The translations under genes were made by a program, and so were the position numbers. The notes beneath the pieces are model-generated. The model made no database searches. It was not told where the DNA came from and saw only the letters and a program-made list of their open reading frames with translations. Shown one piece after another: positions 1 through 64,000 of a DNA stretch of 64,000 bases. Source of the stretch: an uncultured Paracoccaceae bacterium (GTDB taxonomy: Bacteria; Pseudomonadota; Alphaproteobacteria; Rhodobacterales; Rhodobacteraceae); NCBI GenBank assembly GCA_947503925.1, contig CANNFQ010000003.1, positions 186,001 to 250,000 of the forward strand, written 5' to 3'. Every line of letters starts with the position of its first letter. Position 1 is the first letter of the stretch.

Positions 1-2
1 CA

Positions 3-641
3 AAATACGGTGCCGACACCGCCCGCTGGTTTGTCCTGTCCGATAGCCCGCCGGAACGCGACGTGGAATGGACGGCCTCGGGTGCCGAGGCCACGTTTAA
101 ACACCTGAACCGGGTTTGGACGCTGGCCGACCGTATTGCGGGAATGGATGACGCGCCCGGTCAAGATGATGACGACCTGCTGCGCGCCATGCATCGCACC
201 ATCCATGACGTGACGCTGGCGGTTGAAACCTTTGGCTTTAACGCGGCCATTGCCAAGCTTTATGCCTTTACCGCAACGCTGCAGAAATCAAAGGCCGGCA
301 AACCGACCAAAGTGCAGGCGGTCAAGGTGCTGGCACAGCTGATGTCACCCATGACGCCACATCTGTCCGAAGAAATTTGGACGCTGCATGGCGGCGCTGG
401 CCTGATCGCCAACGCGCAATGGCCCGTCGCGGATAAGGCGATGCTGGTTGAAGACACCGTAACCATGCCAATCCAGATCAACGGCAAACGCCGCGCCGAA
501 ATTCAAGTTGCGGCGGATGCCAGCAAGGACGTGATTGAAGCCATGGCGATGGAAGTGGACGCGGTCCAGCGTGCGTTGGATGGCGGGCAACCCAAAAAGC
601 TCATCGTCGTGCCCGGACGGATTGTAAACATTGTCATCTGA
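3..641 (+). CDS. leuS: Leucyl-tRNA synthetase, C-terminal part (5' end outside window)
   Basis: This cytoplasmic class I aminoacyl-tRNA synthetase charges tRNA-Leu. The frame is open from base 3 and opens with [12 protein letters not shown], the stretch that directly follows the KMSKS loop in bacterial LeuRS. The remaining 212 codons form the anticodon-binding helical domain ([13 protein letters not shown] near residue 115) and the small C-terminal domain that contacts the tRNA elbow, ending [12 protein letters not shown]. The catalytic Rossmann fold and editing domain lie upstream of the window. The stop overlaps the next gene by 11 bp, so leuS, the LptE-like gene and holA appear to be one co-transcribed unit. 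Confidence 0.97.
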
Positions 642-1119
642 CCTGATCCCCCGCCGCGCGGCCCTGTTGGGTCTGCTGGCCGCCGCAAGCGGCTGCGGCT
701 TTGCGCCAGTGCATCGTGACGGGGCGTCGCTACAAGGTCAGATCGCATTTGATACGCCGGAAAGCGTGGCGGGTTTTCGGATGCGCGAACAGCTGGAAAA
801 ACGGCTGGGCACAGCGCAGAACCCGCGTTTCGTGCTACGCGTGCGCCCATCTGGCGGCAACCGTGCAGGGGCCATCACATCGGATGGGGATACGGTGCGT
901 TTCAATTTCGTTGGCAACGCCACATGGCGCCTGCGCGACCTGCGCAACAATGCGGAGATTGAAAGCGGTAAGGTCGAAAGCTTCACCAGTTATGGCGCCA
1001 CGGGGTCAACCGTGGCCACGCAGGCGGCGGAAAAAGATGCCAATGCCCGCCTGTCCATCACGCTGGCTGATATGATCGTCAGCCGCCTGTTGATCCTGTC
1101 CCCCCGATTGGCGCAATGA
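631..1119 (+). CDS. lptE: LPS-assembly lipoprotein, LptE family
   Basis: Predicted outer-membrane lipoprotein that plugs and matures the LptD translocon, which places lipopolysaccharide in the outer leaflet. The 162-residue product starts at TTG inside the end of leuS. It has a short basic N-terminus, a hydrophobic run and a lipobox ending ASGC, giving an acylated Cys at about residue 22. The mature part is the expected small domain of about 140 residues, with the serine/threonine-rich strands typical of LptE. The leuS-lptE-holA order is a conserved proteobacterial arrangement, which supports the call more than sequence identity does. Its stop overlaps the holA start as ATGA. Confidence 0.88.
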
Positions 1120-2138
1120 AGCTGACGGGGCAGGCAGCAACGGCTTATTTTCGCAAGCCTGACCCGACCCATACCGGGCTTTTGATCTTTGGGGCCGATC
1201 CGATGCGCGTTGCGGGCAAACGGCAGGAAGCAATTGCCGCCCTTGTCGGCCCTGCGGGCGAGGAAGAGATGCGCCTGACCCGGATTAACGCGGCGGACCT
1301 GCGCAAGGACCCTGCCCTGTTGGATGATGCAATCAAGGCCCAAGGGTTTTTTCCCGGCCACAGGGTTGCCTTTGTCGAGGATGCAACAGATGGGCTGGCC
1401 AAGCTGCTGGATGCCGCCCTGGGCGATTGGCAGCGAGGTGATGCGCAGATTGTCGTCACCGCCGGTCAGCTGACCGCGAAATCGGCGCTGCGGAAAATAT
1501 TCGAAGGCCATGGCAATGCCGTCGCCATCGGGATCTATGACGATCCACCCAGCGTTGCCGATATCGAACAGACATTGGGTCAGGCTGGGATCACCCAGCC
1601 AGAGCGGGACGTGATGGACATGCTGATGTCACTCGCGGGCAGTCTGGAACCGGGCGATTTCCGGCAGACTGTCGACAAGATCAGCCTTTACAAACGCGGC
1701 GACGAAACAGCCCTGACAGTGGCTGATGTTATGGCCTGTGCGCCGCAATCGGCGGATGTGGATGTCGATGATGTGCTGGACGTGGTCACGCAAGGCCAGG
1801 CTGATCGGCTTGGTCCGACCTTGCGCAACCTTTACGCCCAAGGCGTCACGCCCGTCACGCTATGCATCGGAGCGATGCGACATTTTCGGCGGTTGCATGT
1901 CGTCGCCTCTGATCCCGGTGGGCCGGGTGCCGGGGTCGGGCGATTACGCCCACCGGTCTTTGGGCCACGCAGGGACAAGATTGCCCGTCAGGCAGGCCAT
2001 TGGGGCCGCGCACGGTTGGAACGCGCGCTGACGGCATTGACGGATGTCGATCTGCAATTGCGATCCGCCAGCACGGCCCCACAGGCGGCACTGATGGAGC
2101 GGACATTGATTAGGCTAGCAATGATGGCTCGGCGCTAA
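1116..2138 (+). CDS. holA: DNA polymerase III subunit delta
   Basis: Delta subunit of the clamp loader, which opens the beta sliding clamp for loading at primed sites. The 340-residue length is normal for the family. The first 140 residues form the degenerate AAA+ domain (GFFPGHRVAFVEDATDG, then FEGHGNAVAIGIYDD). A helical lid follows, and the C-terminal collar domain ends in ERTLIRLAMMARR. There is no functional Walker A motif, as expected for delta. The start codon overlaps the lptE stop (ATGA), which indicates translational coupling. Downstream is a convergent small-gene cluster, so holA is the last gene of this operon. Confidence 0.93.
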   Translation: MKLTGQAATAYFRKPDPTHTGLLIFGADPMRVAGKRQEAIAALVGPAGEEEMRLTRINAADLRKDPALLDDAIKAQGFFPGHRVAFVEDATDGLAKLLDAALGDWQRGDAQIVVTAGQLTAKSALRKIFEGHGNAVAIGIYDDPPSVADIEQTLGQAGITQPERDVMDMLMSLAGSLEPGDFRQTVDKISLYKRGDETALTVADVMACAPQSADVDVDDVLDVVTQGQADRLGPTLRNLYAQGVTPVTLCIGAMRHFRRLHVVASDPGGPGAGVGRLRPPVFGPRRDKIARQAGHWGRARLERALTALTDVDLQLRSASTAPQAALMERTLIRLAMMARR

Positions 2139-2144
2139 GCCGCC

Positions 2145-2369
2145 TTAATTGCTGGCTGCGGCAAGCGCCATCAGCAGAAAAGCACCCAGCACAATGTAAC
2201 CGCCGTTCACGGTTCCCTGTGGCGGGTCAAACGGTACTTCTGGTGCTGCGGCTTCGGGTTCCTGAATCGGTGCAGCCAATCCGCCCGCCTGTGCAGATTG
2301 ACCTGCAAAACAGATGGCGGCGGCAAGTGTTGTCGCTTTCAAAAAATGCACGGCTATCCTCGGTTTCAT
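2145..2369 (-). CDS. Small secreted, membrane-tailed protein C of the yjb locus
   Basis: A 74-residue protein of unknown function. It has an N-terminal signal peptide (hydrophobic ATTLAAAICFAG, likely cleavage after SAQA), a proline- and acid-rich linker (EPEAAAPEVPFDPP) and a C-terminal hydrophobic segment (GGYIVLGAFLLMALAAASN) that could remain in a membrane. The architecture matches the two small proteins just upstream, although the sequence is more diverged. The start at 2369 was chosen because the signal peptide begins there; the open frame continues further upstream. A strong terminator separates it from the previous gene, so it may have its own promoter. It could be a diverged third paralogue. 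Confidence 0.6.
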   Translation of the reverse strand: MKPRIAVHFLKATTLAAAICFAGQSAQAGGLAAPIQEPEAAAPEVPFDPPQGTVNGGYIVLGAFLLMALAAASN

Positions 2370-2454
2370 GATGTTACTGGTTATGGGTGGATCATCGGTG
2401 TCGGAACGGCCGGTCCCAAACATATCATAGCGAAACGGGTTTTCATGTTCCCGC

Positions 2455-2489
2455 ATAAAAAATCGGCCAGCAGAACACTGCTGGCCGAT
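2455..2489 (-). terminator. Rho-independent terminator after small protein B
   Basis: On the minus strand, a perfect 12-bp stem (ATCGGCCAGCAG with CTGCTGGCCGAT) closes a 4-nt loop and is followed directly by six T residues. It lies 22 bp past the stop of the gene at 2512-2724, so it should end the yjbH-yjbF-small protein transcript before the third small gene. Confidence 0.9.
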
Positions 2490-2511
2490 CATTTGTCATG
2501 AAGACAAATTC

Positions 2512-2724
2512 TTAGTCAGCTTCGTTGACAGCAGCTGCGATCAGCAGAGCGGCCAGAACACCAACGATGATGTATGTGCTGCTGATGGAAGAACCGGCAG
2601 GTGCAGGCTCTTCAACGACGACGACTGGAGCTTCCATAACTTCAGGAGCCAGGCCACCAGCGTTAGCTGCGAAACCGGAGATTGTCAGAGCTGCTGCTGC
2701 AGCAAGAGTTGTTGTAAGGCGCAT
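2512..2724 (-). CDS. Small secreted, membrane-tailed protein B (paralogue of A)
   Basis: A 70-residue protein. It has a signal peptide (MRLTTTLAAAAALTISGF, cleavage after AANA), a short valine- and proline-rich acidic linker and a C-terminal hydrophobic segment (STYIIVGVLAALLIAAAVN) ending EAD. The last 26 residues are identical to those of protein A immediately upstream, and the signal peptides are nearly identical too, so the pair arose by recent tandem duplication. The ATG at 2724 is preferred over an in-frame GTG two codons earlier, because AAGGA lies 8 nt before it and protein A starts the same way. The position resembles that of the small YjbE/GfcA proteins of enterobacterial polysaccharide operons. 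Confidence 0.8.
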   Translation of the reverse strand: MRLTTTLAAAAALTISGFAANAGGLAPEVMEAPVVVVEEPAPAGSSISSTYIIVGVLAALLIAAAVNEAD

Positions 2725-2743
2725 GTTCACTTTCCTTTATTGC

Positions 2744-2767
2744 AAAACGGCCGGTTCAAGCCGACCG
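2744..2767 (-). terminator. Weak hairpin between small proteins A and B
   Basis: On the minus strand, a 7-bp stem (CGGTCGG with CCGGCCG, one G-U pair) and a 6-nt loop are followed by TTTT. It is weak and could act as a partial terminator or a transcript-stabilising hairpin, setting the ratio of A to B. Confidence 0.4.
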
Positions 2768-2793
2768 ATTATTTATCTCTTATCGAGATTCCT

Positions 2794-3006
2794 TTAGTCG
2801 GCTTCGTTCACGGCAGCTGCGATAAGCAGGGCAGCCAGAACACCGACAATGATATATGTGCTGCTGATTGAGGACCCACTTGGCGGGGTATCATCCATAA
2901 CAACGACCGGGGGATCCATCACCGCAGGTTCAGGGTTACCAGCGTTTGCGGCAAAGCCGGTCACAGCCAAAGCGGCCGCAGCGGCAAGCGTAGTAGTAAG
3001 GCGCAT
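2794..3006 (-). CDS. Small secreted, membrane-tailed protein A
   Basis: A 70-residue protein. The signal peptide (MRLTTTLAAAAALAVTGF, cleavage after AANA) is followed by a linker of about 20 residues rich in proline and aspartate (PPVVVMDDTPPSGSS) and a C-terminal hydrophobic helix ending AVNEAD. GGAG lies 8 nt upstream of the ATG. It is nearly identical to protein B at both ends and differs in the linker, so the helix and export signal are under constraint and the linker is free to vary. It lies directly downstream of yjbF. I know no characterised homologue; an exopolysaccharide-related cell-surface role is inferred from position only. Confidence 0.8.
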   Translation of the reverse strand: MRLTTTLAAAAALAVTGFAANAGNPEPAVMDPPVVVMDDTPPSGSSISSTYIIVGVLAALLIAAAVNEAD

Positions 3007-3019
3007 ATCTGTTCTCCAT

Positions 3020-3068
3020 TAATGCACGGGTGGACGTCGGCCAAAAGCCGCCCCACATTGGTGCATTA
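3020..3068 (-). promoter_or_regulatory. Structured leader ahead of small protein A
   Basis: An outer inverted repeat TAATGCAC / GTGCATTA encloses an inner hairpin (CGGC, CAAAA loop, GCCG) in the 102-bp gap between yjbF and small protein A. There is no T-run, so it is more likely an mRNA stability or processing element than a terminator. It could let the small genes be expressed at a different level from yjbHF. Confidence 0.4.
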
Positions 3069-3108
3069 AATCAGCACATTAGACAAAATCCAAGATACCT
3101 AGCGAAGT

Positions 3109-3774
3109 TTAGAACATATCTATCTGAAGATATCCCGCCTGTGGCGAAATTGCCTGTAGGCTGCGGATGATGCGACCGGCGCTATTTACCCAGTAAATAT
3201 TGGTAAATTCTAACGTCTCGCTGGCACATTTCTCTTCAAATCGGGTCGTATTCTGCTTTGTTTGCAGCCGTTCGATGGTTTCCGCCCCCTGAGAAGCGAT
3301 GCGGCACTGCAACAGTTCTGTCGAAATTCGGTCCATATTTGTCAGAAATTCATGCCGACGTTGTGCTTCTCCGCCGCCTGAGCGGATCGCCGCCGAGGTT
3401 TCAGAGACGTCAGCCGCCATCAAATCACGCACCAGACCGCGCGTTGCAACGACGATCCCGTTTTCAAAGGTGATGCTGACACTGGCACTATCGACCCAGG
3501 TGGAACGATTGCCATTGCTGCCTGATTGCACATTGGTGTCCCACCGTTCCTGATTGCGGGTGAACACCCTGACATATTTGCCAGGTTCCGCCGCGACCTG
3601 TTCGCGGGTGATTGATGTGGCAGGCGCGGGTGCCGCTGCGGCATCACCACCACCGCCAAGACCCAGAAGGGCACCGCCCAGCTGGCTGACCGGGTTGCTT
3701 TGGCCCAGCGTCCCGCAGGCCGCAGGACCGATCAGTGCCAACCCCAGTATTGCAAATCGCGCATATCTTATCAT
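3109..3774 (-). CDS. yjbF: YjbF-family lipoprotein (exopolysaccharide locus)
   Basis: Predicted lipoprotein of the YjbF/GfcB family, which accompanies YjbH/GfcD in exopolysaccharide and group 4 capsule loci. The 221-residue product has a hydrophobic signal ending in lipobox GPAAC (Cys at about residue 20). A Gly/Ala-rich linker and the globular domain follow, with WVDSASVSITFENGIVVATRGL and FEEKCASETLEFTNIYWVN. The ATG at 3774 is chosen because it overlaps the yjbH stop as ATGA; the frame also allows a start six codons earlier. It is translationally coupled to yjbH and followed by the small-protein genes. The family role is known only genetically. Confidence 0.82.
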   Translation of the reverse strand: MIRYARFAILGLALIGPAACGTLGQSNPVSQLGGALLGLGGGGDAAAAPAPATSITREQVAAEPGKYVRVFTRNQERWDTNVQSGSNGNRSTWVDSASVSITFENGIVVATRGLVRDLMAADVSETSAAIRSGGGEAQRRHEFLTNMDRISTELLQCRIASQGAETIERLQTKQNTTRFEEKCASETLEFTNIYWVNSAGRIIRSLQAISPQAGYLQIDMF

Positions 3775-5900
3775 CGCCAGAACCGCCCCCATGTATCTGA
3801 CAGATCCGCCTTGTGCCCGCCGCGGACCACATCATAAAGCCTACCATCCACCGACAGTCGCGCGCCCCCATCCCCGACGCGGGTCCGGAACGTATTGCTG
3901 TAGCTGCCCCGCGATGCGGATCCGGTAAAGAAATCCTGCGGGATGGTGATGCTGACGCCCTTGTTATAGGACCCCGACCCAAAATCATCATAGGACATGT
4001 CGGTCTGGGTCACATAAGCCCCGATCACCCAGCCATTGTCGAACTCTCGATCCACCGAAATTGTCGCCCCCCAATCGCCTGCCAGATACCGGCCAACGTC
4101 AAGCTGTGTGTGATACCCGTTGCCAAGGTCATAATAGGCCGACAGGTGCCCGGTTGTGACGTCATAATCATATTCATCGAAACCAAACCGCATATCGGAA
4201 TCCCGCTGTGCAACCTGGTTGATCTCCAACCCCAGGCCAAAGGGGCTTTCGACCGGTTTCCACAACAGCTCGCCCGAAACACCTCCGAACATGCGTTCCA
4301 GGTAGCCAAGGCTGACCCGGCCATAGAGGTCGGGGCCGGGGCGCGAATAGTGGGTCAGCGACAGTCGTCGCAGCACCGGCACCCCATCATTGCCATAGCG
4401 GCCCCCGTCAGACCGCACATTCTGAATATCGGGTGTGCGTTCACCACCGGTCGGATCGTCATCGGGTGGTATCAGGCTTTGATCAATTGCGCCGGACAGG
4501 ACCAGATTGGGTTGAATGCGATAGACGCCTTGCAGCCGCAACCCTAGGTCAACATTGATCGAACCGTCGCCAGTATAAGGGTTGATCTGGAAAAACGGGC
4601 CAAGCCCCCAAGCAAAGGGGCTGCTTTCGCGTTCCAGCGCGATCAGCTCTTCGGACCCGCCTGCATCCCCAAAACCCGAACTTTGCCGGATGGCGTCGGT
4701 TCCGCCAGCCCGGTTTTCCAACCGTTCCAGATCTGTGCGCGAGATGCTGATCGCAGATATCGGAATGCCCCGGCGTTCGGATTCCAGGATGAAGGTTTCG
4801 ATGGATGGAGGCATGATCTGGGTCATCATCCGTGCAGCCCGCCCCGCCGCCTGTGCATCTGATCTGTAGCGGTTGTTGATATACCGGACCCGCGCCGTGC
4901 GGTCCGTCAGTTCCAGCCCGGTTAGGGTCAGGTCCTCAAGCTTCAACAACCCGCGCAGGGCGTTACGCAACGCCGCATCGGGCAGGGCCTGCCTGTCCCA
5001 GCTTTGCGCGGCGCGCAGATCCGCTGCCCGCACCTTGACCGGAGGTGGCGCATTTTCCAGCCCGCTGCCACCTGCCCGGTCATTCGGGTTCAGCTCAAAA
5101 CTGCCGGAAATCCCGATTTGCGATCCGTATAAATATGCCAGACCCAGTTGGATGCCCGGGCTTGGCCGGTAGGTCAGCCCATAATTAAAGGGAGAATCAA
5201 CAGGCACGGCGACACCACGTGCGACTTGCGGATAATCGCTGGACGAATATTCAAGCTTCGCCCCCCAGCGATCATTGATCTGGTATTCAACACCGCCAAA
5301 GAACGCCGCATCACCCCGGAACCAGTCACCTGAGGCCAGCTGGCCGTCCGGGTCAGACCCGTCGAAGCCATCTCGCTCTTCCAGACCATTGCCCAGCGGG
5401 TTGTCAAACCCGCCATTCGTGCCGAGCGCGCCCCAGCCAAGTCCTACTGTCACGATCAGGCCGTCACCAATTGATTTTGAGGCAACCACATATTCGCCCT
5501 GAAACGGCCCCCCAGACAGGAAATCGCGCATCCCGATGGCGACGGCGGGCAGATAAGTGCCCTCGTTATTCAGCCGGTAATGCAGATCGAACCCGCGCGC
5601 GATGTCATTTTCCCGACCAGCGCTCGCGGGGTCTTCATAAACGTCCAAATTGGCATAGCGGTAGCTGAGCGACAGGCGCTGGCTGGCCTGAAAATTCAGC
5701 GTCACCCGGGCAAGCCCGTCGGTATAGGCAAGGGTTGCTGCAAAAGCATCCTCGGGCGCACTTTGCGCCGTTGGCATTTCCAGCAGACCGGGCGTACCAA
5801 AATGCGAATAGGTGGCGGTCAGATCCTGACCGACGGCACCGCTTGCTATCGTGACTGACAATACCGCCACGGATGACATCAGGCGATGGCCTTTGGGCAT
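3771..5900 (-). CDS. yjbH: YjbH-domain outer-membrane protein (exopolysaccharide locus)
   Basis: Large predicted outer-membrane protein of the YjbH/GfcD family, implicated in exopolysaccharide export. It has 709 residues, with a signal peptide (VAVLSVTIASGAVGQ) followed by the family opening YSHFGTPGLLEMPTAQ. Long amphipathic beta-strand stretches with alternating aromatic residues run through both halves, consistent with one or two barrel domains. A central periplasmic-like region lies around residues 290-410 (RTARVRYINNRYRSDAQAA, FILESERRGIPISAISI). It is first in the operon, overlapping yjbF by 4 bp. The order H-F-small proteins differs from the yjbEFGH order in E. coli, and no YjbG homologue is present. 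Confidence 0.87.
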   Translation of the reverse strand: MPKGHRLMSSVAVLSVTIASGAVGQDLTATYSHFGTPGLLEMPTAQSAPEDAFAATLAYTDGLARVTLNFQASQRLSLSYRYANLDVYEDPASAGRENDIARGFDLHYRLNNEGTYLPAVAIGMRDFLSGGPFQGEYVVASKSIGDGLIVTVGLGWGALGTNGGFDNPLGNGLEERDGFDGSDPDGQLASGDWFRGDAAFFGGVEYQINDRWGAKLEYSSSDYPQVARGVAVPVDSPFNYGLTYRPSPGIQLGLAYLYGSQIGISGSFELNPNDRAGGSGLENAPPPVKVRAADLRAAQSWDRQALPDAALRNALRGLLKLEDLTLTGLELTDRTARVRYINNRYRSDAQAAGRAARMMTQIMPPSIETFILESERRGIPISAISISRTDLERLENRAGGTDAIRQSSGFGDAGGSEELIALERESSPFAWGLGPFFQINPYTGDGSINVDLGLRLQGVYRIQPNLVLSGAIDQSLIPPDDDPTGGERTPDIQNVRSDGGRYGNDGVPVLRRLSLTHYSRPGPDLYGRVSLGYLERMFGGVSGELLWKPVESPFGLGLEINQVAQRDSDMRFGFDEYDYDVTTGHLSAYYDLGNGYHTQLDVGRYLAGDWGATISVDREFDNGWVIGAYVTQTDMSYDDFGSGSYNKGVSITIPQDFFTGSASRGSYSNTFRTRVGDGGARLSVDGRLYDVVRGGHKADLSDTWGRFWR

Positions 5901-6171
5901 AACATGCTCTCCCTAAAGCGTTCCGCGATAACCTGAAGGATCAGCCCTACCGCAAACGCCCACCACATATCGGCGTTGCACCGCATTGTCGCGCGAAACC
6001 CGAGGCGGGATTTTTGCGGAACGCTGTGGAACGCTGTCCTTTCTGTCTATCTTGTGGTTTCGGCTTTGGGAATCCCGAATATCGCGGCAGAAAAAAGACC
6101 ATTTCATGACATTCCATGCACACGCTATACGTGTAAACCAATTGTTAACCTTCTTATTTTCAATTCGGCTC
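5901..6171. promoter_or_regulatory. Divergent intergenic region with dyad ACACG-N5-CGTGT
   Basis: This 271-bp region is noticeably more AT-rich than the flanking genes and separates the yjbH operon from the sulfotransferase-like gene. It holds a 15-bp dyad (ACACG CTATA CGTGT, 6120-6134), a candidate operator. TTAACCTT near 6146 resembles half of a CtrA site but lacks the second half at the right spacing. Promoters for both directions must lie here, though none matches consensus well. Confidence 0.45.
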
Positions 6172-6879
6172 ATGTTAGTATCACATCGTAACAAGTTCAT
6201 CGTGTTTGAAGATCCATTGGGCGCATGCCCATGGATCGCACGATCCCTTCAACCTTGGCTCGATCAGCCCATCATGGCCGAACGGGTCCGGGGCGCCGAA
6301 ACCCCGTTTTTTAACGGTATGTCGCCAGACGAGGCCGCGCTTGCCTTTGACAAGCAAGGCCTCGTCTTTCGCGATTACGCACGTATCGCCATCATCCGAA
6401 ACCCCTATGCCAAGATGGCGCAGCTATATTATCGGATCGCCATGACCGACCCGGTCTGGCGGATGCGGCAGCATCTGGGGCTGAACCTGCCGAATTTTAG
6501 CCGTTGGCTACGCCAGACCCGCAACGATGGCAGGGGTGCTGGTTATCGCAATGGTGCAAGATGGCGCAAATTCGGGGCATGGTCGGCTGACGCGTGGTGT
6601 GGCGATTGCATCACACACACGGTCCGGGCCAGTCATGCCGTCAATGATCTGAATGATATTTTCAAGGAACTGGGCCTCGCCCCCGCCTTTGGCGACCGTC
6701 GTGCCCACGAATTGGGCGCACAGCGTCTGTCACGACTTTTTGACAATAAAAGCAGTATGTTGATCCGTGAGCGATATAAATCTGACCTCACCTATCTCAA
6801 GGTGGACACGACCCATCTACGCCTTGTCCCCGACGCACCTGCCCGCCCGATCCCTGCGCGTTACAAATCCGTGGCATAG
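6172..6879 (+). CDS. Sulfotransferase-family-like protein
   Basis: A 235-residue protein resembling the Sulfotransfer_2 group, which transfers sulfate from PAPS to glycans or other acceptors. The opening MLVSHRNKFIVFEDPLGAC has the position of the PAPS 5'-phosphosulfate loop but lacks the usual PKTGST signature. IAIIRNPYAKMAQLYYRI matches the RNPYxRxxSxY-type 3'-phosphate-binding motif, with alanine/methionine/glutamine where Ser is usual. The start is uncertain: no clear ribosome-binding site, and the frame is open further upstream (alternative ATG at 6106). It is divergent from the yjb exopolysaccharide operon, which makes polymer sulfation a reasonable guess. It ends convergently, overlapping the flavoprotein by 19 bp. 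Confidence 0.6.
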   Translation: MLVSHRNKFIVFEDPLGACPWIARSLQPWLDQPIMAERVRGAETPFFNGMSPDEAALAFDKQGLVFRDYARIAIIRNPYAKMAQLYYRIAMTDPVWRMRQHLGLNLPNFSRWLRQTRNDGRGAGYRNGARWRKFGAWSADAWCGDCITHTVRASHAVNDLNDIFKELGLAPAFGDRRAHELGAQRLSRLFDNKSSMLIRERYKSDLTYLKVDTTHLRLVPDAPARPIPARYKSVA

Positions 6880-8024
6880 CGCGCTGCGGCCGTTCCGGCC
6901 ACGCGCCCCGTTGCCAGACAACCGTTGATCAGATAGCCGCCCGTTGGGGCCTCCCAATCCAGCATTTCACCTGCGCAAAACACCCCCGGACGGTCGCGTA
7001 GCATCAGATTATCCGTCAAACAGTCAAACCGTAGCCCGCCTGCGGTTGATATCGCCTCATCCAGCGGGCGCGGCCCTTCATGCCGGATTGGCAGCGCCTT
7101 AATCAGCGGGGCCAGGTCATCGGGATAGGGCCGTCCAAACTCTGCCAACAGTGCCAACCGCAACGGATCAAGCCGCAGCACCTTGCGCAGATGGTTTGAC
7201 AGGCTGGCCTTGCCACGGGGTTTTTGCAACGCCGCACGCACCCGATCCAAGGGCCAGTCGGGCCGCAGATCTAGGGTCAGTTGAGCACCGTCGCGAACCG
7301 CCCGCGACACGGCATAGACCCCACCGCCTTCTATCCCATCTTTGGAAACAATACACTCCCCGCGCGAGTATTGACTCCCAGAACGCAGCGCGACCGACTT
7401 GATCGGCGCGCCCAGAAACCGCATCATGTGATCCGACCAGAGCACGACAAACCCCATATTGGCCGGGGCAAACGGGGTGACCGCATCGGGCAGATGCTGC
7501 ACCCAACTGCCGTCGGACCCCAACCGCGCCCAACTGGCACCGCCCAGAGCCAGCACAGTGACCTTGCGGCGCATCACCTGCGGCCCGTCGGGCGTGTCAA
7601 AGCGCAGTCCGCCATCGTCCCACCCTTGCCAGCGCCAGCGCGTGCGCAACTGCACCCCGCCGTCAGCCAACCGCGCCAACCACGCGCGCAACAGCGGGGA
7701 CGCTTTCATCACCGTCGGAAATACCCGCCCGGTGGATCCGGTGAACAGGGGTTGGCCCAGCCCCTGCGCCCAGTCCATCACGGCCGACGGGCCGAAGGCG
7801 CGCAAAGCCGCGACCATCGGCGCTGGCAGATCACCATAGGCCGCCAGAAAGGTCTCCAGCGGTTCATCCTTGGTCAGGTTCAGCCCGGATTTACCCGCCA
7901 TCAGGAACTTGCGGCCCACCGATGGCATCGCGTCGGCGACAGTGACGGCGATGCCCCGCGCCGCCATCAGCTCTGCCGCCATTAGCCCGGCAGGCCCAGC
8001 CCCGATCACCAGCGCGCCGGTCAC
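6861..8024 (-). CDS. HI0933/TIGR03862-type flavoprotein
   Basis: FAD-dependent oxidoreductase of the HI0933-like family. It has 387 residues, with an N-terminal dinucleotide fold (ALVIGAGPAGLMAAELMAARG), the family signature GRKFLMAGKSGLNLT near residue 37, and a C-terminal FAD-contacting segment (GVFCAGEMLDWEAPTGGYL). The physiological substrate of this family is unknown; aminoacetone oxidase activity has been reported for a relative. It starts at GTG, overlapping the stop of the upstream MscS gene (GTGA), so it is the last gene of a four-gene minus-strand operon (SDR, crotonase, MscS, flavoprotein). Confidence 0.85.
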   Translation of the reverse strand: MTGALVIGAGPAGLMAAELMAARGIAVTVADAMPSVGRKFLMAGKSGLNLTKDEPLETFLAAYGDLPAPMVAALRAFGPSAVMDWAQGLGQPLFTGSTGRVFPTVMKASPLLRAWLARLADGGVQLRTRWRWQGWDDGGLRFDTPDGPQVMRRKVTVLALGGASWARLGSDGSWVQHLPDAVTPFAPANMGFVVLWSDHMMRFLGAPIKSVALRSGSQYSRGECIVSKDGIEGGGVYAVSRAVRDGAQLTLDLRPDWPLDRVRAALQKPRGKASLSNHLRKVLRLDPLRLALLAEFGRPYPDDLAPLIKALPIRHEGPRPLDEAISTAGGLRFDCLTDNLMLRDRPGVFCAGEMLDWEAPTGGYLINGCLATGRVAGTAAARYATDL

Positions 8025-9331
8025 CCGGGCATATTGCCTTTGATTTCGATCACCCGATGCGGATAGGGGATTTCGATATCGTTATCCTTTAGCGCATTCC
8101 AAATCAGGAACAGCACGTCAGAGGCATATTTATTCTTGCCGTCATCGATGCCTTCGACCCAGAATTCGACGCCAAAATCGATACCGCTATCGCCAAAGCC
8201 GCGCAGCTCGCAGTCGGGCGGCTCGGGCTCGGCCAGCACACCGGGATGTGTGGCAACCGCAGCCTCGATAATCGCCGGGATCTTGTTGATGTCAGTGTCG
8301 TAGCTGACGGAAAAATCAACCTCCAACCGATTGGCCGATCCACTGTCGGAATAGTTCACCACACGGGTGGTGATGAAATCCTCGTTCGGGACAACGATCC
8401 ACCGCCCGTCATAGGTTTCCAGAATGGTCGCCCGCGCGGTCATCTTGATGATTGTGCCGGTCTCGCCGCCGTCAAGTTCAACGTAATCACCCACCGTCGC
8501 CTGCCCTTCGATCAGCAGAATCACACCAGAGATGAAGTTCGACGCGATCTTTTGCAGGCCAAAACCAAGACCAACACCAACGGCACCTCCGATAATGGCC
8601 AGCGAGCTAAGGCTGATCCCCATGATGTTCATCAAGAGCAGGAAACAGATGCCAAAGATGACAAATTCGGCGGCCTTGACCGATAATTGCCGGATCGCTG
8701 GCCGCATCGGTTGCTGTTCGATATAGGCTGTCGATTGCGAATTGGACCATTGCCCGAGCCAGAACAGCAAACTGCCCGCAATCACCCCCCGAATAATCGC
8801 CAGCGCCGAGAAACTGATGTTCCCAAGGCTAACGACCGTACCGCCAAGCGCCGCCAGTACCTGATCAAGGAACCCTAAAGCGTAAAGGGCTGCGGCAGGC
8901 ACTAGCACGAATTTCGCCAGCAGTTTCAGGAACGGGTCCTGAATGATGTGTTTCGCCAATGCCCGCGCGGCGAGGAACAGGAAGACCCGTTTGCCAAAGG
9001 CAATGACGGCACCTGATCCGAAAAGGGACCGGGTCACGGCCTCCCCGATGGCGGTGAAACCATATGCCAACAAGGGCAGCAGGAGCGGTAGGAAAATCAG
9101 GATGAAACGGCGGGCGCTCGATAGGATTGTCGCGCTATCCTCTGCCGGGGTCAAAAGCCGCCTGATGCGGGGTGCCATGATCCTGTTGACGATGCGCGCC
9201 AACAGATAGGCCCCGACCAGCAGGGCAAATTGTGACCATGCCGCAGGTGACAACAGCCATTCCTGACCCAGCTTCATCCCTTGATCCATGGCCTCATAGG
9301 CCTGATCGACAAGTGGAATATCAGTTTCCAT
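8021..9331 (-). CDS. MscS-family mechanosensitive channel
   Basis: Inner-membrane small-conductance mechanosensitive channel that releases solutes on hypo-osmotic shock. It has 436 residues, with several hydrophobic helices in the first 240 residues. The pore-lining TM3 carries the glycine/alanine pattern GGAVGVGLGFGLQKIASNFISG, followed directly by the beta domain (VGDYVELDGGETGTIIKM, IVVPNEDFITTRVVNYSD) and the alpha/beta C-terminus (DFGVEFWVEGIDDGKNKY). The extra N-terminal helices put it in the enlarged YnaI/YbdG-like group rather than minimal MscS. It overlaps the crotonase gene by 11 bp and the flavoprotein by 4 bp. Confidence 0.92.
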   Translation of the reverse strand: METDIPLVDQAYEAMDQGMKLGQEWLLSPAAWSQFALLVGAYLLARIVNRIMAPRIRRLLTPAEDSATILSSARRFILIFLPLLLPLLAYGFTAIGEAVTRSLFGSGAVIAFGKRVFLFLAARALAKHIIQDPFLKLLAKFVLVPAAALYALGFLDQVLAALGGTVVSLGNISFSALAIIRGVIAGSLLFWLGQWSNSQSTAYIEQQPMRPAIRQLSVKAAEFVIFGICFLLLMNIMGISLSSLAIIGGAVGVGLGFGLQKIASNFISGVILLIEGQATVGDYVELDGGETGTIIKMTARATILETYDGRWIVVPNEDFITTRVVNYSDSGSANRLEVDFSVSYDTDINKIPAIIEAAVATHPGVLAEPEPPDCELRGFGDSGIDFGVEFWVEGIDDGKNKYASDVLFLIWNALKDNDIEIPYPHRVIEIKGNMPG

Positions 9332-9953
9332 TGGCTGCCCCTCCGGCAGGTATCATCGCCTTGATCGCGGAAATATGTACGGGCGTCGCCGCAAGCACAC
9401 CACCGCATAATTCAGATGCCAGCGGCATCAGCGCATCCGGTTCGCAGATCCGGTCCACCAGCCCCCATGCATACGCATCGGTCGCGCTGACCTTTTGTCC
9501 TGCCAACAGGATCATCTTGGCTCGTGCTGGCCCGGTCAGTGCGGCAAGGCGCGACGGATCGGATGGTTGCGGGAGAAATCCCAGCTTCATCACCGGGTAA
9601 AAGAAGTTGGCCTTTGGCACCGCAATCCGCAGATCACAAGCCAACACCATGCCGAAGGCACCGCCCGCAACTGTCCCGTTCAGGGCCGCAATCGTCAGCC
9701 CGGGCAGGCGGGCAATCGCGCTGGACAAGCGTTCCCACACCGGATCGGTGGCAAGGCCCGCCTTTGCCGCCTCAAGATCCGCGCCGGCGCTGAACACCGG
9801 ACCGGTCCCCGTCAGGACCAGCGCCTTGGCGTCCTGCGCGGTCTCGGCAATTTCGGCAAGCTCTGTCAGCATCTTACGCGTCAGTGCGCCTGCCTTTTCG
9901 GGACGGTCGATGGTGACGGTCCACAAATCACCATCCTTGTCGCAGCGGATCAT
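9321..9953 (-). CDS. Enoyl-CoA hydratase/isomerase-family protein lacking both catalytic Glu
   Basis: Crotonase-fold protein of only 210 residues (family norm about 255). The CoA-binding segments are present: SAGADLEA near residue 58, and the oxyanion-hole motif NGTVAGGAFGMVLACDLRIA near 90. Both hydratase glutamates are missing: the GGGCE position reads GGAFG, and the PEIKLG.. segment reads PVMKLGFLPQPSD. It is therefore unlikely to be a conventional hydratase; an isomerase, thioesterase or decarboxylase-like role remains possible. It overlaps the SDR gene as ATGA, suggesting they share a pathway. Confidence 0.85.
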   Translation of the reverse strand: MIRCDKDGDLWTVTIDRPEKAGALTRKMLTELAEIAETAQDAKALVLTGTGPVFSAGADLEAAKAGLATDPVWERLSSAIARLPGLTIAALNGTVAGGAFGMVLACDLRIAVPKANFFYPVMKLGFLPQPSDPSRLAALTGPARAKMILLAGQKVSATDAYAWGLVDRICEPDALMPLASELCGGVLAATPVHISAIKAMIPAGGAANGN

Positions 9954-10708
9954 GTAAGGCCGACCTGCGCGCGAATTTCATCCTCGCGCAGGCTGACATC
10001 TGTGCCCAGATGCGCGTCGGCCTCTGGCGTGCACATCCACAAGAGCGTCTGGGCAGGCCATTCGGGCGGAACATGGGCCGACCAGTCCAGCTGGCTGACC
10101 GGGTTGATGCCGGATGCCTTGATCTCGCGCTGCATTTCGGTGGCAACAGTGCCGGGCGACAGGCCCATGATGCGCAACCCTTTGTCCCGGGCTTCCTTGT
10201 CGGCAGCGCGGGTCAGCATGTAGACGGCGGCCTTTGACGCGCAATAGGCGGTCCAACCTTCGACCGGGCCATGCGCCGCGCCGGACGAGATGTTGATAAT
10301 CGTGCCATGGCCTTGGGCGATCATGCCCGGCATCGCCGCACGCATCCCGTACATCACGCCCTTGAGGTTGATATCAATGGTGCGCGCCCAATCCTCCGGA
10401 TCGGTATCCACCAGATGGCCGATGGGGTCGATCATGCCGGCATTGTTAATCAGGATATCAAGCCCGCCAAAGGTGCGGGCCGTGGCGGCCACGGCAGCCT
10501 CAACCTCTGCATGGCGGGACACATCGCAAGGGATCGCCAAGGCCTGATCGCCGATATCGCCGGCCAGTTCAGCAATCGCGTCGGTGCTTCGTGCCACGAG
10601 ACTCACATTTGCACCAGCGTCGGCAAATGCACGGGCCGTGGCAGCCCCGATTCCACGGCTTGCGCCGGTGATGAGTACGGTTTTCCCGACCATATCGATC
10701 TTTTTCAC
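9950..10708 (-). CDS. Short-chain dehydrogenase/reductase
   Basis: NAD(P)-dependent oxidoreductase of the classical SDR family, 252 residues. It has the cofactor motif TGASRGIG near residue 14, the NNAG motif, catalytic Ser in NISSGAAHG and the active-site YCASK near residue 155. An Asp in CDVSRHAEV may contact the adenine. The start is GTG, with AAGGG six nucleotides upstream. It is first in the minus-strand operon with the crotonase, MscS and flavoprotein genes, and divergent from the DUF2125 genes. The substrate cannot be read from sequence; pairing with a CoA-family protein suggests a 3-hydroxyacyl or similar alcohol. Confidence 0.9.
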   Translation of the reverse strand: MKKIDMVGKTVLITGASRGIGAATARAFADAGANVSLVARSTDAIAELAGDIGDQALAIPCDVSRHAEVEAAVAATARTFGGLDILINNAGMIDPIGHLVDTDPEDWARTIDINLKGVMYGMRAAMPGMIAQGHGTIINISSGAAHGPVEGWTAYCASKAAVYMLTRAADKEARDKGLRIMGLSPGTVATEMQREIKASGINPVSQLDWSAHVPPEWPAQTLLWMCTPEADAHLGTDVSLREDEIRAQVGLT

Positions 10709-10827
10709 GGTTATCCCTTTCGATCTGTCCTTGGGGTGGCTAGTTAGTAAGCCGTCAGTCCCGCCCTTGCACCATCATACGAACGCTTGGATCGGTCCGA
10801 AAGAGAGATAACGAAAGGTAATTCTCA

Positions 10828-12330
10828 ATGACTTACATTACTCCTTTGCGCAGCGCAGTCTGTATTGCCGCGCTTTTTGTTGGTGGGGCCGCGCAGGCCG
10901 ATGTTACGGCAGCGCAAGTTTGGGAAGACTGGAAATCGCAGCTCGCGCTTTATGGTGAGGATGGACTCACCGTCGGAGCAGAGGAACAATCCGGCGATAC
11001 ATTGACCGTCCGCGATCTGGCGCTTGCGATGGATGATGGCGAAGTCAGCTTTGCCGCGAATATGGGCGACATCACCCTGACAGAGCTGGGCGATGGCAGT
11101 GTCAGCGTGACGATGGCGGAAAGCTATCCGCTGGTGTTCACCGGCGAAGACGGTGTGGTTGTCACGCTTGATGTCAGCCAGTCGAACCTCGAAATGATTG
11201 TCAGCGGCGACCCTGAGGCGATGAACTATACCATCACTGCCGATAGCTACGGCATCGCGTTGGTGGATGTTGTTGATGGTGACGTGACCTTTACCGGTGA
11301 CGCAAGCTTGACCGCCAATGACCTGAGCGGGACTTACACCACAACAGGTGATGAGCTGCGCAATCTGACCTATGACATGGCTGTCGCATCGCTTGATTTC
11401 CTTGTTGATATCGAGGTGCCCGGTGGTGACGGCGAATATGTCACCGCGTCCGGCAAGTATGAAAACATGTCCATGCAGGCCGACATGGTGATGCCGATGG
11501 ATATCGATTACGAAAACCCCGAAGACATGTTCGCCAAGGGCTTTTCCGTCGAGGGCGGCTATTCAATCGACAGCACCGCAGCGGTTTTTGACATCAATGC
11601 AGATGGTGGTCAGGCCGCTGGTTCAATCAGCACTGGCTCTGCAAACCTGGAAGGTGTCTTTAACAGCCAGACCATCGCCTATGACACCACAGTGTCCGAT
11701 CTTGCGGTCAGCATGACGTCAAGCGATCTACCCTTCCCGGTCGAATTGTCATTGGCTGAATATGGCGTCGGCTTTCAGATGCCTGTCGGGAAATCTGAAG
11801 AGGCCAGCGATTTGGGGATGCGCATCGATCTCATTGATCTGACCATCAACGACATGATTTGGAACATGTTTGATCCTGGTTCTGTCCTGCCGCGTGATCC
11901 TGCAACTGTTCAGCTGAACATCGTAGGCAAAGGCCGGTCGCTATTTGACATCCTCAACCCGGAAGACGCGGCCGCGATGAATAACGCGGATATGCCGTTC
12001 GAGTTGGAAACCATGTCATTAGAGACCCTGCGGATTGCACTTGCCGGCGCTTTGGTCACCGGAACCGGTGAATTCACTTTTGACAACACGGATCTGGAAA
12101 CCTTTGACGGGATGCCCCGGCCCGAAGGCGATGCCGTGGTCGAAGTAACCGGCCTCAACAAGCTGATGGATAATCTTGTTGCCATGGGGCTGGTTCCCGA
12201 AGATCAGATCATGGGGGGCCGGATGATGCTGGGTATGTTTGCCCGGACAACCGGCGACGACCAGCTGGAAACCAAGCTTGAAGTCAACAGCGAAGGCCAT
12301 GTTCTGGTGAACGGCCAACGGATGCGCTAA
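10828..12330 (+). CDS. DUF2125 protein 1
   Basis: A 500-residue exported protein of the alphaproteobacterial DUF2125 family, function unknown. Signal peptide (SAVCIAALFVGGAAQA), then long stretches of beta-rich, acidic sequence with alternating hydrophobic residues (GDVTFTGDASLTANDLSG), which suggests an elongated beta scaffold. The C-terminal half carries the family segments MIWNMFDPGSVLPRDPATV and FDNTDLETFDGMPRPEGD. AAGG lies 9-10 nt before the ATG. It is paralogous to the next gene over its whole length, including the end motif GMVLGMF-like MMLGMFARTTGDDQLETKL. The two are separated by a strong terminator, so they are probably expressed independently. Confidence 0.85.
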   Translation: MTYITPLRSAVCIAALFVGGAAQADVTAAQVWEDWKSQLALYGEDGLTVGAEEQSGDTLTVRDLALAMDDGEVSFAANMGDITLTELGDGSVSVTMAESYPLVFTGEDGVVVTLDVSQSNLEMIVSGDPEAMNYTITADSYGIALVDVVDGDVTFTGDASLTANDLSGTYTTTGDELRNLTYDMAVASLDFLVDIEVPGGDGEYVTASGKYENMSMQADMVMPMDIDYENPEDMFAKGFSVEGGYSIDSTAAVFDINADGGQAAGSISTGSANLEGVFNSQTIAYDTTVSDLAVSMTSSDLPFPVELSLAEYGVGFQMPVGKSEEASDLGMRIDLIDLTINDMIWNMFDPGSVLPRDPATVQLNIVGKGRSLFDILNPEDAAAMNNADMPFELETMSLETLRIALAGALVTGTGEFTFDNTDLETFDGMPRPEGDAVVEVTGLNKLMDNLVAMGLVPEDQIMGGRMMLGMFARTTGDDQLETKLEVNSEGHVLVNGQRMR

Positions 12331-12345
12331 ATTACTTATCAACAG

Positions 12346-12380
12346 GCGGCGCGGTGGGCGACCACCGCGCCGCTTTTCTT
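12346..12380 (+). terminator. Rho-independent terminator between the DUF2125 genes
   Basis: A perfect 12-bp GC-rich stem (GCGGCGCGGTGG with CCACCGCGCCGC), GCGA loop and following TTTTCTT run. It lies 16 bp after the first DUF2125 gene and ends 21 bp before the second, so the second gene needs its own promoter or read-through. Confidence 0.93.
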
Positions 12381-12400
12381 ATACGAGACGGGATATCCTG

Positions 12401-13927
12401 ATGACGCGGCATTGGACACTACCACCCTTTTTCATGCTTTTGGCTGTCCCAGCCCATGCCGATATTACCGCCGATGATGTCTGGGCGAACACAACCGCCT
12501 ATTATGCCGCAACAGGTGGCGCATTGGCGGCAGAGCTGTCCCGCGATGGCAGTCGCGTTTTCGTGGAAAACACATCTCTGACCTACAGCTTCCCCTTTGA
12601 TCTGGGCCGCATCGTCGTTGACTTGCCCCCAATGACAATAGTTGAGGAAGATGATGGCACCGTTACACAAAAACTGCCCAAGACATTTCAGCTGAACGCC
12701 TCTGTCCGGGATGCGCCGTTTAATGATGGTGCCTTCGCCCTGCGCAGCACCATCACACAGGAAGGGTTCACTGCCACGGCCTCTGGCACACCGGGCGACA
12801 TCACCTATCAACGCCAGGCCAGCGCCTTTGCCGCCGCGCTCGACATGGATATGGATACGGGTTTTGACGACGTCATTTACCTGACTTTCAATTTCACCGG
12901 TGACGGATATTCCCAGAAAACCCGGATCACCCAAGGTGACCTGATCACCGTCACACTGGACAACACGACAGAGGCGATGCGTTACGAATATCAGTCTGAC
13001 GAAGGTTACGGCTATTGGACCGAAGGGCGCGGCGTTTACGAGGCCACAATCGGCCGGGCCACCATGGCCCTGCCTACAGGTGGCACCGATATCACCAACC
13101 TCGCCCCTGCCTTTGCGGCGGGGATGTTCATTGACGCGACCAGCACAACAGCCGGGTCAGAGGACGCGACAGCCACCTATATCGATGATCAACTGGTTTC
13201 ATCCGACAGTACCAAAACCGGCCCCGCCCAGACCACGATGCGGCTGTCTGCCGACGGGCTTAGCGGCTTTGGCGACGTTCAGGATATTGAAATCGGTTTC
13301 CAGATAACGGACGTCTTTGATCTGGATGTGGCGGTTGCCATGGGCCAGGTCAGTGCCCGCTACAGTTTTCCCCTGATGGCAGCCGAAGGTGCACAACCGA
13401 TGACACTTGCGATGACCCTGGATGATATCACGGTCAATGACGGCACATGGGATTTGCTGGACTCCGAACGTGCAATCCCGCGCGATCCGATGCGGATGGA
13501 GTTTGATCTTGCGGCTGATCTATTGCTTGACGTCGATCTGGTCAATTTCGCCGCGTTGGAGGACGCGTTTAACGTCGCCCCGTCAGAACTGCCGGTCGGG
13601 ATCGAAACACTGACCCTGAACGCACTTAACCTTGTGATGGCAGGCGTCACCGCTGACGGGTCCGGTGCCTTCCGTTTTGACAATGATGATCTGGCGACAT
13701 TTGACGGCTTGCCGCGCCCCGAAGGCAGCGCCGAGATTAACGTGACGGGGGCCAATACCCTGCTCGACACGTTGGTTGACGCAGGGATCGTCCCCCAAAG
13801 CGAGATCGGCATGGGACGCATGATGCTTGGCATGTTCACCCGCCCGACCGGTGACGATGCGTTGTCGTCAAAGCTGGAGATTACGCCTGATGGAGAGGTT
13901 CGCGTGAACGGTGAGCGGGTCAGATAA
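12401..13927 (+). CDS. DUF2125 protein 2
   Basis: A 508-residue exported paralogue of the preceding protein. Signal peptide (FFMLLAVPAHA), then ADITADDVWANTTAYYAATGG, which aligns with the start of mature protein 1. It shares the C-terminal family segments (TWDLLDSERAIPRDPMRM, FDNDDLATFDGLPRPEGS, RMMLGMFTRPTGDDALSSK) but diverges strongly in the middle, where it is rich in Thr and Asp. The gap to the terminator is short and no convincing promoter is visible. Function is unknown; tandem retention suggests specialised surface or periplasmic roles. Confidence 0.85.
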   Translation: MTRHWTLPPFFMLLAVPAHADITADDVWANTTAYYAATGGALAAELSRDGSRVFVENTSLTYSFPFDLGRIVVDLPPMTIVEEDDGTVTQKLPKTFQLNASVRDAPFNDGAFALRSTITQEGFTATASGTPGDITYQRQASAFAAALDMDMDTGFDDVIYLTFNFTGDGYSQKTRITQGDLITVTLDNTTEAMRYEYQSDEGYGYWTEGRGVYEATIGRATMALPTGGTDITNLAPAFAAGMFIDATSTTAGSEDATATYIDDQLVSSDSTKTGPAQTTMRLSADGLSGFGDVQDIEIGFQITDVFDLDVAVAMGQVSARYSFPLMAAEGAQPMTLAMTLDDITVNDGTWDLLDSERAIPRDPMRMEFDLAADLLLDVDLVNFAALEDAFNVAPSELPVGIETLTLNALNLVMAGVTADGSGAFRFDNDDLATFDGLPRPEGSAEINVTGANTLLDTLVDAGIVPQSEIGMGRMMLGMFTRPTGDDALSSKLEITPDGEVRVNGERVR

Positions 13928-13982
13928 GCTTGCGACAAGCAGCAACGCGCACTAGGTCCTGTTGGCAAGCAAAGGATAGCGC

Positions 13983-15332
13983 ATGACCATACACTCCCTT
14001 TCCGATCTGACCCAGCAGCTTTTGGATATGGCCCGCAAGGCCGGCGCCGATGCGGCAGACGCCACCGCCATTGATGGCACTTCGATATCCATTGACGTGC
14101 GCGCCGGTGCGCTGGAACAGGCCGAACGGTCCGAAGGGGTTGAGCTTGGGTTGCGGGTGTTGATCGGGCAGCGGCAAGCCTGTGTTTCCGCCTCTGACAC
14201 CAAACAGGACACATTGGTGCAGATGGCCGAACGGGCCGTCGCCATGGCAAGAGAAGCCCCCGAAGACCCCTATGCCGGGTTGGCCGACCCCGCGCAGCTT
14301 GCCAGCAACACCGATACCGAAACGCTGGAACTTTTTGATCCCAGCCCAGAGCCTGACCCCGCCGCCTTGCAAGAGGATGCCACAAGGGCAGAGGCCGCCG
14401 CGCTGCGCAACAAAGGCATAAGCCAAGTGCAATCAGCATCGGCAGGCTATAGCAGACGGCGCGTTCATCTGGCTGCCAGCAACGGGTTTTCCGCCGGATA
14501 TGCGCGCACCGATCGGGATCTTTCCTGTGTCGCCATCAGCGGCACCGGCACGGATATGGAGCGGGATTACGATTTTGACAGTCGGATTTTTCAGGGTGAT
14601 CTGCGCGATGCCGATGATATCGGCACAATAGCGGCGATCCGGGCGGTCGAACGCACGGGTGCGCGCAAACCGAAAACCGGGGCTTTCCCCGTCCTGTTTG
14701 ACGAACGGGTCGCAAACGCACTGATCGGCAGCCTTTTGCAAACCACCAACGGGGTGACCATTGCCCGCGGCTCTGGCTGGTTGCGCGACAAGCTGGGCGA
14801 ACAGGTGCTGCCAAAGGGTTTGTCGGTGATCGAAGACCCGCATCGCCAACGGGCCTCACGCTCGCGGCTTTTTGATGCCGAAGGGTTGCCGACCACGCCG
14901 CGCGCCATTGTCGATGACGGGGTGCTGACAGGCTGGACCATGGATCTGGCCACCGGGCGCCAATTGGGGCTGGACAGCACTGCCAATGCCGGGCGCGGCA
15001 CATCCGCCCCGCCGCAGCCGAACACCAGCAATATCGCCCTAACCCAAGGCGACCAAAGCCGCGATGACCTGATCGCGCAGATGGGCACAGGGTTGCTGAT
15101 CACATCCATGATCGGCTCGACAATCAACCCCAATACGGGTGATTATTCGCGCGGGGCCGCGGGGTTCTGGGTCGAAAACGGGCAGATTACTTATCCGGTC
15201 AATGAATGCACGGTGGCAGGCAATCTGCGCGATATGCTGATGACGATCATTCCGGCCAATGACGCGCGGCCCCATCTGTCGCGGGTGGTGCCATCATTGC
15301 TGGTCGAGGGGCTCACACTTGCCGGGGACTGA
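13983..15332 (+). CDS. pmbA: TldD/PmbA-family metalloprotease subunit
   Basis: PmbA (TldE) partners TldD in a cytoplasmic metalloprotease that trims antidote and modified peptides. The 449-residue length fits the family. The N-terminal domain shows the family pattern ATAIDGTSISIDVRAGALEQ; the C-terminal domain carries SGWLRDKLGEQVLP and the glycine/asparagine-rich GTGLLITSMIGSTINPNTGDYSRGAAG (split here only for reference, around residues 360-390), typical of PmbA. It lacks the HExxxH metal site of TldD, as expected for the E subunit. TldD is not in this window. It overlaps the next gene by 14 bp. Confidence 0.93.
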   Translation: MTIHSLSDLTQQLLDMARKAGADAADATAIDGTSISIDVRAGALEQAERSEGVELGLRVLIGQRQACVSASDTKQDTLVQMAERAVAMAREAPEDPYAGLADPAQLASNTDTETLELFDPSPEPDPAALQEDATRAEAAALRNKGISQVQSASAGYSRRRVHLAASNGFSAGYARTDRDLSCVAISGTGTDMERDYDFDSRIFQGDLRDADDIGTIAAIRAVERTGARKPKTGAFPVLFDERVANALIGSLLQTTNGVTIARGSGWLRDKLGEQVLPKGLSVIEDPHRQRASRSRLFDAEGLPTTPRAIVDDGVLTGWTMDLATGRQLGLDSTANAGRGTSAPPQPNTSNIALTQGDQSRDDLIAQMGTGLLITSMIGSTINPNTGDYSRGAAGFWVENGQITYPVNECTVAGNLRDMLMTIIPANDARPHLSRVVPSLLVEGLTLAGD

Positions 15333-16092
15333 TCTTGATCTCTTGATCGCAGCGGCCCGCAAGGCGGGTCAGATCGCAACGCAATACTTCAAAAACGATC
15401 CCGATGTGACCGACAAGCCCGGCGGGGCCGGGCCTGTCACAGCTGCCGATCTGGCCGTGAATGCGATGTTGGAAGAAACGTTACGAAGCGCCCGCCCTGA
15501 TTATGGTTGGCTGTCGGAAGAAACCGAAGACACGGCGCAGCGCCTCAGCACCGCGCGGCAATTCGTGATCGACCCGATTGACGGCACACGAGCGTTTATC
15601 GAGGGATCGCGCGACTGGGCGCATTCACTGGCCGTCGTGGATGGCGGTCAGGTCATTGCCGCCGCCGTTTATTTACCGATCCGCGACCTGATGTTCGCCG
15701 CCGCAAAAGGGAGCGGTGCCACGGTAAATGACACACCGACAAAGGCAACAGCCGTCCCGATGGAAGGGGCAACGATGCTGGGGGCGAAACCCAATTTCGA
15801 CCCACGCTATTGGGGTGGACAGGCGCCGCCTGTCAAACGGGCATTTCGGTCTTCGCTGGCCTACCGGCTTTGCCTTGTGGCGCAAGGGCGGTTTGACGGG
15901 ATGATCACCCTGCGGCCCAGCTGGGAATGGGACATCGCAGCTGGCGCATTGATCGCGGCAGAGGCCGGTGCCAATGTCACCGACCCAACCGGCACAGCAC
16001 TGCGATTCAACAATCCGCACCCGCAGGTCCCTGGCGTTCTGGCGGGTGGGACGGCGCTACATGCAGGGCTTGTCGCGCGGCTTGAGCCATAG
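15319..16092 (+). CDS. Inositol-monophosphatase-family phosphatase (CysQ-like)
   Basis: Mg-dependent phosphatase of the FIG superfamily, 257 residues. It carries the acidic metal-site motifs WLSEETED near residue 70, DPIDGTRAFIEGS near residue 92, and WEWDIAAGALIAAEAGA near residue 208. The DPIDGT and WDIAAG pair is diagnostic. CysQ (3'-phosphoadenosine 5'-phosphate recycling) and inositol-1-phosphatase cannot be separated with confidence. The TTG at 15319 is preferred because GAGGGGC precedes it and the family fold begins here; the open frame extends back into pmbA. It is coupled to pmbA and followed by lipid A genes. A PAP-recycling role would fit the sulfotransferase-like gene at 6.2 kb. 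Confidence 0.85.
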   Translation: MPGTDLDLLIAAARKAGQIATQYFKNDPDVTDKPGGAGPVTAADLAVNAMLEETLRSARPDYGWLSEETEDTAQRLSTARQFVIDPIDGTRAFIEGSRDWAHSLAVVDGGQVIAAAVYLPIRDLMFAAAKGSGATVNDTPTKATAVPMEGATMLGAKPNFDPRYWGGQAPPVKRAFRSSLAYRLCLVAQGRFDGMITLRPSWEWDIAAGALIAAEAGANVTDPTGTALRFNNPHPQVPGVLAGGTALHAGLVARLEP

Positions 16093-16146
16093 GGCACAAA
16101 GCCCTAATGTACCGGCAAATACAGCCCCAACAAAGGTTTTCCTGAT

Positions 16147-16392
16147 ATGACACAACGCCTGCACCTCGTCTTTGGTGGCGAACTTATCGATCCAACCAAA
16201 AACGCGTTCAAGGATGTCGACGCCATTGATCTGGTGGGGATGTACCCCAATTACGCCGCCGCCTATGACGCCTGGAAGGACGCCGCCCAACGCACCGTGG
16301 ACAATGCCCATATGCGCTATTTCATCGCGCATATTCACCGGCTGCGGGATGAAGAAGCCGAAAGCTCATCCACCGAAGAGCTTGGCGAATAA
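16147..16392 (+). CDS. DUF4170 protein
   Basis: An 81-residue cytoplasmic protein of the DUF4170 family, conserved in alphaproteobacteria and often beside Kdo-transferase and lpxK genes. It starts MTQRLHLVFGGEL, contains IDLVGMYPNYAAAYDAWK and RYFIAHIHRL, and ends in an acidic low-complexity tail. No catalytic motif is visible. The spacing of 11 bp to the waaA-like gene points to co-transcription and a possible accessory role in lipid A/Kdo assembly. Confidence 0.85.
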   Translation: MTQRLHLVFGGELIDPTKNAFKDVDAIDLVGMYPNYAAAYDAWKDAAQRTVDNAHMRYFIAHIHRLRDEEAESSSTEELGE

Positions 16393-16403
16393 GGACGACA
16401 GGC

Positions 16404-17600
16404 GTGGCGCGTTCCCTTTCGATTGCGGCCTATCTGGCGCGGTTGGGTGAACCGGAGCTCCCACAGCGTTTCATGACCCAGCCGCCGCGCCCGATGGGCG
16501 TGATCATCTGGGCCCGTTGCAGCCATGTAGACCAGTTGACCCCGATCGAGACACTGAACCGCAAGCTGACCGAAGATGGCGACCCGGTTCAGGTCATCGC
16601 GACGATCGGGGGTTGGGACAAATCACTGGCAGACCGGGCCTTGCCCGAACCCAAGGGCCGGGAAAACATCCAGAAATTCATGCAGCACTGGCAACCGGTG
16701 ATGGGCATCTGGGTCAGGGGCGAGCTTGACCCGATCCTATTGGATGAATGGCACAATGCGCGCCTGCCCAGCATGTTGGTTGACGCCACGGCCGACGGGT
16801 TGGAACAGGTGGCTGGCAGTTGGGTGCCCGGCGCCATGCGTTCACTTTTGTCGCAATTCGAGGCCGTGTTGACCCTTGATCAGGCTGCCGCCGAAGGGTT
16901 GATCAAGGCAGGCACACCACAAGAGGTCGTCCGCGTCACCGGCCCCATGGAAGATTGCGCCCCGCCCCTGCCCTGTGACGAGGCAGAGCGTCACGATTTC
17001 GCAAGTGTGGTCGGCACCCGCCCGGTCTGGCTGGCCGCTGCTGCAACGATGGAAGATTGCACCGACCTGATCAACGCCCACCTGATCGCTAGCCATCGCG
17101 CGCATCGGCTTTTGCTGATCATCGTGCCCAAAAACCCCGCAGATGCTACCCGTTTTGCCGAAGACGCCCGAGCCAAGAACTTTTATGTCACTTTGCGTTC
17201 CGAAGAGGCCGCACCTAGCGATCTGACGCAAGTCTTCGTCGTGGATACCGACGAAGAACTGGGATTGTGGTACAGGATTGCCCCGATCAGCTATCTTGGT
17301 GGCACATTGCACGGGGGCGGTTGCCGCGATCCGTTTGAACCGGCTGCACTTGGCTCTGCCGTGATCTATGGGCCGAATGTCAGCCCCTATCAAAAACACG
17401 CCGCCCGGCTGAACGCAGCCGCCGCTTCACATCTGATCCGGTCGGGTGCCGATCTTGGTCCGCTGGTCGAAACGCTGTTATCCACCGATAAGGTAGCAAT
17501 GCTGGCCCATGCTGCGTGGGATGTCACATCGCGCGGGGCGGATGTAACCAACCGGATCGTGCGGATCGTGCAGCGACGGCTTGAAGACCTAGGGCATTAG
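16404..17600 (+). CDS. waaA: 3-deoxy-D-manno-octulosonic acid transferase-like protein
   Basis: Predicted GT30 Kdo transferase of 398 residues, adding Kdo from CMP-Kdo to the lipid A precursor at the inner membrane. The N-terminal acceptor domain contains GVIIWARCSHVDQL and the C-terminal GT-B domain contains ISYLGGTLHGGGCRDPFEP followed by AALGSAVIYGPN, the conserved CMP-Kdo-binding region. The segment that normally reads HAxSVGE, with the catalytic Glu, appears here as ARCSHVDQ, so the usual base may be absent. Start is GTG with AAGGAC upstream. The following lpxK starts immediately after its stop. A divergent second Kdo transferase or a different sugar donor is possible. Confidence 0.82.
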   Translation: MARSLSIAAYLARLGEPELPQRFMTQPPRPMGVIIWARCSHVDQLTPIETLNRKLTEDGDPVQVIATIGGWDKSLADRALPEPKGRENIQKFMQHWQPVMGIWVRGELDPILLDEWHNARLPSMLVDATADGLEQVAGSWVPGAMRSLLSQFEAVLTLDQAAAEGLIKAGTPQEVVRVTGPMEDCAPPLPCDEAERHDFASVVGTRPVWLAAAATMEDCTDLINAHLIASHRAHRLLLIIVPKNPADATRFAEDARAKNFYVTLRSEEAAPSDLTQVFVVDTDEELGLWYRIAPISYLGGTLHGGGCRDPFEPAALGSAVIYGPNVSPYQKHAARLNAAAASHLIRSGADLGPLVETLLSTDKVAMLAHAAWDVTSRGADVTNRIVRIVQRRLEDLGH

Positions 17601-18611
17601 ATGCGGGCGCCGGGTTTTTGGTTCAATCCTCCGCGCAAACCGGGTTTGTTTGCGCATCTTCTGGGCCCTCTGGGCGCGCTTTATGGCGCGGCAACCGCGC
17701 GCCGTTTGCGCCAGCCGGGCTACCGCGCCAGCGTCCCCATCATCTGCATCGGCAACATCAATGTCGGCGGCACCGGTAAAACACCAACCGCCATTGCCCT
17801 GATCGAACGGCTGCAGGCCCGGGGTTGCAAACCGCATGTGGTCAGCCGGGGCTATGGCGGAACATTGACCGGGCCAGTGGCGGTGGACCCAACACAGCAC
17901 AACGCCAGCGACACCGGGGATGAACCGCTCCTACTTGCGGCTTTTGCGCCGACATGGGTGGCGGCTGACCGGGCAGCGGGGGTCAAGGCGGCAGAGGCGG
18001 CAGGCGCGGATGTGATCCTGCTGGATGACGGGTTTCAGAACCCCGGCGTGATCAAGGATCTGTCGATCGTGGTCGTTGATGCGATGCGCGGCTTTGGCAA
18101 TGGGCGGGTGCTGCCTGCAGGGCCTTTGCGTGAACCGGTTCAGGTCGGGATAGCGCGCGCTGACCTGCTGATTTGTATCGGGCCACCGGCGGAACAGGAC
18201 CAGTTCGCCGCCGATTGGCCGCTGCAAAAACCCGTCATCAACGGGCATCTGGCCCCGCTGCCCACGGGTATGCCATGGCGTGATCTGAAGTTGCTGGCCT
18301 TCGCCGGAATCGGCCACCCGGAAAAATTCTTTCGGACCCTACGGGATATGGGGGCAACGCTGGTGCATGGAGAGGCATTGGGCGACCACCAACCCCTGAC
18401 AGAGGCGTTGATGACCCGGCTGGCGCATCATGCGGCAGCAAAAAAGGCGCAGCTGGTCACAACGGAGAAAGACGCGGTGCGCTTGCCGCCATCATTCCGG
18501 TCAAAGGTACTGACCCTGCCGGTACGTTTGCAGTTGGAAAATTGGGAGTTGATGGATCAGGCGCTGACCGATCTTGGTCTGCCAGCGCCCGAAAGTGACA
18601 GCTTAGCCTAG
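17601..18611 (+). CDS. lpxK: Tetraacyldisaccharide 4'-kinase
   Basis: Inner-membrane-associated P-loop kinase that phosphorylates the 4' position of the lipid A disaccharide. It has 336 residues, with Walker A in [17 protein letters not shown] near residue 52, HVVSRGYGG near residue 82, the Walker B-like [10 protein letters not shown] near residue 137, and late family segments GIGHPEKFF and TTEKDAVRL. It lacks an obvious long N-terminal membrane helix but has the expected hydrophobic start ([14 protein letters not shown]). The ATG abuts the waaA stop with no gap. It ends convergently with the DsbA-like gene, overlapping by 9 bp. Confidence 0.96.
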
Positions 18612-19274
18612 CTTACCGTCCAGAAGGCCCGCAAATTCGTCATAAGCCATGTTCGCATGCTTCGCGCCATCGATCATGAAGCTTGGGGTGGAGTTTATAT
18701 CATCCCGGTCCGCATTTTCCTGATACCATGTGAACAGGCTTTCGGCCTTTGGCCCGTCGCTGAGGCAGGCATCAAGCGTGGCATCATCCAGGCCCACAGT
18801 TTTGGCCAAGGTGCGCAATTCGTCGATAATCGTGGCAGGGTCGCCGCTGGCCAGCCACTCGCGCTGCTTTTCATAAAGCAGGTTGGACATGTTAAAGAAG
18901 AACTCAGGCGATCCGGGGCAACGGGCAATCATTGACGCCCACAGGCCGGGGCGATCAAAATAGACCTCGCGATAAACAAAGCGGATTTTGCCCGTGTCGA
19001 TGTAATTGGCCTTAAGCGCCTGATACTGGTTGGCGTGGAAGGATGCGCAATGCGGGCAGGTGAAGGATGCGTATTCAATGACCTCAACCGGGGCATCGGG
19101 ATCGCCTTGCACCATTTCTATCACTGCGGGCAGCTCGCCTGTGCTTTCCTGTGCATTGGCAGCACCGGGAAGGAGGCTGATATCGCTGGATTGGCCGCGT
19201 GGCATCAAGGCGAAGCCGCCGCCAAGGGCCAATAATGCGCCGCCGCCGGCAGCCAAAAGTGTTCTACGTTCCAT
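18603..19274 (-). CDS. DsbA-family periplasmic thiol oxidoreductase
   Basis: Exported thioredoxin-fold protein of 223 residues. N-terminus [20 protein letters not shown] is a signal sequence, possibly Tat-like (ERR then hydrophobic). Active-site CPHC lies in [14 protein letters not shown], near residue 69, and the cis-proline loop STPSFMIDG lies near the end. CPHC is the strongly oxidising DsbA motif, but the overall sequence is of the DsbG/BdbD-like group common in alphaproteobacteria. The ATG at 19274 has AGAGG six nucleotides upstream; longer in-frame starts lack a signal peptide. It is 13 bp downstream of dciA in the same direction. Confidence 0.92.
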
Positions 19275-19287
19275 GTTCAACCTCTGA

Positions 19288-19797
19288 TCAGGATTTCTGT
19301 TTCGATAAGACATTCGCACCAAGGGCCGCAAGGGCAGCACGCAAATCGTCGCTTTGGACATCACCGGTCAACGCATCCGCTGCCGAAGTCGCTGCCGGGT
19401 CAGGGGCTTTGCGGGCTGGCGGGGCGGGGGTGAATGCGGCCCGCCCTTCGGCAAAACCGGTCGGGGCGGTTTGGGTGATACGGATACGGGCAATAGCGCG
19501 ATAGCCATAACAGGCATTGACCTTTTCGCGGATCTGTTCCTTTTGCATTTCCAGCATCGGGGCCTGCGCGCCCGTGGTCAGCACGGTCAGGGTGGCACCC
19601 ATCCCACCCTTGCCATAGGTCACATTCACTGGGGTCGCGATCTGGGCCACAGCCTCACCCACGACATCAGGCCAATGGGTCAGCAACCGGGCCACAGCAA
19701 AGCCACGCTCTTCGCTGGCTTTGCGAATGCGCGGCTGCACCAATGTGGCGGCCCTGGAAAAACCGCGTGTTGTGCCGGTATGGCGTGGCTGTTTCAT
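19288..19797 (-). CDS. dciA: DciA-like DUF721 protein
   Basis: A 169-residue cytoplasmic protein of the DUF721/DciA family; DciA loads or assists the replicative helicase DnaB in most bacteria lacking DnaC. The DUF721 core occupies the first 105 residues, with the signature LLTHWPDVVGEAVAQIATPV and a C-terminal strand region (INQ-like ARIRITQTAP). A disordered Ala/Pro-rich tail of about 60 residues follows. It is divergent from mutY across 68 bp, which is a common alphaproteobacterial neighbourhood and supports the call. Confidence 0.85.
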   Translation of the reverse strand: MKQPRHTGTTRGFSRAATLVQPRIRKASEERGFAVARLLTHWPDVVGEAVAQIATPVNVTYGKGGMGATLTVLTTGAQAPMLEMQKEQIREKVNACYGYRAIARIRITQTAPTGFAEGRAAFTPAPPARKAPDPAATSAADALTGDVQSDDLRAALAALGANVLSKQKS

Positions 19798-19865
19798 ATC
19801 TAAGCTCTAATGTAAGCGTGTCGGCAGGCCAAGCCAGTCAAACCAGATGATACGGGAAATAAACA

Positions 19866-20918
19866 TTGCGTGAACTCAGTGCATCTTTGCTGGAATGGTA
19901 TGATGAGCATGCCCGGATCATGCCTTGGCGCACATCCCCCGCCGACCGCAAGGCCGGTATATTGCCAAACCCATATACCGTCTGGCTGTCAGAGGTAATG
20001 TTGCAGCAAACCACCGTCGCCGCCGTGCACGACTACCACCGCAAATTTACCGATATTTGGCCGCGCGTCACCGATCTGGCCAATGCGGAAGACGCCGATG
20101 TCATGGCCGCCTGGGCCGGGCTTGGTTACTACGCCCGGGCGCGCAACTTGCTGAAATGCGCCCGTGCGGTTGTGGCTGATCATGACGGGCAGTTTCCCCA
20201 GAGTTATGACACGCTGCTGACCTTGCCGGGCATCGGGCCCTACACGGCGGCAGCAATTGCGGCCATCGCCTTTGATCAGCCCTGCACGGTTGTCGATGGC
20301 AATGTGGAACGGGTCATGGCCCGGCTGCATGACATCCACACGCCCCTGCCCGGCGCCAAACCGGAACTGACGACCAAGGCCGCCGATCTGACCCCGCAAG
20401 AGCGCCCGGGCGACTACGCACAGGCGGTGATGGATCTGGGGGCGACCATCTGCACCCCGCGCAATCCCGCTTGCGGAATTTGCCCGTGGCGCGACCCTTG
20501 CGCCGCGCGGGTCGCGGGAACGGCCAGTGATCTGCCCCGCAAAACGCCAAAGAAAAAGACACCAACACGATATGGGATCGCCTATGTCGCGCGGCGAGCC
20601 GATGGTGCGTGGCTGTTGGAAACAAGGCCTGAAAAGGGGCTATTAGGAGGGATGCTGGGCTGGCCCGGCTCTGACTGGAATGACGCGCCAGAGGCCGCAC
20701 CGCCATTGGATGCGAACTGGGCATTGCTGGGGGAAGAGGCGCGGCACACCTTTACCCATTTCCATCTGCGCTTGCAGATCATGACGGCAGAGGTGCCGCA
20801 AGACGTGCGCCCAGCGCGCGGGGATTTTATGGCGCAGTCGCAGTTTCAACCCGCCGCGCTGCCCACTGTCATGCGCAAGGTCTACGACCTTGCCGCTGCG
20901 ACGCTGCGACAGGATTGA
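19866..20918 (+). CDS. mutY: A/G-specific adenine glycosylase
   Basis: Base-excision repair glycosylase removing adenine opposite 8-oxoguanine. It has 350 residues. The catalytic region includes EVMLQQTTVAAV near residue 38 and the helix-hairpin-helix LPGIGPYTAAAI followed by VVDGNVERV with the catalytic Asp. The 4Fe-4S cluster ligands C-x6-C-x2-C-x5-C are all present in CTPRNPACGICPWRDPC. The last 130 residues form the NUDIX-like domain that recognises 8-oxoG (GGMLGWPGSDW, FTHFHLRLQIM). Start is TTG, as no ATG lies before the first conserved residues. Confidence 0.96.
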   Translation: MRELSASLLEWYDEHARIMPWRTSPADRKAGILPNPYTVWLSEVMLQQTTVAAVHDYHRKFTDIWPRVTDLANAEDADVMAAWAGLGYYARARNLLKCARAVVADHDGQFPQSYDTLLTLPGIGPYTAAAIAAIAFDQPCTVVDGNVERVMARLHDIHTPLPGAKPELTTKAADLTPQERPGDYAQAVMDLGATICTPRNPACGICPWRDPCAARVAGTASDLPRKTPKKKTPTRYGIAYVARRADGAWLLETRPEKGLLGGMLGWPGSDWNDAPEAAPPLDANWALLGEEARHTFTHFHLRLQIMTAEVPQDVRPARGDFMAQSQFQPAALPTVMRKVYDLAAATLRQD

Positions 20919-20967
20919 GCCAAGACGGGCAAGGCGTTACGCTAGCCGCGAAACGAAAGGTCCGGAT

Positions 20968-22107
20968 ATGAGCATCACCGCCGACGCACCACACACGACC
21001 ACGCCCAGCGCCTTGCCATTCTGGTTGTCGCTGGGGCTGGTGCCTGTGGCATTGCTGGCGGCGATCTATGGCGGTTGGATGTTGTTATTGCTGCCGTTTT
21101 CAACCTGGTATCTGTTCACCGGGCTGGACTATGTCGTGGGGCTGAACACACAGAACCCTGATCTGGACACAGCGGATACTGACCTGTTCTGGCACCGGTT
21201 GATCACCCTGATCTGGACGCCGGTGCAACTGATCACAGTCTTTGGGATCATGTGGTATGTGCTGCAATCAGGGCATCTGCACTTGGTCGAGGAATGGGCG
21301 CTTTTCGCAGGGCTGGGCATCCTGTCGGGGACCATCGGGATCAACTATTCCCATGAATTGATGCATCAACAACCAAAGGAAGAACGGCAAATGGCCGATA
21401 TCCTGCTGGCATCGGTGCTGTATTCACATTTCCGGTCCGAACATCTGTTGGTGCATCACCGCTATGTCGGCACGCCCCGCGATCCGGTCACGGCGCGCTA
21501 TGGCGAAGGGTTCTGGCGGTTTTTTCCACGGGTACTGTTGCAATGCTATGTTTCTGCATTCAGGGCGGAAAAGGCAATGCTGGCGCGCAAGGGGCTGCCA
21601 TGGCACCACAGATCAAACCCGTTCTGGACATACTGGGCGATGCAAGCGGGCTTTGTCCTGCTGGCGGCCATCATCGGCGGATGGTGGGGCGTGTTCCTGT
21701 TCACCGTGCAGGCGTTCTGGGCGGTGTTCCAGTTGGAACTGGTGAACTATGTTGAACATTACGGGCTGACGCGCAAACATCTAGGCGATGGTAAGTATGA
21801 GCATGTGATGCCACGTCATTCCTGGAACGCGGCGCATCGGGCGTCGAACTGGCTGCTGATCAACCTGCAACGCCATTCCGATCACCACTACAAACCTGAT
21901 CGACGGTTTCCCCTGCTACAGACCTATGGCGCGGATGAGGCCCCGCAATTGCCGTATGGCTATCCGGTGATGACCATGGCCGCGCTATCGCCCACGATCT
22001 GGCGCAAGGTAATGAACCCACGAGTGCGCAAATGGCGCGAAATGTACTATCCTGAAATCACCGATTGGACGCCCTACAAGACGGCCCAGAATCCACTGCC
22101 ACGGTAA
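20968..22107 (+). CDS. alkB: Alkane 1-monooxygenase, AlkB type
   Basis: Integral-membrane non-haem di-iron hydroxylase converting medium-chain alkanes or fatty-acyl compounds to terminal alcohols. It has 379 residues, six hydrophobic helices and all histidine motifs: HELMHQ near residue 131, EHLLVHHRYVGTPRDP near 155, the AlkB-specific NYVEHYGL near 260, and LQRHSDHHYKPDRR near 300. GAAAGG lies upstream of the chosen ATG. No rubredoxin gene is adjacent, so electron transfer must come from elsewhere. The gene follows mutY by 49 bp but is functionally unrelated. Confidence 0.92.
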   Translation: MSITADAPHTTTPSALPFWLSLGLVPVALLAAIYGGWMLLLLPFSTWYLFTGLDYVVGLNTQNPDLDTADTDLFWHRLITLIWTPVQLITVFGIMWYVLQSGHLHLVEEWALFAGLGILSGTIGINYSHELMHQQPKEERQMADILLASVLYSHFRSEHLLVHHRYVGTPRDPVTARYGEGFWRFFPRVLLQCYVSAFRAEKAMLARKGLPWHHRSNPFWTYWAMQAGFVLLAAIIGGWWGVFLFTVQAFWAVFQLELVNYVEHYGLTRKHLGDGKYEHVMPRHSWNAAHRASNWLLINLQRHSDHHYKPDRRFPLLQTYGADEAPQLPYGYPVMTMAALSPTIWRKVMNPRVRKWREMYYPEITDWTPYKTAQNPLPR

Positions 22108-22129
22108 GATGGGTCAAGACCCATCTTAC
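22104..22129. terminator. Perfect palindrome overlapping the alkB stop
   Basis: GTAAGATGGGTC-AA-GACCCATCTTAC, 12-bp perfect arms; the alkB TAA lies inside the left arm. No T-run follows on either strand, so it may be a transcript-end stabiliser rather than a true intrinsic terminator. Alternatively it is an operator-like dyad between two convergent genes. Confidence 0.5.
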
Positions 22130-22213
22130 GGTGTTGCAACGTTTTGCCCAGAAACGTCAGTTAACACTGGTTCTTTGACGAACGACGTCGTCAGGCCCAC
22201 GCTGATCGCTGGG

Positions 22214-23599
22214 TCAGGACAATGACCGCGCCACCGGCAGGGCCATCGTCGCGGATGTCCCGCTCGCATCACTTTCGATCAGAAAGGCACCGCCGGATTG
22301 TTCACAGAACCCTTTGACCATGGGCAGGCCAAGCCCGGTGCCTTTGCCCACACCCTTTGTTGTAAAGAACGGTTCCACCACCTGTTGCAGCAAGTATGCC
22401 GGGATGCCCGGACCATTGTCATGCACAGCGACAATGCCAAGCGGAATTGCCGGATCAACGCCCAGTTTGGCAAGATCACTTGCCGATGCAGGCCTGCTGT
22501 CGATCCAGATCCGCCCTTGCCCGCCCAGCGCGTCGCGCGCGTTGATCGTGAGGTTGATCAGCGCGACCTCTAGCTGATTGGGATCACAATAAAGCGTTTG
22601 GGCATGCGCAGAGACAGCGACCTCTACCGTGATAGAGGCCGGGGTGATCCGGGGCAGGATCGTATTGAACCCCTGCCAGAATGCGGGCAGGTCAACCTCG
22701 GCTGCTTCCAGCCTTGCCTTGCGTGACAGCGACAAAAGCTGGCTGGTCAGCGCATCAGCCCGGTCAGCGGCCTTGATCGCATCTGCCAAACGGTCCCGGA
22801 AATCACCTGCCCCGTTTGAAAGCTGCGCCAATTCGACATTGCCCCGGATCACCGTGAGCAGATTATTGAATTCATGTGCCACACCGGCGGTTAACTGGCC
22901 CACCGCACGCATCTTTTGCGTCTGTGCGGCCTCTTGCCGCGACGCGTGCAAAGCATTGTGGATCTGAATCTTGCGAAGCTGGGCAATCACGTAATAGGTG
23001 CAGACGCCCACCGTAGACACGACAATGACCATCTGCTCTGCAAATCCCCCCGCTGTACTGGCCATGTTGGACAACCCAAAAAACAACCCGGCCCCTGCCA
23101 CGATTGCGGTGTCATAGACCATCAACAGCCCGCTTTTGCGGTGGCGCGAGATATTGAACAGGGCCTGTGCGATCAGTGCAGCAATGGCAATCGTCACCAA
23201 GGCCGGCGTACCGATCAAAAACAGATAGACCGCGCATGACGTATAAAGCGTGACCGAAAGTGCAAAAAGTGCCGTCAGCCAGACATATTGGCGTTGCGAT
23301 ACCGGCGTGCGGATACGGCTAAGCCGCCAGCTGTAATAACCATTTGTCAGCAAGAATGCGGTCAGCCAGATGGCGATTTCATAACGGGCCGTTGCAAGGG
23401 TCATGAAAAGCGCGCCAAATCCCACAACTGAAAACCGCAGGATCAGCTCTGTCTTTGATCCGACATCCGCCTCGATCATCGATTCGACAGCAGGCCAATA
23501 TTCTTCTTGTGATGCGGGCCGGAACAGGGCTGCAAATTGGGTCAGAAAGGGCGGATGCGCTTGCGAAGATGAACTTTGTCTGAATATCACGGCAAGCAT
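22214..23599 (-). CDS. Membrane sensor histidine kinase (orphan)
   Basis: Inner-membrane histidine kinase of 461 residues. About six hydrophobic helices (residues 55-205) form the sensor region without a recognisable periplasmic domain. The H-box is QLTAGVAHEFNNLLTVIRGN, followed by N-box LINLTINARDAL, G1 VHDNGPGIP, F-box VVEPFFTTK and G2 GKGTGLGLPMVKGF, so catalysis should be intact. The FNNLL-type H-box places it in the HPK4-like group. No response regulator lies beside it, and no receiver domain is fused. A dyad 49-72 bp upstream of the start may be its operator. Confidence 0.93.
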   Translation of the reverse strand: MLAVIFRQSSSSQAHPPFLTQFAALFRPASQEEYWPAVESMIEADVGSKTELILRFSVVGFGALFMTLATARYEIAIWLTAFLLTNGYYSWRLSRIRTPVSQRQYVWLTALFALSVTLYTSCAVYLFLIGTPALVTIAIAALIAQALFNISRHRKSGLLMVYDTAIVAGAGLFFGLSNMASTAGGFAEQMVIVVSTVGVCTYYVIAQLRKIQIHNALHASRQEAAQTQKMRAVGQLTAGVAHEFNNLLTVIRGNVELAQLSNGAGDFRDRLADAIKAADRADALTSQLLSLSRKARLEAAEVDLPAFWQGFNTILPRITPASITVEVAVSAHAQTLYCDPNQLEVALINLTINARDALGGQGRIWIDSRPASASDLAKLGVDPAIPLGIVAVHDNGPGIPAYLLQQVVEPFFTTKGVGKGTGLGLPMVKGFCEQSGGAFLIESDASGTSATMALPVARSLS

Positions 23600-23647
23600 G
23601 ATGACACGGCAGCGCAGTGCAAACTACACTTTTTTTGAGAGTATCTT

Positions 23648-23671
23648 CACAATCTGCTACTTTAGATTGTG
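23648..23671. promoter_or_regulatory. Dyad CACAATCT-N8-AGATTGTG upstream of the kinase gene
   Basis: 8-bp perfect inverted repeat with an 8-bp spacer, 49 to 72 bp before the histidine kinase start and in an AT-rich region, which suits a regulator-binding site. I see no adjacent regulator gene to assign it to. Confidence 0.4.
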
Positions 23672-23750
23672 TATTTCTTGATCAATCGCCTGATAGATCG
23701 GATCACATTTCAACAGCGCCCCAGTCCCGTCTGATCGACTGCAACAAAGA

Positions 23751-23780
23751 AAAAAACCCCGCCGTACAAGTACGGCGGGG
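23751..23780 (-). terminator. Rho-independent terminator of the ccrM transcript
   Basis: On the minus strand: CCCCGCCGTA, loop CTTG, TACGGCGGGG, then a run of seven T residues interrupted only later. It lies about 100 nt past the ccrM stop; the intervening 96 nt is not coding and may form a long 3' untranslated region. Confidence 0.92.
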
Positions 23781-23876
23781 ATAAAGTTAGTGCATGCGGA
23801 CCCTTCCACCATGGAGAGGCTTGCCACAGGCACCGGCGGTATCAACGTTGGGAATGCGTTCCGACCTTATCGCTGG

Positions 23877-25076
<1,200 letters not shown>

Positions 25077-25078
<2 letters not shown>

Positions 25079-25709
25079 AATCACTTACGTTTTTACCTTG
25101 ATACAAGATATTGTGTACGGGCTTGAACGAACGTCTATGGTGGGGGGTGACACCAAGGGCCTCAAGCCCCTTTAAATGTTGGGCGGTGCCATATCCCGCG
25201 TTCTTTTCCCACCCATAGCCCGGATACTGTTGCGCCAAATCCACCATGTGTCGGTCGCGCCACAGTTTGGCAATGATGGAGGCGGCGGCAATCGACTGGC
25301 TGCGGCTGTCGCCTTTGACGATCGTCTCGTTGGAAATGGTCAGACCGCGCGGAACCATGTTGCCATCGATCAGGATGTGATCAGGGCCTTGGTTTAGCCC
25401 CTCGATTGCCCGGACCATCGCAATATGAGAGGCGCGCAGGATGTTGTGTTCATCAATCTCGGCCACCGATGCCTGCCCGATGCTGACCGCTGCGCTCTTT
25501 GTGATCTGATCCAACAAGGCTTCGCGCCGTTTCGCACTCAACTTCTTGCTATCATTCAGCCCGGCGGGGATATCGCCCGGGTCCAGAATGACAGCAGCGG
25601 CAACAACCGGGCCAGCCAACGGACCGCGCCCCACCTCATCAACGCCCGCCACACGGGCAAAGCCACTTTGATGCGCGCGCGTCTCAAATATGAAATCCGG
25701 TCCAGACAT
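25077..25709 (-). CDS. rnhB: Ribonuclease HII
   Basis: Removes RNA from RNA-DNA hybrids and misinserted ribonucleotides. It has 210 residues from the preferred start. The catalytic carboxylates are in VAGVDEVGRGPLAGP (Asp, Glu), ILIDGNMVP (Asp) and the later conserved region KGDSRSQSIAAASIIAK, with HMVDLAQQYPGYGW completing the family signature. An upstream ATG at 25760 would add 17 residues, but its GGGGAG is only one base away, so MSGPDF at 25709 is preferred. Its stop codon overlaps a GANTC site of the ccrM promoter; the rnhB-ccrM order is conserved in alphaproteobacteria. Confidence 0.95.
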
Positions 25710-25801
25710 GCGGCTAGTCAGCAGAGCGGGATGGCAGGTGCAAGTGAAATCGGGGAACATACTCCCCGATTAATCGCAGAAGTTTCGCCGAGCCGACCAG
25801 T

Positions 25802-25873
25802 CAGACTTTCTCAGAAAGTCTGTCAACAAATCCTCTCAGAGGATTTGAGCCCAATTTCTCTGAGAGAAATTGG
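25802..25873. repeat. Three tandem short-loop hairpins
   Basis: Three consecutive perfect palindromes with 3-nt loops: CAGACTTTC-TCA-GAAAGTCTG (25802-25822), CAAATCCTC-TCA-GAGGATTTG (25827-25847) and CCAATTTCTC-TGA-GAGAAATTGG (25851-25873). Spacers are 4 and 3 nt. Stems differ, but each has a pyrimidine-rich left arm and a TCA or TGA loop. They occupy the divergent gap between rnhB and the dioxygenase-like gene. No T-run follows any of them. Confidence 0.85.
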
Positions 25874-25994
25874 CGACCTCAACCCCGATCAATTTTTCGC
25901 GGGTCGCGGGTTTTGGCCCCAAGAAATGTTCGCCGTTCACTGATCCTGCGCTACACTCCCCTCAAGCCTTGCTCGTCTGACAGGAGAACCGCCA

Positions 25995-26465
25995 ATGACC
26001 CTGAATGCACTATCCCGCCGCACCGTGATTGCCGGTGCCGTCGCCACCGGCCTGATCCGGCCCGCCATAGCGCAAACCCTCTCCCCCACCCCGTCCATGC
26101 GCGGTGGATCGAACAACTACCGCCCCGGCGCGCCGATTGTTGACCGGATTGGTGGTGGTGGATTCTGGATGACCGGCACCGTGCGCCGTGCGGGGGATGG
26201 CGCCCCGCTGCCCGGGCAGCGCATCCAGATCTGGGCGCATACAACCGAAGGCCATGAACGCGATGCGGCAAGCCATGGGGCGACCCTGACCGATGCAAAC
26301 GGGGAATTCCGATTGGAGATGCCGCAGATCGTGCCCGCCTTTGGTCAACCGCATGGACATCTGGCCTATGACAGCGCGGAGTTCGAAACCGTGTTCCTGC
26401 GCCCGATCATGAACAGCGCCAGCGACACGACGCTGGCCGCGCATTTCGTCCTGCAACCTGTCTGA
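25995..26465 (+). CDS. Exported intradiol-dioxygenase-like protein
   Basis: A 156-residue protein with a twin-arginine signal (SRRTVIAGAVATGLIRPAIA) and one intradiol ring-cleavage dioxygenase-type beta domain: FWMTGTVRRAGDGAPLPGQ, IQIWAHTTEGHE, TDANGEFRLEMP, then the histidine pair in FGQPHGHLAY. The histidine ligand pair is recognisable, but neither tyrosine ligand typical of protocatechuate or catechol dioxygenase is at its expected place. The activity is therefore uncertain. AGGAG lies before the ATG. The next gene, a haem membrane protein, starts 7 bp after its stop, so the two probably act together at the membrane or periplasm. Confidence 0.72.
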   Translation: MTLNALSRRTVIAGAVATGLIRPAIAQTLSPTPSMRGGSNNYRPGAPIVDRIGGGGFWMTGTVRRAGDGAPLPGQRIQIWAHTTEGHERDAASHGATLTDANGEFRLEMPQIVPAFGQPHGHLAYDSAEFETVFLRPIMNSASDTTLAAHFVLQPV

Positions 26466-26472
26466 ACCTGCC

Positions 26473-27054
26473 ATGCGCCCCGTTTTGATCTGGGGCGCGC
26501 TGGGGGTCATGATCCTCTGGCCTTTGGTGATGGCTCTGGGCAGCCCGCTGCTGCAATGGCGTGATCCGATCTACATTCTGGCAGGCTTTGCAGGGGTGCT
26601 GGCAATGACATTGCTGGTCATGCAGCCCCTGCTGGCAGCGGGGCTGTTGCCGGGGATGGGTGGTTTTCTGGGGCGCAGGGCGCATCGCTGGATCGGGGCG
26701 ATGTTGGTTCTAACCATCGTGGTGCATGTCGGTGGTCTTTGGATCACCAGCCCGCCGGATGTGATTGATGCGCTACTTTTCACGTCGCCTACGCCGTTTT
26801 CCGCATGGGGAGTGATCGCTATGTGGGCGGTCTTTGCCACCGGGATTTTGCCGCTCTGGCGCAGACATCTGCGCTTTCGAACATGGCGTGGTTTGCATAT
26901 GGCATTGGCCGCGCTGATCGTCTTGGGGTGCATCGTTCATGCGCTGCTGATCGAAGGGACGATGGAGGTCACCTCAAAAATCGCATTGAGTGTGCTGCTG
27001 ATTGGGGTGGCAGGATATGTGCTGACCGGCCCCTACAGGCGCGGACGACAATAA
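26473..27054 (+). CDS. Ferric-reductase-like transmembrane haem protein
   Basis: A 193-residue inner-membrane protein of the ferric-reductase-like transmembrane family (MsrQ/YedZ-like fold) with about six helices. Candidate haem-ligand histidines are in RRAHRWIGAML near residue 73, TIVVHVGGLW near residue 85, RTWRGLHMAL near residue 140 and LGCIVHALLI near residue 155, spaced as expected for b-type haems. No NAD- or flavin-binding domain is attached, so it needs a separate electron donor. It is paired with the Tat-exported dioxygenase-like gene 7 bp upstream; electron delivery to that protein is a possibility inferred from context. Confidence 0.85.
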   Translation: MRPVLIWGALGVMILWPLVMALGSPLLQWRDPIYILAGFAGVLAMTLLVMQPLLAAGLLPGMGGFLGRRAHRWIGAMLVLTIVVHVGGLWITSPPDVIDALLFTSPTPFSAWGVIAMWAVFATGILPLWRRHLRFRTWRGLHMALAALIVLGCIVHALLIEGTMEVTSKIALSVLLIGVAGYVLTGPYRRGRQ

Positions 27055-27070
27055 AACATCTAGCAAAGCA

Positions 27071-27107
27071 AAAAGGGGCAGAGAGCCATGTCCAACCTCT
27101 CTGCCCC
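27071..27107 (-). terminator. Rho-independent terminator
   Basis: Perfect 11-bp stem (GGGGCAGAGAG with CTCTCTGCCCC), 11-nt loop. On the minus strand it is followed by TTTT/TTGCTTTG, so it ends the gene at 27158-27625. It may also help block the convergent haem-protein transcript. Confidence 0.85.
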
Positions 27108-27157
27108 AGGCAAACGCGGTAACCGGGGCGTGTGACCGCGCGACTGCTCGGACGCTC

Positions 27158-27625
27158 TTAGCGGCGCCGATCAGATCTGTAGCCCTGCTCGCGCAGGCAA
27201 AGCGGGTCAAAGCCACGGCGCGGGCCGTTATCGGTATAGACGCGCACGGCACAACGGTCGGGCAATGAATTCACAAAGGTGTAGTTGCGTTCCAGGCAGC
27301 GGCGGCCAAACATGCGCTGGGTGCCAAAGCGGGTTTCAACCCGGCGCATACAGTCATGGGGGATCACCCGGCTATTGGTGCGCTGATTCAGGTCGGACCA
27401 GCGGTTGCCACGATTGGCGCGCGGGGCCGGATTGTGACGACGGTTATCATGCACGCGGGTGCTGTCATCCTTGTCGCGGTTTTCCAGCACGGCGTTCAGG
27501 GCCGCAATTGCCGCGATACCAAGGACCAGCTTGCCCACCTCATCCCGGTCCAGTCCGCCGGCCTGGGCGGGGGTGACAAGGACAAGCGAGGCGGCGGTCA
27601 AGCCAGCAATCAGATGTTTGAACAT
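27158..27625 (-). CDS. Exported basic protein of unknown function
   Basis: A 155-residue protein I do not recognise. Signal peptide MFKHLIAGLTAASLVLVTPAQA, then a second hydrophobic stretch (VGKLVLGIAAIAALNAVLE), a strongly basic, Asn/Arg-rich linker, and a cysteine-containing C-terminal region (HDCMRRVETRFG, GRRCLERNYTF, DRCAVRVYTDNG, DPLCLREQGY) with four Cys that could form two disulfides. The start at 27625 has AAGGA at good spacing; two earlier in-frame starts overlap it. It is convergent with the haem-protein gene. Confidence 0.72.
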   Translation of the reverse strand: MFKHLIAGLTAASLVLVTPAQAGGLDRDEVGKLVLGIAAIAALNAVLENRDKDDSTRVHDNRRHNPAPRANRGNRWSDLNQRTNSRVIPHDCMRRVETRFGTQRMFGRRCLERNYTFVNSLPDRCAVRVYTDNGPRRGFDPLCLREQGYRSDRRR

Positions 27626-27786
27626 AACCATTCCTTTCGGGTACGAGGGACGCAAGGGGCGTTGATGAAAGGAATTTGCGGGCGGTCCGGCCCGCCAAAC
27701 AATAACGGGGGATGGTTATGCGATTGCCATCGCGATAACATCCGGCGTTATTGAATATCATCACGGCAAGGTGTCAGGTCAGTTCC

Positions 27787-28068
27787 ATGAAACATCTTTC
27801 TTTCACATTCATGATCCTGATGCTTTGCGCTGGCACCGCTCAGGCCGCCTGTTATGCCGATTACAAGGCCAAACAGGATGCGCCCCTGCGGCTGCATTAC
27901 GGTGTGGCCGAGGTGCAGGGTGATTGCTCTGTCGCTTCGGCTGAAGACCAGTTGCGGCAAAGCCTGTCGCGTGATGGTTGGCAGCTCTTGAATGTGCTTG
28001 GCGTCTTTGATGATGCTGGGCTGGAAGGAAGAAAGGACAGCGCAGGTGAATACTTCCTCCGCTACTGA
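27787..28068 (+). CDS. Small exported protein of unknown function
   Basis: A 93-residue protein with a signal peptide (MKHLSFTFMILMLCAGTAQA). The mature part of about 70 residues begins ACYADYKAKQDAPLRLHYG and contains two cysteines (ACYADY, GDCSVAS). The pattern RDGWQLLNVLGVFDDAGLEGRKDSAGEYFLRY at the C-terminus, around residues 60-93, is characteristic of a conserved roseobacter hypothetical family. The next gene starts within its last 23 bp, so the two are translationally coupled and probably functionally linked. Confidence 0.75.
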   Translation: MKHLSFTFMILMLCAGTAQAACYADYKAKQDAPLRLHYGVAEVQGDCSVASAEDQLRQSLSRDGWQLLNVLGVFDDAGLEGRKDSAGEYFLRY

Positions 28069-28744
28069 GGCTCGTGAAATTGGCAGCCGGATCGTCGTCG
28101 CAGGGATTGCGGCGATTGTTGTTATTCTGGCGATTGCGGCGGTGCTGCTCTTCATTAATCTGCCCGATGCGAATGCGTTCAATGCAAGGGTTGAGCAGCT
28201 TTTCATCGAAAATGACAACCTGACCGGCAATGCCGAGATTAAGCTGCTGGAAATCCTCGCCCAGTCGGGCACCGCGTTTTCCGACACGCTGGCCTCATAC
28301 CGCTTCGTTATTTTTGTGCTGCTGATCTTTGCCACGGCCCTGTTGATCGCCGCCGTCGCCTTTCTGGTCATGCTGATCGCCCTGAACCGGCGCATGGGCC
28401 GGATCGAACGGCAAGGGATCGAGGTGAATTCACTGACCATCAGCCGCGACCAAAAGGCGGTTTACCTCAATGATTTCGAGTTCAAACTGACCGATGCGGC
28501 CATCGAAACCCTGTCCGTGCTGGCAGAGGCGCGGATGGATGATGAGGTCCTGTCAGGGGCGGAAATCGAAGGCGTCATTTCGGGGCGCGCGTCTGCCGAC
28601 TGCGACGAGGCCGCAGGCGCCACCCGGATCAAACGGCTGCGCGACACGCTGGGCAATCAGATGATCAGCGAACTTCTGGTCAAGAACATCGCGCGTAAAG
28701 GGTATATGCTGGCGATCGATAAAGACGTGATCAAGATGATCTGA
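28046..28744 (+). CDS. Membrane-anchored winged-helix protein
   Basis: A 232-residue protein with two N-terminal membrane helices (residues about 12-35, IVVAGIAAIVVILAIAAVLL, and 85-113, FVIFVLLIFATALLIAAVAF) around a short likely periplasmic loop. The cytoplasmic C-terminal domain resembles an OmpR/ToxR-type winged helix: a strand start (NSLTISRDQKAVYLNDFEF), then KLTDAAIETLSVLAE, and a recognition-helix plus wing segment TRIKRLRDTLGNQ and KNIARKGYML. Start GTG at 28046 with GAAAGGAC upstream. This would make it a membrane-tethered one-component regulator, coupled to a small exported protein that could be its sensor partner. Confidence 0.75.
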   Translation: MNTSSATEAREIGSRIVVAGIAAIVVILAIAAVLLFINLPDANAFNARVEQLFIENDNLTGNAEIKLLEILAQSGTAFSDTLASYRFVIFVLLIFATALLIAAVAFLVMLIALNRRMGRIERQGIEVNSLTISRDQKAVYLNDFEFKLTDAAIETLSVLAEARMDDEVLSGAEIEGVISGRASADCDEAAGATRIKRLRDTLGNQMISELLVKNIARKGYMLAIDKDVIKMI

Positions 28745-29008
28745 GGCAAACGAGTGACGTCCGGGCGTAACGCGGATTGGGCGGCACCCATCGTTCAAAC
28801 AATGCCGGCATTGCGGACTAAGCCAACTTGCGCATATGCCGCTTTTGCTCAGGCAGAAAACCCTCGCTTCTGTGGCATCACTGTCGATGCATTGCAGTTG
28901 ACGTCACCGAATCCGGCATTGAACCCCGCCACGCGATACCGAAACCAAACGGCCCTTTCGCTGCGGCCGGTTTGAACCATCCAGATGCGGCCGCTTGAGG
29001 CGGGGTCG

Positions 29009-29398
29009 CTACGCGGCGTCGAGCAGCCCGGTGCCATAGGAGTTGTCGACCGTGCAGAGCCACCTGCCTTTTTCATCCCTTTGAAAGACGTAAGTGGCCT
29101 GCCGTTTGACCGGTTCCTTTGTGTCCCCAATGAAAAGAAACGTTTCCATGATGACTAAGGCGGTGCCTGCACCTTCGAGCACTTGCGCAGCGCCTTGCGT
29201 GACTGTCAGCGCATTCTGAAAGTGCTTGGCAATTGCTTCGAACGCTTTCTTGATCTGGACTTTGCCGCTTGCGATTTGGCCAGGTTGAACGACCAACACA
29301 GCATCCTCAGCGTAGAAATCCATGAGAGTATCGAAGTCTTGTGCTGTGATGGCCCTGTCGGCCTGTCTAATCAGTTCCAGAACTTTGTGGTCGGACAT
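29009..29398 (-). CDS. SnoaL/DUF4440-like protein (NTF2 fold)
   Basis: A 129-residue cytoplasmic protein with the NTF2-like cone fold used by SnoaL-type cyclases and by DUF4440 proteins of unknown function. The pattern IRQADRAITAQDFDTLMDFYAEDAVLV matches the family start over about 30 residues, and the C-terminal strand RDEKGRWLCTVDNSYG is also typical. No catalytic residue set can be assigned. It is the last gene of a minus-strand unit with the DUF4386 and oxidoreductase genes. Confidence 0.85.
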   Translation of the reverse strand: MSDHKVLELIRQADRAITAQDFDTLMDFYAEDAVLVVQPGQIASGKVQIKKAFEAIAKHFQNALTVTQGAAQVLEGAGTALVIMETFLFIGDTKEPVKRQATYVFQRDEKGRWLCTVDNSYGTGLLDAA

Positions 29399-29475
29399 TT
29401 TGAATTCCTTCCTGTGTGTTTGATCTGCATAAGCAGGTGGCGCCGCCGCCTGTCATTGTCTTGGACCGATGGTTA

Positions 29476-30138
29476 TCAGGACGCTGCGGCCCGCCCGCCT
29501 TCGCCCGGGAGGATGAGTAACCAGAGGCAAAATGCCGTTTCAGAAATTAACGGCACGACATAGGCAGGTGCAACGAAACCGTGGAGATCGGGCGCGGCAA
29601 AGCGCAGGATGCTGCCGGTCAGATAGACCAGTCCCGACATACCAATCCCAATGCCCAGAATGGGCGGCACAGATCCCGACCGGATGATGAGATGCCCCGT
29701 CAGAAAGCAGTTCACCCCAAAGAAGATCAAGCCCAGATCATAGCCGTAGGCGTGCAAAGCGATAAAGCCGAGCGCCAGATCAACATCATTGACCAACAGT
29801 GCCATTTGTAGGTTCAACAGACCGGCCGCGATCAACCCTGACTGCAACAACCGGAAGACCAGCGCACTGAATGCCAGCGCCACAGATACGGGGCGGAAGA
29901 TCAAGAATAGCAGCATCGCAACAGCCGCGTCGGCGAGGGCCATCACGACGTCTGCCACAATCGACAGGCGGAACCATAGCGTTTCGGCCATAATAGCCTG
30001 AGCCGTCCATTCAGCCGAACCAAAATCAATGAGCGGCCCGCGCAGGACGACTTCTGACCCAACACCACATAAGATGATGATGAGATAACAGAGCCCGGCC
30101 AGACGCATCTGTTGCGGTGGGATGGCAAGCGTGTTCAT
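29476..30138 (-). CDS. DUF4386 membrane protein
   Basis: A 220-residue inner-membrane protein with about seven hydrophobic helices. The family opening AGLCYLIIILCGVGSEVVLRGPLI and the central LGFIALHAYGYDLGLIFFGVNCFLTG (residues about 122-147) match DUF4386. Function unknown. It lies 11 bp downstream of the quinone-oxidoreductase-like gene and 77 bp before the SnoaL-like gene, so the three are probably one operon controlled from the LysR divergent promoter. Confidence 0.83.
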   Translation of the reverse strand: MNTLAIPPQQMRLAGLCYLIIILCGVGSEVVLRGPLIDFGSAEWTAQAIMAETLWFRLSIVADVVMALADAAVAMLLFLIFRPVSVALAFSALVFRLLQSGLIAAGLLNLQMALLVNDVDLALGFIALHAYGYDLGLIFFGVNCFLTGHLIIRSGSVPPILGIGIGMSGLVYLTGSILRFAAPDLHGFVAPAYVVPLISETAFCLWLLILPGEGGRAAAS

Positions 30139-30149
30139 GGCAATTCCCC

Positions 30150-31130
30150 CTAGACCACGACAACATTGCCGCGCTTGCGGCCTGTCTCGACATAGCGATG
30201 CGCCTCGACCAGATCGGCCAATGGGTAGGTCCGATCCATCACTGGCGAAAACCGGTTCTTGGCCATGAGTGCCAGCACTTCGGACAGTTCCTCGCGATGC
30301 GCCGCAGGTTTTGACATTCCTGCTGCGGCAAACTTGGCTTTCTTACTGCCGAATAATCCAGTCACAATCATATCACGCAGCAGCCTCAGCCCCAGTACCG
30401 GACAGATGAAGCGTCCACCCTTGGTCAACGCGGGTTTCGCGGCGGCGAACGATGAGATGCCAAGTGTGTCAAATACCACGTCGTAGGTGGTTTCGCGCCT
30501 CAACGGGTCTTCGGTCTTGTAGTCGACGACATGATCCGCCCCCAAAGACTGCAGCAGTTCTGAGTTTCGGGCACTTGCACTGGCTGTAACCGTTGTGCCC
30601 AAGGCTTTGGCGAACTGAACCGCTGCCGTCCCCAAGCTGCCAGACCCACCCAGTATCAGGACGCTCTCGGCCGGTTGGACATCGGCGATACGGGTCAGGA
30701 AGTGCCAGGATGTCATCGCGCCATCAAAAAGTGTGGCGGCTTCCTCGTAGGTCACGGTATCGGGTTTCTTGAGTATGCTGCCACCTTCATCGACGCAGAT
30801 ATGCGAGGCGTTCGCACCGAACTGCAGGCCAGCCTCTCCAAAGACGGCATCGCCGACACGGTATTGGGTGACCTTGTCGCCAATCGCAACAACATCGCCG
30901 GAAAAACAGGTTCCCACCAATCCGGACCGTGGCCGCTTTAGCCCCAGAAAGAGGCGGGCAAATTTTGGTTGACCTGCCCGCATCATCCCATCAGCACGGG
31001 AGACAGCGGAGGCGCAGATGCGGATGAGAACCTGACCGGCTGTGGGTGCCGGGACAGGGCGCGATACCAGTTTGAGTACTTCGGGGCCGCCGTAATTGCT
31101 GACGTCCCAAGCATTGAATGTCGTTTCCAT
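30150..31130 (-). CDS. NAD(P)H-dependent quinone-oxidoreductase-like MDR enzyme
   Basis: Medium-chain dehydrogenase/reductase of 326 residues, of the zinc-independent quinone oxidoreductase group. GroES-like N-terminal domain (AWDVSNYGGPEVLKLVSRPV, GDVVAIGDKV), nucleotide-binding motif GGSGSLGTAAVQFAKALGT near residue 160, and a C-terminal substrate region. The catalytic zinc ligands of alcohol dehydrogenases are missing, as expected for this group. It is divergent from the LysR gene by 102 bp, the classical arrangement for a LysR-regulated target. Confidence 0.88.
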   Translation of the reverse strand: METTFNAWDVSNYGGPEVLKLVSRPVPAPTAGQVLIRICASAVSRADGMMRAGQPKFARLFLGLKRPRSGLVGTCFSGDVVAIGDKVTQYRVGDAVFGEAGLQFGANASHICVDEGGSILKKPDTVTYEEAATLFDGAMTSWHFLTRIADVQPAESVLILGGSGSLGTAAVQFAKALGTTVTASASARNSELLQSLGADHVVDYKTEDPLRRETTYDVVFDTLGISSFAAAKPALTKGGRFICPVLGLRLLRDMIVTGLFGSKKAKFAAAGMSKPAAHREELSEVLALMAKNRFSPVMDRTYPLADLVEAHRYVETGRKRGNVVVV

Positions 31131-31178
31131 GATGATCTCCTTCGTTGAATGGCCAAGGAGATAATGGATTTATTTTCG

Positions 31179-31210
31179 TCCAATAATTGACTAAGATGAA
31201 CCATATTGGA
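31179..31210. promoter_or_regulatory. Dyad TCCAATA-N18-TATTGGA in the LysR divergent promoter
   Basis: 7-bp perfect inverted repeat, centred in the 102-bp gap between the oxidoreductase and the LysR gene. Its position and the AT-rich spacer fit a LysR-type binding site that would both autoregulate the regulator and control the oxidoreductase-DUF4386-SnoaL unit. Confidence 0.55.
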
Positions 31211-31232
31211 TCAAAAATGATACACTTGCCCT

Positions 31233-32114
31233 ATGGATTGGAAGTCACTCCCCGCCTTTCTTGCTGTGGCCCGGTCTGGGTCACTCCGCGCTGGCGCAGA
31301 GCAAATAGAGGGTACCCACGCGACGGTCCGCCGTCAGATTGAGGGGCTGGAGGCGCAACTCGGCACGACATTGTTTCGCAGGAACGCCGGCGGGCTGACA
31401 CTCACGGCTGCGGGGCGCCGCTTGCTGCCGCAGGCGATTGCAGCCGAGGCCGCGCTGTTGGAAGGCTTCAATGCCGTGAAAGGACTGGATCGCGAAGCAT
31501 CCGGGCGTATCCGATTGTCAGCGGATCCAATGACCGCACATTATCTACTCGCCCCGGTTTTGGCGGACTTTGCCGCGCTTTACCCAGAGATCGAGATTGA
31601 GTTGAAACTATCATATTTCCTCGACTCAATTGAGAAAGATGAGACGGACATTTCCATTCGGCACGTTCTTTCCGTCGAAGAAGATGCTGTTGGACGAAAG
31701 CTGTTTCCGCTGTCATTAGGGGTCTTTGCCTCCCGCAATTACATAGACACCAAGTTGGTAAACGCGGGATCTAAGGGAAAAGGTCTGACTTGGATCGGCT
31801 ATGGCGAAGTTCCCGAGTTGCAAAAGATGATCGCGGCTACGCCATTCGCGGATGCGCGCATTCGACATTTCGTTGAGGACCCGCAGATGCACCTGCATCT
31901 GGCCCGTGCGGGCGCGGGTATGACGTTTCTTGCGAACTGGGCTTCTACCGTGTTTCCAGAGTTACAGCGTGTGCCCGGCACGCAGCTGGATCAACGCCGT
32001 TCAACCTGGGTCCTTTTGCATGGCGGGCTGCGGCGCGTCCGGCGCGCGCGGCTTTTGGTCGACTATCTGAGTGCCGCATTGTTGGAACGGCGCGCGGAGT
32101 TCATCGGCCAGTGA
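31233..32114 (+). CDS. LysR-family transcriptional regulator
   Basis: A 293-residue LysR regulator. N-terminal winged helix-turn-helix (FLAVARSGSLRAGAEQIEGT, then VRRQIEGLEAQLGTTLFRR near residue 32) and a C-terminal effector-binding domain of two Rossmann-like subdomains (SGRIRLSADPMTAHYLLAPV, DISIRHVLSVEEDAVGRKL). It is divergent from the quinone-oxidoreductase-like gene, its most likely target. The effector cannot be read from sequence. Confidence 0.92.
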   Translation: MDWKSLPAFLAVARSGSLRAGAEQIEGTHATVRRQIEGLEAQLGTTLFRRNAGGLTLTAAGRRLLPQAIAAEAALLEGFNAVKGLDREASGRIRLSADPMTAHYLLAPVLADFAALYPEIEIELKLSYFLDSIEKDETDISIRHVLSVEEDAVGRKLFPLSLGVFASRNYIDTKLVNAGSKGKGLTWIGYGEVPELQKMIAATPFADARIRHFVEDPQMHLHLARAGAGMTFLANWASTVFPELQRVPGTQLDQRRSTWVLLHGGLRRVRRARLLVDYLSAALLERRAEFIGQ

Positions 32115-32129
32115 GGTGTCTGGTCGTTA

Positions 32130-32483
32130 TCACCACACAACTGCTGTTGTCAGGCACAGCATTACGGTCATGGTTGGTGCCCACAACCTGCGTTCTGGTG
32201 CAGACGGCGTGATCCAGTTCAGGACAGTAGACACAAAAATGACGATCACAGCAGCCCATGATGTCCAGCGCGGCCAACGTGGCCAACACCCATCAGCCGA
32301 CAGCACCGCAAGTACGACTGCCCCCAGAATAAGAATGGAAACCGCTGCCACAATCCGCCCTGACAGTGGCAAGGCACCATCGACTTGGCCGCCTTGGGTA
32401 ATCCGCCCCCAAGGGGCACCTAGGATAAGGGCAATCTGAAAGCCGATCACCCCAATGAGCATCGCGCAGAGAAGATAAATCAT
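32130..32483 (-). CDS. Small four-helix membrane protein
   Basis: A 117-residue hydrophobic protein with four predicted helices (MIYLLCAMLIGVIGFQIAL, IVAAVSILILGAVVLAVL, WAAVIVIFVSTVLNWI, WAPTMTVMLCLTTAVVW). The end WAPTMTVML resembles small membrane proteins found beside regulators in accessory loci. No family is recognised, and no clear ribosome-binding site is visible. It lies 112 bp downstream of the DUF1772 gene on the same strand and may be co-transcribed. Confidence 0.65.
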   Translation of the reverse strand: MIYLLCAMLIGVIGFQIALILGAPWGRITQGGQVDGALPLSGRIVAAVSILILGAVVLAVLSADGCWPRWPRWTSWAAVIVIFVSTVLNWITPSAPERRLWAPTMTVMLCLTTAVVW

Positions 32484-32595
32484 GCTGGCGAGCCTAGCAA
32501 TTCGGGCGTGAGCCGATCAACCAACCCAGGCTTGCAGGAGATAGTGAGCAGGCGACGCATGGGTATGATATGCGCCACATCCACACATAGGTCTG

Positions 32596-33105
32596 TCAAA
32601 CGGGCTGGGTCTGGTTCTGGACCATCCAAAGAAGTCCGAAAAGCAGGAGCGCCGCAGAAATAACGCAGGCGATCGTCCGGACGGAATTCCAAAAGGTCCA
32701 GCGGGGAACATAGGTCTGCATCCAGTATTCGCCGGTGATGTCCGACGACATCTCCATCCCCGCCAGCGCCTCGTTCATCGGAACGTTGAACAACACGGTG
32801 ACGCCAAAGCATCCGACGAAATATATCAGTCCGGCCAGCATGATCGGCGTGCCGGCTGGCGCGGCAAGGGCAAAGGCCCCGTAACCGGCAATAATCAGTG
32901 AAATGGCCGCCATGCCCAAAAACAGTGTCATGAAAACCCAGCGAAAGACCTCGCGATTGATGGTTTGCATGGCTTCAACGCCGCCATGGCCGCTGGTGAG
33001 GGCGAGCGAGCGCATGATGAAGTCTGAGAACGCAAGGAAGACGCCACCGACGAGCGCATAGGCCAGGACAGCGAATAGGATGAGAAAAAAGAATATTGTC
33101 GACAT
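32596..33105 (-). CDS. DUF1772 (anthrone-oxygenase-like) membrane protein
   Basis: A 169-residue inner-membrane protein with four helices; DUF1772 includes anthrone-oxygenase-like proteins. Family pattern GGVFLAFSDFIMRSL near residue 20, INREVFRWVFMTLF near residue 49, FNVPMNEALA near residue 106 and YWMQTYVPRWTFWNSVRT near residue 127. The chosen ATG has GGAG eight nucleotides upstream; a longer open frame upstream overlaps the NmrA-like gene in another frame and is rejected. It is 67 bp downstream of the NmrA-like gene, so probably the same operon. Confidence 0.86.
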   Translation of the reverse strand: MSTIFFFLILFAVLAYALVGGVFLAFSDFIMRSLALTSGHGGVEAMQTINREVFRWVFMTLFLGMAAISLIIAGYGAFALAAPAGTPIMLAGLIYFVGCFGVTVLFNVPMNEALAGMEMSSDITGEYWMQTYVPRWTFWNSVRTIACVISAALLLFGLLWMVQNQTQPV

Positions 33106-33172
33106 GAGCGTTACTCCTGTTGGGGTCAAAATGCAGGAGAACGGTTTCTCCTGCCTGCCATTGGGGATCAGG

Positions 33173-34000
33173 TCAAGCCGCTGCCGACCAAGCACCTGAG
33201 GCCATTGCAGTCTGGGCAAAGGCCGCAAAGTCACGCGGCTTGCGGCCCAATGCACGTTCAACGCCATCTGCCGTATGCGCATTTCGACCGTCCAGTGTCT
33301 CACGTGCGATCGAGGTGAAGACGTCCGCCACAAATTCACCGCCAGAAGTCGCGACATTGGCGTGAAAATCTTCAAACGCAATCGGGATGTGCCGAATGTG
33401 GCGACCCAGTGTGGCGGATAACACCTCTGCCATATCGGCAAATGTCATCAGGCGCGGGCCCGTTACCTCGTAGCGTTCGCCAATATGGCCCTCTTCTGTC
33501 AGCGCAGCGACGACCACGTCGGCGATATCATCGATATCAATGATCGGTTCGGCGATATCACCGCCCGGCATAGGTAACACACCACCCAGGATCGGATCGC
33601 GGAGATAGCCTTCGCTGAAGTTCTGCGCAAACCATGCTGCCCGTACAATCGTGAAGGGAATACCAGAGTTGCGGACGGCCTCTTCGCCCATGCTTGCGAA
33701 ATGCTCGCCACGGCCAGAGAGGAGTACGAGGTGTTTCAGCCCTGTCTCTGCCGCAACTTCAATGAGCGCTTCGAGCGTTTCGATAGCGCCAGGAAAGGCA
33801 AGATCAGGGAAATAGGTGACATAAGCTTTGGACACACCATTCAGAGCGGGTGCCCAAGTTGCCGGGTTATCCCAATCGAACGGGGTCTCGGACCGCCGTG
33901 CACCGCGACGCACGGCGACACCTTTGGCTTCGAGTTTGCTGGCGACCCGTGATCCGGTTTTGCCAGTGGCGCCGATAACGAGGATGGGTTGGTCAGTCAT
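33173..34000 (-). CDS. NmrA-like NAD(P)-binding protein
   Basis: Atypical SDR of 275 residues, NmrA/QOR2 type. Nucleotide motif LVIGATGKTGSRVASKL at residues 6-22, LKHLVLLSGRGEHFASMGE near residue 97, substrate-side FTIVRAAWFAQNFSEGYL near residue 123. No YxxxK active site is present, as is usual for the NmrA group, whose members act as quinone reductases or redox sensors. The ATG at 34000 has AAGGA upstream. It lies downstream of an AraC regulator in the same direction and upstream of DUF1772. Confidence 0.87.
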   Translation of the reverse strand: MTDQPILVIGATGKTGSRVASKLEAKGVAVRRGARRSETPFDWDNPATWAPALNGVSKAYVTYFPDLAFPGAIETLEALIEVAAETGLKHLVLLSGRGEHFASMGEEAVRNSGIPFTIVRAAWFAQNFSEGYLRDPILGGVLPMPGGDIAEPIIDIDDIADVVVAALTEEGHIGERYEVTGPRLMTFADMAEVLSATLGRHIRHIPIAFEDFHANVATSGGEFVADVFTSIARETLDGRNAHTADGVERALGRKPRDFAAFAQTAMASGAWSAAA

Positions 34001-34127
34001 TTTCTTGTTCCTTTGGTTCAAATTGATGACCAAGGATTAGAATGACTGGGTGGCGAGGGTATTGACCGCGCTTGCCATGGTTTTGACATCTACCGCCAAC
34101 GCCTTGCCCACGCGGTCGAACGCGCTG

Positions 34128-35177
34128 TCACTTCATGGTTTTGCGGTAAGCCGCCGGTGTCACGCCCATCCACCGTTTGAAAGCGCGATTAAAGGCGCTT
34201 TGCTCTGAATACCCGGTCAGGAACGCGATCTCGGAAAGTGCGTAAGTGTCTTGTCGCAGCATGGTCACGGCAATCTCGCGCCGGGTTTCTTCGGTGAGCG
34301 CCTGAAAGCTAAGCCCGTGTTCTGCGAGGCGTCGGTGAAAGGACCGGGCACTCATCCCCAGCCTACGCGCGATGTCGGCCATCTTGGGCAGACCTTCACT
34401 TAGCGCGCGTGCGATTTCGCCCTTGGTTTGCACGTGCAGCGCGGGTGTATCATCGATCTGCGCAAGTTCCTGATCAAGATGTGAAACAAAAAAACGCGTG
34501 ATCCCTTCATCCCCGAGCACATTTGGCTCAGAAAGGGATTGGTGTGACAAAAGCATTGCATCCTTGTCCGCCCCGAAATGAACGGGACAGCCGAAATAGG
34601 CCTCATGATGCTTTATTATCTCAGGCGCGGTATGCTTGAAATAGACTGCCAAGGGGACAAAAGGCCTAGGTGAAACCTGTCGGCTGAGAGAGACGCCACT
34701 GGCCAGATCAGCCTCTATCGAAATCCGCATGCCAAGACGCCGCGCCCCTTCACGGTGTTCGATGAACAATACGCCCTGATCAGTCTCTTTCAGTTCATAC
34801 CGCGCGAAACTGGTCCACAGGCGCCAATACCGTTCAACGCGAGAGAAGGACCCACGCAGGTTAGGCGCGGCCTTCCAAGCGAGGCCAAGCGCACCATATT
34901 CGTCCGGCCGCATCGCCTCACCCACAGTCAGAGGCAACGGTGTGATGTCCATTTGCTCAGCCATCAGTTCAATCATGCCGTAGAAGTCATCTTCATCCAG
35001 CATATGTTTGGCGTCCCAAAGGCCGTCGATGTCCAAGCCAACGAAATCGAGCACCACTTTGGCATCGATGGCATCGCCCGCGACGCCGACCACTTTCCGT
35101 GCGAAGAGTGAAGTGACTTGCCCCATGCACAGAGAATACGCGGATAATAATGACGCTCCAAGTCTAGCAATTGGCAT
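34128..35177 (-). CDS. AraC-family transcriptional regulator
   Basis: A 349-residue regulator with the N-terminal Arabinose_bd/OruR-type effector domain (LLSAYSLCMGQV, YGALGLAWKAAPNLRGSFS, FFGCPVHFGADK-like YFGCPVHFGADKDAMLLS) and a C-terminal double helix-turn-helix: KMADIARRLGMSARSFHRRL and ALSEIAFLTGYSEQSAFNR, with the closing RWMGVTPAAYR. ATG at 35177 has GAGGA four nucleotides upstream; the open frame extends 79 codons further without conserved features. Its likely targets are the downstream NmrA-like, DUF1772 and small membrane-protein genes. Confidence 0.92.
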   Translation of the reverse strand: MPIARLGASLLSAYSLCMGQVTSLFARKVVGVAGDAIDAKVVLDFVGLDIDGLWDAKHMLDEDDFYGMIELMAEQMDITPLPLTVGEAMRPDEYGALGLAWKAAPNLRGSFSRVERYWRLWTSFARYELKETDQGVLFIEHREGARRLGMRISIEADLASGVSLSRQVSPRPFVPLAVYFKHTAPEIIKHHEAYFGCPVHFGADKDAMLLSHQSLSEPNVLGDEGITRFFVSHLDQELAQIDDTPALHVQTKGEIARALSEGLPKMADIARRLGMSARSFHRRLAEHGLSFQALTEETRREIAVTMLRQDTYALSEIAFLTGYSEQSAFNRAFKRWMGVTPAAYRKTMK

Positions 35178-35529
35178 TTTGTCCTCGGAGCGAAGGTTCG
35201 GTTTCACGTTCCATATACTTGCAACCCATCCTGCAACGGCAAATTGCTGCGCTTGCGAATGTGGTGGATATGGGCTCGGATCGGTCATAGGTTTTACGCC
35301 AAAACCGCTAAATCCATTACACGAGGGCAAAGTTAAAACCGCGTTTACCTTTGGACCGTACGCACCATTACAGCTGCAATCCTGCGACAGGGGTCCGACG
35401 TTTTGCCGACGCATCGCCGACGCATTGCCGACCGGTCAAAACCCAAAGAATGCTGGCATTAAGGATGATTCGACAAAAAATGGGGCACCGGTTGCCCGAC
35501 ACCCCACCGAACGTTGCGTGCGTGGATGT
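35178..35529. promoter_or_regulatory. Intergenic region with four 11-bp-spaced CCGAC repeats and a terminator
   Basis: 352 bp between the AraC gene and the convergently ordered upstream gene. It carries four direct copies of CCGACG/C at 35395, 35406, 35417 and 35428, exactly 11 bp apart (about one helical turn), with the middle pair extended as CCGACGCATYG. The terminator at 35475-35505 also lies here. Nothing else is recognisable; no protein-coding frame with family similarity is present. Confidence 0.5.
35475..35505 (-). terminator. Rho-independent terminator
   Basis: On the minus strand: GGGGTGTCGG, GCAA tetraloop, CCGGTGCCCC (10-bp stem with three G-U pairs), then ATTTTTTG. It ends the small exported-protein gene at 35530-35889. 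Confidence 0.85.
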
Positions 35530-35889
35530 TTATTGAATGCGGAACGACGCGGAATCGCCTGCGCCCCTGTCGACGGTAAAGCGGATATTGTCACCGCTTA
35601 CTTCAACCAACTGGCAGTTATAGGGGATCGGATCACCACCCCATTGCATTTCGCGGCAGAAATACCCGTCCTGCCAGGACCAACTGCCAGAAATATCCCA
35701 TCCGATGGCAGCGCCTTGGATTTGCCCATTGTTCAGGACGTTCAGCCGCACACCGTAAAGCCGGTTGCGCAGGAGCTTGCCATCCACGAGCGACCGAAAT
35801 GTCTGTTCCTCATAGACGGGTACGTAGCTATCCGCCACAGCCGGTGCTGCGGTCAAACCCATCACAATCGCAAGAATGAGCCGTTTCAT
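35530..35889 (-). CDS. Small exported protein of unknown function
   Basis: A 119-residue protein with a signal peptide (MKRLILAIVMGLTAAPAVA). The mature domain has DSYVPVYEEQTFRSLVDGKL and the aromatic/glycine-rich IGWDISGSWSWQDGYFCREM, then YNCQLVEVSGDNIRFTVD; the two Cys may pair. It is a conserved hypothetical of roseobacters, sometimes misnamed dihydrodipicolinate reductase because it neighbours dapB. Function is unknown. It is 82 bp downstream of dapB with its own terminator. Confidence 0.8.
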   Translation of the reverse strand: MKRLILAIVMGLTAAPAVADSYVPVYEEQTFRSLVDGKLLRNRLYGVRLNVLNNGQIQGAAIGWDISGSWSWQDGYFCREMQWGGDPIPYNCQLVEVSGDNIRFTVDRGAGDSASFRIQ

Positions 35890-35971
35890 AAGATACCTCC
35901 GTTAACGTAAGATCATACCTTATACGGCCCATCTCAAAAAATGGTTCACTTCATTCGCGGTTAGTCGGCAG

Positions 35972-36781
35972 TTATAGGCCGAGCACATCCAACATGTTGT
36001 ATTCACCCGGGTTTTTATCCTGCCCCCAAAGGGCCGCTTTCAAAGCACCGCGCGCAAATACTGCCCTATCGGTCGCCATGTGGCGCAGCACGATCCGTTC
36101 ACCGGGGGCCGCAAACAGCACATCATGTTCACCCACGATATCGCCACCGCGAATGGCCGAAAAACCGATATCGCCACGCTTACGGGCACCCGTGATCCCG
36201 TCGCGCCCGCTGTCGCGCACATCGTTCAGCGCCACGCCACGGCCTTCGGCGGCGGCCTCGCCCAGCATCAGGGCGGTGCCGGACGGCGCATCGACTTTGT
36301 GGTGATGATGCGCCTCGATCACCTCGATATCGAAATCCTCATCCAATGCCGCAGCAACCTTTTTGGTCAATTGCACCAGCAGGTTAACCCCAAGTGACAT
36401 ATTGCCAGCCCGCACAATCACAGCATGGCGGGACGCTGCATTAACGGCTTTCAGATCATCATCTGTCATACCGGTTGTCCCGATGACATGCACCGCACGC
36501 GCCTGTGCGGCCAGCCCGACAAAAGCAACGCTTGCGGCAGGGGACGTAAAATCAATGACGGCTTGCGCCTTTGCAAACGCCTCAACCGCGTCATCGGTCA
36601 CATTCACACCCACCGGCTGCCCGCCCAACATGGCACCGACGTCCTGACCGACCCAATCATGACCGCCACGTTCCAGCACCGCCACCAGCTTGCATTTATC
36701 AGAGGCCAGCACCAGTTTGGTCAGCATCTGACCCATCCTGCCTGATCCGCCAGTGATCACGATGCCGGGTAACTCTGTCAT
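35972..36781 (-). CDS. dapB: 4-hydroxy-tetrahydrodipicolinate reductase
   Basis: NAD(P)H-dependent reductase of lysine and diaminopimelate synthesis, 269 residues. Nucleotide motif [20 protein letters not shown] at residues 6-25, [13 protein letters not shown] near residue 82, [15 protein letters not shown] near residue 105, and the active-site segment [19 protein letters not shown] near residue 160 with catalytic His and Lys. The tetrahydrodipicolinate C-terminal strand region is present. AAGGAC lies upstream of the ATG. It is divergent from rbfA across 97 bp. Confidence 0.96.
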
Positions 36782-36878
36782 GCTCTGTCCTTTCATTTCC
36801 GCCAACTTCTTAGCCGGGCATTGCCCGCAGCGCAAAGCCTTGCTTGGCAATGCCGCCCGGCGGGCGTAAATGGGGGCT

Positions 36879-37274
36879 ATGGCAAAGAACACGAACAGAG
36901 ACGGCAAAGCCCCCACCCAGCGCATGCTGCGGGTCGGCGAACAATTCCGCAGGATCCTGTCAGAGGTCCTGCAACGCGGCGACGTGCACGATGATGATCT
37001 GGCACGCATGTCGATCACAGTGGGCGAGGTGCGGATGACATCCGACTTACGTATTGCGACGGCTTTTGTACTGCCGCTTGGCGGCCAGGGCAAGGAAGAA
37101 GCACTGGAAGCCCTGCGCAGGAATCGTCATGAAATCAGGCATCTGGTGGTCAAGGGCGGGTCGATGAAATACGCGCCCGAACTGCGGTTTGAAATCGACG
37201 GCACCTTTGATCAGATGGACGCCACCCGCGCGTTGCTGGCCGAAGATCACGTGCGGCGGGATCTAGACGAATAA
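36879..37274 (+). CDS. rbfA: Ribosome-binding factor A
   Basis: Small KH-fold 16S rRNA maturation factor, needed for 30S assembly especially in the cold. 131 residues; [20 protein letters not shown] is the family N-terminal helix, [20 protein letters not shown] the central strand region and [19 protein letters not shown] the C-terminal KH part, including the conserved ELRF. An in-frame ATG nine bases upstream is also possible. It overlaps the next gene by one base (TAATG), indicating coupling. Confidence 0.95.
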
Positions 37275-37990
37275 TGCGCTGGCTGCTGTTGTTTGCGATC
37301 CTGTTTGCATCCCCTGCTGCGGCGGTGACCTGCGAGAATGTCGATTATCAGGGCCACAGCTATACGAACTGCACGGTGGATGTGGAAAACGAGGCCTTGC
37401 GCCTGTTTCACGCCGACAATGACGGCAACGTGCTCGGCAGCTTCAGCGCGATCGAGGCGACGCTGGATGTCGAAACCCTGTCCTTTGCGATGAATGCAGG
37501 CATGTATCACGATGACCGCGCGCCGGTTGGCCATTACATTGAGGACGGTGTCGAAAAGATGCGCGTTGTCACCAATGAAGGTCCCGGCAATTTTGGCCTG
37601 CTGCCCAATGGAGTATTCTGCGTCAATGACACGCATGCGCAGGTCTATGAAACCCTTGATTACGTTGAGAAATCACCCCAATGCCGCGATGCGACCCAAT
37701 CGGGACCGATGTTGGTGATTGACGGCGCATTGCACCCCCGTTTCCTGCCCGACAGCACATCGCATTTTATCCGCAACGGTGTTGGCACGACGGCGGATGG
37801 CAAGACCGCGATCTTTGCGATTTCCAATGACCCTGTGTCGTTTCACAGCTTTGGCAGCTTTTTCCGCGACTATCTGGAACTGCCCAACGCACTGTATTTC
37901 GACGGCAAAGTATCGCGCCTGCACGCCCCGGCACTGGGGCGTTCAGACATTGGTTTCAAACTGGGACCGATTGTCGGTGTGATTGATTAA
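37274..37990 (+). CDS. Exported phosphodiester glycosidase-family protein (DUF2233)
   Basis: A 238-residue secreted protein with signal peptide [17 protein letters not shown] and the NAGPA/DUF2233 domain related to the enzyme that uncovers mannose-6-phosphate tags. AMNAGMYHDDRAPVGHYIEDG near residue 73, NGVFCVNDTHAQVYE near residue 112, ATQSGPMLVIDGALHPRF near residue 139 and the late ALYFDGKVSRLH are the family segments. Bacterial members are thought to cleave sugar phosphodiesters, but the substrate is not known here. It is coupled to rbfA, with which it has no obvious functional link. Confidence 0.87.
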   Translation: MRWLLLFAILFASPAAAVTCENVDYQGHSYTNCTVDVENEALRLFHADNDGNVLGSFSAIEATLDVETLSFAMNAGMYHDDRAPVGHYIEDGVEKMRVVTNEGPGNFGLLPNGVFCVNDTHAQVYETLDYVEKSPQCRDATQSGPMLVIDGALHPRFLPDSTSHFIRNGVGTTADGKTAIFAISNDPVSFHSFGSFFRDYLELPNALYFDGKVSRLHAPALGRSDIGFKLGPIVGVID

Positions 37991-38020
37991 CGCCTGCCCG
38001 GCGGTCGCACCAGGCAGGCG
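37991..38020. terminator. Bidirectional hairpin between convergent genes
   Basis: CGCCTGCC / GGCAGGCG, 8-bp perfect arms with a 14-nt loop, in the 45-bp gap between the phosphodiester glycosidase gene and gcvP. T-runs on both sides are poor, so termination strength is uncertain. Confidence 0.5.
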
Positions 38021-38035
38021 TTGTGATATCGCGCG

Positions 38036-40879
38036 TTACTCTGCCGCTTGTGCGTAATCTTCCATCGGCGGGCAGGTGCAGGTCAGGTTCCGGTCGCCCC
38101 AGACATTGTCAACCCGATTGACAGGCGGCCAGTATTTATCGACCCGGAACGCACCGGGAGGAAAACAACCGGTTTCGCGGCTATAGGGCCGGTCCCAATC
38201 CTTGACCAGATCCTCCATCGTGTGCGGCGCGTTTTTCAGCGGGTTGTTTTCCGCGTCAATCTTGCCTTCCTCGATCTGGGCAATCTCGTCCCGGATCGCC
38301 AGCATTGCATCGCAGAAGCGGTCAAGCTCTGCCTTGTTTTCCGACTCGGTCGGTTCAATCATCAGGGTGCCTGCCACTGGCCAGCTCATCGTTGGGGCAT
38401 GAAAACCACAATCAATCAACCGCTTGGCGATATCATCAACGGTCACATGGGCGCTGTCGGCAAAGGGCCGCGTGTCGATGATGCATTCATGCGCGACTCG
38501 TCCGGAGGGCCCCTTGTAAAGAACGTCAAACGCCCCTTCGAGCCGTTTGGCGATGTAGTTGGCGTTCAGGATCGCGACGCGGGTCGCCTGGGTCAGCCCC
38601 TCGCCCCCCATCATCAGGCAATAGGCCCAGGAGATCGGCAGCAAAGAGGGTGAGCCGAAGGCCGCCGCCGAAACCGCCCCGTCGCCGGTGTTGGGATCGC
38701 CGGGCAGGTGCGGGATCAGGTGATCCTTGACCCCAATCGGCCCCATACCGGGGCCACCACCGCCATGCGGAATGCAGAATGTCTTGTGCAGGTTCAGGTG
38801 GCTGACATCGCCGCCCAGATCACCGGGGCGCGACAGGCCGACCATCGCATTCATATTCGCCCCGTCGATATAGACCTGACCGCCATGGTCATGGGTCAGC
38901 TTGCAGACCTCTATCACCGTTTCCTCGAACACCCCATGGGTCGATGGATATGTGATCATGCAAGCGGCAAGGTTATCGCCATGCTGTTCGAGCTTGGCCC
39001 GGAAATCATCCAGATCAATATCGCCATTGGCGGCGGATTTGACCGGCACGACCTTCCAGCCGACCATCTGGGCGGAGGCAGGGTTGGTGCCATGCGCCGA
39101 CATCGGAATCAGGCAGATATTGCGGTGATCCTGCTCATTGGACTGGTGATAGCCTGCAATGCTCAGAAGGCCCGCATATTCACCCTGCGCACCTGAATTG
39201 GGCTGCATGGAGATCGCGTCATAGCCGGTTATATCGCATAGCTTGGCGGACAGATCGCCAATCATTTCGGCATATCCGGCGGCTTGGTCGGTGGGGCAAA
39301 AAGGGTGCAATTGCGAAAATTCGCGCCAGCTGACCGGCATCATTTCGGCGGCTGAGTTTAGCTTCATCGTGCAGGACCCAAGCGGGATCATCGCGCGGTC
39401 CAGCGCAAGGTCGCGGTCGGCCAGACGCCGCATATAGCGCATCATTTCCGTTTCTGCCCGGTTCATGTGGAATACGGGGTGGGTCAGGAAATCGCTGCTG
39501 CGGATCAGCTTGTCAGGCACATGATAATGCGGGGTGTAATCCTTGTCTTGCCGTTCAACACCAAAGGCGCGCCAGACCTTTTCGATAGTGGCAGGCCGTG
39601 TACGTTCGTCCAGTGTGATCCCAATCCCTGTTTTGCCAACGGCGCGCAGATTGATCCCCTCATCCACAGCCGATTTCATCACTGCTGCTTGCAATGGGCC
39701 GACATCCACAGTGATCGTGTCAAAGAAGGTGGCGGGCCGCACATCAAAGCCGCCTTGCTTTAACCCTTCGGCTAGCCGTGCGGTTTTGCGGTGGATCCGT
39801 TGGGCGATGGCCTTGAGCCCTTCCGGCCCATGGAACACCGCATAAAACCCGGCCATGACGGCCAGCAAAGCCTGCGCCGTACAGACATTCGACGTCGCCT
39901 TTTCGCGGCGGATATGCTGTTCGCGGGTTTGCAGGGATAGCCGATAGGCGCGGTTGCCGTGGCTGTCGATGGAGACACCAACGATGCGGCCAGGCATCGA
40001 CCGCGCGTAGGATTGCTTAGTCGCCATATAGGCCGCGTGCGGGCCGCCATAGCCTACAGGCACCCCAAAACGCTGGGTACTGCCCACGGCGATATCGGCG
40101 CCCATGGCGCCGGGTTCCTTGAGCAATGTCAGGGATAGCGGATCAGCAGAGATAATGCCAATCGCCTTGTTTTCATGCAGCTTGGCAATGGGATCGGTGA
40201 AATCACGCAGATGCCCATAGGTGCCGGGATATTGGAAGATCGCACCAAACACGGCTGTGGCATCCAGATCATCAGGGTTACCGACCGTAATCTCGATCCC
40301 CAGCGGGGCTGCACGGGTTTTCATCACGGCGATGTTTTGCGGGTGGCAGTTTTCGTCGATGAAGAACCCGGTGACTTTCGATTTCGACACGCGCTGCGCC
40401 ATGGTCATCGCCTCTGCGCAGGCGGTGGCCTCGTCCAGCAGGGATGCGTTGGCAATCTCCAACCCGGTCAGATCGCTGACCATGGTCTGGAAGTTCAACA
40501 GCGCCTCTAGCCGCCCTTGCGAAATCTCGGGCTGATAGGGCGTGTAGGCGGTGTACCATGCCGGGTTTTCAAGGATGTTACGCTGGATCGCGGGTGGCGT
40601 GACGGTGCCATGATAGCCCTGCCCGATCAGCGAGGTCAGGACCTTGTTCTTGGACGCGGTGACGCGCATGTGGTGCAGCAATTCGCGCTCTGACTTGGGC
40701 TTGCCGAAATCAAGCGGGTCTTTCTGGCGGATTTGTTTGGGCAGGGTGTCGTCGATCAGCGCATCAAGGCTATCGGCCCCCACGACCTGCAACATCTCTG
40801 CCATCTCGGCAGGTGACGGGCCGATATGGCGACGGTTGGCAAAGTCATAGGGCAGATAATCGGTGGGGGTGAATGTCAT
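38036..40879 (-). CDS. gcvP: Glycine dehydrogenase (P protein, single chain)
   Basis: PLP-dependent decarboxylase of the glycine cleavage system, releasing CO2 and passing the aminomethyl group to lipoyl-GcvH. 947 residues in one chain (the two-subunit form occurs in many other bacteria). The Schiff-base lysine is in [20 protein letters not shown] near residue 697; the N-terminal pseudo-half has [18 protein letters not shown], and [12 protein letters not shown] is the second conserved region. The ATG at 40879 with GGAGA upstream is preferred to a longer frame. It is last in gcvT-gcvH-VOC-gcvP. Confidence 0.97.
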
Positions 40880-40880
40880 G

Positions 40881-41243
40881 TCAGGTCTCCGCAGGGGCAT
40901 GGGACAGGATGTTGATAGGGCGGCCGTCAGGATCACGAATGAAAAAGCGGCGCACGCCCCAGGGTTCGCGCGTCATGGGATAGGTGATTTCCGCATCCAT
41001 TTCGGTGGCGCGGGCATGGGTTGCGTCCAGATCGTCAACTTCGATGGAAAGCACGGGCACCGGCGCGCCGGAGCCGCCTTCGCTGGCCAGACTAAGCTGG
41101 ACGTCTTGTTTGACGCCGCCAGCCAGAGTGACGATCCAGCCGTGATCCATCACACGATCAAGATCAAAAAGCCGGGCATAAAAGATCGCCGTCTTGTCCG
41201 GATCGCCGGTATTCAGGTCTGCGACAATCCGAACGATGCTCAT
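40881..41243 (-). CDS. VOC (glyoxalase-like) protein embedded in the gcv operon
   Basis: A 120-residue vicinal-oxygen-chelate-fold protein with two beta-alpha-beta-beta-beta modules ([15 protein letters not shown]..., [20 protein letters not shown], and the closing [19 protein letters not shown]). The closing motif is the standard VOC end. The VOC substrate is not readable. It overlaps the gcvH stop by one base (TGATG) and is one base from the gcvP start, so it is translated with the glycine cleavage genes. It is not part of the canonical complex. Confidence 0.9.
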
Positions 41244-41602
41244 CAGGCGATCATGTCGTTATAGGCGGCCTCATCCATGTATTCGTCCATCTGGGACGGA
41301 TCAGATGGCTTGATTTTGAAGAACCAGCCGTCGCCTGTGGCATCTTCATTGGCGAGGCCGGGATTGTCTGCCAATGCTTCATTCACTTCAACAATCTCGC
41401 CGTCCAGCGGGGCCATGATGTCAGACGCGGCCTTGACGCTTTCGATCACGACAGCCTCGTCATCTTTGGCGACCGTGGTCCCGACCTCGGGCAGTTCCAC
41501 AAAGACGATGTCGCCTAGTTGGGTTGTGGCATGTTCGGTGATGCCGACGACGATAACATCGTCCTCTGGGCGGAGCCATTCATGCTCTTCTGTGAATTTC
41601 AT
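41243..41602 (-). CDS. gcvH: Glycine cleavage system H protein
   Basis: Lipoyl carrier of the glycine cleavage complex, 119 residues. MKFTEEHEWLRPEDDVIVVG is the family start; the lipoylated lysine lies in AVVIESVKAASDIMAPLDGE near residue 61, followed by LADNPGLANEDATGDGWFFK. GATGA-type spacing and a clear gap of 20 bp after gcvT. It overlaps the VOC gene by one base. Confidence 0.97.
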   Translation of the reverse strand: MKFTEEHEWLRPEDDVIVVGITEHATTQLGDIVFVELPEVGTTVAKDDEAVVIESVKAASDIMAPLDGEIVEVNEALADNPGLANEDATGDGWFFKIKPSDPSQMDEYMDEAAYNDMIA

Positions 41603-41622
41603 CTTTCGTCTCTCCGTTGTGG

Positions 41623-42738
41623 TTAGCGTTTGAAGTTGGCCGGGGTGAACGGCATTTTGGTGACGGTCAGAGGCAGGCGTTTGCCCCGCAATTCGCCATA
41701 GACCGTCGTGCCCGGGCTGGCATGCGCGGTGGCCAGATATCCCATCGCGACGGGGCCGCCAACCGTGGGGCCAAAACCGCCGGATGTGATATTGCCGATC
41801 TGTACGTCACTTTCTGCATCAGCAAAAATTGCCACACCTTCGCGCATCGGTGCGCGCCCATCAGGCAAAAAACCCACACGTTTGCGCGAAACCCCTTCGG
41901 CCATTTCGGAAAAGATCGCATCCGCCCCGGGGAACCCGCCCGCCCGGTCACCGCCAGCGCGGCGGACCTTTTGAATGGCCCATGTCAACGCGCCTTGAAT
42001 GGGCGTCGTTCCCGTGTCGATGTCATGCCCGTAAAGGCAAAGCCCGCCTTCGAGCCGTAGCGAGTCGCGTGCGCCCAGCCCGATGGGTTCCACGTCCTCA
42101 TGAGCCAGCAGGGCCTGCGCCAATGCCACGGCCTGATCATTTGGAACCGAGATTTCATAGCCATCTTCCCCGGTATAGCCCGACCGCGACACCCAGCATT
42201 CCACCCCGTTCAGATCAAGCGTGGCAACATCCATGAATGCCATGTCGGCTGCTGCGGGGTTAAGCGCGGAAAGAACGGTTTCCGCAGCTGGACCTTGCAG
42301 CGCCAGCAAGGCGCGGTCCGGCACCGGCGTTACGGTGACGTCAGGTTCCAGATGCGCCTTCATATGTGCGATATCAGCGTCCTTGCAGGCCGCATTTACC
42401 ACCACAAAGATATGATCGCCCCGATTGGCCAGCATCAGGTCATCCATGATGCCGCCATGGTCATTTGTGAAAAACCCATAGCGCTGGCGGTTCGCGGCCA
42501 AGCCAATGATGTCGACTGGGATCAGCCGTTCCAGAGCGGCGGTGGCACCATCGCCCGTCACCTTGACCTGCCCCATATGGCTGACGTCAAACAGCCCGGC
42601 CCTGGCCCGCGTGTGCAGGTGTTCCTTCATGACACCAAGCGGATACTGTACGGGCATCGCATAGCCTGCAAACGGCACCATCTTGGCACCCAATTCGACA
42701 TGCAGATCATGAAGTGGTGTCTGGAGGAGGTCGGACAT
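41623..42738 (-). CDS. gcvT: Aminomethyltransferase (T protein)
   Basis: Tetrahydrofolate-dependent component of the glycine cleavage system, 371 residues. The three-domain family pattern is clear: LHVELGAKMVPFAGYAMPVQ near residue 13, FDVSHMGQVKVTG near residue 50, SRSGYTGEDGYEISVPN near residue 185, GLCLYGHDIDTGTTPIQGAL near residue 230, and the C-terminal barrel with FGPTVGGPVAMGYL. It is the first gene after the riboswitch leader, and a long 5' untranslated region is implied. Confidence 0.97.
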   Translation of the reverse strand: MSDLLQTPLHDLHVELGAKMVPFAGYAMPVQYPLGVMKEHLHTRARAGLFDVSHMGQVKVTGDGATAALERLIPVDIIGLAANRQRYGFFTNDHGGIMDDLMLANRGDHIFVVVNAACKDADIAHMKAHLEPDVTVTPVPDRALLALQGPAAETVLSALNPAAADMAFMDVATLDLNGVECWVSRSGYTGEDGYEISVPNDQAVALAQALLAHEDVEPIGLGARDSLRLEGGLCLYGHDIDTGTTPIQGALTWAIQKVRRAGGDRAGGFPGADAIFSEMAEGVSRKRVGFLPDGRAPMREGVAIFADAESDVQIGNITSGGFGPTVGGPVAMGYLATAHASPGTTVYGELRGKRLPLTVTKMPFTPANFKR

Positions 42739-43071
42739 GAAACGGCCTTTCGTTCATCGGCCGCCCATGTTGGAAACACGTAAACGGCACCACATTGACG
42801 CATGGTCGCCCACGCGCGTGATGCCCCCTCTGTCCTTTTGCCTGAGATCGCTATCCCTTCGGCGGACGCATCTGGCGCCTCTCTCCAGAGTCTTCGGTCA
42901 TACGATCGGTCCCTTCGCCTGAGAGTTTCCGGGGCGGTTGCTCCTTCGGCACCAGTTTTCTGGTTCTCCCGATCATGTGGCTGCTATGGCAGCGCGCTTA
43001 TGGTTTCACACTTTCCCATATGTGATCAAGCCACAGATGCGACTTTTCGACACTTTGCCTGAGTGCTGGTG
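42739..43071. other. 333-bp intergenic region: gcv leader and upstream DUF5666 end
   Basis: The gap between gcvT and the DUF5666 gene holds the tandem glycine riboswitch (42827-42974), about 90 bp of further leader before gcvT, and about 97 bp upstream of the aptamers that must contain the gcvT promoter (AT-rich TATGGTTTCACACTTTCC near 43005). I see no protein-coding gene here. Confidence 0.7.
42827..42974 (-). ncRNA. Tandem glycine riboswitch upstream of gcvT
   Basis: Cis-acting leader RNA whose two aptamers bind glycine; in most bacteria it turns on the glycine cleavage genes. On the minus strand, aptamer 1 (5', about 42974-42905) reads GGGAGA ... CCGAAGGAGCAA ... CTCTCAGGC ... GGACCG, and aptamer 2 (about 42899-42827) reads GGAGAG ... 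GCGCC ... CCGAAGGG ... TCTCAGGC ... GGACAGAGG. Those are the conserved core elements of the class, in the right order and spacing. It ends about 90 nt before the gcvT start, and no separate terminator was found between them. Confidence 0.95.
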
Positions 43072-43956
43072 CTAATCGGCCTTTGCTTCTGTTCCAGCGA
43101 AGCAGCCGCCCGGGATAGGAAAGGTGCGTGTGTCGTCTGCTTGGACCGCCGCAACCGGCATCATTTCACCCACGCGACCACAAAAGAACTGCCTGGCGTT
43201 GGGGTCAATCATTTCGGGGGTATCGGTATACGATACGATATTTGACCCCAGCACGGTATAAAGCCCCGATGCCTTTGGCGCGGAAAAGTAGCCTTCGATC
43301 AGGATTGTCCCCGGCGCATCTGCAAACACCCCGGTTTCCAACTGGCTGACCAGCAGACTGTTCCCGACCGGTTTGCCCGTCACCCTGATAACATCCCCAT
43401 CCTGCAAGTGCTGTGGTTGAAGGCCGGTGATCGCTGTTCCCCCGAGCAATAGCGGTCGATCCTCACCGACTTCAAACAAGGTCCCTTCGATCCGGGCGCT
43501 TGTGCCGCCATTGACCGGGTCGATCCGCGTGGCAATGACCCGTCCCGCCTGCCAAAGCCCACTGACGGCAATCCAGTCGCCTGTTGCGATGTCGGCGCGC
43601 AGGTCTTCCGCCAGCAGAACAGGCGTGCCCATGACGGCAAGTTGCCCATCCGTTGATATCTGTGCGGGGCCGACAAGCGGCAGGATTTGCCTGACATCGC
43701 TTGCCCGCCAACGGGCCCCCTCGGGTTGTGCCAGAACCGCGACCGTGTGGCCCGGCAACAGGTGTTCGACCCCCAAATCGTCATCGAACAAGATGTGCTG
43801 CCCGTTGACATAAATGCTGCCCAAAGCTGTGATTGTGCCGACAATTCCAGTGCCCAGAATGCCACCTTCGCGCTCGTTTTCATCTGTTTCGGCCAAGGCC
43901 GCGAATGCGGTGCAAAGCCCGGCGATGGCCGTCGCCAAAATGCCCAGTCGCCACAT
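43072..43956 (-). CDS. DUF5666 exported protein
   Basis: A 294-residue secreted protein with signal peptide MWRLGILATAIAGLCTAFAALA and repeated DUF5666 OB-like modules: GTGIVGTITALGSIYVNGQHIL, then RADIATGDWIAVSGLWQAGRVIATRI, then EGTLFEVGEDRPLLLGGTAI and LQDGDVIRVTGKPVGNSLLV (each given in short form). These repeats of about 70 residues bind an unknown ligand. It starts inside the stop of the DUF6502 gene (1-bp overlap), so the pair is translationally coupled and is divergent from the adenylation-enzyme operon. Confidence 0.83.
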   Translation of the reverse strand: MWRLGILATAIAGLCTAFAALAETDENEREGGILGTGIVGTITALGSIYVNGQHILFDDDLGVEHLLPGHTVAVLAQPEGARWRASDVRQILPLVGPAQISTDGQLAVMGTPVLLAEDLRADIATGDWIAVSGLWQAGRVIATRIDPVNGGTSARIEGTLFEVGEDRPLLLGGTAITGLQPQHLQDGDVIRVTGKPVGNSLLVSQLETGVFADAPGTILIEGYFSAPKASGLYTVLGSNIVSYTDTPEMIDPNARQFFCGRVGEMMPVAAVQADDTRTFPIPGGCFAGTEAKAD

Positions 43957-44771
43957 TATGCGTCCCCTTCATCTGCAACAGGGGATGGCAAGATATAAGC
44001 CCCGGCAGCAAATGTTCCCTTTGTGGTCTGCGCGGTGTCCCGTTCCTGTAATTCGCGCGCCCGGTTGTTCAGCTTTTCCAGCATCTTCTGAGCTTCCGTT
44101 CTAGCCAAGGCCTCAAGTTCGGCTATCGCCTCATTGCTGAGATGCGAGTAACGCAGGATGCGATCAAAATGCCGCGTCTGATCCTCTCGGGCCAGTAGGT
44201 TATGGGTCGCGGCACTGAGATGGGTCGCTAAGGTCGCGTGGTATGCAGCAATCATTTCTTGCGATCCTACCACCGGGACCAGTGCATTGGTCACCAGAGC
44301 AAACCGGTCGTCGCCGTTTGGTTGTACAGCGCCCTGATCGATAAGTGTTTGCAGGATCGTACCGGGCGCCGCGTCGAGCCGCACGCGGCGTACCAATGCG
44401 TTAAAGCCCGGCCCGTCCTTGTCATCCTCGCGGCCAAGCGCGCGCGGTGCGCCATTCTGATCCTGAAAATCCGGTGCCCCGGCCCAATGGCCGATCAGCA
44501 GGCTCATGCGGTTGGCAGATTTCCGACCGGAAGAGGTCTTAATATTCTCGCGCAGCCGCCGCACGTCCTTGCGATGCAGCCCGGTGACGACGCTGATCCG
44601 GCTGTCGGAGGTATCCGGGCCCTCCGTCTCGATCGCAGCATTCAGTAAGGCAAGTTTCATTGATTCCGTCAGCGACCCAAGCGTCAAACCCTGCCCAACG
44701 ATGGCGCGGGCCAGCGGGGCAAGCAAATCGCCCAGCGCGGTGGAAAACGGATCAGGCGGCTTATCGCTCAT
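43956..44771 (-). CDS. DUF6502 protein, possible DNA-binding regulator
   Basis: A 271-residue cytoplasmic DUF6502 protein. The opening half (STALGDLLAPLARAIVGQGL, then SRISVVTGLHRKDVRRLREN near residue 60) looks like a helix-turn-helix, with the second helix carrying basic residues; the rest is helical (AEAIAELEALARTEAQKML) and may dimerise. The ATG at 44771 is preferred although no strong ribosome-binding site is visible. The gene pairs with DUF5666 and faces the adenylation-enzyme operon across 154 bp containing a perfect 23-bp palindrome, so it is the obvious candidate regulator of that operon. That is inference from arrangement. Confidence 0.7.
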   Translation of the reverse strand: MSDKPPDPFSTALGDLLAPLARAIVGQGLTLGSLTESMKLALLNAAIETEGPDTSDSRISVVTGLHRKDVRRLRENIKTSSGRKSANRMSLLIGHWAGAPDFQDQNGAPRALGREDDKDGPGFNALVRRVRLDAAPGTILQTLIDQGAVQPNGDDRFALVTNALVPVVGSQEMIAAYHATLATHLSAATHNLLAREDQTRHFDRILRYSHLSNEAIAELEALARTEAQKMLEKLNNRARELQERDTAQTTKGTFAAGAYILPSPVADEGDA

Positions 44772-44869
44772 CAATAAAGTCCATATTTTCAAATGTATTA
44801 TGTAGTGCGTTTGCGAATTTCTGTCTCATATACACGCTGTCGTGACGCTCCGTTAAATCTTGTGATAAG

Positions 44870-44892
44870 ATAATGGGAAATTTTCCCATTAT
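44870..44892. promoter_or_regulatory. Perfect 23-bp palindrome upstream of the adenylation operon
   Basis: ATAATGGGAAA-T-TTTCCCATTAT, 11-bp perfect arms, centred 45 bp before the adenylation gene start and 110 bp before the DUF6502 gene. TTGTGATAAGATAAT just upstream could contain a -10 element, so a bound repressor would block RNA polymerase. A near-perfect palindrome of this length is strong evidence of an operator, although the binding protein is unknown. Confidence 0.7.
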
Positions 44893-44925
44893 TGCTAGGG
44901 CATATTTCCATCAGGAGAAATCGCT

Positions 44926-46551
44926 ATGCCCCACTCACTCAGAAACACGCTATCCCAGCCGGTATTCCCCGCCCAGACCTATCTTGCCTCCCCGCTGGAA
45001 CGGGCTTTGCAAGGCCTGTCCTTGCGGGATCGCCAACGTTTTGTTTCATTTGGCTTTGGCCCTGATCTGGCCCCTCGCTTTGATACAATCCTGAAAGGCT
45101 TTGTGCATTTTGCGCAAATCCAGCCCGATGCGATTGCGGCTGAACATGGGCCAGCGCGCATCACATATGGTGACCTGAACAACGCCGCGAATCGCATGGC
45201 TGGGCAACTGGCCCAGGCAGGTGTCAAAAGGGGCCAAGTGGTCTGCCTTTATCTGCACCGCTCTATCGAGATGCTGGTGGGGTTGCTGGCGGCCATGAAG
45301 GTCGGTGCCGCCTATGCCCCGCAACATGTCGGTGTCGCCCCGACAGAGATGTTGCGCCATATCGCCGAAGCCACTGGTGCGCGGGTGATCCTGTCGCTAA
45401 GCACTCTTGTTGATCAGGTTCCGCTTGCTGCCAATCAGACGCTGATTGCGATTGACACCGTCATACAGGACACTGGCCTGTCAGATGCTACCCCGAACGG
45501 TCCGCAGCATCGCCTTCGCCCAGACGACCGTGCCATGGTCCTGTTTACCTCTGGCACCACGGGGGTGCCGAATGGTGTGCAGGTCACGCATCGCAACCTT
45601 TGCAACATCCTGCAAACGGCCCCCGGCGATCTGGGCATGCGTCCCGGTTTGCGGGTCGGGCAGATCCTGTCCATCGCCTTTGACATGGCCGCATGGGAGA
45701 CGCTGGGCGCCCTGTCAAACGGGGCGACATTGGTCATCCGTGGCAAATCCATCGCCGAAACGGCTGCGAAGGTGGATATCCTGATTGCAACCCCATCGAT
45801 CCTGAATGCGCTGGATGCAAGCCGTTGTCATGGGGTCAAGGTGGCCGCCGTCGCGGGTGAACCATGCCCGCGCCCATTGGCTGATACCTGGTCAGCGTTC
45901 TGTAACTTCTATAATTCCTGCGGCCCGACCGAGACGACGATCATCAACACCGCAGAGCCCCATTTTCCCGATAAACCTGTCCTGTCCATCGGGCGTCCCA
46001 CCCCCAACAACACGGTCTATGTGCTGGATGACGATCTGAACCCGCTGCCCATCGGTGCCAAAGGCGAGATGTGGGCAGGTGGTGATTGCGTGACGATGGG
46101 ATACCTGGAAAACCCGGGCCTGACGGCTGACCGTTATCGCGATGATCCGTTCCGCCCCGGCCACAAGATGTTCCGCACCCGTGATCTGGGTGCATGGACC
46201 GAGGATGGGGAGCTGGAACATTTCGGCAGGGTTGATGATCTGGTGAAAATCTGTGGGTTCCGGGTGGAACTGGACGGGGTTTCGGCCGCATTGGAAGCAT
46301 CAGAGGGCTGCGAACAGGCAGTGACGTTGAAATATGACAGCCGCAATCTGGTGTCATTCATCTCACCTGCGACGGCGGACCCGGACCGGGCCGCACAATC
46401 GGTGACGGATCGCCTGCCATATTACAACAAGCCCACCCTTGTTCTAGCGATGGATGCCTTGCCCCGCACCCCACGCGGCAAGATCGACAAGAGGGCGCTG
46501 TTGCAGATGGCCGCCGCCGAAATCGCCACTGGCAAAGTGGAGCTGAACTGA
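44926..46551 (+). CDS. Stand-alone NRPS-like adenylation enzyme
   Basis: A 541-residue ANL-superfamily adenylating enzyme resembling an NRPS A domain without carrier or condensation domains. Core motifs: VLFTSGTTGVPNGVQVTHRN (A3, about 195), NSCGPTETTIINT (A5, about 320), MFRTRDLGAWTEDGELEHFG (A7) and RVDDLVKICGFRVELDGVSA (A8), and RTPRGKIDKRAL (A10 with the catalytic Lys, about 515). The substrate-binding code region lacks an assignable specificity. AGGAG lies 8 nt upstream. The gene overlaps the membrane flavoreductase by one base (TGATG), matching the fungal TmpB layout in which the two domains are fused. It probably activates an amino or other acid. Confidence 0.9.
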   Translation: MPHSLRNTLSQPVFPAQTYLASPLERALQGLSLRDRQRFVSFGFGPDLAPRFDTILKGFVHFAQIQPDAIAAEHGPARITYGDLNNAANRMAGQLAQAGVKRGQVVCLYLHRSIEMLVGLLAAMKVGAAYAPQHVGVAPTEMLRHIAEATGARVILSLSTLVDQVPLAANQTLIAIDTVIQDTGLSDATPNGPQHRLRPDDRAMVLFTSGTTGVPNGVQVTHRNLCNILQTAPGDLGMRPGLRVGQILSIAFDMAAWETLGALSNGATLVIRGKSIAETAAKVDILIATPSILNALDASRCHGVKVAAVAGEPCPRPLADTWSAFCNFYNSCGPTETTIINTAEPHFPDKPVLSIGRPTPNNTVYVLDDDLNPLPIGAKGEMWAGGDCVTMGYLENPGLTADRYRDDPFRPGHKMFRTRDLGAWTEDGELEHFGRVDDLVKICGFRVELDGVSAALEASEGCEQAVTLKYDSRNLVSFISPATADPDRAAQSVTDRLPYYNKPTLVLAMDALPRTPRGKIDKRALLQMAAAEIATGKVELN

Positions 46552-47873
46552 TGTCGACACAAACCGTTGATTTTGAACCCCGCACCCGCTTTGCCACGAA
46601 ACTCCGGCGCATCACCCGGCATCCTTACTTGATGGAGTATTGGCGGCTTTTTGGTCTTGTAGTTGCGGCGAACCTATACGTACTGGCCATCGGTTCGCGC
46701 GATGGCCGCTGGGTGTCAGACGGGGCATTTGCCTTGGGGCCGATTGCCGATATGGCGCTGATCAACCTGTCGCTGGGTATCCTGATCCGTCAGCAACGGG
46801 TGGTGAATGTCCTGTTCTGGCTTGCCACGCGCATTCCGACCAGTTGGCCCCTATGGATCCGCTGGGGCGCGGGCAAGGTGTTCCATTTTGGCGGGCTGCA
46901 TTCGGGCGGCAATGTGGTTGGCACCCTCTGGTTCGCCTTCCTGCTATTTGCCATGGCGGCCAACCGGATCAGTGGTGCCGCGATCCCATCTGACCTAACC
47001 ATCGGGTTAAGTGCTGTGATGGTGGGCCTTATGATGCTGATGATCATTTCGGCCCTCGGGTCGATCCGTGCAAAGTTCCATGATATGTTCGAGAAGATCC
47101 ACCGCTTTGTCGGCTGGACCGTGCTGGCGCTGTTCTGGGCGCAGACCGTGTCGATGACCCATGATGTGGGCGGCACCCTGACCCACATACCGGCCTTCTG
47201 GATGTTGTGCCTGATCACCCTGTCGATTCTGTCGCCATGGTTGTCGCTGAAGCGGGTGAAGATCACCATCGACAAACCGTCAAACCATGTGGTCATTGCG
47301 GGGTTTGATTACGGTGACACCCCGTTTGCGGGCAGTTCCAACGCGCTGTCACACACACCCTTTGGCCAATATCATTCCTTTGCCAACATCCCGACGCCGG
47401 GCAAGCCGGGTTACCGGCTGGCGATCAGCCGGGCGGGTGACTGGACAGGTGATTTCATCGACAATCCCCCAAGCCATGTCTGGGTCAAGGGGATCACAAC
47501 CTCTGGCGTGGCCCGGATCGAAGATCTGTTTACCAAGGTCGTTTACGTCGGCACAGGGTCCGGCATCGGACCGATCCTGCCGCATCTGTTGAAGGGCGAG
47601 GTGCCCAGTCGCCTTGTCTGGTCCACCCGCAGCCCGCGCGCCACCTATGGTGACGCGATTGTGGACGAGATTGAGGCACATACCGAAAATCCGGTGATCT
47701 GGGACACTGATAAGGATGGCAAACCCAACCTCGCAACGCTGGCCTTACAAGCCGTGCGCGAAAGCGGTGCCGAGGCGGTAATCGTCATTGCGAACCAGAA
47801 ACTGACCCGCCGGGTGGTGCATGACATGGAAAGCCTTGGCATCCCAGCCTACGGCGCGATCTGGGATAGCTAA
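46551..47873 (+). CDS. Membrane flavoreductase, TmpA/TmpB-like
   Basis: A 440-residue membrane protein with about six N-terminal helices (residues about 25-220), including FGLVVAANLYVLAIGS, ADMALINLSLGILIRQ, NVLFWLATRIPTSWPL and IHRFVGWTVLALFWAQTV. The cytoplasmic half is a ferredoxin-reductase-like NAD-binding module (FTKVVYVGTGSGIGPILPHL, PSRLVWSTRSPRATYGDA, ESGAEAVIVIANQKLTRRV). It resembles the fungal TmpA/TmpB membrane flavoproteins of Aspergillus asexual signalling, in which an adenylation domain is fused. It starts at the overlapping ATG of TGATG. A reductase of a thioester or acyl-adenylate is conceivable, but the substrate is unknown. Confidence 0.8.
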   Translation: MSTQTVDFEPRTRFATKLRRITRHPYLMEYWRLFGLVVAANLYVLAIGSRDGRWVSDGAFALGPIADMALINLSLGILIRQQRVVNVLFWLATRIPTSWPLWIRWGAGKVFHFGGLHSGGNVVGTLWFAFLLFAMAANRISGAAIPSDLTIGLSAVMVGLMMLMIISALGSIRAKFHDMFEKIHRFVGWTVLALFWAQTVSMTHDVGGTLTHIPAFWMLCLITLSILSPWLSLKRVKITIDKPSNHVVIAGFDYGDTPFAGSSNALSHTPFGQYHSFANIPTPGKPGYRLAISRAGDWTGDFIDNPPSHVWVKGITTSGVARIEDLFTKVVYVGTGSGIGPILPHLLKGEVPSRLVWSTRSPRATYGDAIVDEIEAHTENPVIWDTDKDGKPNLATLALQAVRESGAEAVIVIANQKLTRRVVHDMESLGIPAYGAIWDS

Positions 47874-47874
47874 G

Positions 47875-48645
47875 ATGTATGACACAATCGAAACCGCAGT
47901 CGCGGGTCGGGTCGCAATGATCCGGTTTAACCGGCCTGAAAAGCTGAACGCGCTGAGCAGTCAGGTGATGCAGGACGTGCTGGACGCTGCGACCCACTTT
48001 GACGCCGATAGCGGCATTGGTTGCCTGGTCCTGACCGGGGCAGGGCGGGCCTTTGCCGCTGGGGCCGATATCGCGGAACTGGCCCAGCACGATTACGCCA
48101 GCATGTATGCAGCTGATTACTTTGCCGGGTGGGATCGCTTTGCCGCTTTACGCTTGCCCAAGCTGGCCGCCGTCAACGGGTTTGCACTGGGTGGCGGTTG
48201 TGAAGTTGCTATGATGTGCGATGTGATCCTTGCCGGCGAGGCCGCGAAGTTTGGCCAGCCGGAGATCAAGATCGGGTGCATTCCGGGGATTGGCGGCACG
48301 CAGCGCCTGACCCGGTTGATCGGGCCCGCCCGCGCGATGGATCTGATCCTGACAGGGCGCATGATCGGGGCCAACGAGGCATTGCAAATGGGGCTTGTCA
48401 GCCGCGTTATTCCAGATGCTGAGTTGGCGGAGACCGCACTGGCCATAGCGCGAGAAATCGCCGGATACCCGCGCGACATCGCCATGATGGCGCGGGCCTG
48501 CGTGAACATGGCCGGACAATCGACACTGGACAGCGGCATTCAGTTTGAGCGCCAGATGTATCACGCACTTTATGGATCAGACGCCCAGAAAGAAGGCATG
48601 GCGGCCTTTATCGAAAAACGCCCGCCCCGTTTTCACGGTGAATAG
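47875..48645 (+). CDS. Enoyl-CoA hydratase/isomerase (crotonase)
   Basis: A 256-residue crotonase with the complete active site. TGAGRAFAAGADIAELAQ near residue 57, GFALGGGCEVAMMCDVILAG near residue 100 (first Glu) and FGQPEIKIGCIPGIGGTQRL near residue 125 (second Glu and oxyanion loop). The C-terminal trimerisation helices are present. It starts 2 bp after the membrane flavoreductase gene and ends 2 bp before the convergent aminotransferase. It is the third gene of the adenylation operon. Compare the 9.3-kb crotonase, which lost both Glu. Confidence 0.92.
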   Translation: MYDTIETAVAGRVAMIRFNRPEKLNALSSQVMQDVLDAATHFDADSGIGCLVLTGAGRAFAAGADIAELAQHDYASMYAADYFAGWDRFAALRLPKLAAVNGFALGGGCEVAMMCDVILAGEAAKFGQPEIKIGCIPGIGGTQRLTRLIGPARAMDLILTGRMIGANEALQMGLVSRVIPDAELAETALAIAREIAGYPRDIAMMARACVNMAGQSTLDSGIQFERQMYHALYGSDAQKEGMAAFIEKRPPRFHGE

Positions 48646-48647
48646 GG

Positions 48648-49967
48648 TCACAGGACAGTCTGGATGGCGCGTGTCAGCTTTTCCGTGATTTCGCCGACTT
48701 GATTGTCATCCAAGATAAATGGCGGGGCGAGCAATACATGGTCACCCCGTTTTCCGTCGCGCGTGCCGGGCATGGGATAGCAAATTAGCCCTTCCTCAAA
48801 GGCTGCTTTCTTGAGCTTGCCCGCAAGGCCCTTGCTGGGGTCAAAGGGCTGTCTTGTTTCCCGATCTTCGACAAATTCAACACCCCAGAACAGACCTCTG
48901 CCCCGGATATCGCCGACATGCGCGTGCTGCCCCAATGCGCCACGCAAAGCTGTTTCCAGTTTTGCGCCCATGTCGCGGGCTCGTGGGACAAGATCATCCT
49001 CAAGAATGGTTTTCACGACGGCCAGTCCGGCAGCACAAGCCGTCGGATGCCCGATATAGGTGTGCCCGTGCTGAAAAAGGCCGGATCCGTGGACAATCGT
49101 GTCGTAAATCCGGCTGCTGCACAGCATCGCACCGATGGGCTGATACCCCGCACCCAGCCCCTTGGCGATGGTCACGATATCGGGAGTGATCCCGTCAGCC
49201 TCACAGGCAAAGAGGTGGCCGGTCCGACCCATGCCACACATGACCTCATCGAGGATCAACAGGATCCCATATTGGTCACAGATTTCGCGGACACGTTCGA
49301 AATATCCATCCACTGCGGGCACGGCCCCCAGCGTCGCACCAACGACCGGTTCAGCGATGAAAGCCATGACGCTATCGGCGCCAAGCTCTTGAACCTCGGC
49401 CTCCAGTGCATTGGCGACCCGCTGGCCGTAGTCATGCGCGCTTTCTCCCTCAGGTTTTTCGGCATAGGCATAGCACGGCGCGATATGGCTGACATCAATC
49501 AGGATCGGTTCGAACTGCGACCGCCGCCATTGGTTGCCGCCTGCGGCCAAGGCACCCAGCGTGTTACCATGATAGCTTTGGCGGCGCGCGATAACATGGC
49601 GGCGCTGCGGTTCGCCCCGTTCGACGAAGTATTGTCGGGCTAGTTTCAAGGCCGCCTCCACCGCTTCGGACCCGCCCGAGACGAAGTAAACCCGGTCAAG
49701 ATCGCCCGGCGCATTGGCAACCAGCAGATCGGCCAGTTCTTCCGCGGGGTCGGATGTGAAAAACCCGGTATGGGCATAGGCAAGTTGATCCACCTGATCC
49801 TTGATCGCCTGTTTGACCCGCGCGTTGGAGTGGCCGAGGCAAGATACGGCGGCCCCGCCTGACCCATCAAAGTACCGTTTTCCATTCTGGTCGATCAGGT
49901 AACACCCATCGCCAGCCTTGGCTGTGGGCAGGTCAGACCGGCAATGGCGGGGGAAGACATGACTCAT
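48648..49967 (-). CDS. Class III PLP-dependent aminotransferase
   Basis: A 439-residue fold-type I omega-aminotransferase. SCLGHSNARVKQAIKDQVDQ near residue 40; the PLP phosphate site FVSGGSEAVEAALKLARQYF near residue 95; the ring-stacking and Asp segment LLILDEVMCGMGRTGHLFAC near residue 239; and the Schiff-base lysine in DIVTIAKGLGAGYQPIGAML near residue 266. The C-terminal end is regular. Substrate is not decidable; family members act on gamma-aminobutyrate, taurine, beta-alanine and similar amines. The gene is divergent from the NicX-like gene by 170 bp and convergent with the crotonase. Confidence 0.9.
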   Translation of the reverse strand: MSHVFPRHCRSDLPTAKAGDGCYLIDQNGKRYFDGSGGAAVSCLGHSNARVKQAIKDQVDQLAYAHTGFFTSDPAEELADLLVANAPGDLDRVYFVSGGSEAVEAALKLARQYFVERGEPQRRHVIARRQSYHGNTLGALAAGGNQWRRSQFEPILIDVSHIAPCYAYAEKPEGESAHDYGQRVANALEAEVQELGADSVMAFIAEPVVGATLGAVPAVDGYFERVREICDQYGILLILDEVMCGMGRTGHLFACEADGITPDIVTIAKGLGAGYQPIGAMLCSSRIYDTIVHGSGLFQHGHTYIGHPTACAAGLAVVKTILEDDLVPRARDMGAKLETALRGALGQHAHVGDIRGRGLFWGVEFVEDRETRQPFDPSKGLAGKLKKAAFEEGLICYPMPGTRDGKRGDHVLLAPPFILDDNQVGEITEKLTRAIQTVL

Positions 49968-50137
49968 GCGGTTCTCCGTTCAGGTATAGGCGCCATCAAT
50001 ATGCGGCAATGAAACAGCGCAGACCAGCCTATGTTTCATCATCATTAGAGTAGCTAATATTCCCTATTATCACTGCGCGATATGTGCTGGTCGGGTTCCG
50101 CGTTAGCCTTGCGTGAAGGATCAGGCAAGGGACGACG

Positions 50138-51262
50138 ATGCCAGACATGACCCCCGAACGCGGCGCAGGCAATCTGTTGAAGAACTGCGCCAATGCGCAG
50201 CCTGGCGATCGCCTGCTGATTGCGTTTGAACCGCCGGAATACGGGTATTTCGACACGACTGCCGTCAACATCGTGACCGGTGCGGCGCGGACGATGGGGT
50301 TGCAGGTTGATGTCGTCAATGTGGGCTTTAACCCAGAGAACCCGCATCTGCCACCGGATCTGCTGTCCCGGTTTGAGGCGGCGGATATCATTCTGTTTCT
50401 GGCCCGGCTTGGCGATCAGCTCCGCTTTTCCGAAATGCCACAGGGCAAGAAGATCATTGTCAGTTTTGCCCTGAACCGCGAACTTTTCGGATCAGGCCTT
50501 GCCAATGGCCATCACGAGGCGTTCTTGCATATCAAGGAGGCGGTCAATCAAAGATTGGCCAGCACCAGTGACGTGCATATCACTTGCCCCTTGGGTACGG
50601 ATATGCGCGGACGGCCGCAGATGAACCTGACCCCATCAGGCGACACGTCTGTTTTACGGTTCCCGATGTCCGTTTTTACCCCTGTTCCGGCGCATAGTTT
50701 TAGCGGACGGGTGGCGTTGACCTTTCTGACAGGCACCGGGTCCAAATATTACGGCGACTATACGATAGAATTTGATCACCCTGTATTTGCCGTGGTGGAA
50801 AACGGGCGGTTGCAGCATTTTGAAGGCGCCCCGGCCGATGTCGCACGTGCCGAGGCGCAGTATGATCGGGTTGCAACGCTGTTCGGCATCAAACGCGATT
50901 TCGTGCATTCCTGGCATGCAGGCATTCATCCCGGATGTGGCTATCCGTGGGACATGCGCGATAATTACGAACGCTGGGGCGGAACGGCTTTTGGTAACCC
51001 GCGTATCCTGCATTTTCATACCTGTGGCGCCTATGCACCGGGGGAAATCAGCTGGAACGTGTTTGACCCCACCATTGTCATGGATGGCGTGGCCTATTGG
51101 GAAGACGGCGTTTTCCATGCGGCCCGCCTGCCATCCCTGCCTGCCATTCTGGACCAATTTCCCTGTGCGGCGGTGTTGTTTGATCACCCCGACCGGGATA
51201 TCGGAATCCGCCCGATCCCAGATCGGCCCAAGCCCGAGCTTGAAAAAATGGAAGGCGTTTGA
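50138..51262 (+). CDS. NicX/M29-like protein (possible ring-cleaving dioxygenase or peptidase)
   Basis: A 374-residue protein resembling the M29 thermophilic aminopeptidase family, which also contains the 2,5-dihydroxypyridine dioxygenase NicX. The C-terminal part fits: VALTFLTGTGSKYYGDYTIEF, FAVVENGRLQHFEG, RDFVHSWHAGIHPGCGYPWD, and FGNPRILHFHTCG followed by WNVFDPTIVMDGV. The usual HxD metal pair of NicX is not obvious at the end of the last strand; other His (HSWHAGIH, HFHTCG) could bind metal. The N-terminal half is a regular alpha/beta domain (NVGFNPENPHLPPDLLSRF). Whether it is a dioxygenase, a peptidase or neither cannot be settled from sequence. Confidence 0.55.
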   Translation: MPDMTPERGAGNLLKNCANAQPGDRLLIAFEPPEYGYFDTTAVNIVTGAARTMGLQVDVVNVGFNPENPHLPPDLLSRFEAADIILFLARLGDQLRFSEMPQGKKIIVSFALNRELFGSGLANGHHEAFLHIKEAVNQRLASTSDVHITCPLGTDMRGRPQMNLTPSGDTSVLRFPMSVFTPVPAHSFSGRVALTFLTGTGSKYYGDYTIEFDHPVFAVVENGRLQHFEGAPADVARAEAQYDRVATLFGIKRDFVHSWHAGIHPGCGYPWDMRDNYERWGGTAFGNPRILHFHTCGAYAPGEISWNVFDPTIVMDGVAYWEDGVFHAARLPSLPAILDQFPCAAVLFDHPDRDIGIRPIPDRPKPELEKMEGV

Positions 51263-51382
51263 TTTATTCGATCCCAATGGGGGCGAGGTGAGCCGACCCC
51301 CATGGTGCGGAGCACTCCCGTCTCCGGCGCTGGCATGCTGGATCACAACTTACCCAAGCCAGCAAGACACACGGACAATTCC

Positions 51383-52333
51383 ATGACAGATACAATCGTC
51401 ACACCGCTGACACAGGCTTTGGCTGAAGGAAAGCTGACACGCGCGGAGCTGAAATCATTCATGCAGAGATCAGATGCACCGGCATTTCGCAGGCTGGCGA
51501 TATGGCTTTTGGTGCTGGTTGCCACGACAACGCTGATCACGGTGATGTGGGACAGCTGGTTAATCTGGCCTGCCATGTTTCTGCATGGCATCGTATTGGT
51601 CCATCATTTTTCGTTGCAGCATGAATGTGTGCACTACACCGTTTTCCGCACCCGCTGGCTGAACGATCTGGCTGGGCAAATTTGCGGGCTGATCATCATT
51701 CTGCCGCATCGCTTTTTCCGCTATGAACATTGTGATCATCACACCTATACCCAGACCACCGGTGACGATCCTGAGATGATCCCCATGCCAAGAACCTTGG
51801 GCGAATACCTTTGGTATCTGTCGGCTTTGCCCTATTGGCGCAGCAAGTTTTCCGAAGTTTTCCGCCACGCCTTTGGCCGGCTGAGCCCTAGTGAATTGCG
51901 GTTCATTCCGCAGGTCGAACATAGGGCGGTTTATCGCGATGCCCGGATCATGCTGGCGATTTATGGGCTTTTATTGCTGGGTAGCGTGATCAGTGGTTGG
52001 TTAGTGCTGATCTGGTATTGGATTATCCCGCTGTTTCTGGGCGAGCCTGTGATGCGGTTCATCCGTATGACCGAACATGTGGGGCGCCCAACCGTGCCGC
52101 AAATGTCCGAAAACACCCGCACCAATCTGGTATCGGCACTGTGGCGGTTTCTGTGCTGGAACATGAATTACCACGCAGAACATCACTATGTTGCCTCTGT
52201 CCCGTTTCATGCGTTGCCCCGGCTGCATGAAAGGCTGAAGGATCATATCTTTGTTGAACCAGGTGGTTACCTGGCCGCGCATCGCGATATTCTGCGCCAG
52301 ATCCGGCGCAACCCCGAACAGGCGCGGGACTAG
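51383..52333 (+). CDS. Membrane fatty-acid-desaturase-family oxygenase
   Basis: A 316-residue integral-membrane non-haem di-iron enzyme with the classical eight-histidine pattern: LQHECVHYT near residue 80, YEHCDHHTYTQTTGD near residue 117 and NMNYHAEHHYV near residue 262. Four to five membrane helices surround these. The superfamily includes desaturases and hydroxylases. A dedicated Rieske protein follows 5 bp after the stop, which is uncommon for lipid desaturases and points to a small-molecule hydroxylase. The ATG at 51383 has only a weak ribosome-binding site; longer in-frame starts overlap the NicX-like gene region. Confidence 0.87.
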   Translation: MTDTIVTPLTQALAEGKLTRAELKSFMQRSDAPAFRRLAIWLLVLVATTTLITVMWDSWLIWPAMFLHGIVLVHHFSLQHECVHYTVFRTRWLNDLAGQICGLIIILPHRFFRYEHCDHHTYTQTTGDDPEMIPMPRTLGEYLWYLSALPYWRSKFSEVFRHAFGRLSPSELRFIPQVEHRAVYRDARIMLAIYGLLLLGSVISGWLVLIWYWIIPLFLGEPVMRFIRMTEHVGRPTVPQMSENTRTNLVSALWRFLCWNMNYHAEHHYVASVPFHALPRLHERLKDHIFVEPGGYLAAHRDILRQIRRNPEQARD

Positions 52334-52338
52334 GACCC

Positions 52339-52656
52339 ATGGCCAAAGAGAAGCCATGGCGCGATGTCATTGCCGTATCTGCGCTGGAGAAAGGTTGGGT
52401 TACACGCGTCGAAATCGGCCCCCGCAAGCTGGCGATTTATGACACGCCCAGCGGCATATATGCGTCGCTGGCATTGTGCAATCACGGCGGCGCGGATCTA
52501 TGCGACGGCTACTTTGATGGGCATGTCATCGAATGCCCCCTGCATCAGGGTGCGTTTGACGTCCGCAGTGGCAACCCCGTTTGTGCGCCTGCGACCAAAC
52601 CGATGCGCATGTTCGAGACGCGAATCGCGGATGGAATGGTGCAGATCAGGATGTGA
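52339..52656 (+). CDS. Rieske 2Fe-2S ferredoxin
   Basis: A 105-residue Rieske-type iron-sulfur protein, cytoplasmic, probably feeding electrons to the upstream oxygenase. The cluster ligands are in LCNHGGADLCDGYFDGHVIE (Cys, His) and CPLHQGAFDVRSG (Cys, His), the full C-x-H...C-x2-H set in ferredoxin spacing. It lies 5 bp after the desaturase-family gene and is convergent with soxG (4 bp gap). Confidence 0.92.
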   Translation: MAKEKPWRDVIAVSALEKGWVTRVEIGPRKLAIYDTPSGIYASLALCNHGGADLCDGYFDGHVIECPLHQGAFDVRSGNPVCAPATKPMRMFETRIADGMVQIRM

Positions 52657-52659
52657 TCG

Positions 52660-53154
52660 TCATGCCATTGCCCGCGACAGGTAGTCTGCGATCATATTGC
52701 CAAAACTCTGTTCGACCGCACAGTCAAAACCGCCGTCACAGCGCATGACCAACGCCTTGAGCCCGAAAAATTCCGTATAGCTTACGGCGTCAGTCCCAAA
52801 GGCATTTTGGTGCAGGTCTAGCGGACAGCCGATAGACATCACCTGCGCGGCATCGGGGCCGGTAATCCGAAAGAAAGCCAGCGTATCAGACACCCGGACG
52901 ATGCTGATCTCGGGTGGTGCTTCTGCAGGCCGCAACGCGGTGATCAGAGTGTCTTCGCTTTTGATATCAGCACATAGCAACCAGCGGTTTGGTCCAATAA
53001 AGCATAGATCAACCCCATTGCCTTGGGTCCGTGTGTTGGCGACCTGAGGAAAATCCGGCAGATCAGCAGCCCAGTTGGCCAAATCATCAGTAGGCCCTTT
53101 GAGATCGAAGAGCGAAAAGATGGGCAGCCGATCTATGGTTACGTCATATGGCAT
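52660..53154 (-). CDS. soxG: Sarcosine oxidase-type gamma subunit
   Basis: Gamma subunit of the heterotetrameric sarcosine-oxidase family, 164 residues. LTSFDVTG-type opening is represented by IDRLPIFSLFDLKGPTDDL, then CFIGPNRWLLCADIKSED and SDTLAFFRITGPDAAQVMSI near residue 108 and LHQNAFGTDAVSYTEFFGL, as in GcvT-like fold gamma subunits. It starts one base after the alpha-subunit stop and ends the sox operon. The ATG at 53154 is the conserved start. Confidence 0.88.
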   Translation of the reverse strand: MPYDVTIDRLPIFSLFDLKGPTDDLANWAADLPDFPQVANTRTQGNGVDLCFIGPNRWLLCADIKSEDTLITALRPAEAPPEISIVRVSDTLAFFRITGPDAAQVMSIGCPLDLHQNAFGTDAVSYTEFFGLKALVMRCDGGFDCAVEQSFGNMIADYLSRAMA

Positions 53155-53155
53155 G

Positions 53156-56068
53156 TCAGGACCGCAACCTTTCGCCTGCCGGATCATAATGAATGGGCGG
53201 CGTGACACGGGCCACGACGATCTTGTCCTTCAGTCGCACATGAACCGTTTCATCATGTCTGCTCTGCCCGTTTTCCAGCAAAGCGAGACCGACCCAGCGT
53301 TCGTTGACCGTGCTGTAGACGCAGGCCGTCACTAGCCCTTCGGTCGGTTTGCGATCACCACCCGGTGTCAGCGGCGCGCCTTCGGGGACCATCTGGTCAG
53401 GCTCCGGCAGAAGACCCACCAGCTCCCGCCGGTTGGATGTGCCCGCCCGCCGGATCGCGACGGCGTGCTTGCCCAGATAATCCGGCTTTTTGCGGGACAT
53501 CGCCCAGCCAAGCCCGAGGTCATAGGGGTCAATTGTCCCGTCGACCTCGTGACCTAAGGAAAGGAACCCTTTTTCGACGCGCAGTACATGGTTCGCCTCT
53601 GATCCGATTGGCGCGATCCCCAATGGTGCGCCAGCGATCATGATCTTGCCCCATAACGCGGGCAGGTCGCGAGGGGCAACATTGACTTCAAATGACAGCT
53701 CCCCGGTAAAGCTGACCCGCACCACACGGGCGGGGATGTCAGCGACCTGACCATCTGCAAAGCCCATGAATGGCAGCGCATCGGATGAGATATCAATATC
53801 CGTGCCCAGGGCCTGCATCACATCACGCGCGTCCGGCCCGCAAATTGTTGCGTTGTTCCATTGGCTTGTGACAGGAGTCACAAAGACGTTCCAATCGGGA
53901 AACTGGGTTTGCAACAGCTCCTCAAAATGGCTGTTCATCGCGTCGGCATGGCCGGTTGAAGTCGAAACGATCCACCGATATTCCGACAGCCGCAATGCAA
54001 CACCGTCATCAATGATCAGGCCATCATCCGACAGCATCAGCCCATAGCGGCCCTGCCGCGGTTTCAATGTCGACATGATATTGGTGTAGATATGGTCCAG
54101 AAAGCGACCCACATCCCGCCCTTTGAATTCGAACGTACCCAATGGTGACCCGTCATAAACGCCGACCCCGTTACGCACGATCCGGCATTCGCGATTAATC
54201 GTTTCCTGAAAGCTTTCACCTGCTTGCGGGAAATATCCCGGCCGCCGCCAGCGCGCACCCGATTCGTACATGAACGCCCCATTTTTGAGATTCCAATCGG
54301 TGACCGGCGTATGGCGATAGGGCAAAACAACGCTATCCTCGCGCAGCCCACCAATGGCCCCGAAAGATACGGGGCTGTAGGGGGACCGGAATGTGGTTGT
54401 TCCGACCTCGTCTAAAGGTACGCCCTGCTGCATCGCCACAGTACCAATAATGTTGATATTGCCGGTCTTGCCCTGATCAATCCCCATCCCGCCGGTGGTG
54501 TAGCGTTTGACATGTTCGACATTGTCATAGCCTTCGCGCAGGGCCAGATGCACGTCGTCTACGGTCACATCGTTCTGGATGTCCAAAAAGGCTTTGCCGG
54601 TGGCTTGCTTCACCCGCCAGAGCGGGGTGACAGCATAGGGCAGGTCGGTTGATTTCGGGATATCGGGCCTAACAACGCCAGCGACATCGGCGGCTGCCCG
54701 TGCACCGCGATCCAAAGCATCGGCCAATGTCATCTGGCCGTCGGCGGCCCCGATACTGGTCGCATTCTGGGCTGGCCGATCCGGCAGAAAGCTGGTCAGC
54801 GCATCGTCATAGCGCAAAGCTCCCCGCGATTGCGACCATAGATGAACCGCCGGGTTCCAGCCGCCGGAATGCGCCAGTAGGTCGCACGCGATCTGCTGTG
54901 ATGCACCACCGTCCACCGGCGCAATGGCCGCGCCCCGCACCTGACGCCGCCCCCGTGCTGTGGTCACGACATGCCCTGCCAGAATGTCTATATCTGCGAC
55001 CATGGAACGGGCCTCTTCTGGAACGTCCATCCGGCTATCGACAATGGCCGCGACGGTGATCCCTGCCGCGGCCAGATCGGCCGCCACCGCATAGGCGGAG
55101 TTGTTATTCGTAAACACAATGGCCCGCTGCCCAAGACGCACCCCATATCGGTTGACGTAAGCCTGCGCGGCAGATGCAAGCATCACGCCGGGCTTGTCAT
55201 TATTGCCAAAGACAAGAGCCCGTTCAATCGCACCGGTCGCACAGATGACGTGGCCTGCGCGCATCCGCCAGTTCCGTTCCAGCAGACTGGGGTTGTCCGG
55301 TGCGCGTTCATTGACCATCAGGTAGTTATGTTCGCGATAGGCCCAGACAGTCGCATTTTGCAGATGGATGACATTTGGCAGATTGTCCAGTTCATCCACG
55401 ACGCCCTGCACCCAATCCAGCGCTGGCCCGTCGCCGATTGTGAGCCGTCGGTTCAGCAAGCTGCCCCCGGCCTCTGTCCCCTCATCCGCGATCATGACCC
55501 GCAAACCTGCGCGACCAGCGGTTAAAGCAGCCATCAGCCCCGCAGGCCCCGCGCCTGCGATCAACAGATCGCAATGCCCAAACCGGTTTTCGAAATGACC
55601 TTGTTTGGGTGGCGCGGTGGGGGCTGCGGCAAGGCCCGCCGCCTTGCGGATGGACGGTTCATAAAGATGCCAGCCGGGCCATTTGAAGGTCTTGTAATAA
55701 AACCCCGCCGGGATGAAACGGCTGATCAACTGGGTAATCGCACCCAGATCAAAACCGGGCGAGGGCCAGCAATTCACCGTTTTTGCAATCATCCCTTCTC
55801 GCAAGGGTACGGTGGTCGCGGGGCGGTTTCCGCTCGCGTCATCACCCATCAGCTCAACCAGTGTTGACGGTTCTTCGATCCCGGCCCCAACGATCCCGCG
55901 CGGACGGTGATATTTGAAGCTGCGGGCGGTCAGCCTGATCCCGTTTGCTAAAAGGGCTGAGGCGAGCGTGTCGCCCGCGAACCCTTGCAACTTATGCCCG
56001 TTAAAGGTGAAATTCACCATTTGACCACGGTCAATCCGCCCACCGGTTTCGGTACGGTTATGAGGCAT
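53156..56068 (-). CDS. soxA: Sarcosine oxidase-type alpha subunit
   Basis: Large subunit of the heterotetrameric oxidase, 970 residues. N-terminal 2Fe-2S-like domain without the full cysteine set (TFNGHKLQGFAGDTLASALL, then LTARSFKYHRPRGI), a FAD/NAD-binding central part (DLLIAGAGPAGLMAALTAG near residue 172, GHVICATGAIERALVFGNND near residue 277), and a C-terminal GcvT-like folate-binding domain (DSVVLPYRHTPVTDWNLKNG; SFTGELSFEVNVAPRDLPAL). In characterised enzymes this subunit passes formaldehyde to tetrahydrofolate. It overlaps soxD by 11 bp. The neighbours differ from canonical sox operons, which usually carry glyA and folate genes. Confidence 0.9.
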   Translation of the reverse strand: MPHNRTETGGRIDRGQMVNFTFNGHKLQGFAGDTLASALLANGIRLTARSFKYHRPRGIVGAGIEEPSTLVELMGDDASGNRPATTVPLREGMIAKTVNCWPSPGFDLGAITQLISRFIPAGFYYKTFKWPGWHLYEPSIRKAAGLAAAPTAPPKQGHFENRFGHCDLLIAGAGPAGLMAALTAGRAGLRVMIADEGTEAGGSLLNRRLTIGDGPALDWVQGVVDELDNLPNVIHLQNATVWAYREHNYLMVNERAPDNPSLLERNWRMRAGHVICATGAIERALVFGNNDKPGVMLASAAQAYVNRYGVRLGQRAIVFTNNNSAYAVAADLAAAGITVAAIVDSRMDVPEEARSMVADIDILAGHVVTTARGRRQVRGAAIAPVDGGASQQIACDLLAHSGGWNPAVHLWSQSRGALRYDDALTSFLPDRPAQNATSIGAADGQMTLADALDRGARAAADVAGVVRPDIPKSTDLPYAVTPLWRVKQATGKAFLDIQNDVTVDDVHLALREGYDNVEHVKRYTTGGMGIDQGKTGNINIIGTVAMQQGVPLDEVGTTTFRSPYSPVSFGAIGGLREDSVVLPYRHTPVTDWNLKNGAFMYESGARWRRPGYFPQAGESFQETINRECRIVRNGVGVYDGSPLGTFEFKGRDVGRFLDHIYTNIMSTLKPRQGRYGLMLSDDGLIIDDGVALRLSEYRWIVSTSTGHADAMNSHFEELLQTQFPDWNVFVTPVTSQWNNATICGPDARDVMQALGTDIDISSDALPFMGFADGQVADIPARVVRVSFTGELSFEVNVAPRDLPALWGKIMIAGAPLGIAPIGSEANHVLRVEKGFLSLGHEVDGTIDPYDLGLGWAMSRKKPDYLGKHAVAIRRAGTSNRRELVGLLPEPDQMVPEGAPLTPGGDRKPTEGLVTACVYSTVNERWVGLALLENGQSRHDETVHVRLKDKIVVARVTPPIHYDPAGERLRS

Positions 56069-56315
56069 CGGCTGGCCTTACGACAATGTCATGCGTGCGC
56101 GTGTCGCGCCAGATGGTCAGCCATGTGCCACATCCTTTGACATGCCACCAGCGTTCCTGCACCGGTCCCAACGGATTCGGCACCTGCGTCAGATAGGCGG
56201 CCCATTCTTCTTCGCTGACCATGTTCGGGTCAGGTCGGTCGGGTTTGACGGGGCCGCCAAAGGCGAACTCTGCCTCATTGCGAGGGCCACAGAACGGGCA
56301 AGGAATGTTCATCAT
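56058..56315 (-). CDS. soxD: Sarcosine oxidase-type delta subunit
   Basis: An 85-residue delta subunit with the zinc-binding ligands expected in the family: PCPFCGPRNEAEFAFGG near the start (two Cys) and the distal HVKGCG (His, Cys). It overlaps soxA by 11 bp and lies 12 bp after soxB. Length and position are standard for the heterotetrameric family. Confidence 0.93.
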   Translation of the reverse strand: MMNIPCPFCGPRNEAEFAFGGPVKPDRPDPNMVSEEEWAAYLTQVPNPLGPVQERWWHVKGCGTWLTIWRDTRTHDIVVRPADAS

Positions 56316-56327
56316 CTGCGCGCGCTC

Positions 56328-57578
56328 CTATCTGGCTGTCGTCGTGCCGGTTTCCATCACATAATCCAGGTGACGGAACCGTTTGAGGGTGAATTTTGAC
56401 ATCAAATCATGCGATTTCCCGGTCGCCACCAGATGCGCCAGTGTCAGGCCACCGGCCGGGATCGCCTTGTAACCGCCCCACCAGCCCGCCGTGATAAACA
56501 GCCCCGGCACATCCGTTTGATCCATGATCGGCGATGCATCATGGGCAATGTCCAGATGCCCGCCCCATTGGCGCAGCAGCTTGAGTTTCTTAAAGGACGG
56601 GAACAGCGATAACATAGCGGTGACCGTGTCCTCGAACACATGTTGTTTGATGTCCCGGCGAAAGGACTGACCCATATCAGGCGCGCCCCCGACGACCATT
56701 TCGCCCTTGTCAGATTGGCTGAAATAAAAGCCTGCATCAGGGCAATTCACGATAACATCAACAAGCGGCTTGACCGGTTCCGACACGAACGCCGTCAGGT
56801 TCATCGTTCGCAGCGGTAGTTTCAGACCGACGGTTTCCGTCAATGTTGTCGTATGGCCAGATACGGCGACCGCAACCTTCGGCGCACGCACTAGCCCGCG
56901 CTTGGTTTGCACCCCGGCAATCCGCCCATCAGCGCCCCGCACGAGACTTTCAACAGCCGTTTGCTGATGGATTTCGATCCCCATTGCATCAATTGCGCGG
57001 GCATAACCCCAGGCGACGGCATCGTGCCGGTTCACGCCTGCATCGGTATGTACCATCCCGCCGGTGATCGGCAGCCGTGCATCCGGCCCGCCACCAGTCA
57101 ATGCCGGGATACGCCGCCGCAGTTCCCTTTCGGAGATCTGTTCATAGGTTGACCCATAGATATCCATTGTCAGTTGACGCCGCCGTAATTCGCGCATCTT
57201 AGGATAGGTCTGTACCACGTCGACCATCGTGCGCTTCGAATGCATCATGTTGAAGTTCAACGCCTTGGTCAGCCCTTCGTAAAGGGCGACGGATTTGACG
57301 TAGAACGGAATGGATGCATCGCGCATGTAATTCGACCGGATCGTCACCGTGTTGCGGGCGATGTTGCCGCCACCCAGCCACCCGCGTTCCAACACCGCGA
57401 CATTTGTGATCCCGTGGTCCTTGGCCAGATGATAGGCCGTCGAAAGGCCATGCCCACCCGCGCCGACAATGATCACATCATAACTGTCCCGGAGTGGCGG
57501 ACACCGCCATGCGCGCGGCCATGTGGTGTGGCGGTTGATCCCATGGCGCAAAAGCGCAGCGGCGGAATATCTGTGCAT
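56328..57578 (-). CDS. soxB: Sarcosine oxidase-type beta subunit
   Basis: FAD-binding catalytic subunit, 416 residues. Dinucleotide motif YDVIIVGAGGHGLSTAYHLA near residue 33, LERGWLGGGNIARNT near residue 65, and the C-terminal substrate and flavin loops GLFITAGWWGGYKAIPAGG near residue 370. The ATG at 57578 with GGGTGG upstream gives the family's usual 416-residue length; a longer frame overlaps the permease gene. Family enzymes oxidise N-methyl amino acids (sarcosine and relatives) to formaldehyde, glycine and H2O2; the exact substrate depends on active-site residues I cannot assign. Confidence 0.93.
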   Translation of the reverse strand: MHRYSAAALLRHGINRHTTWPRAWRCPPLRDSYDVIIVGAGGHGLSTAYHLAKDHGITNVAVLERGWLGGGNIARNTVTIRSNYMRDASIPFYVKSVALYEGLTKALNFNMMHSKRTMVDVVQTYPKMRELRRRQLTMDIYGSTYEQISERELRRRIPALTGGGPDARLPITGGMVHTDAGVNRHDAVAWGYARAIDAMGIEIHQQTAVESLVRGADGRIAGVQTKRGLVRAPKVAVAVSGHTTTLTETVGLKLPLRTMNLTAFVSEPVKPLVDVIVNCPDAGFYFSQSDKGEMVVGGAPDMGQSFRRDIKQHVFEDTVTAMLSLFPSFKKLKLLRQWGGHLDIAHDASPIMDQTDVPGLFITAGWWGGYKAIPAGGLTLAHLVATGKSHDLMSKFTLKRFRHLDYVMETGTTTAR

Positions 57579-57592
57579 CTGCCACCCACCCC

Positions 57593-58483
57593 TTACCTGG
57601 CATCCGACCTTTTTTCGAGCCGCGCAAACAGACGGCTGAGGCCGAAACAAAGGACAAAGTAAAAGGCCGCTGTGGTGATCCATGCCTCGAATATCATCCG
57701 GGACGAGGCGACAAGTTCGACCGTCTTATAGGTCAGTTCCTGCACTGAAATCAGCGAGATGATGGAGCTGTCCTTGATCAATGTGATGAACTGGTTGGCC
57801 ATGGGTGGCACAACCTTTTTCATCGCCTGCGGTAGGACGATGTAGCGTAGCTCCTGTGTCCGGCTCATCCCGATGGATCGCGCCGCCTCTCGCTGACCTT
57901 TGGGCACGGACTGAATGCCCGCCCTGACAATTTCACCGACAAAGGCGCTTTCAAACAGGGCCAGAACGATCACCCCGGAAATCAAGGAAGGAAAGCGGCG
58001 CATATCGCCAAAAAACAGCTCCCACAGCCAGATATCATCCTGTCGGGCGATCCCGCGCGACCAGCGCGCAAGGTCCAGCGCGTCGATCAGTTGCTGCGAG
58101 AGAAAGAAAAAGAAGATGAAGACTACAACGACCGGTGGGATATTGCGCAGGAACTCCAGATAGGTCCGGGCCAGCATGCGCACAGTCAGGTTAGCCGAAC
58201 AGCGTGCAACGCCCAAAATCGTACCAAGGATCAAGGCCAGAATGCTGGCATAGATGCTGATCCGAATGGTGGCGGTCAGGCCCTGCAGCAGTAGGTTGCC
58301 AAAGTATTCCTCGCGGCCCGTATGCCAACCGACAATATAGCCGGGGATCAGTTCCCAGCGCCATTTGTAGTTCAGGGTGCCCTCAATCGCGTACCAGATA
58401 TAGCCGAAGAACGCGATCAGCACTGCCGCGATCAGGTAATCTGGCCATTTCAGTCGTTGAACGAAACTGCGCACCGGTGGCAT
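57593..58483 (-). CDS. Amino-acid ABC transporter permease (second)
   Basis: Polar amino-acid-type (HisM/GltK-like) inner-membrane permease of 296 residues. About five helices; the BPD_transp_1 coupling loop that contacts the ATPase is in REAARSIGMSRTQELRYIVL near residue 203, preceded by FESAFVGEIVRAGIQSV. The 96-residue N-terminal extension (FGYIWYAIEGTLNYKWRWEL) is larger than in minimal HisM-type permeases. It is 48 bp from the substrate-binding protein gene and 14 bp upstream of soxB. Confidence 0.92.
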   Translation of the reverse strand: MPPVRSFVQRLKWPDYLIAAVLIAFFGYIWYAIEGTLNYKWRWELIPGYIVGWHTGREEYFGNLLLQGLTATIRISIYASILALILGTILGVARCSANLTVRMLARTYLEFLRNIPPVVVVFIFFFFLSQQLIDALDLARWSRGIARQDDIWLWELFFGDMRRFPSLISGVIVLALFESAFVGEIVRAGIQSVPKGQREAARSIGMSRTQELRYIVLPQAMKKVVPPMANQFITLIKDSSIISLISVQELTYKTVELVASSRMIFEAWITTAAFYFVLCFGLSRLFARLEKRSDAR

Positions 58484-58531
58484 CCCTGTTGCGATCCAGG
58501 GGCGGTCAGACGCCCCCGGATCATCAGACGT

Positions 58532-59365
58532 TTATTGGGCGACCTGATCGGCCCATTCTTCGCCAACGAACCAGTAATCGTGACGTTCCTGCAACCAGCC
58601 GGACCGCCAGTTCTGTGCAATCCAGTTGTTGAAGAAGTTCATCGCGTCCGCGTCCCCTTTACGGACGGCGAACGCTTCACCACGTGGATCATACAGGTTA
58701 TCGAACGGTACGATCAGCGTTTCGGGGTTACGCCCCGCCTCGCGGTTTGGTGTTGGCTGCGCCGCCATTGAGGCATGCGCGTTTCCATTCAGCACCTCTT
58801 GGGTGGATGCGCCATCCTCATCAAACAAAAGCAGGGTGGCATCGGGGAAGTTCTTGGCGATGACCGATGCCGGGGTTGCACCGCGACGGGCGGCAAATGT
58901 CACATCAGGGCTATTGAAATCCTCAAGCGACATACCTTCCGTCATCGATTTATTGGCAAGGATTGCAAGGCCCGAATAGGCATACGGGTCCGAGAAATTG
59001 ACCGTCAGGTTCCGTTGCGCGGTCACAGACATGCCGGAAATGATGACGTCGAAATTACCCGATACCAGCGCTGGGATAATCCCGTCCCATGCCGTGGGGA
59101 CAAACTCAACCTCGACGCCCATGTCTTCAGCCAGCTTGCGACCGACGTCGAGTTCGAACCCGATCAGTTCGCCATTCTTGTCGCGCATGGACCACGGCAC
59201 AAACAGCGACAGACCGATACGGATCACGCCGTCTTGCTTGATTGTCTCAATCACGGATTCGCTGGATAACTCCTGCGTGGCGCTTTGCGCCGATGCAGGC
59301 AGGGCAAGGCTAGCGGCAGCAGTTGCGGCAAGGGCCAGCCCGAAGAGTCTTCTGGGAATTCTCAT
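58532..59365 (-). CDS. Amino-acid ABC transporter substrate-binding protein
   Basis: A 277-residue periplasmic family 3 binding protein. Signal peptide MRIPRRLFGLALAATAAASLALPASA; the two-lobed fold shows DGVIRIGLSLFVPWSMRDKN, GFELDVGRKLAEDMGVEVEF near residue 75, PTAWDGIIPALVSGNFDVII near residue 97 (the family signature) and GATPASVIAKNFPDATLLLF near residue 168. The binding-site residues cannot be read off. The gene is between two permease genes, as in other polar amino-acid importers. Confidence 0.93.
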   Translation of the reverse strand: MRIPRRLFGLALAATAAASLALPASAQSATQELSSESVIETIKQDGVIRIGLSLFVPWSMRDKNGELIGFELDVGRKLAEDMGVEVEFVPTAWDGIIPALVSGNFDVIISGMSVTAQRNLTVNFSDPYAYSGLAILANKSMTEGMSLEDFNSPDVTFAARRGATPASVIAKNFPDATLLLFDEDGASTQEVLNGNAHASMAAQPTPNREAGRNPETLIVPFDNLYDPRGEAFAVRKGDADAMNFFNNWIAQNWRSGWLQERHDYWFVGEEWADQVAQ

Positions 59366-59404
59366 GGTATTCTCCTTGTTGGAACAAGCGGTTGTTTTTG
59401 AGGT

Positions 59405-60247
59405 TTATTGGTCAACGTCATATCTCCGCTCAAGATAGGTGACGCCGACAGAAAGGATCAGCGTGACAACCATGTAGACGATGGCGACGGTGAACCAGAT
59501 TTCGAAGCTCATGTAAGTGTCGGAAATGATGTTGCGGCCAAAGGTGGTCAGTTCGGCCACGGCGATCACGCTGACAATCGCGGATGATTTGATCAGGTGC
59601 ACCACCTCGCCGGTCATTGGTGGCAACATGAACCGCACCGACTGGGGCAGGATGATGTAGCGATAGGTTTGTGATGTGGTCATCCCGATGGATTTTGCAG
59701 CCTCCCATTGGCCCTGAGCGACCGCGTTGATGCCTGCGCGCAGGATTTCGGAGATCAAGGCGGAGTGGAAAACAGCGAGGGTCAGAATAGACGCGGTGTA
59801 ACGGTCAAGACCGAAAATCGGACCCAAGACATAGTAAAAGAGGTAAAGCAGCACCAGAAGGGGGATGTTGCGGATGAATTCCAGAAACCCGACAGCCACT
59901 GCCGACCCAATGACCAGACCGGACAGACGCAGCAAAGCCACCAAAAGCCCCAGAACGCTGGCCAGCACAAAGGCCGTTATCGACAATTGCAGCGTGGCAC
60001 CGAGCCCGATCAACAATTCACCCAGTTGAAACCCGTCATCGGTGAAACTGTAAAGATATTGCGGCACGCGATACCACTGCCAGTTATACCCCATATTCTG
60101 GGCGCCGGTATACGACCCCCAGGCAATCACCCCGATCACAACAAAGTAGATGACCACCGAAACCGGCGCGGATCCCCAGAACCGCTGGATCGCGGGCCGT
60201 TGGGGGAGCGCCTGCCCTTTGAGGGTGGGTGTTTGTGTGACGCTCAT
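59405..60247 (-). CDS. Amino-acid ABC transporter permease (first)
   Basis: A 280-residue inner-membrane permease of the HisM/GltJ type, with an N-terminal cytoplasmic tail, about six helices and the ATPase-contact loop WEAAKSIGMTTSQTYRYII near residue 188, after HSALISEILRAGINAVAQGQ. It pairs with the other permease to form the heterodimeric pore. It is 3 bp from the ATPase gene (60250) and 40 bp from the binding-protein gene. Confidence 0.92.
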   Translation of the reverse strand: MSVTQTPTLKGQALPQRPAIQRFWGSAPVSVVIYFVVIGVIAWGSYTGAQNMGYNWQWYRVPQYLYSFTDDGFQLGELLIGLGATLQLSITAFVLASVLGLLVALLRLSGLVIGSAVAVGFLEFIRNIPLLVLLYLFYYVLGPIFGLDRYTASILTLAVFHSALISEILRAGINAVAQGQWEAAKSIGMTTSQTYRYIILPQSVRFMLPPMTGEVVHLIKSSAIVSVIAVAELTTFGRNIISDTYMSFEIWFTVAIVYMVVTLILSVGVTYLERRYDVDQ

Positions 60248-60249
60248 CG

Positions 60250-60996
60250 TCAGTGTTCCAGGATCTGATCAAGAAACATCCGGCAGCGTTCGCTGGACGG
60301 GTTGGTGAAGAACTGGTCAGGGGGCGAGACTTCGACAATCCTGCCCTCCTCCATAAACACCATGGTGTCGGCCACCTTGCGGGCAAAGCCCATTTCATGG
60401 GTCACGACGACCATGGTCATGCCCGTGTCGGCAAGTTCGACCATGACATCAAGGACCTCATTGATCATCTCGGGATCAAGCGCCGACGTCGGCTCGTCAA
60501 ACAGCATGATCCGCGTTTCCATGCACAAGGACCGGGCAATTGCGACACGTTGCTGTTGACCACCGGACAGTTGCGAAGGGTATTTGTCGGCCTGTTCGGG
60601 GATATGCACGCGATCCAGATATTTGCGCGCGGTTTCTTCGGCTTCGTGCTGGCCGATCTTGCGCACCTTCATCGGCCCGATAGTCAGGTTTTCCAGCACG
60701 GTCAGATGCGGGAACAGGTTGAATTGCTGGAAAACCATCCCGACTTCCTGCCGCAATTCGCGGATTTCCTTAGCATGTTCGTGGACTTCGATCCCGTCGA
60801 TGACCAGCTTACCGGAGTTATGCCACTCCAGCCCGTTGAAACACCGGATCAGCGTCGACTTGCCGGATCCCGAAGGCCCGCAGATGACCATCTTTTGACC
60901 CTGATACACAGTCAGGTTCACATCCTTCAGCGCGTGGAAATCGCCATAGAACTTATCAACATGTGTGGCCTCGATGATCGGCACGGTCTGCGTCAT
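60250..60996 (-). CDS. Amino-acid ABC transporter ATP-binding protein
   Basis: A 248-residue ATPase of the polar amino-acid family (HisP/GlnQ-like). Walker A GPSGSGKSTLIRC near residue 38, Q-loop MVFQQFNLFPHLTVLENL near residue 86, signature LSGGQQQRVAIARSL near residue 143, Walker B IMLFDEPTSALDPE near residue 165 and switch histidine THEMGFARKVAD near residue 200. First gene of the transporter-sox operon, which runs to soxG. A perfect 15-bp palindrome lies 148 bp upstream of the start. Confidence 0.95.
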   Translation of the reverse strand: MTQTVPIIEATHVDKFYGDFHALKDVNLTVYQGQKMVICGPSGSGKSTLIRCFNGLEWHNSGKLVIDGIEVHEHAKEIRELRQEVGMVFQQFNLFPHLTVLENLTIGPMKVRKIGQHEAEETARKYLDRVHIPEQADKYPSQLSGGQQQRVAIARSLCMETRIMLFDEPTSALDPEMINEVLDVMVELADTGMTMVVVTHEMGFARKVADTMVFMEEGRIVEVSPPDQFFTNPSSERCRMFLDQILEH

Positions 60997-61000
60997 GGCT

Positions 61001-61237
61001 GACCTATCATTCTAAACAGAAAGATCGGGGCGCGCGCATTTCACAGATGGCGAACCAAGCGCAAAGACGGCGAAAATACTGGGCGCGGCAAGCAGACAAG
61101 GGTCAATGCCCCCAAAAGAATTGTTGCACTTTGTTTAATATCGTTGCGTAATACGCAATATTCGTCAATAAAAAACTGACTCTTGGTGCACAAATTGCGC
61201 CAAAACACCGCAGCACTGATCAACAAGGAAGCGTACC
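61001..61237. promoter_or_regulatory. Divergent promoter region with 15-bp palindrome
   Basis: 237-bp gap between the transporter-sox operon and the AhpD-like gene. It contains the perfect palindrome TTGCGTA-A-TACGCAA (61144-61158) and a half-site-like TTGCG near 61195. AT-rich stretches flanking the palindrome (AATATTCGTCAATAAAAAAC) could contain promoter elements. The XRE-cupin regulator encoded 0.6 kb downstream is the likeliest binder. Confidence 0.65.
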
Positions 61238-61816
61238 ATGTCTGCCTGGATCCGTATGATTTCTGATGAGGATGCGAATGACACGTTGAAAGAAGCGTTT
61301 GATTTTGCGCGCACACCGCACGGTACCGTTGATAACGTGATGCGGGTGCATTCCCTGCGCCCCAGCACGATGAACGGGCATGTTGTGTTGTATCGTGCCT
61401 GTCTTCACGATGCGTCCAACACTGTGCCAATGTGGTTTCAGGAAGTCATCAGCTCTTACGTGTCCACCCTGAACGACTGCCCCTATTCATATGCCAACCA
61501 CTGGGCGAATGCGCGTCACTTGATTGGTGATGATGAACGCGCTGATGCAGTAGAGGCGGCTTTGCAGACCCGCAAGCCGGGCGCTGCCTTTGATGGCGCG
61601 CAGCTTGCTGCATTGCACTATGCTGAAAAGCTGACATGCACGCCCGGCAAGATGGCAGAGGATGACGTTGCCGCATTGTGCGCCGCGGGTTGGGATGATG
61701 GCGCGATTTTAGAGATCAATCAGATCATCTGCTATTTCAACTACGCAAATCGACTGCTGAACGGGCTGGGCGTAACAACGGATGGCGATGTCGTCGGGTA
61801 TTACAAGAAAGACTGA
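61238..61816 (+). CDS. AhpD/CMD-family protein (peroxidase-related)
   Basis: A 192-residue helical protein of the carboxymuconolactone decarboxylase/AhpD group (peroxidase-related branch). The conserved region around the active site reads LNDCPYSYANHW near residue 75, where the family usually has a CxxC; the second Cys is Ser here, so a two-cysteine peroxidase cycle is not possible in the normal way. The C-terminal LHYAEKLTCTPGKM and QIICYFNYANRLLNG are the matching helices. It heads the plus-strand unit with the XRE-cupin gene 7 bp away. Confidence 0.85.
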   Translation: MSAWIRMISDEDANDTLKEAFDFARTPHGTVDNVMRVHSLRPSTMNGHVVLYRACLHDASNTVPMWFQEVISSYVSTLNDCPYSYANHWANARHLIGDDERADAVEAALQTRKPGAAFDGAQLAALHYAEKLTCTPGKMAEDDVAALCAAGWDDGAILEINQIICYFNYANRLLNGLGVTTDGDVVGYYKKD

Positions 61817-61823
61817 AACAGCG

Positions 61824-62411
61824 ATGCACAGTGACCCACCGGGCAGAATGATTGACCGGGCAATTGGTGCCTCACTCAAAGAACTGCGCCAGCAACGAGG
61901 GCAATCCGCCCGCTGGCTGGCAGATCAGTCGGGAATATCCGCCGCAATGGTCAGCCGGATCGAAAACGGGCTGGTCTCACCCTCTATCGGAACGCTGGAG
62001 GCGCTATCCACCGCACTGGAAGTCCCGATCGTTTCGCTATTCCGCGAAGCCCGTAGCGATCATACGGATTACACGCTGGTCCGGCATGGAGAGGGTTTGA
62101 AATCCACCCGGATTTCTGAAGGTCACAGCCATGATTATGTCAACCTCGCGACCCATGCCCGGAAGGATCTGCGGTTTCTGGCCCGCCGTGTGACGTTGAC
62201 CCGGGACGGGGGCCGTCCCCCGACCTATGTCGGCCACGGTGTTGTTTTTGTACAAGTGTTGGAGGGTGAGGCAATCTATTGCTACGGGCAGACCAGGTTA
62301 ACCCTAAGACCCGGCGATTCCATCAGCGTTGATGCCGAACTGAACCATGGCTTTATCGAGGTGTTGACCCCGGAATTTGTGTTTCTGTCCGTTCAGGCCG
62401 AGAGGCCATAG
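61824..62411 (+). CDS. XRE-family regulator with cupin domain
   Basis: A 195-residue regulator. N-terminal XRE helix-turn-helix (SLKELRQQRGQSARWLADQ, then SGISAAMVSRIENGLVSPS near residue 40) and C-terminal cupin sensory domain (FVQVLEGEAIYCYGQTRLTL and GDSISVDAELNHGF near residue 170). Regulators of this class commonly sense amino-acid, polyamine or carboxylate metabolites. The ATG at 61824 is preferred because the earlier open frame lies within the AhpD gene. It probably binds the palindrome in the divergent promoter and controls the transporter and oxidase genes. Confidence 0.93.
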   Translation: MHSDPPGRMIDRAIGASLKELRQQRGQSARWLADQSGISAAMVSRIENGLVSPSIGTLEALSTALEVPIVSLFREARSDHTDYTLVRHGEGLKSTRISEGHSHDYVNLATHARKDLRFLARRVTLTRDGGRPPTYVGHGVVFVQVLEGEAIYCYGQTRLTLRPGDSISVDAELNHGFIEVLTPEFVFLSVQAERP

Positions 62412-62417
62412 CCAGTC

Positions 62418-63827
62418 ATGGCAGCCCCCATTGAACTTGACCTGACGAAGGGGCCGATTTCGGGGCACTTCCGCGCATTGGCCGTACCCGGTGCCTTGGG
62501 GATGTTGTTCAATACGCTGTACAATGTGGTCGACATGTTCTTTGCCGGAATGCTGTCGACCAGCGCGCAGGCAGGCCTCGCCTTGGGGTTTCAGGCCTTT
62601 TATATCGCGATGTCTGTCAGCATCGGGTTGGGGGCGGCGATGGGCGCGCTTGTCGGCAATGCGCTTGGCGCGGGCAACCGGCCCCGCGCCCGCAGGCTCG
62701 CCGCGCAAGGGATGAGTTTTGGCCTGATTTCGGCAGTTGTGCTTGGCATTGCGGGGTTATGGTATGGACCTGCGGTGATTACGTTAGTCAGCGAACCTGG
62801 GGCTTATCGTGATGCGGGCATCAGGTATTTCCTGCTGCTGACATTTGCCTTGCCTGGGTTCATGCTCGCCTTTGCCTGCAATGGGATCTTACAGGCACAT
62901 GGTGATGCCAAGTCATTCCAGCGGGCCCTGATGGCGGCATTTTTTGCTAATATCGCGCTGAACCCTTTGCTGATCTATGGCATTCCCGGCGTTATCGGCG
63001 GCATGGGTTTTGACGGGTTGGCCGTATCGACGGTGATGAGCCAGACCGGCGTCATGGCCTATCTGGTCTTGCAGGTTTTGCGGCGGCGCAACATGGCGCG
63101 TGTGCGGGGTGCCAATTTCATTCCACGCCACGACAAGTTTGTTGATATCGGTTTGCAGACCCTGCCAACAGCGGTTTCCATGCTGGTCCTGTTCCTGTCA
63201 GGCTTTGTTATGCAATTCGCCCTGAAAGGATTTGGGGAACATGCCGTTGCCGGGTTTGGCGTTGCCATTCGGATCGAACAAATCCTGCTCCTGCCCGTAC
63301 TTGGTATGACGGGGGCATTACTGCCCATTGCCGCACAAAACTTTGGCGCGGGCAAACACGATAGGGTACGCGAGGCGCTGTTCTATTGCTGGAAGATCGG
63401 GTTCATCATGACAGCAATCGCCTGCCCGATCCTGTGGGTTTTTGGGCGCATCTTTCTGGATCTGTTTACGGACGATTCCGAAGTCATCCGGGTTGGCCTG
63501 GCCTACCTGCGCGTCGATAGCCTGATACTGCCTGCGTATATGATGTTGTTTGCCATCAATTCCTTTTTGCAGGCGCTGAAACGGCCGATCTGGACCGTCT
63601 GGATCAGCCTGTATCGTCAGGGATTTGGGGTCGCCTTCTTTGTCTGGCTTTTCATCGGGGTTTGGGACTTCAATGAAACAGGCGTCTGGTTTGGTGTGGC
63701 TTGCGCGGTGCTGAGCGGTTTGATTTTAGCACTGGCAATCGCGCGGCAGGTGGCGCGGCACGAAATCGACGGGCTGCGCCCCATTCCACTTAAACCAACT
63801 GGACAAGATCGAAACACTGAAGTCTAA
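62418..63827 (+). CDS. MATE-family efflux transporter
   Basis: A 469-residue inner-membrane exporter with about 12 helices in two halves: ALAVPGALGMLFNTLYNVVD near residue 18, LGAAMGALVGNALGAGNRPR near residue 74 (first MATE signature) and VAGFGVAIRIEQILLLPVLG near residue 278 with IAAQNFGAGKHDRVREAL near residue 305. Cation-coupled export of amphiphilic compounds is the family role. It lies 6 bp after the XRE-cupin gene, so it is probably in the same regulon; exporting a toxic intermediate or product of the catabolic cluster is a reasonable inference. Confidence 0.92.
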   Translation: MAAPIELDLTKGPISGHFRALAVPGALGMLFNTLYNVVDMFFAGMLSTSAQAGLALGFQAFYIAMSVSIGLGAAMGALVGNALGAGNRPRARRLAAQGMSFGLISAVVLGIAGLWYGPAVITLVSEPGAYRDAGIRYFLLLTFALPGFMLAFACNGILQAHGDAKSFQRALMAAFFANIALNPLLIYGIPGVIGGMGFDGLAVSTVMSQTGVMAYLVLQVLRRRNMARVRGANFIPRHDKFVDIGLQTLPTAVSMLVLFLSGFVMQFALKGFGEHAVAGFGVAIRIEQILLLPVLGMTGALLPIAAQNFGAGKHDRVREALFYCWKIGFIMTAIACPILWVFGRIFLDLFTDDSEVIRVGLAYLRVDSLILPAYMMLFAINSFLQALKRPIWTVWISLYRQGFGVAFFVWLFIGVWDFNETGVWFGVACAVLSGLILALAIARQVARHEIDGLRPIPLKPTGQDRNTEV

Positions 63828-63836
63828 ACCGACAGG

Positions 63837-64000
63837 ATGAAGGAAAAGCCGATCCCCACCTATTCCGCACCTGCGCTGGAAAAAGGGCTCGATATTGTCG
63901 AGCTGTTATCAACGCAGGATGTCGGCCTAACCCAATCGGAGATTGCGCGCGCACTTGGCCGGACGGTAGGCGAAATCTTTCGGATGCTGATGGTGTTGCA
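63837..64000 (+). CDS. IclR-family transcriptional regulator, N-terminal part (truncated by window)
   Basis: The first 54 codons of an IclR-type regulator: [20 protein letters not shown], then [20 protein letters not shown] (winged helix-turn-helix region) and [14 protein letters not shown] at the window edge. The [18 protein letters not shown] start is typical of the family. The effector domain lies outside the window. It follows the MATE gene by 9 bp; whether it belongs to the same operon cannot be judged. Confidence 0.9.

Follow-up and report, generated by a model that had tools for sequence, protein, structure and literature searches.

A conserved adenylation enzyme, TmpA-like flavoprotein and crotonase cassette beside a palindrome-associated DUF6502-DUF5666 module in an uncultured Paracoccaceae bacterium

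A stretch of 64,000 nucleotides from an uncultured Paracoccaceae bacterium (the window) carries a locus in which two modules with separate distributions meet: an enzyme cassette and an operator-regulator unit centred on a DUF6502 protein (Table 1). The cassette genes form a unit that recurs in four bacterial phyla, and the palindrome lying between the modules is specific to DUF6502 loci. A preliminary description of the window had listed the same five genes and the palindrome, all of which we found again. The one-base overlap between the A enzyme gene and the TmpA-like gene (position 46551 belongs to both) and the divergent orientation of DUF6502 and DUF5666, which both score above their Pfam cut-offs (89.2 and 35.3 bits, respectively, versus 27), were as described; the crotonase gene is intact, but its ATG follows the TmpA-like gene after 1 bp and not 2 bp. 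The interpretation given there held for the trio as a unit, for its TmpB/TmpL-like architecture and for the link between DUF6502 and the palindrome, but not for the palindrome as the trio's own operator.

Table 1. Features of the locus, with positions in the window
Feature	Position	Strand	Basis
Stand-alone NRPS-type adenylation (A) enzyme, 541 aa, no carrier domain	44926..46551	+	PF00501 3.6e-68, TIGR01733
TmpA-like six-helix membrane flavoprotein, 440 aa, NOX/ferric-reductase fold, NAD(P) motif GSGIGP	46551..47873	+	AF2, Foldseek
Crotonase / enoyl-CoA hydratase (ECH), 256 aa	47875..48645	+	PF00378 9.6e-71
DUF6502 protein, proposed DNA-binding regulator	43956..44771 (ATG at 44771, end 43956)	-	PF20112 2.6e-25
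DUF5666 protein, signal-like hydrophobic N terminus	43072..43956	-	PF18914 1.5e-8
Perfect 23-bp palindrome, proposed DUF6502 operator	44870..44892	.	Palindrome search, conservation counts

The enzyme cassette

A survey of relatives across bacteria showed that the trio is a real and widespread unit. In all of the best 80 of 179 loci, an A ORF precedes, or is fused with, one encoding a six-helix NOX-fold flavoprotein, and a crotonase ORF comes next in 65 of the 75 loci with at least 900 bp downstream. Since the other 10 of the 75 have no downstream crotonase, this enzyme may be dispensable or encoded elsewhere in some loci. The loci belong to Pseudomonadota, Actinomycetota, Bacteroidota and Chloroflexota, with a patchy distribution. 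The genes are separate in 79 of the best 80 of 179 loci, mostly with overlaps of a few bases or close spacing, and the A and membrane parts are also unfused in the window. The single fusion of the two parts into one ORF occurs in a Saprospiraceae (Bacteroidota) MAG (L083), whose crotonase, counted among the 65, is distant in the crotonase tree and not orthologous. Six additional loci from later searches (L118-L123) all contain the trio, L118 apparently repeating the contig of L098, and TmpA-like genes were also found on five plasmid records, whose neighbouring genes were read. The correlation of distances among the three proteins is modest (0.61-0.64).

Constant neighbours beyond the trio were looked for and rejected, no other gene being constant across loci. 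When the trio, DUF6502-DUF5666 and a single set of antisense ORFs are set aside, the families common to at least 12 loci, each identified from one representative, are ABC ATPases, hybrid kinases and regulators of the LysR and LacI types; their positions vary, and no further beta-oxidation enzymes are among them.

The A enzyme matches PF00501 (230.5 bits) and TIGR01733 (319.1 bits; cut-off 317.4) and contains no carrier motif, in agreement with its earlier description as a stand-alone enzyme; such a motif is likewise missing from all 74 full-length A ORFs of the best 80 of 179 relatives. When compared with 16 further adenylating domains from the same genome, the trio A enzymes fall into one clade (100/100). 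Their pocket is near-invariant in an alignment of 75 rows (the window and 74 of the best 80 loci, six without a full-length A enzyme being excluded): D in 74, M in 75, W in 75, S in 69 or T in 6, A in 74, A in 75, I in 75, I in 58 or V in 17, and K in 75, one further position being more variable (S 60, A 8, G 4, C 3). This near-invariance points to one defined substrate, which we predict to be a bulky hydrophobic alpha-amino acid. A glycine pocket, as the high LgrA score of the enzyme might indicate, was rejected because this score is made up of two matched domains (171 + 175 bits).

The TmpA-like protein of the window matches neither a Pfam family above cut-off nor any NCBIfam family; 7 of 28 family members, the window protein not included, match PF01794 (Ferric_reduct) at E up to 1 (best 0.00014). 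Its AF2 model (pLDDT 85.2, pTM 0.83) consists of six long helices followed by an FNR-like domain, and its best Foldseek match is SpNOX (8qt6, E 1e-11), the eight best structural alignments having 13-17% identity. GSGIGP is present in all 28 aligned proteins and in 79 of the best 80 of 179 loci. Compared with the fungal FAD motif RLHFD, the candidate bacterial block ends in F followed by D or N (F252 in 28/28; D in 21, N in 7) and the preceding letters differ. H112, H117, H177 and H184 are invariant. When the heme ligands of NOX enzymes are placed on the alignment as we assume, His 117 and 184, present in 28/28, correspond to the cytosolic-side pair, and the outer pair is not found: positions 129-132 are devoid of His in 28/28 proteins and position 198 is His in 7/28.

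The crotonase has the expected active-site residues, E110 and E130, which we take to be the two catalytic Glu of enoyl-CoA hydratase and which are invariant in 17 of 17 aligned crotonases. Both were recognized by motif in 63 of the 65 trio ECH ORFs from the best 80 of 179 loci, the exceptions being L060, where the ORF is split, and L069. The trio crotonases cluster in the tree (2 label changes versus 15.7 for shuffles, none of 500 being as low), with one non-trio crotonase of the same genome inside their group, at an open fork.

The palindrome and the DUF6502-DUF5666 module

The perfect 11+1+11 palindrome, ATAATGGGAAATTTTCCCATTAT, lies between the divergent starts; one other perfect palindrome of equal length exists in the window, and the core AATGGGAAANTTTCCCATT occurs at a single place in the 4.75-Mb genome with up to 2 mismatches allowed. 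Among the best 80 of 179 loci, TGGGN7CCCA was found in the intergenic region of 46 of the 48 with divergent DUF6502-DUF5666, compared with 1 of the 32 without DUF6502 (six of which, L051, L063, L069, L077, L083 and L086, have too little upstream sequence) and 16 of 4800 Markov-resampled controls. This conservation across DUF6502 loci excludes chance. Many of them share a genus with others and are not independent.

If the palindrome were special to the trio, it should be missing from DUF6502 loci that lack the trio. Yet, 9 of 11 such loci carry it, with 17 sites versus 0.17 expected, as counted with a motif derived from the trio loci; a motif-blind palindrome scan was not significant for most of them. 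No site was found in two of the 11 (L175, L176), and three others (L174, L177, L178) have a single, less regular one. In other families, a locus may contain as many as three sites close to the DUF6502 start, with the same half sites and a variable centre. A second DUF6502 gene of the same genome (L107) has the palindrome ATGTGCANNNTGCACAT upstream, which proves nothing alone because 67 of 200 shuffles did equally well. We conclude that the palindrome goes with the DUF6502-DUF5666 module and that two separately distributed modules are joined in the window.

By blastp, neither DUF6502 nor DUF5666 was found at the examined trio loci outside Alphaproteobacteria, and a profile search of 12 sampled genomes lacking a DUF6502 gene near their trio detected none. 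DUF5666 is present in all 48 loci with DUF6502 from the best 80 of 179, each time with a hydrophobic N terminus as judged by a crude measure. DUF6502 contains an HTH-like TGLHRKD segment (alignment of 31; AF2 model); its sequence gave no convincing match among solved structures (best E 0.11), and a literature search on the family found no paper.

Proposed mechanism and alternatives

We favour, at somewhat better than even probability, an explanation in which the cassette and the DUF6502-DUF5666 regulator act as follows. The bacterial cassette would correspond, in mostly split form, to fungal NPS12/TmpB/TmpL together with the hydratase gene beside tmpB. The A enzyme would activate its amino acid and, since it has no carrier domain, transfer it to CoA or directly onward. 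The TmpA-like protein would take electrons from NAD(P)H via FAD, perhaps to one cytosolic-side heme, and would oxidize or reduce the activated amino acid at the membrane. NOX-type enzymes transfer single electrons, and we know of none that acts as a thioester desaturase. In the last of these putative steps, the crotonase would hydrate the resulting alpha,beta-unsaturated thioester, presumably a CoA ester, to a small product, which may be diffusible, by analogy with A. nidulans. DUF6502 would bind palindromes of the type TGGGAAWTTTTCCCA in front of its gene, perhaps as a repressor, and would thereby also govern the divergent cassette in alphaproteobacteria with both modules; DUF5666 would be its exported partner.

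We considered the possibility that the trio is a redox-defence unit, in which the NOX-fold protein controls reactive oxygen while the A enzyme and the crotonase salvage damaged acyl or aminoacyl groups. This would extend the fungal reading of TmpL, linked to redox homeostasis in the available part of PMC2766074, and the best fold matches of the TmpA-like protein are indeed NADPH oxidases. However, their outer heme His pair seems absent from the 28 TmpA-like proteins, the near-invariant A pocket argues for one defined substrate, and A. nidulans tmpB mutants are reported, in the part of PMC4804170 available, not to be oxidant sensitive; we consider this reading unlikely. Degradation of an amino acid for carbon by a small beta-oxidation operon would explain why an activating enzyme is followed by a crotonase that is canonical and has both Glu, and why no other neighbour is constant. 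It appears improbable, since the neighbour families found in at least 12 loci are not further beta-oxidation enzymes and the trio is patchily distributed. Furthermore, an NRPS-type A domain would be an unusual activating enzyme in catabolism.

The A enzyme might also load the carrier of a distant NRPS/PKS, for which the cassette would provide a modified building block. Bushley and Turgeon (2010, PMC2823734, seen in part) describe stand-alone A domains as capable of acting in trans, and another contig of the same genome contains large ORFs with multiple A domains. Yet, a search within 5 kb for small ORFs bearing a carrier-type motif was negative in the best 80 of 179 loci, some of them cut short, and a pocket near-invariant across phyla fits poorly with partners differing between genomes, which makes this role quite doubtful. 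As to the palindrome, any perfect one can fold as RNA, but its position between two divergent starts, the negative terminator scan and the recurrence of its half sites near the DUF6502 start in other families render a hairpin or terminator instead of an operator highly improbable.

A bolder proposal goes beyond the two-module explanation, and we give it little credence: the cassette would make a small amino-acid-derived signal, chemically of the same kind as the TmpB-dependent sporulation signal of Aspergillus, and DUF6502 would represent a novel type of regulator that binds palindromes and has a HetR-like body, and would have captured the cassette in alphaproteobacteria. If true, bacteria and fungi would share a signalling molecule, the A pocket being near-invariant from Actinomycetota to Chloroflexota. 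The split bacterial version, present in four phyla, offers separately expressible parts in tractable bacteria, where the fungal puzzle becomes testable. The crotonase, as a frequent partner, adds a third enzyme and narrows the possible chemistry, and for the DUF6502 family, a function and a binding site can now be predicted.

Comparison with known systems

In structural comparisons, the DUF6502 model comes closest to HetR-DNA complexes, though the matches are weak, at an E of only 3.7e-3. HetR requires GGG..CCC (PMC4192349, available part), with a spacing of 5 (GGGN5CCC) versus N7 in the DUF6502 palindrome. A relationship to HetR by sequence was rejected, there being no profile match to HetR at E up to 1 and the site spacing being different.

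With NADPH oxidases and ferric reductases (SpNOX, NOX2, DUOX), the TmpA-like protein shares the fold, the FAD and NAD(P)H module and the cytosolic-side His pair; in contrast, these enzymes have two heme His pairs, on TM3 and TM5. Bacterial stand-alone A domains have been placed within the ChNPS12 clade (Bushley and Turgeon 2010), and from their description these are possibly the same enzymes as the trio A enzymes; the available part of PMC2823734 names no TmpA-like or crotonase neighbour.

The closest likeness, as judged by published features, is to fungal TmpB/TmpL/NPS12. TmpL is described as present only in filamentous fungi in the part of PMC2766074 available, and neither its substrate or product nor those of TmpB are given in the literature found, seen in part. 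The fungal proteins fuse the A and membrane parts, which are encoded by separate genes in 79 of the best 80 of 179 bacterial loci, and the D-G spacing in the pocket is 71 in TmpB versus 80 in the bacterial A enzyme. Both systems combine an NRPS-type A domain without carrier (T) or condensation (C) domain, six TM helices and a NOX/FRE-like flavin domain after these. The D-W-G-I-K residues are shared, as is GSGIGP, the published NAD(P) motif of TmpL (PMC2766074, same part). The architecture thus matches that of fungal TmpB/TmpL, as initially proposed, down to one bacterial fusion of the A and TmpA-like parts and, in Aspergilli, an enoyl-CoA hydratase gene adjoining tmpB.

Arrangement and spread of the cassette

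The five genes and the palindrome lie where the preliminary description had placed them; the gap between the TmpA-like gene and the crotonase gene is indeed short, but it measures 1 bp and not the 2 bp first reported. The model of the TmpA-like protein, described as a six-helix flavoreductase-like protein, shows six long helices, and its fold is of the NOX type (top match SpNOX, E 1e-11); the sequence gave no NCBIfam match and no Pfam match above cut-off.

Features of the window and of compared loci (L-numbers)
Feature	Record	Position	Strand	Remark
Glycine riboswitch RF00504	window	42897-42981	-	59.5 bits; upstream of gcvT, adjoins the locus
DUF5666	window	43072-43956	-	
DUF6502	window	43956-44771	-	start most likely the ATG at 44771
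Palindrome, 23 bp	window	44870-44892		
A enzyme	window	44926-46551	+	
TmpA-like protein	window	46551-47873	+	
Crotonase	window	47875-48645	+	
Three perfect palindromes	window	25802-25873		21, 21 and 23 bp
TmpA-like gene	L017, Pantoea piersonii plasmid	9001-10284		45% identity
TmpA-like gene	L018, cyanobacterial plasmid (with the ORF that follows)	6475-9078		
A plus TmpA-like ORF	L083, Saprospiraceae MAG contig	398-3454		1018 aa, uninterrupted

When an alignment of ten relatives was used to scan genome contigs, 246 stretches matched the pattern and 179 relatives emerged, the best 80 of which were kept. The three genes do co-occur elsewhere: an A-domain ORF lay 5' of the TmpA-like gene, or was fused to it, in 80/80 of these loci, and a crotonase ORF lay downstream in 65 of the 75 with at least 900 bp there (the exceptions being L027, L034, L041, L046, L062, L071, L072, L081, L085 and L097), counts that are not independent events because many of the loci are close kin (Ruegeria, Pseudovibrio, Roseibium). 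The 80 also comprise records of Pseudomonas, Grimontia, Enterovibrio, Endozoicomonas, Halomonas, Streptomyces, Microbispora, Catenulispora, Chloroflexota and Bacteroidota. Five loci from whole-genome searches of the window's own family or genus (L021-L025, four of them also counted among the 80) had five genes identical in kind and arrangement. In the class of Microbispora and the phylum of Saprospiraceae the trio was present in 6/6 loci (L118-L123), of which L118 is the L098 contig again and not a separate locus. The distribution is patchy: with the centre genome counted in each case, the cassette was found in 5/149 genomes of the own family, 4/385 of the own class (two being weak partial matches), 6/246 of the Microbispora class and 3/247 of the Saprospiraceae phylum (one weak).

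Several trio carriers have record titles (L026-L105) suggesting animal-associated marine bacteria (ascidian, coral, bryozoan). At L029, L058, L060, L071 and L085 the A, TmpA-like or crotonase ORF is in pieces, through decay or sequencing error. No annotated A enzyme or crotonase adjoins the TmpA-like gene of the Pantoea plasmid; on three cyanobacterial plasmids (L018, L019, L020) TmpA-like proteins of 27-28% identity are followed by an ORF other than an A enzyme, HlyD-like by eye in L018 and L019.

Gene clusters common to at least 12 loci, the trio, DUF6502 and DUF5666 aside, varied in position and strand; one consisted of antisense ORFs, and single representatives of the others were an ABC ATPase, a LysR regulator, a LacI regulator and a hybrid sensor kinase. 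The A enzyme does lack a carrier domain, the carrier motif occurring in 0/74 A ORFs, and a search out to 5 kb in the 80 loci, some of them truncated by contig ends, turned up no small ORF bearing a carrier-type motif.

The palindrome and the DUF6502 module

DUF5666 accompanied a divergent DUF6502 in 48/48 trio loci, and 46 of these 48 had TGGGN7CCCA in the intergenic region, as against 16/4800 resampled regions and 22 occurrences per 844 kb elsewhere in the same loci. The two lacking it were L070 and L053, the latter with a half site bearing one altered base. Where DUF6502 was not found, the motif was present in 1/32 loci, L051, whose contig ends short of DUF6502's place. In 12/12 sampled genomes having the trio and no local DUF6502, the model that matches the window's own genome detected no DUF6502. 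The palindrome core occurs at a single place in that 4.75-Mb genome, which the names of its closest relatives mark as alphaproteobacterial.

The palindrome is thus real and conserved, but the proposal that the cassette has its own operator did not hold insofar as it made the site special to the trio. DUF6502 was found in 13/289 genomes of the class; the 11 other than the own genome and a congener (L168-L178) belong to other alphaproteobacterial families, and blastp detected no trio gene in their 9-14 kb stretches. DUF5666 adjoined DUF6502 in 9/11 of these trio-free loci (by profile), and in 9/11 TGGGN7CCCA occurred one to three times no more than 400 bp from the DUF6502 start, in total 17 sites against 0.17 expected, with only 2 elsewhere in 137 kb. 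Because trio-free DUF6502 loci carry sites too, the palindrome belongs with the DUF6502 module. The trio-free sites mostly read GTGGGA...TTCCCAC, the trio-linked form being AATGGGAA...TTCCCATT. Of six neighbours scanned at trio-free loci, two were GST-like, one had pentapeptide repeats and three gave no match.

A second DUF6502 of the own genome (L107) is divergent from another ORF and preceded by two ATGTG(C/T)AATATGCACAT repeats, with no DUF5666 beside it by profile. The run of three palindromes elsewhere in the window may represent operators or mobile-element ends.

The HTH-like segment of DUF6502 contains invariant T60, G61, H63, R64, K65 and D66 (numbered on the aligned window row). The part of the literature that was searched contained no paper on this family. 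The best structural matches of its model (pLDDT 82.4, pTM 0.63) were HetR-DNA complexes, but they were weak. HetR requires GGGN5CCC (PMC4192349), a similar half site at a different spacing.

Clustering and predicted chemistry of the three proteins

In a tree with 16 other adenylating domains from the own genome, 20 trio A enzymes from four phyla grouped as a single clade (100/100), which branched with the six domains from large multi-A-domain ORFs of another contig and not with the remaining ten. Among the trio crotonases, 25/26 clustered, with 2 label changes on the tree against a shuffled mean of 15.7; that of L083 lay outside the group, and an own-genome paralogue (L130) fell within it, at an open fork. 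Pairwise distances among the three proteins correlated at 0.61-0.64 (18 loci, 153 pairs), a modest value that owes a part to shared ancestry. As judged from these comparisons, the three proteins belong together.

Pocket positions of the A enzyme, anchored by motif, were conserved over 75 rows: D253 in 74, M254 in 75, W257 in 75, S291 in 69 (T in 6), A308 in 74, A310 in 75, S331 in 60 (A in 8, G in 4, C in 3), I339 in 75, I340 in 58 (V in 17) and K519 in 75. On established knowledge, the Asp and Lys at the pocket ends point to an alpha-amino acid as substrate, and the small residues at 310 and 331 would accommodate a bulky side chain. Since these residues are so conserved, the enzymes probably share one substrate across phyla. 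The crotonase Glu pair was kept in 17/17 aligned sequences (63/65 by motif), which points to a CoA thioester as substrate. In the TmpA-like protein, His 112, 117, 177 and 184 were present in 28/28 aligned sequences and the outer heme His pair in none; this pattern would fit a protein with no more than one heme, placed on the cytosolic side, and without an NADPH-oxidase-type transmembrane electron path.

Resemblance to the fungal proteins

The preliminary description knew of no account of this bacterial arrangement, and the literature search likewise found none, most subscription journals and the 2006 TmpA paper lying outside its coverage; among the papers searched, only the TmpB paper brought a stand-alone adenylation enzyme, an enoyl-CoA hydratase and a membrane flavoprotein together. 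The A enzyme by itself may not be new, because Bushley and Turgeon (PMC2823734) place bacterial stand-alone A domains in the ChNPS12 clade.

The GSGIGP motif was present in 28/28 aligned TmpA-like proteins and in 79/80 loci, L037 being the exception. The single ORF of L083 joins A and membrane parts as fungal TmpB and TmpL do, and its record is listed as a bacterial MAG. One pocket spacing of TmpB agrees with that of the window enzyme and one does not: from G to K it is 186 in both (193 in PheA), and from D to G it is 71 in TmpB, 80 in the window and 89 in PheA. The membrane part of the cassette and its fungal counterpart are likely of common descent.
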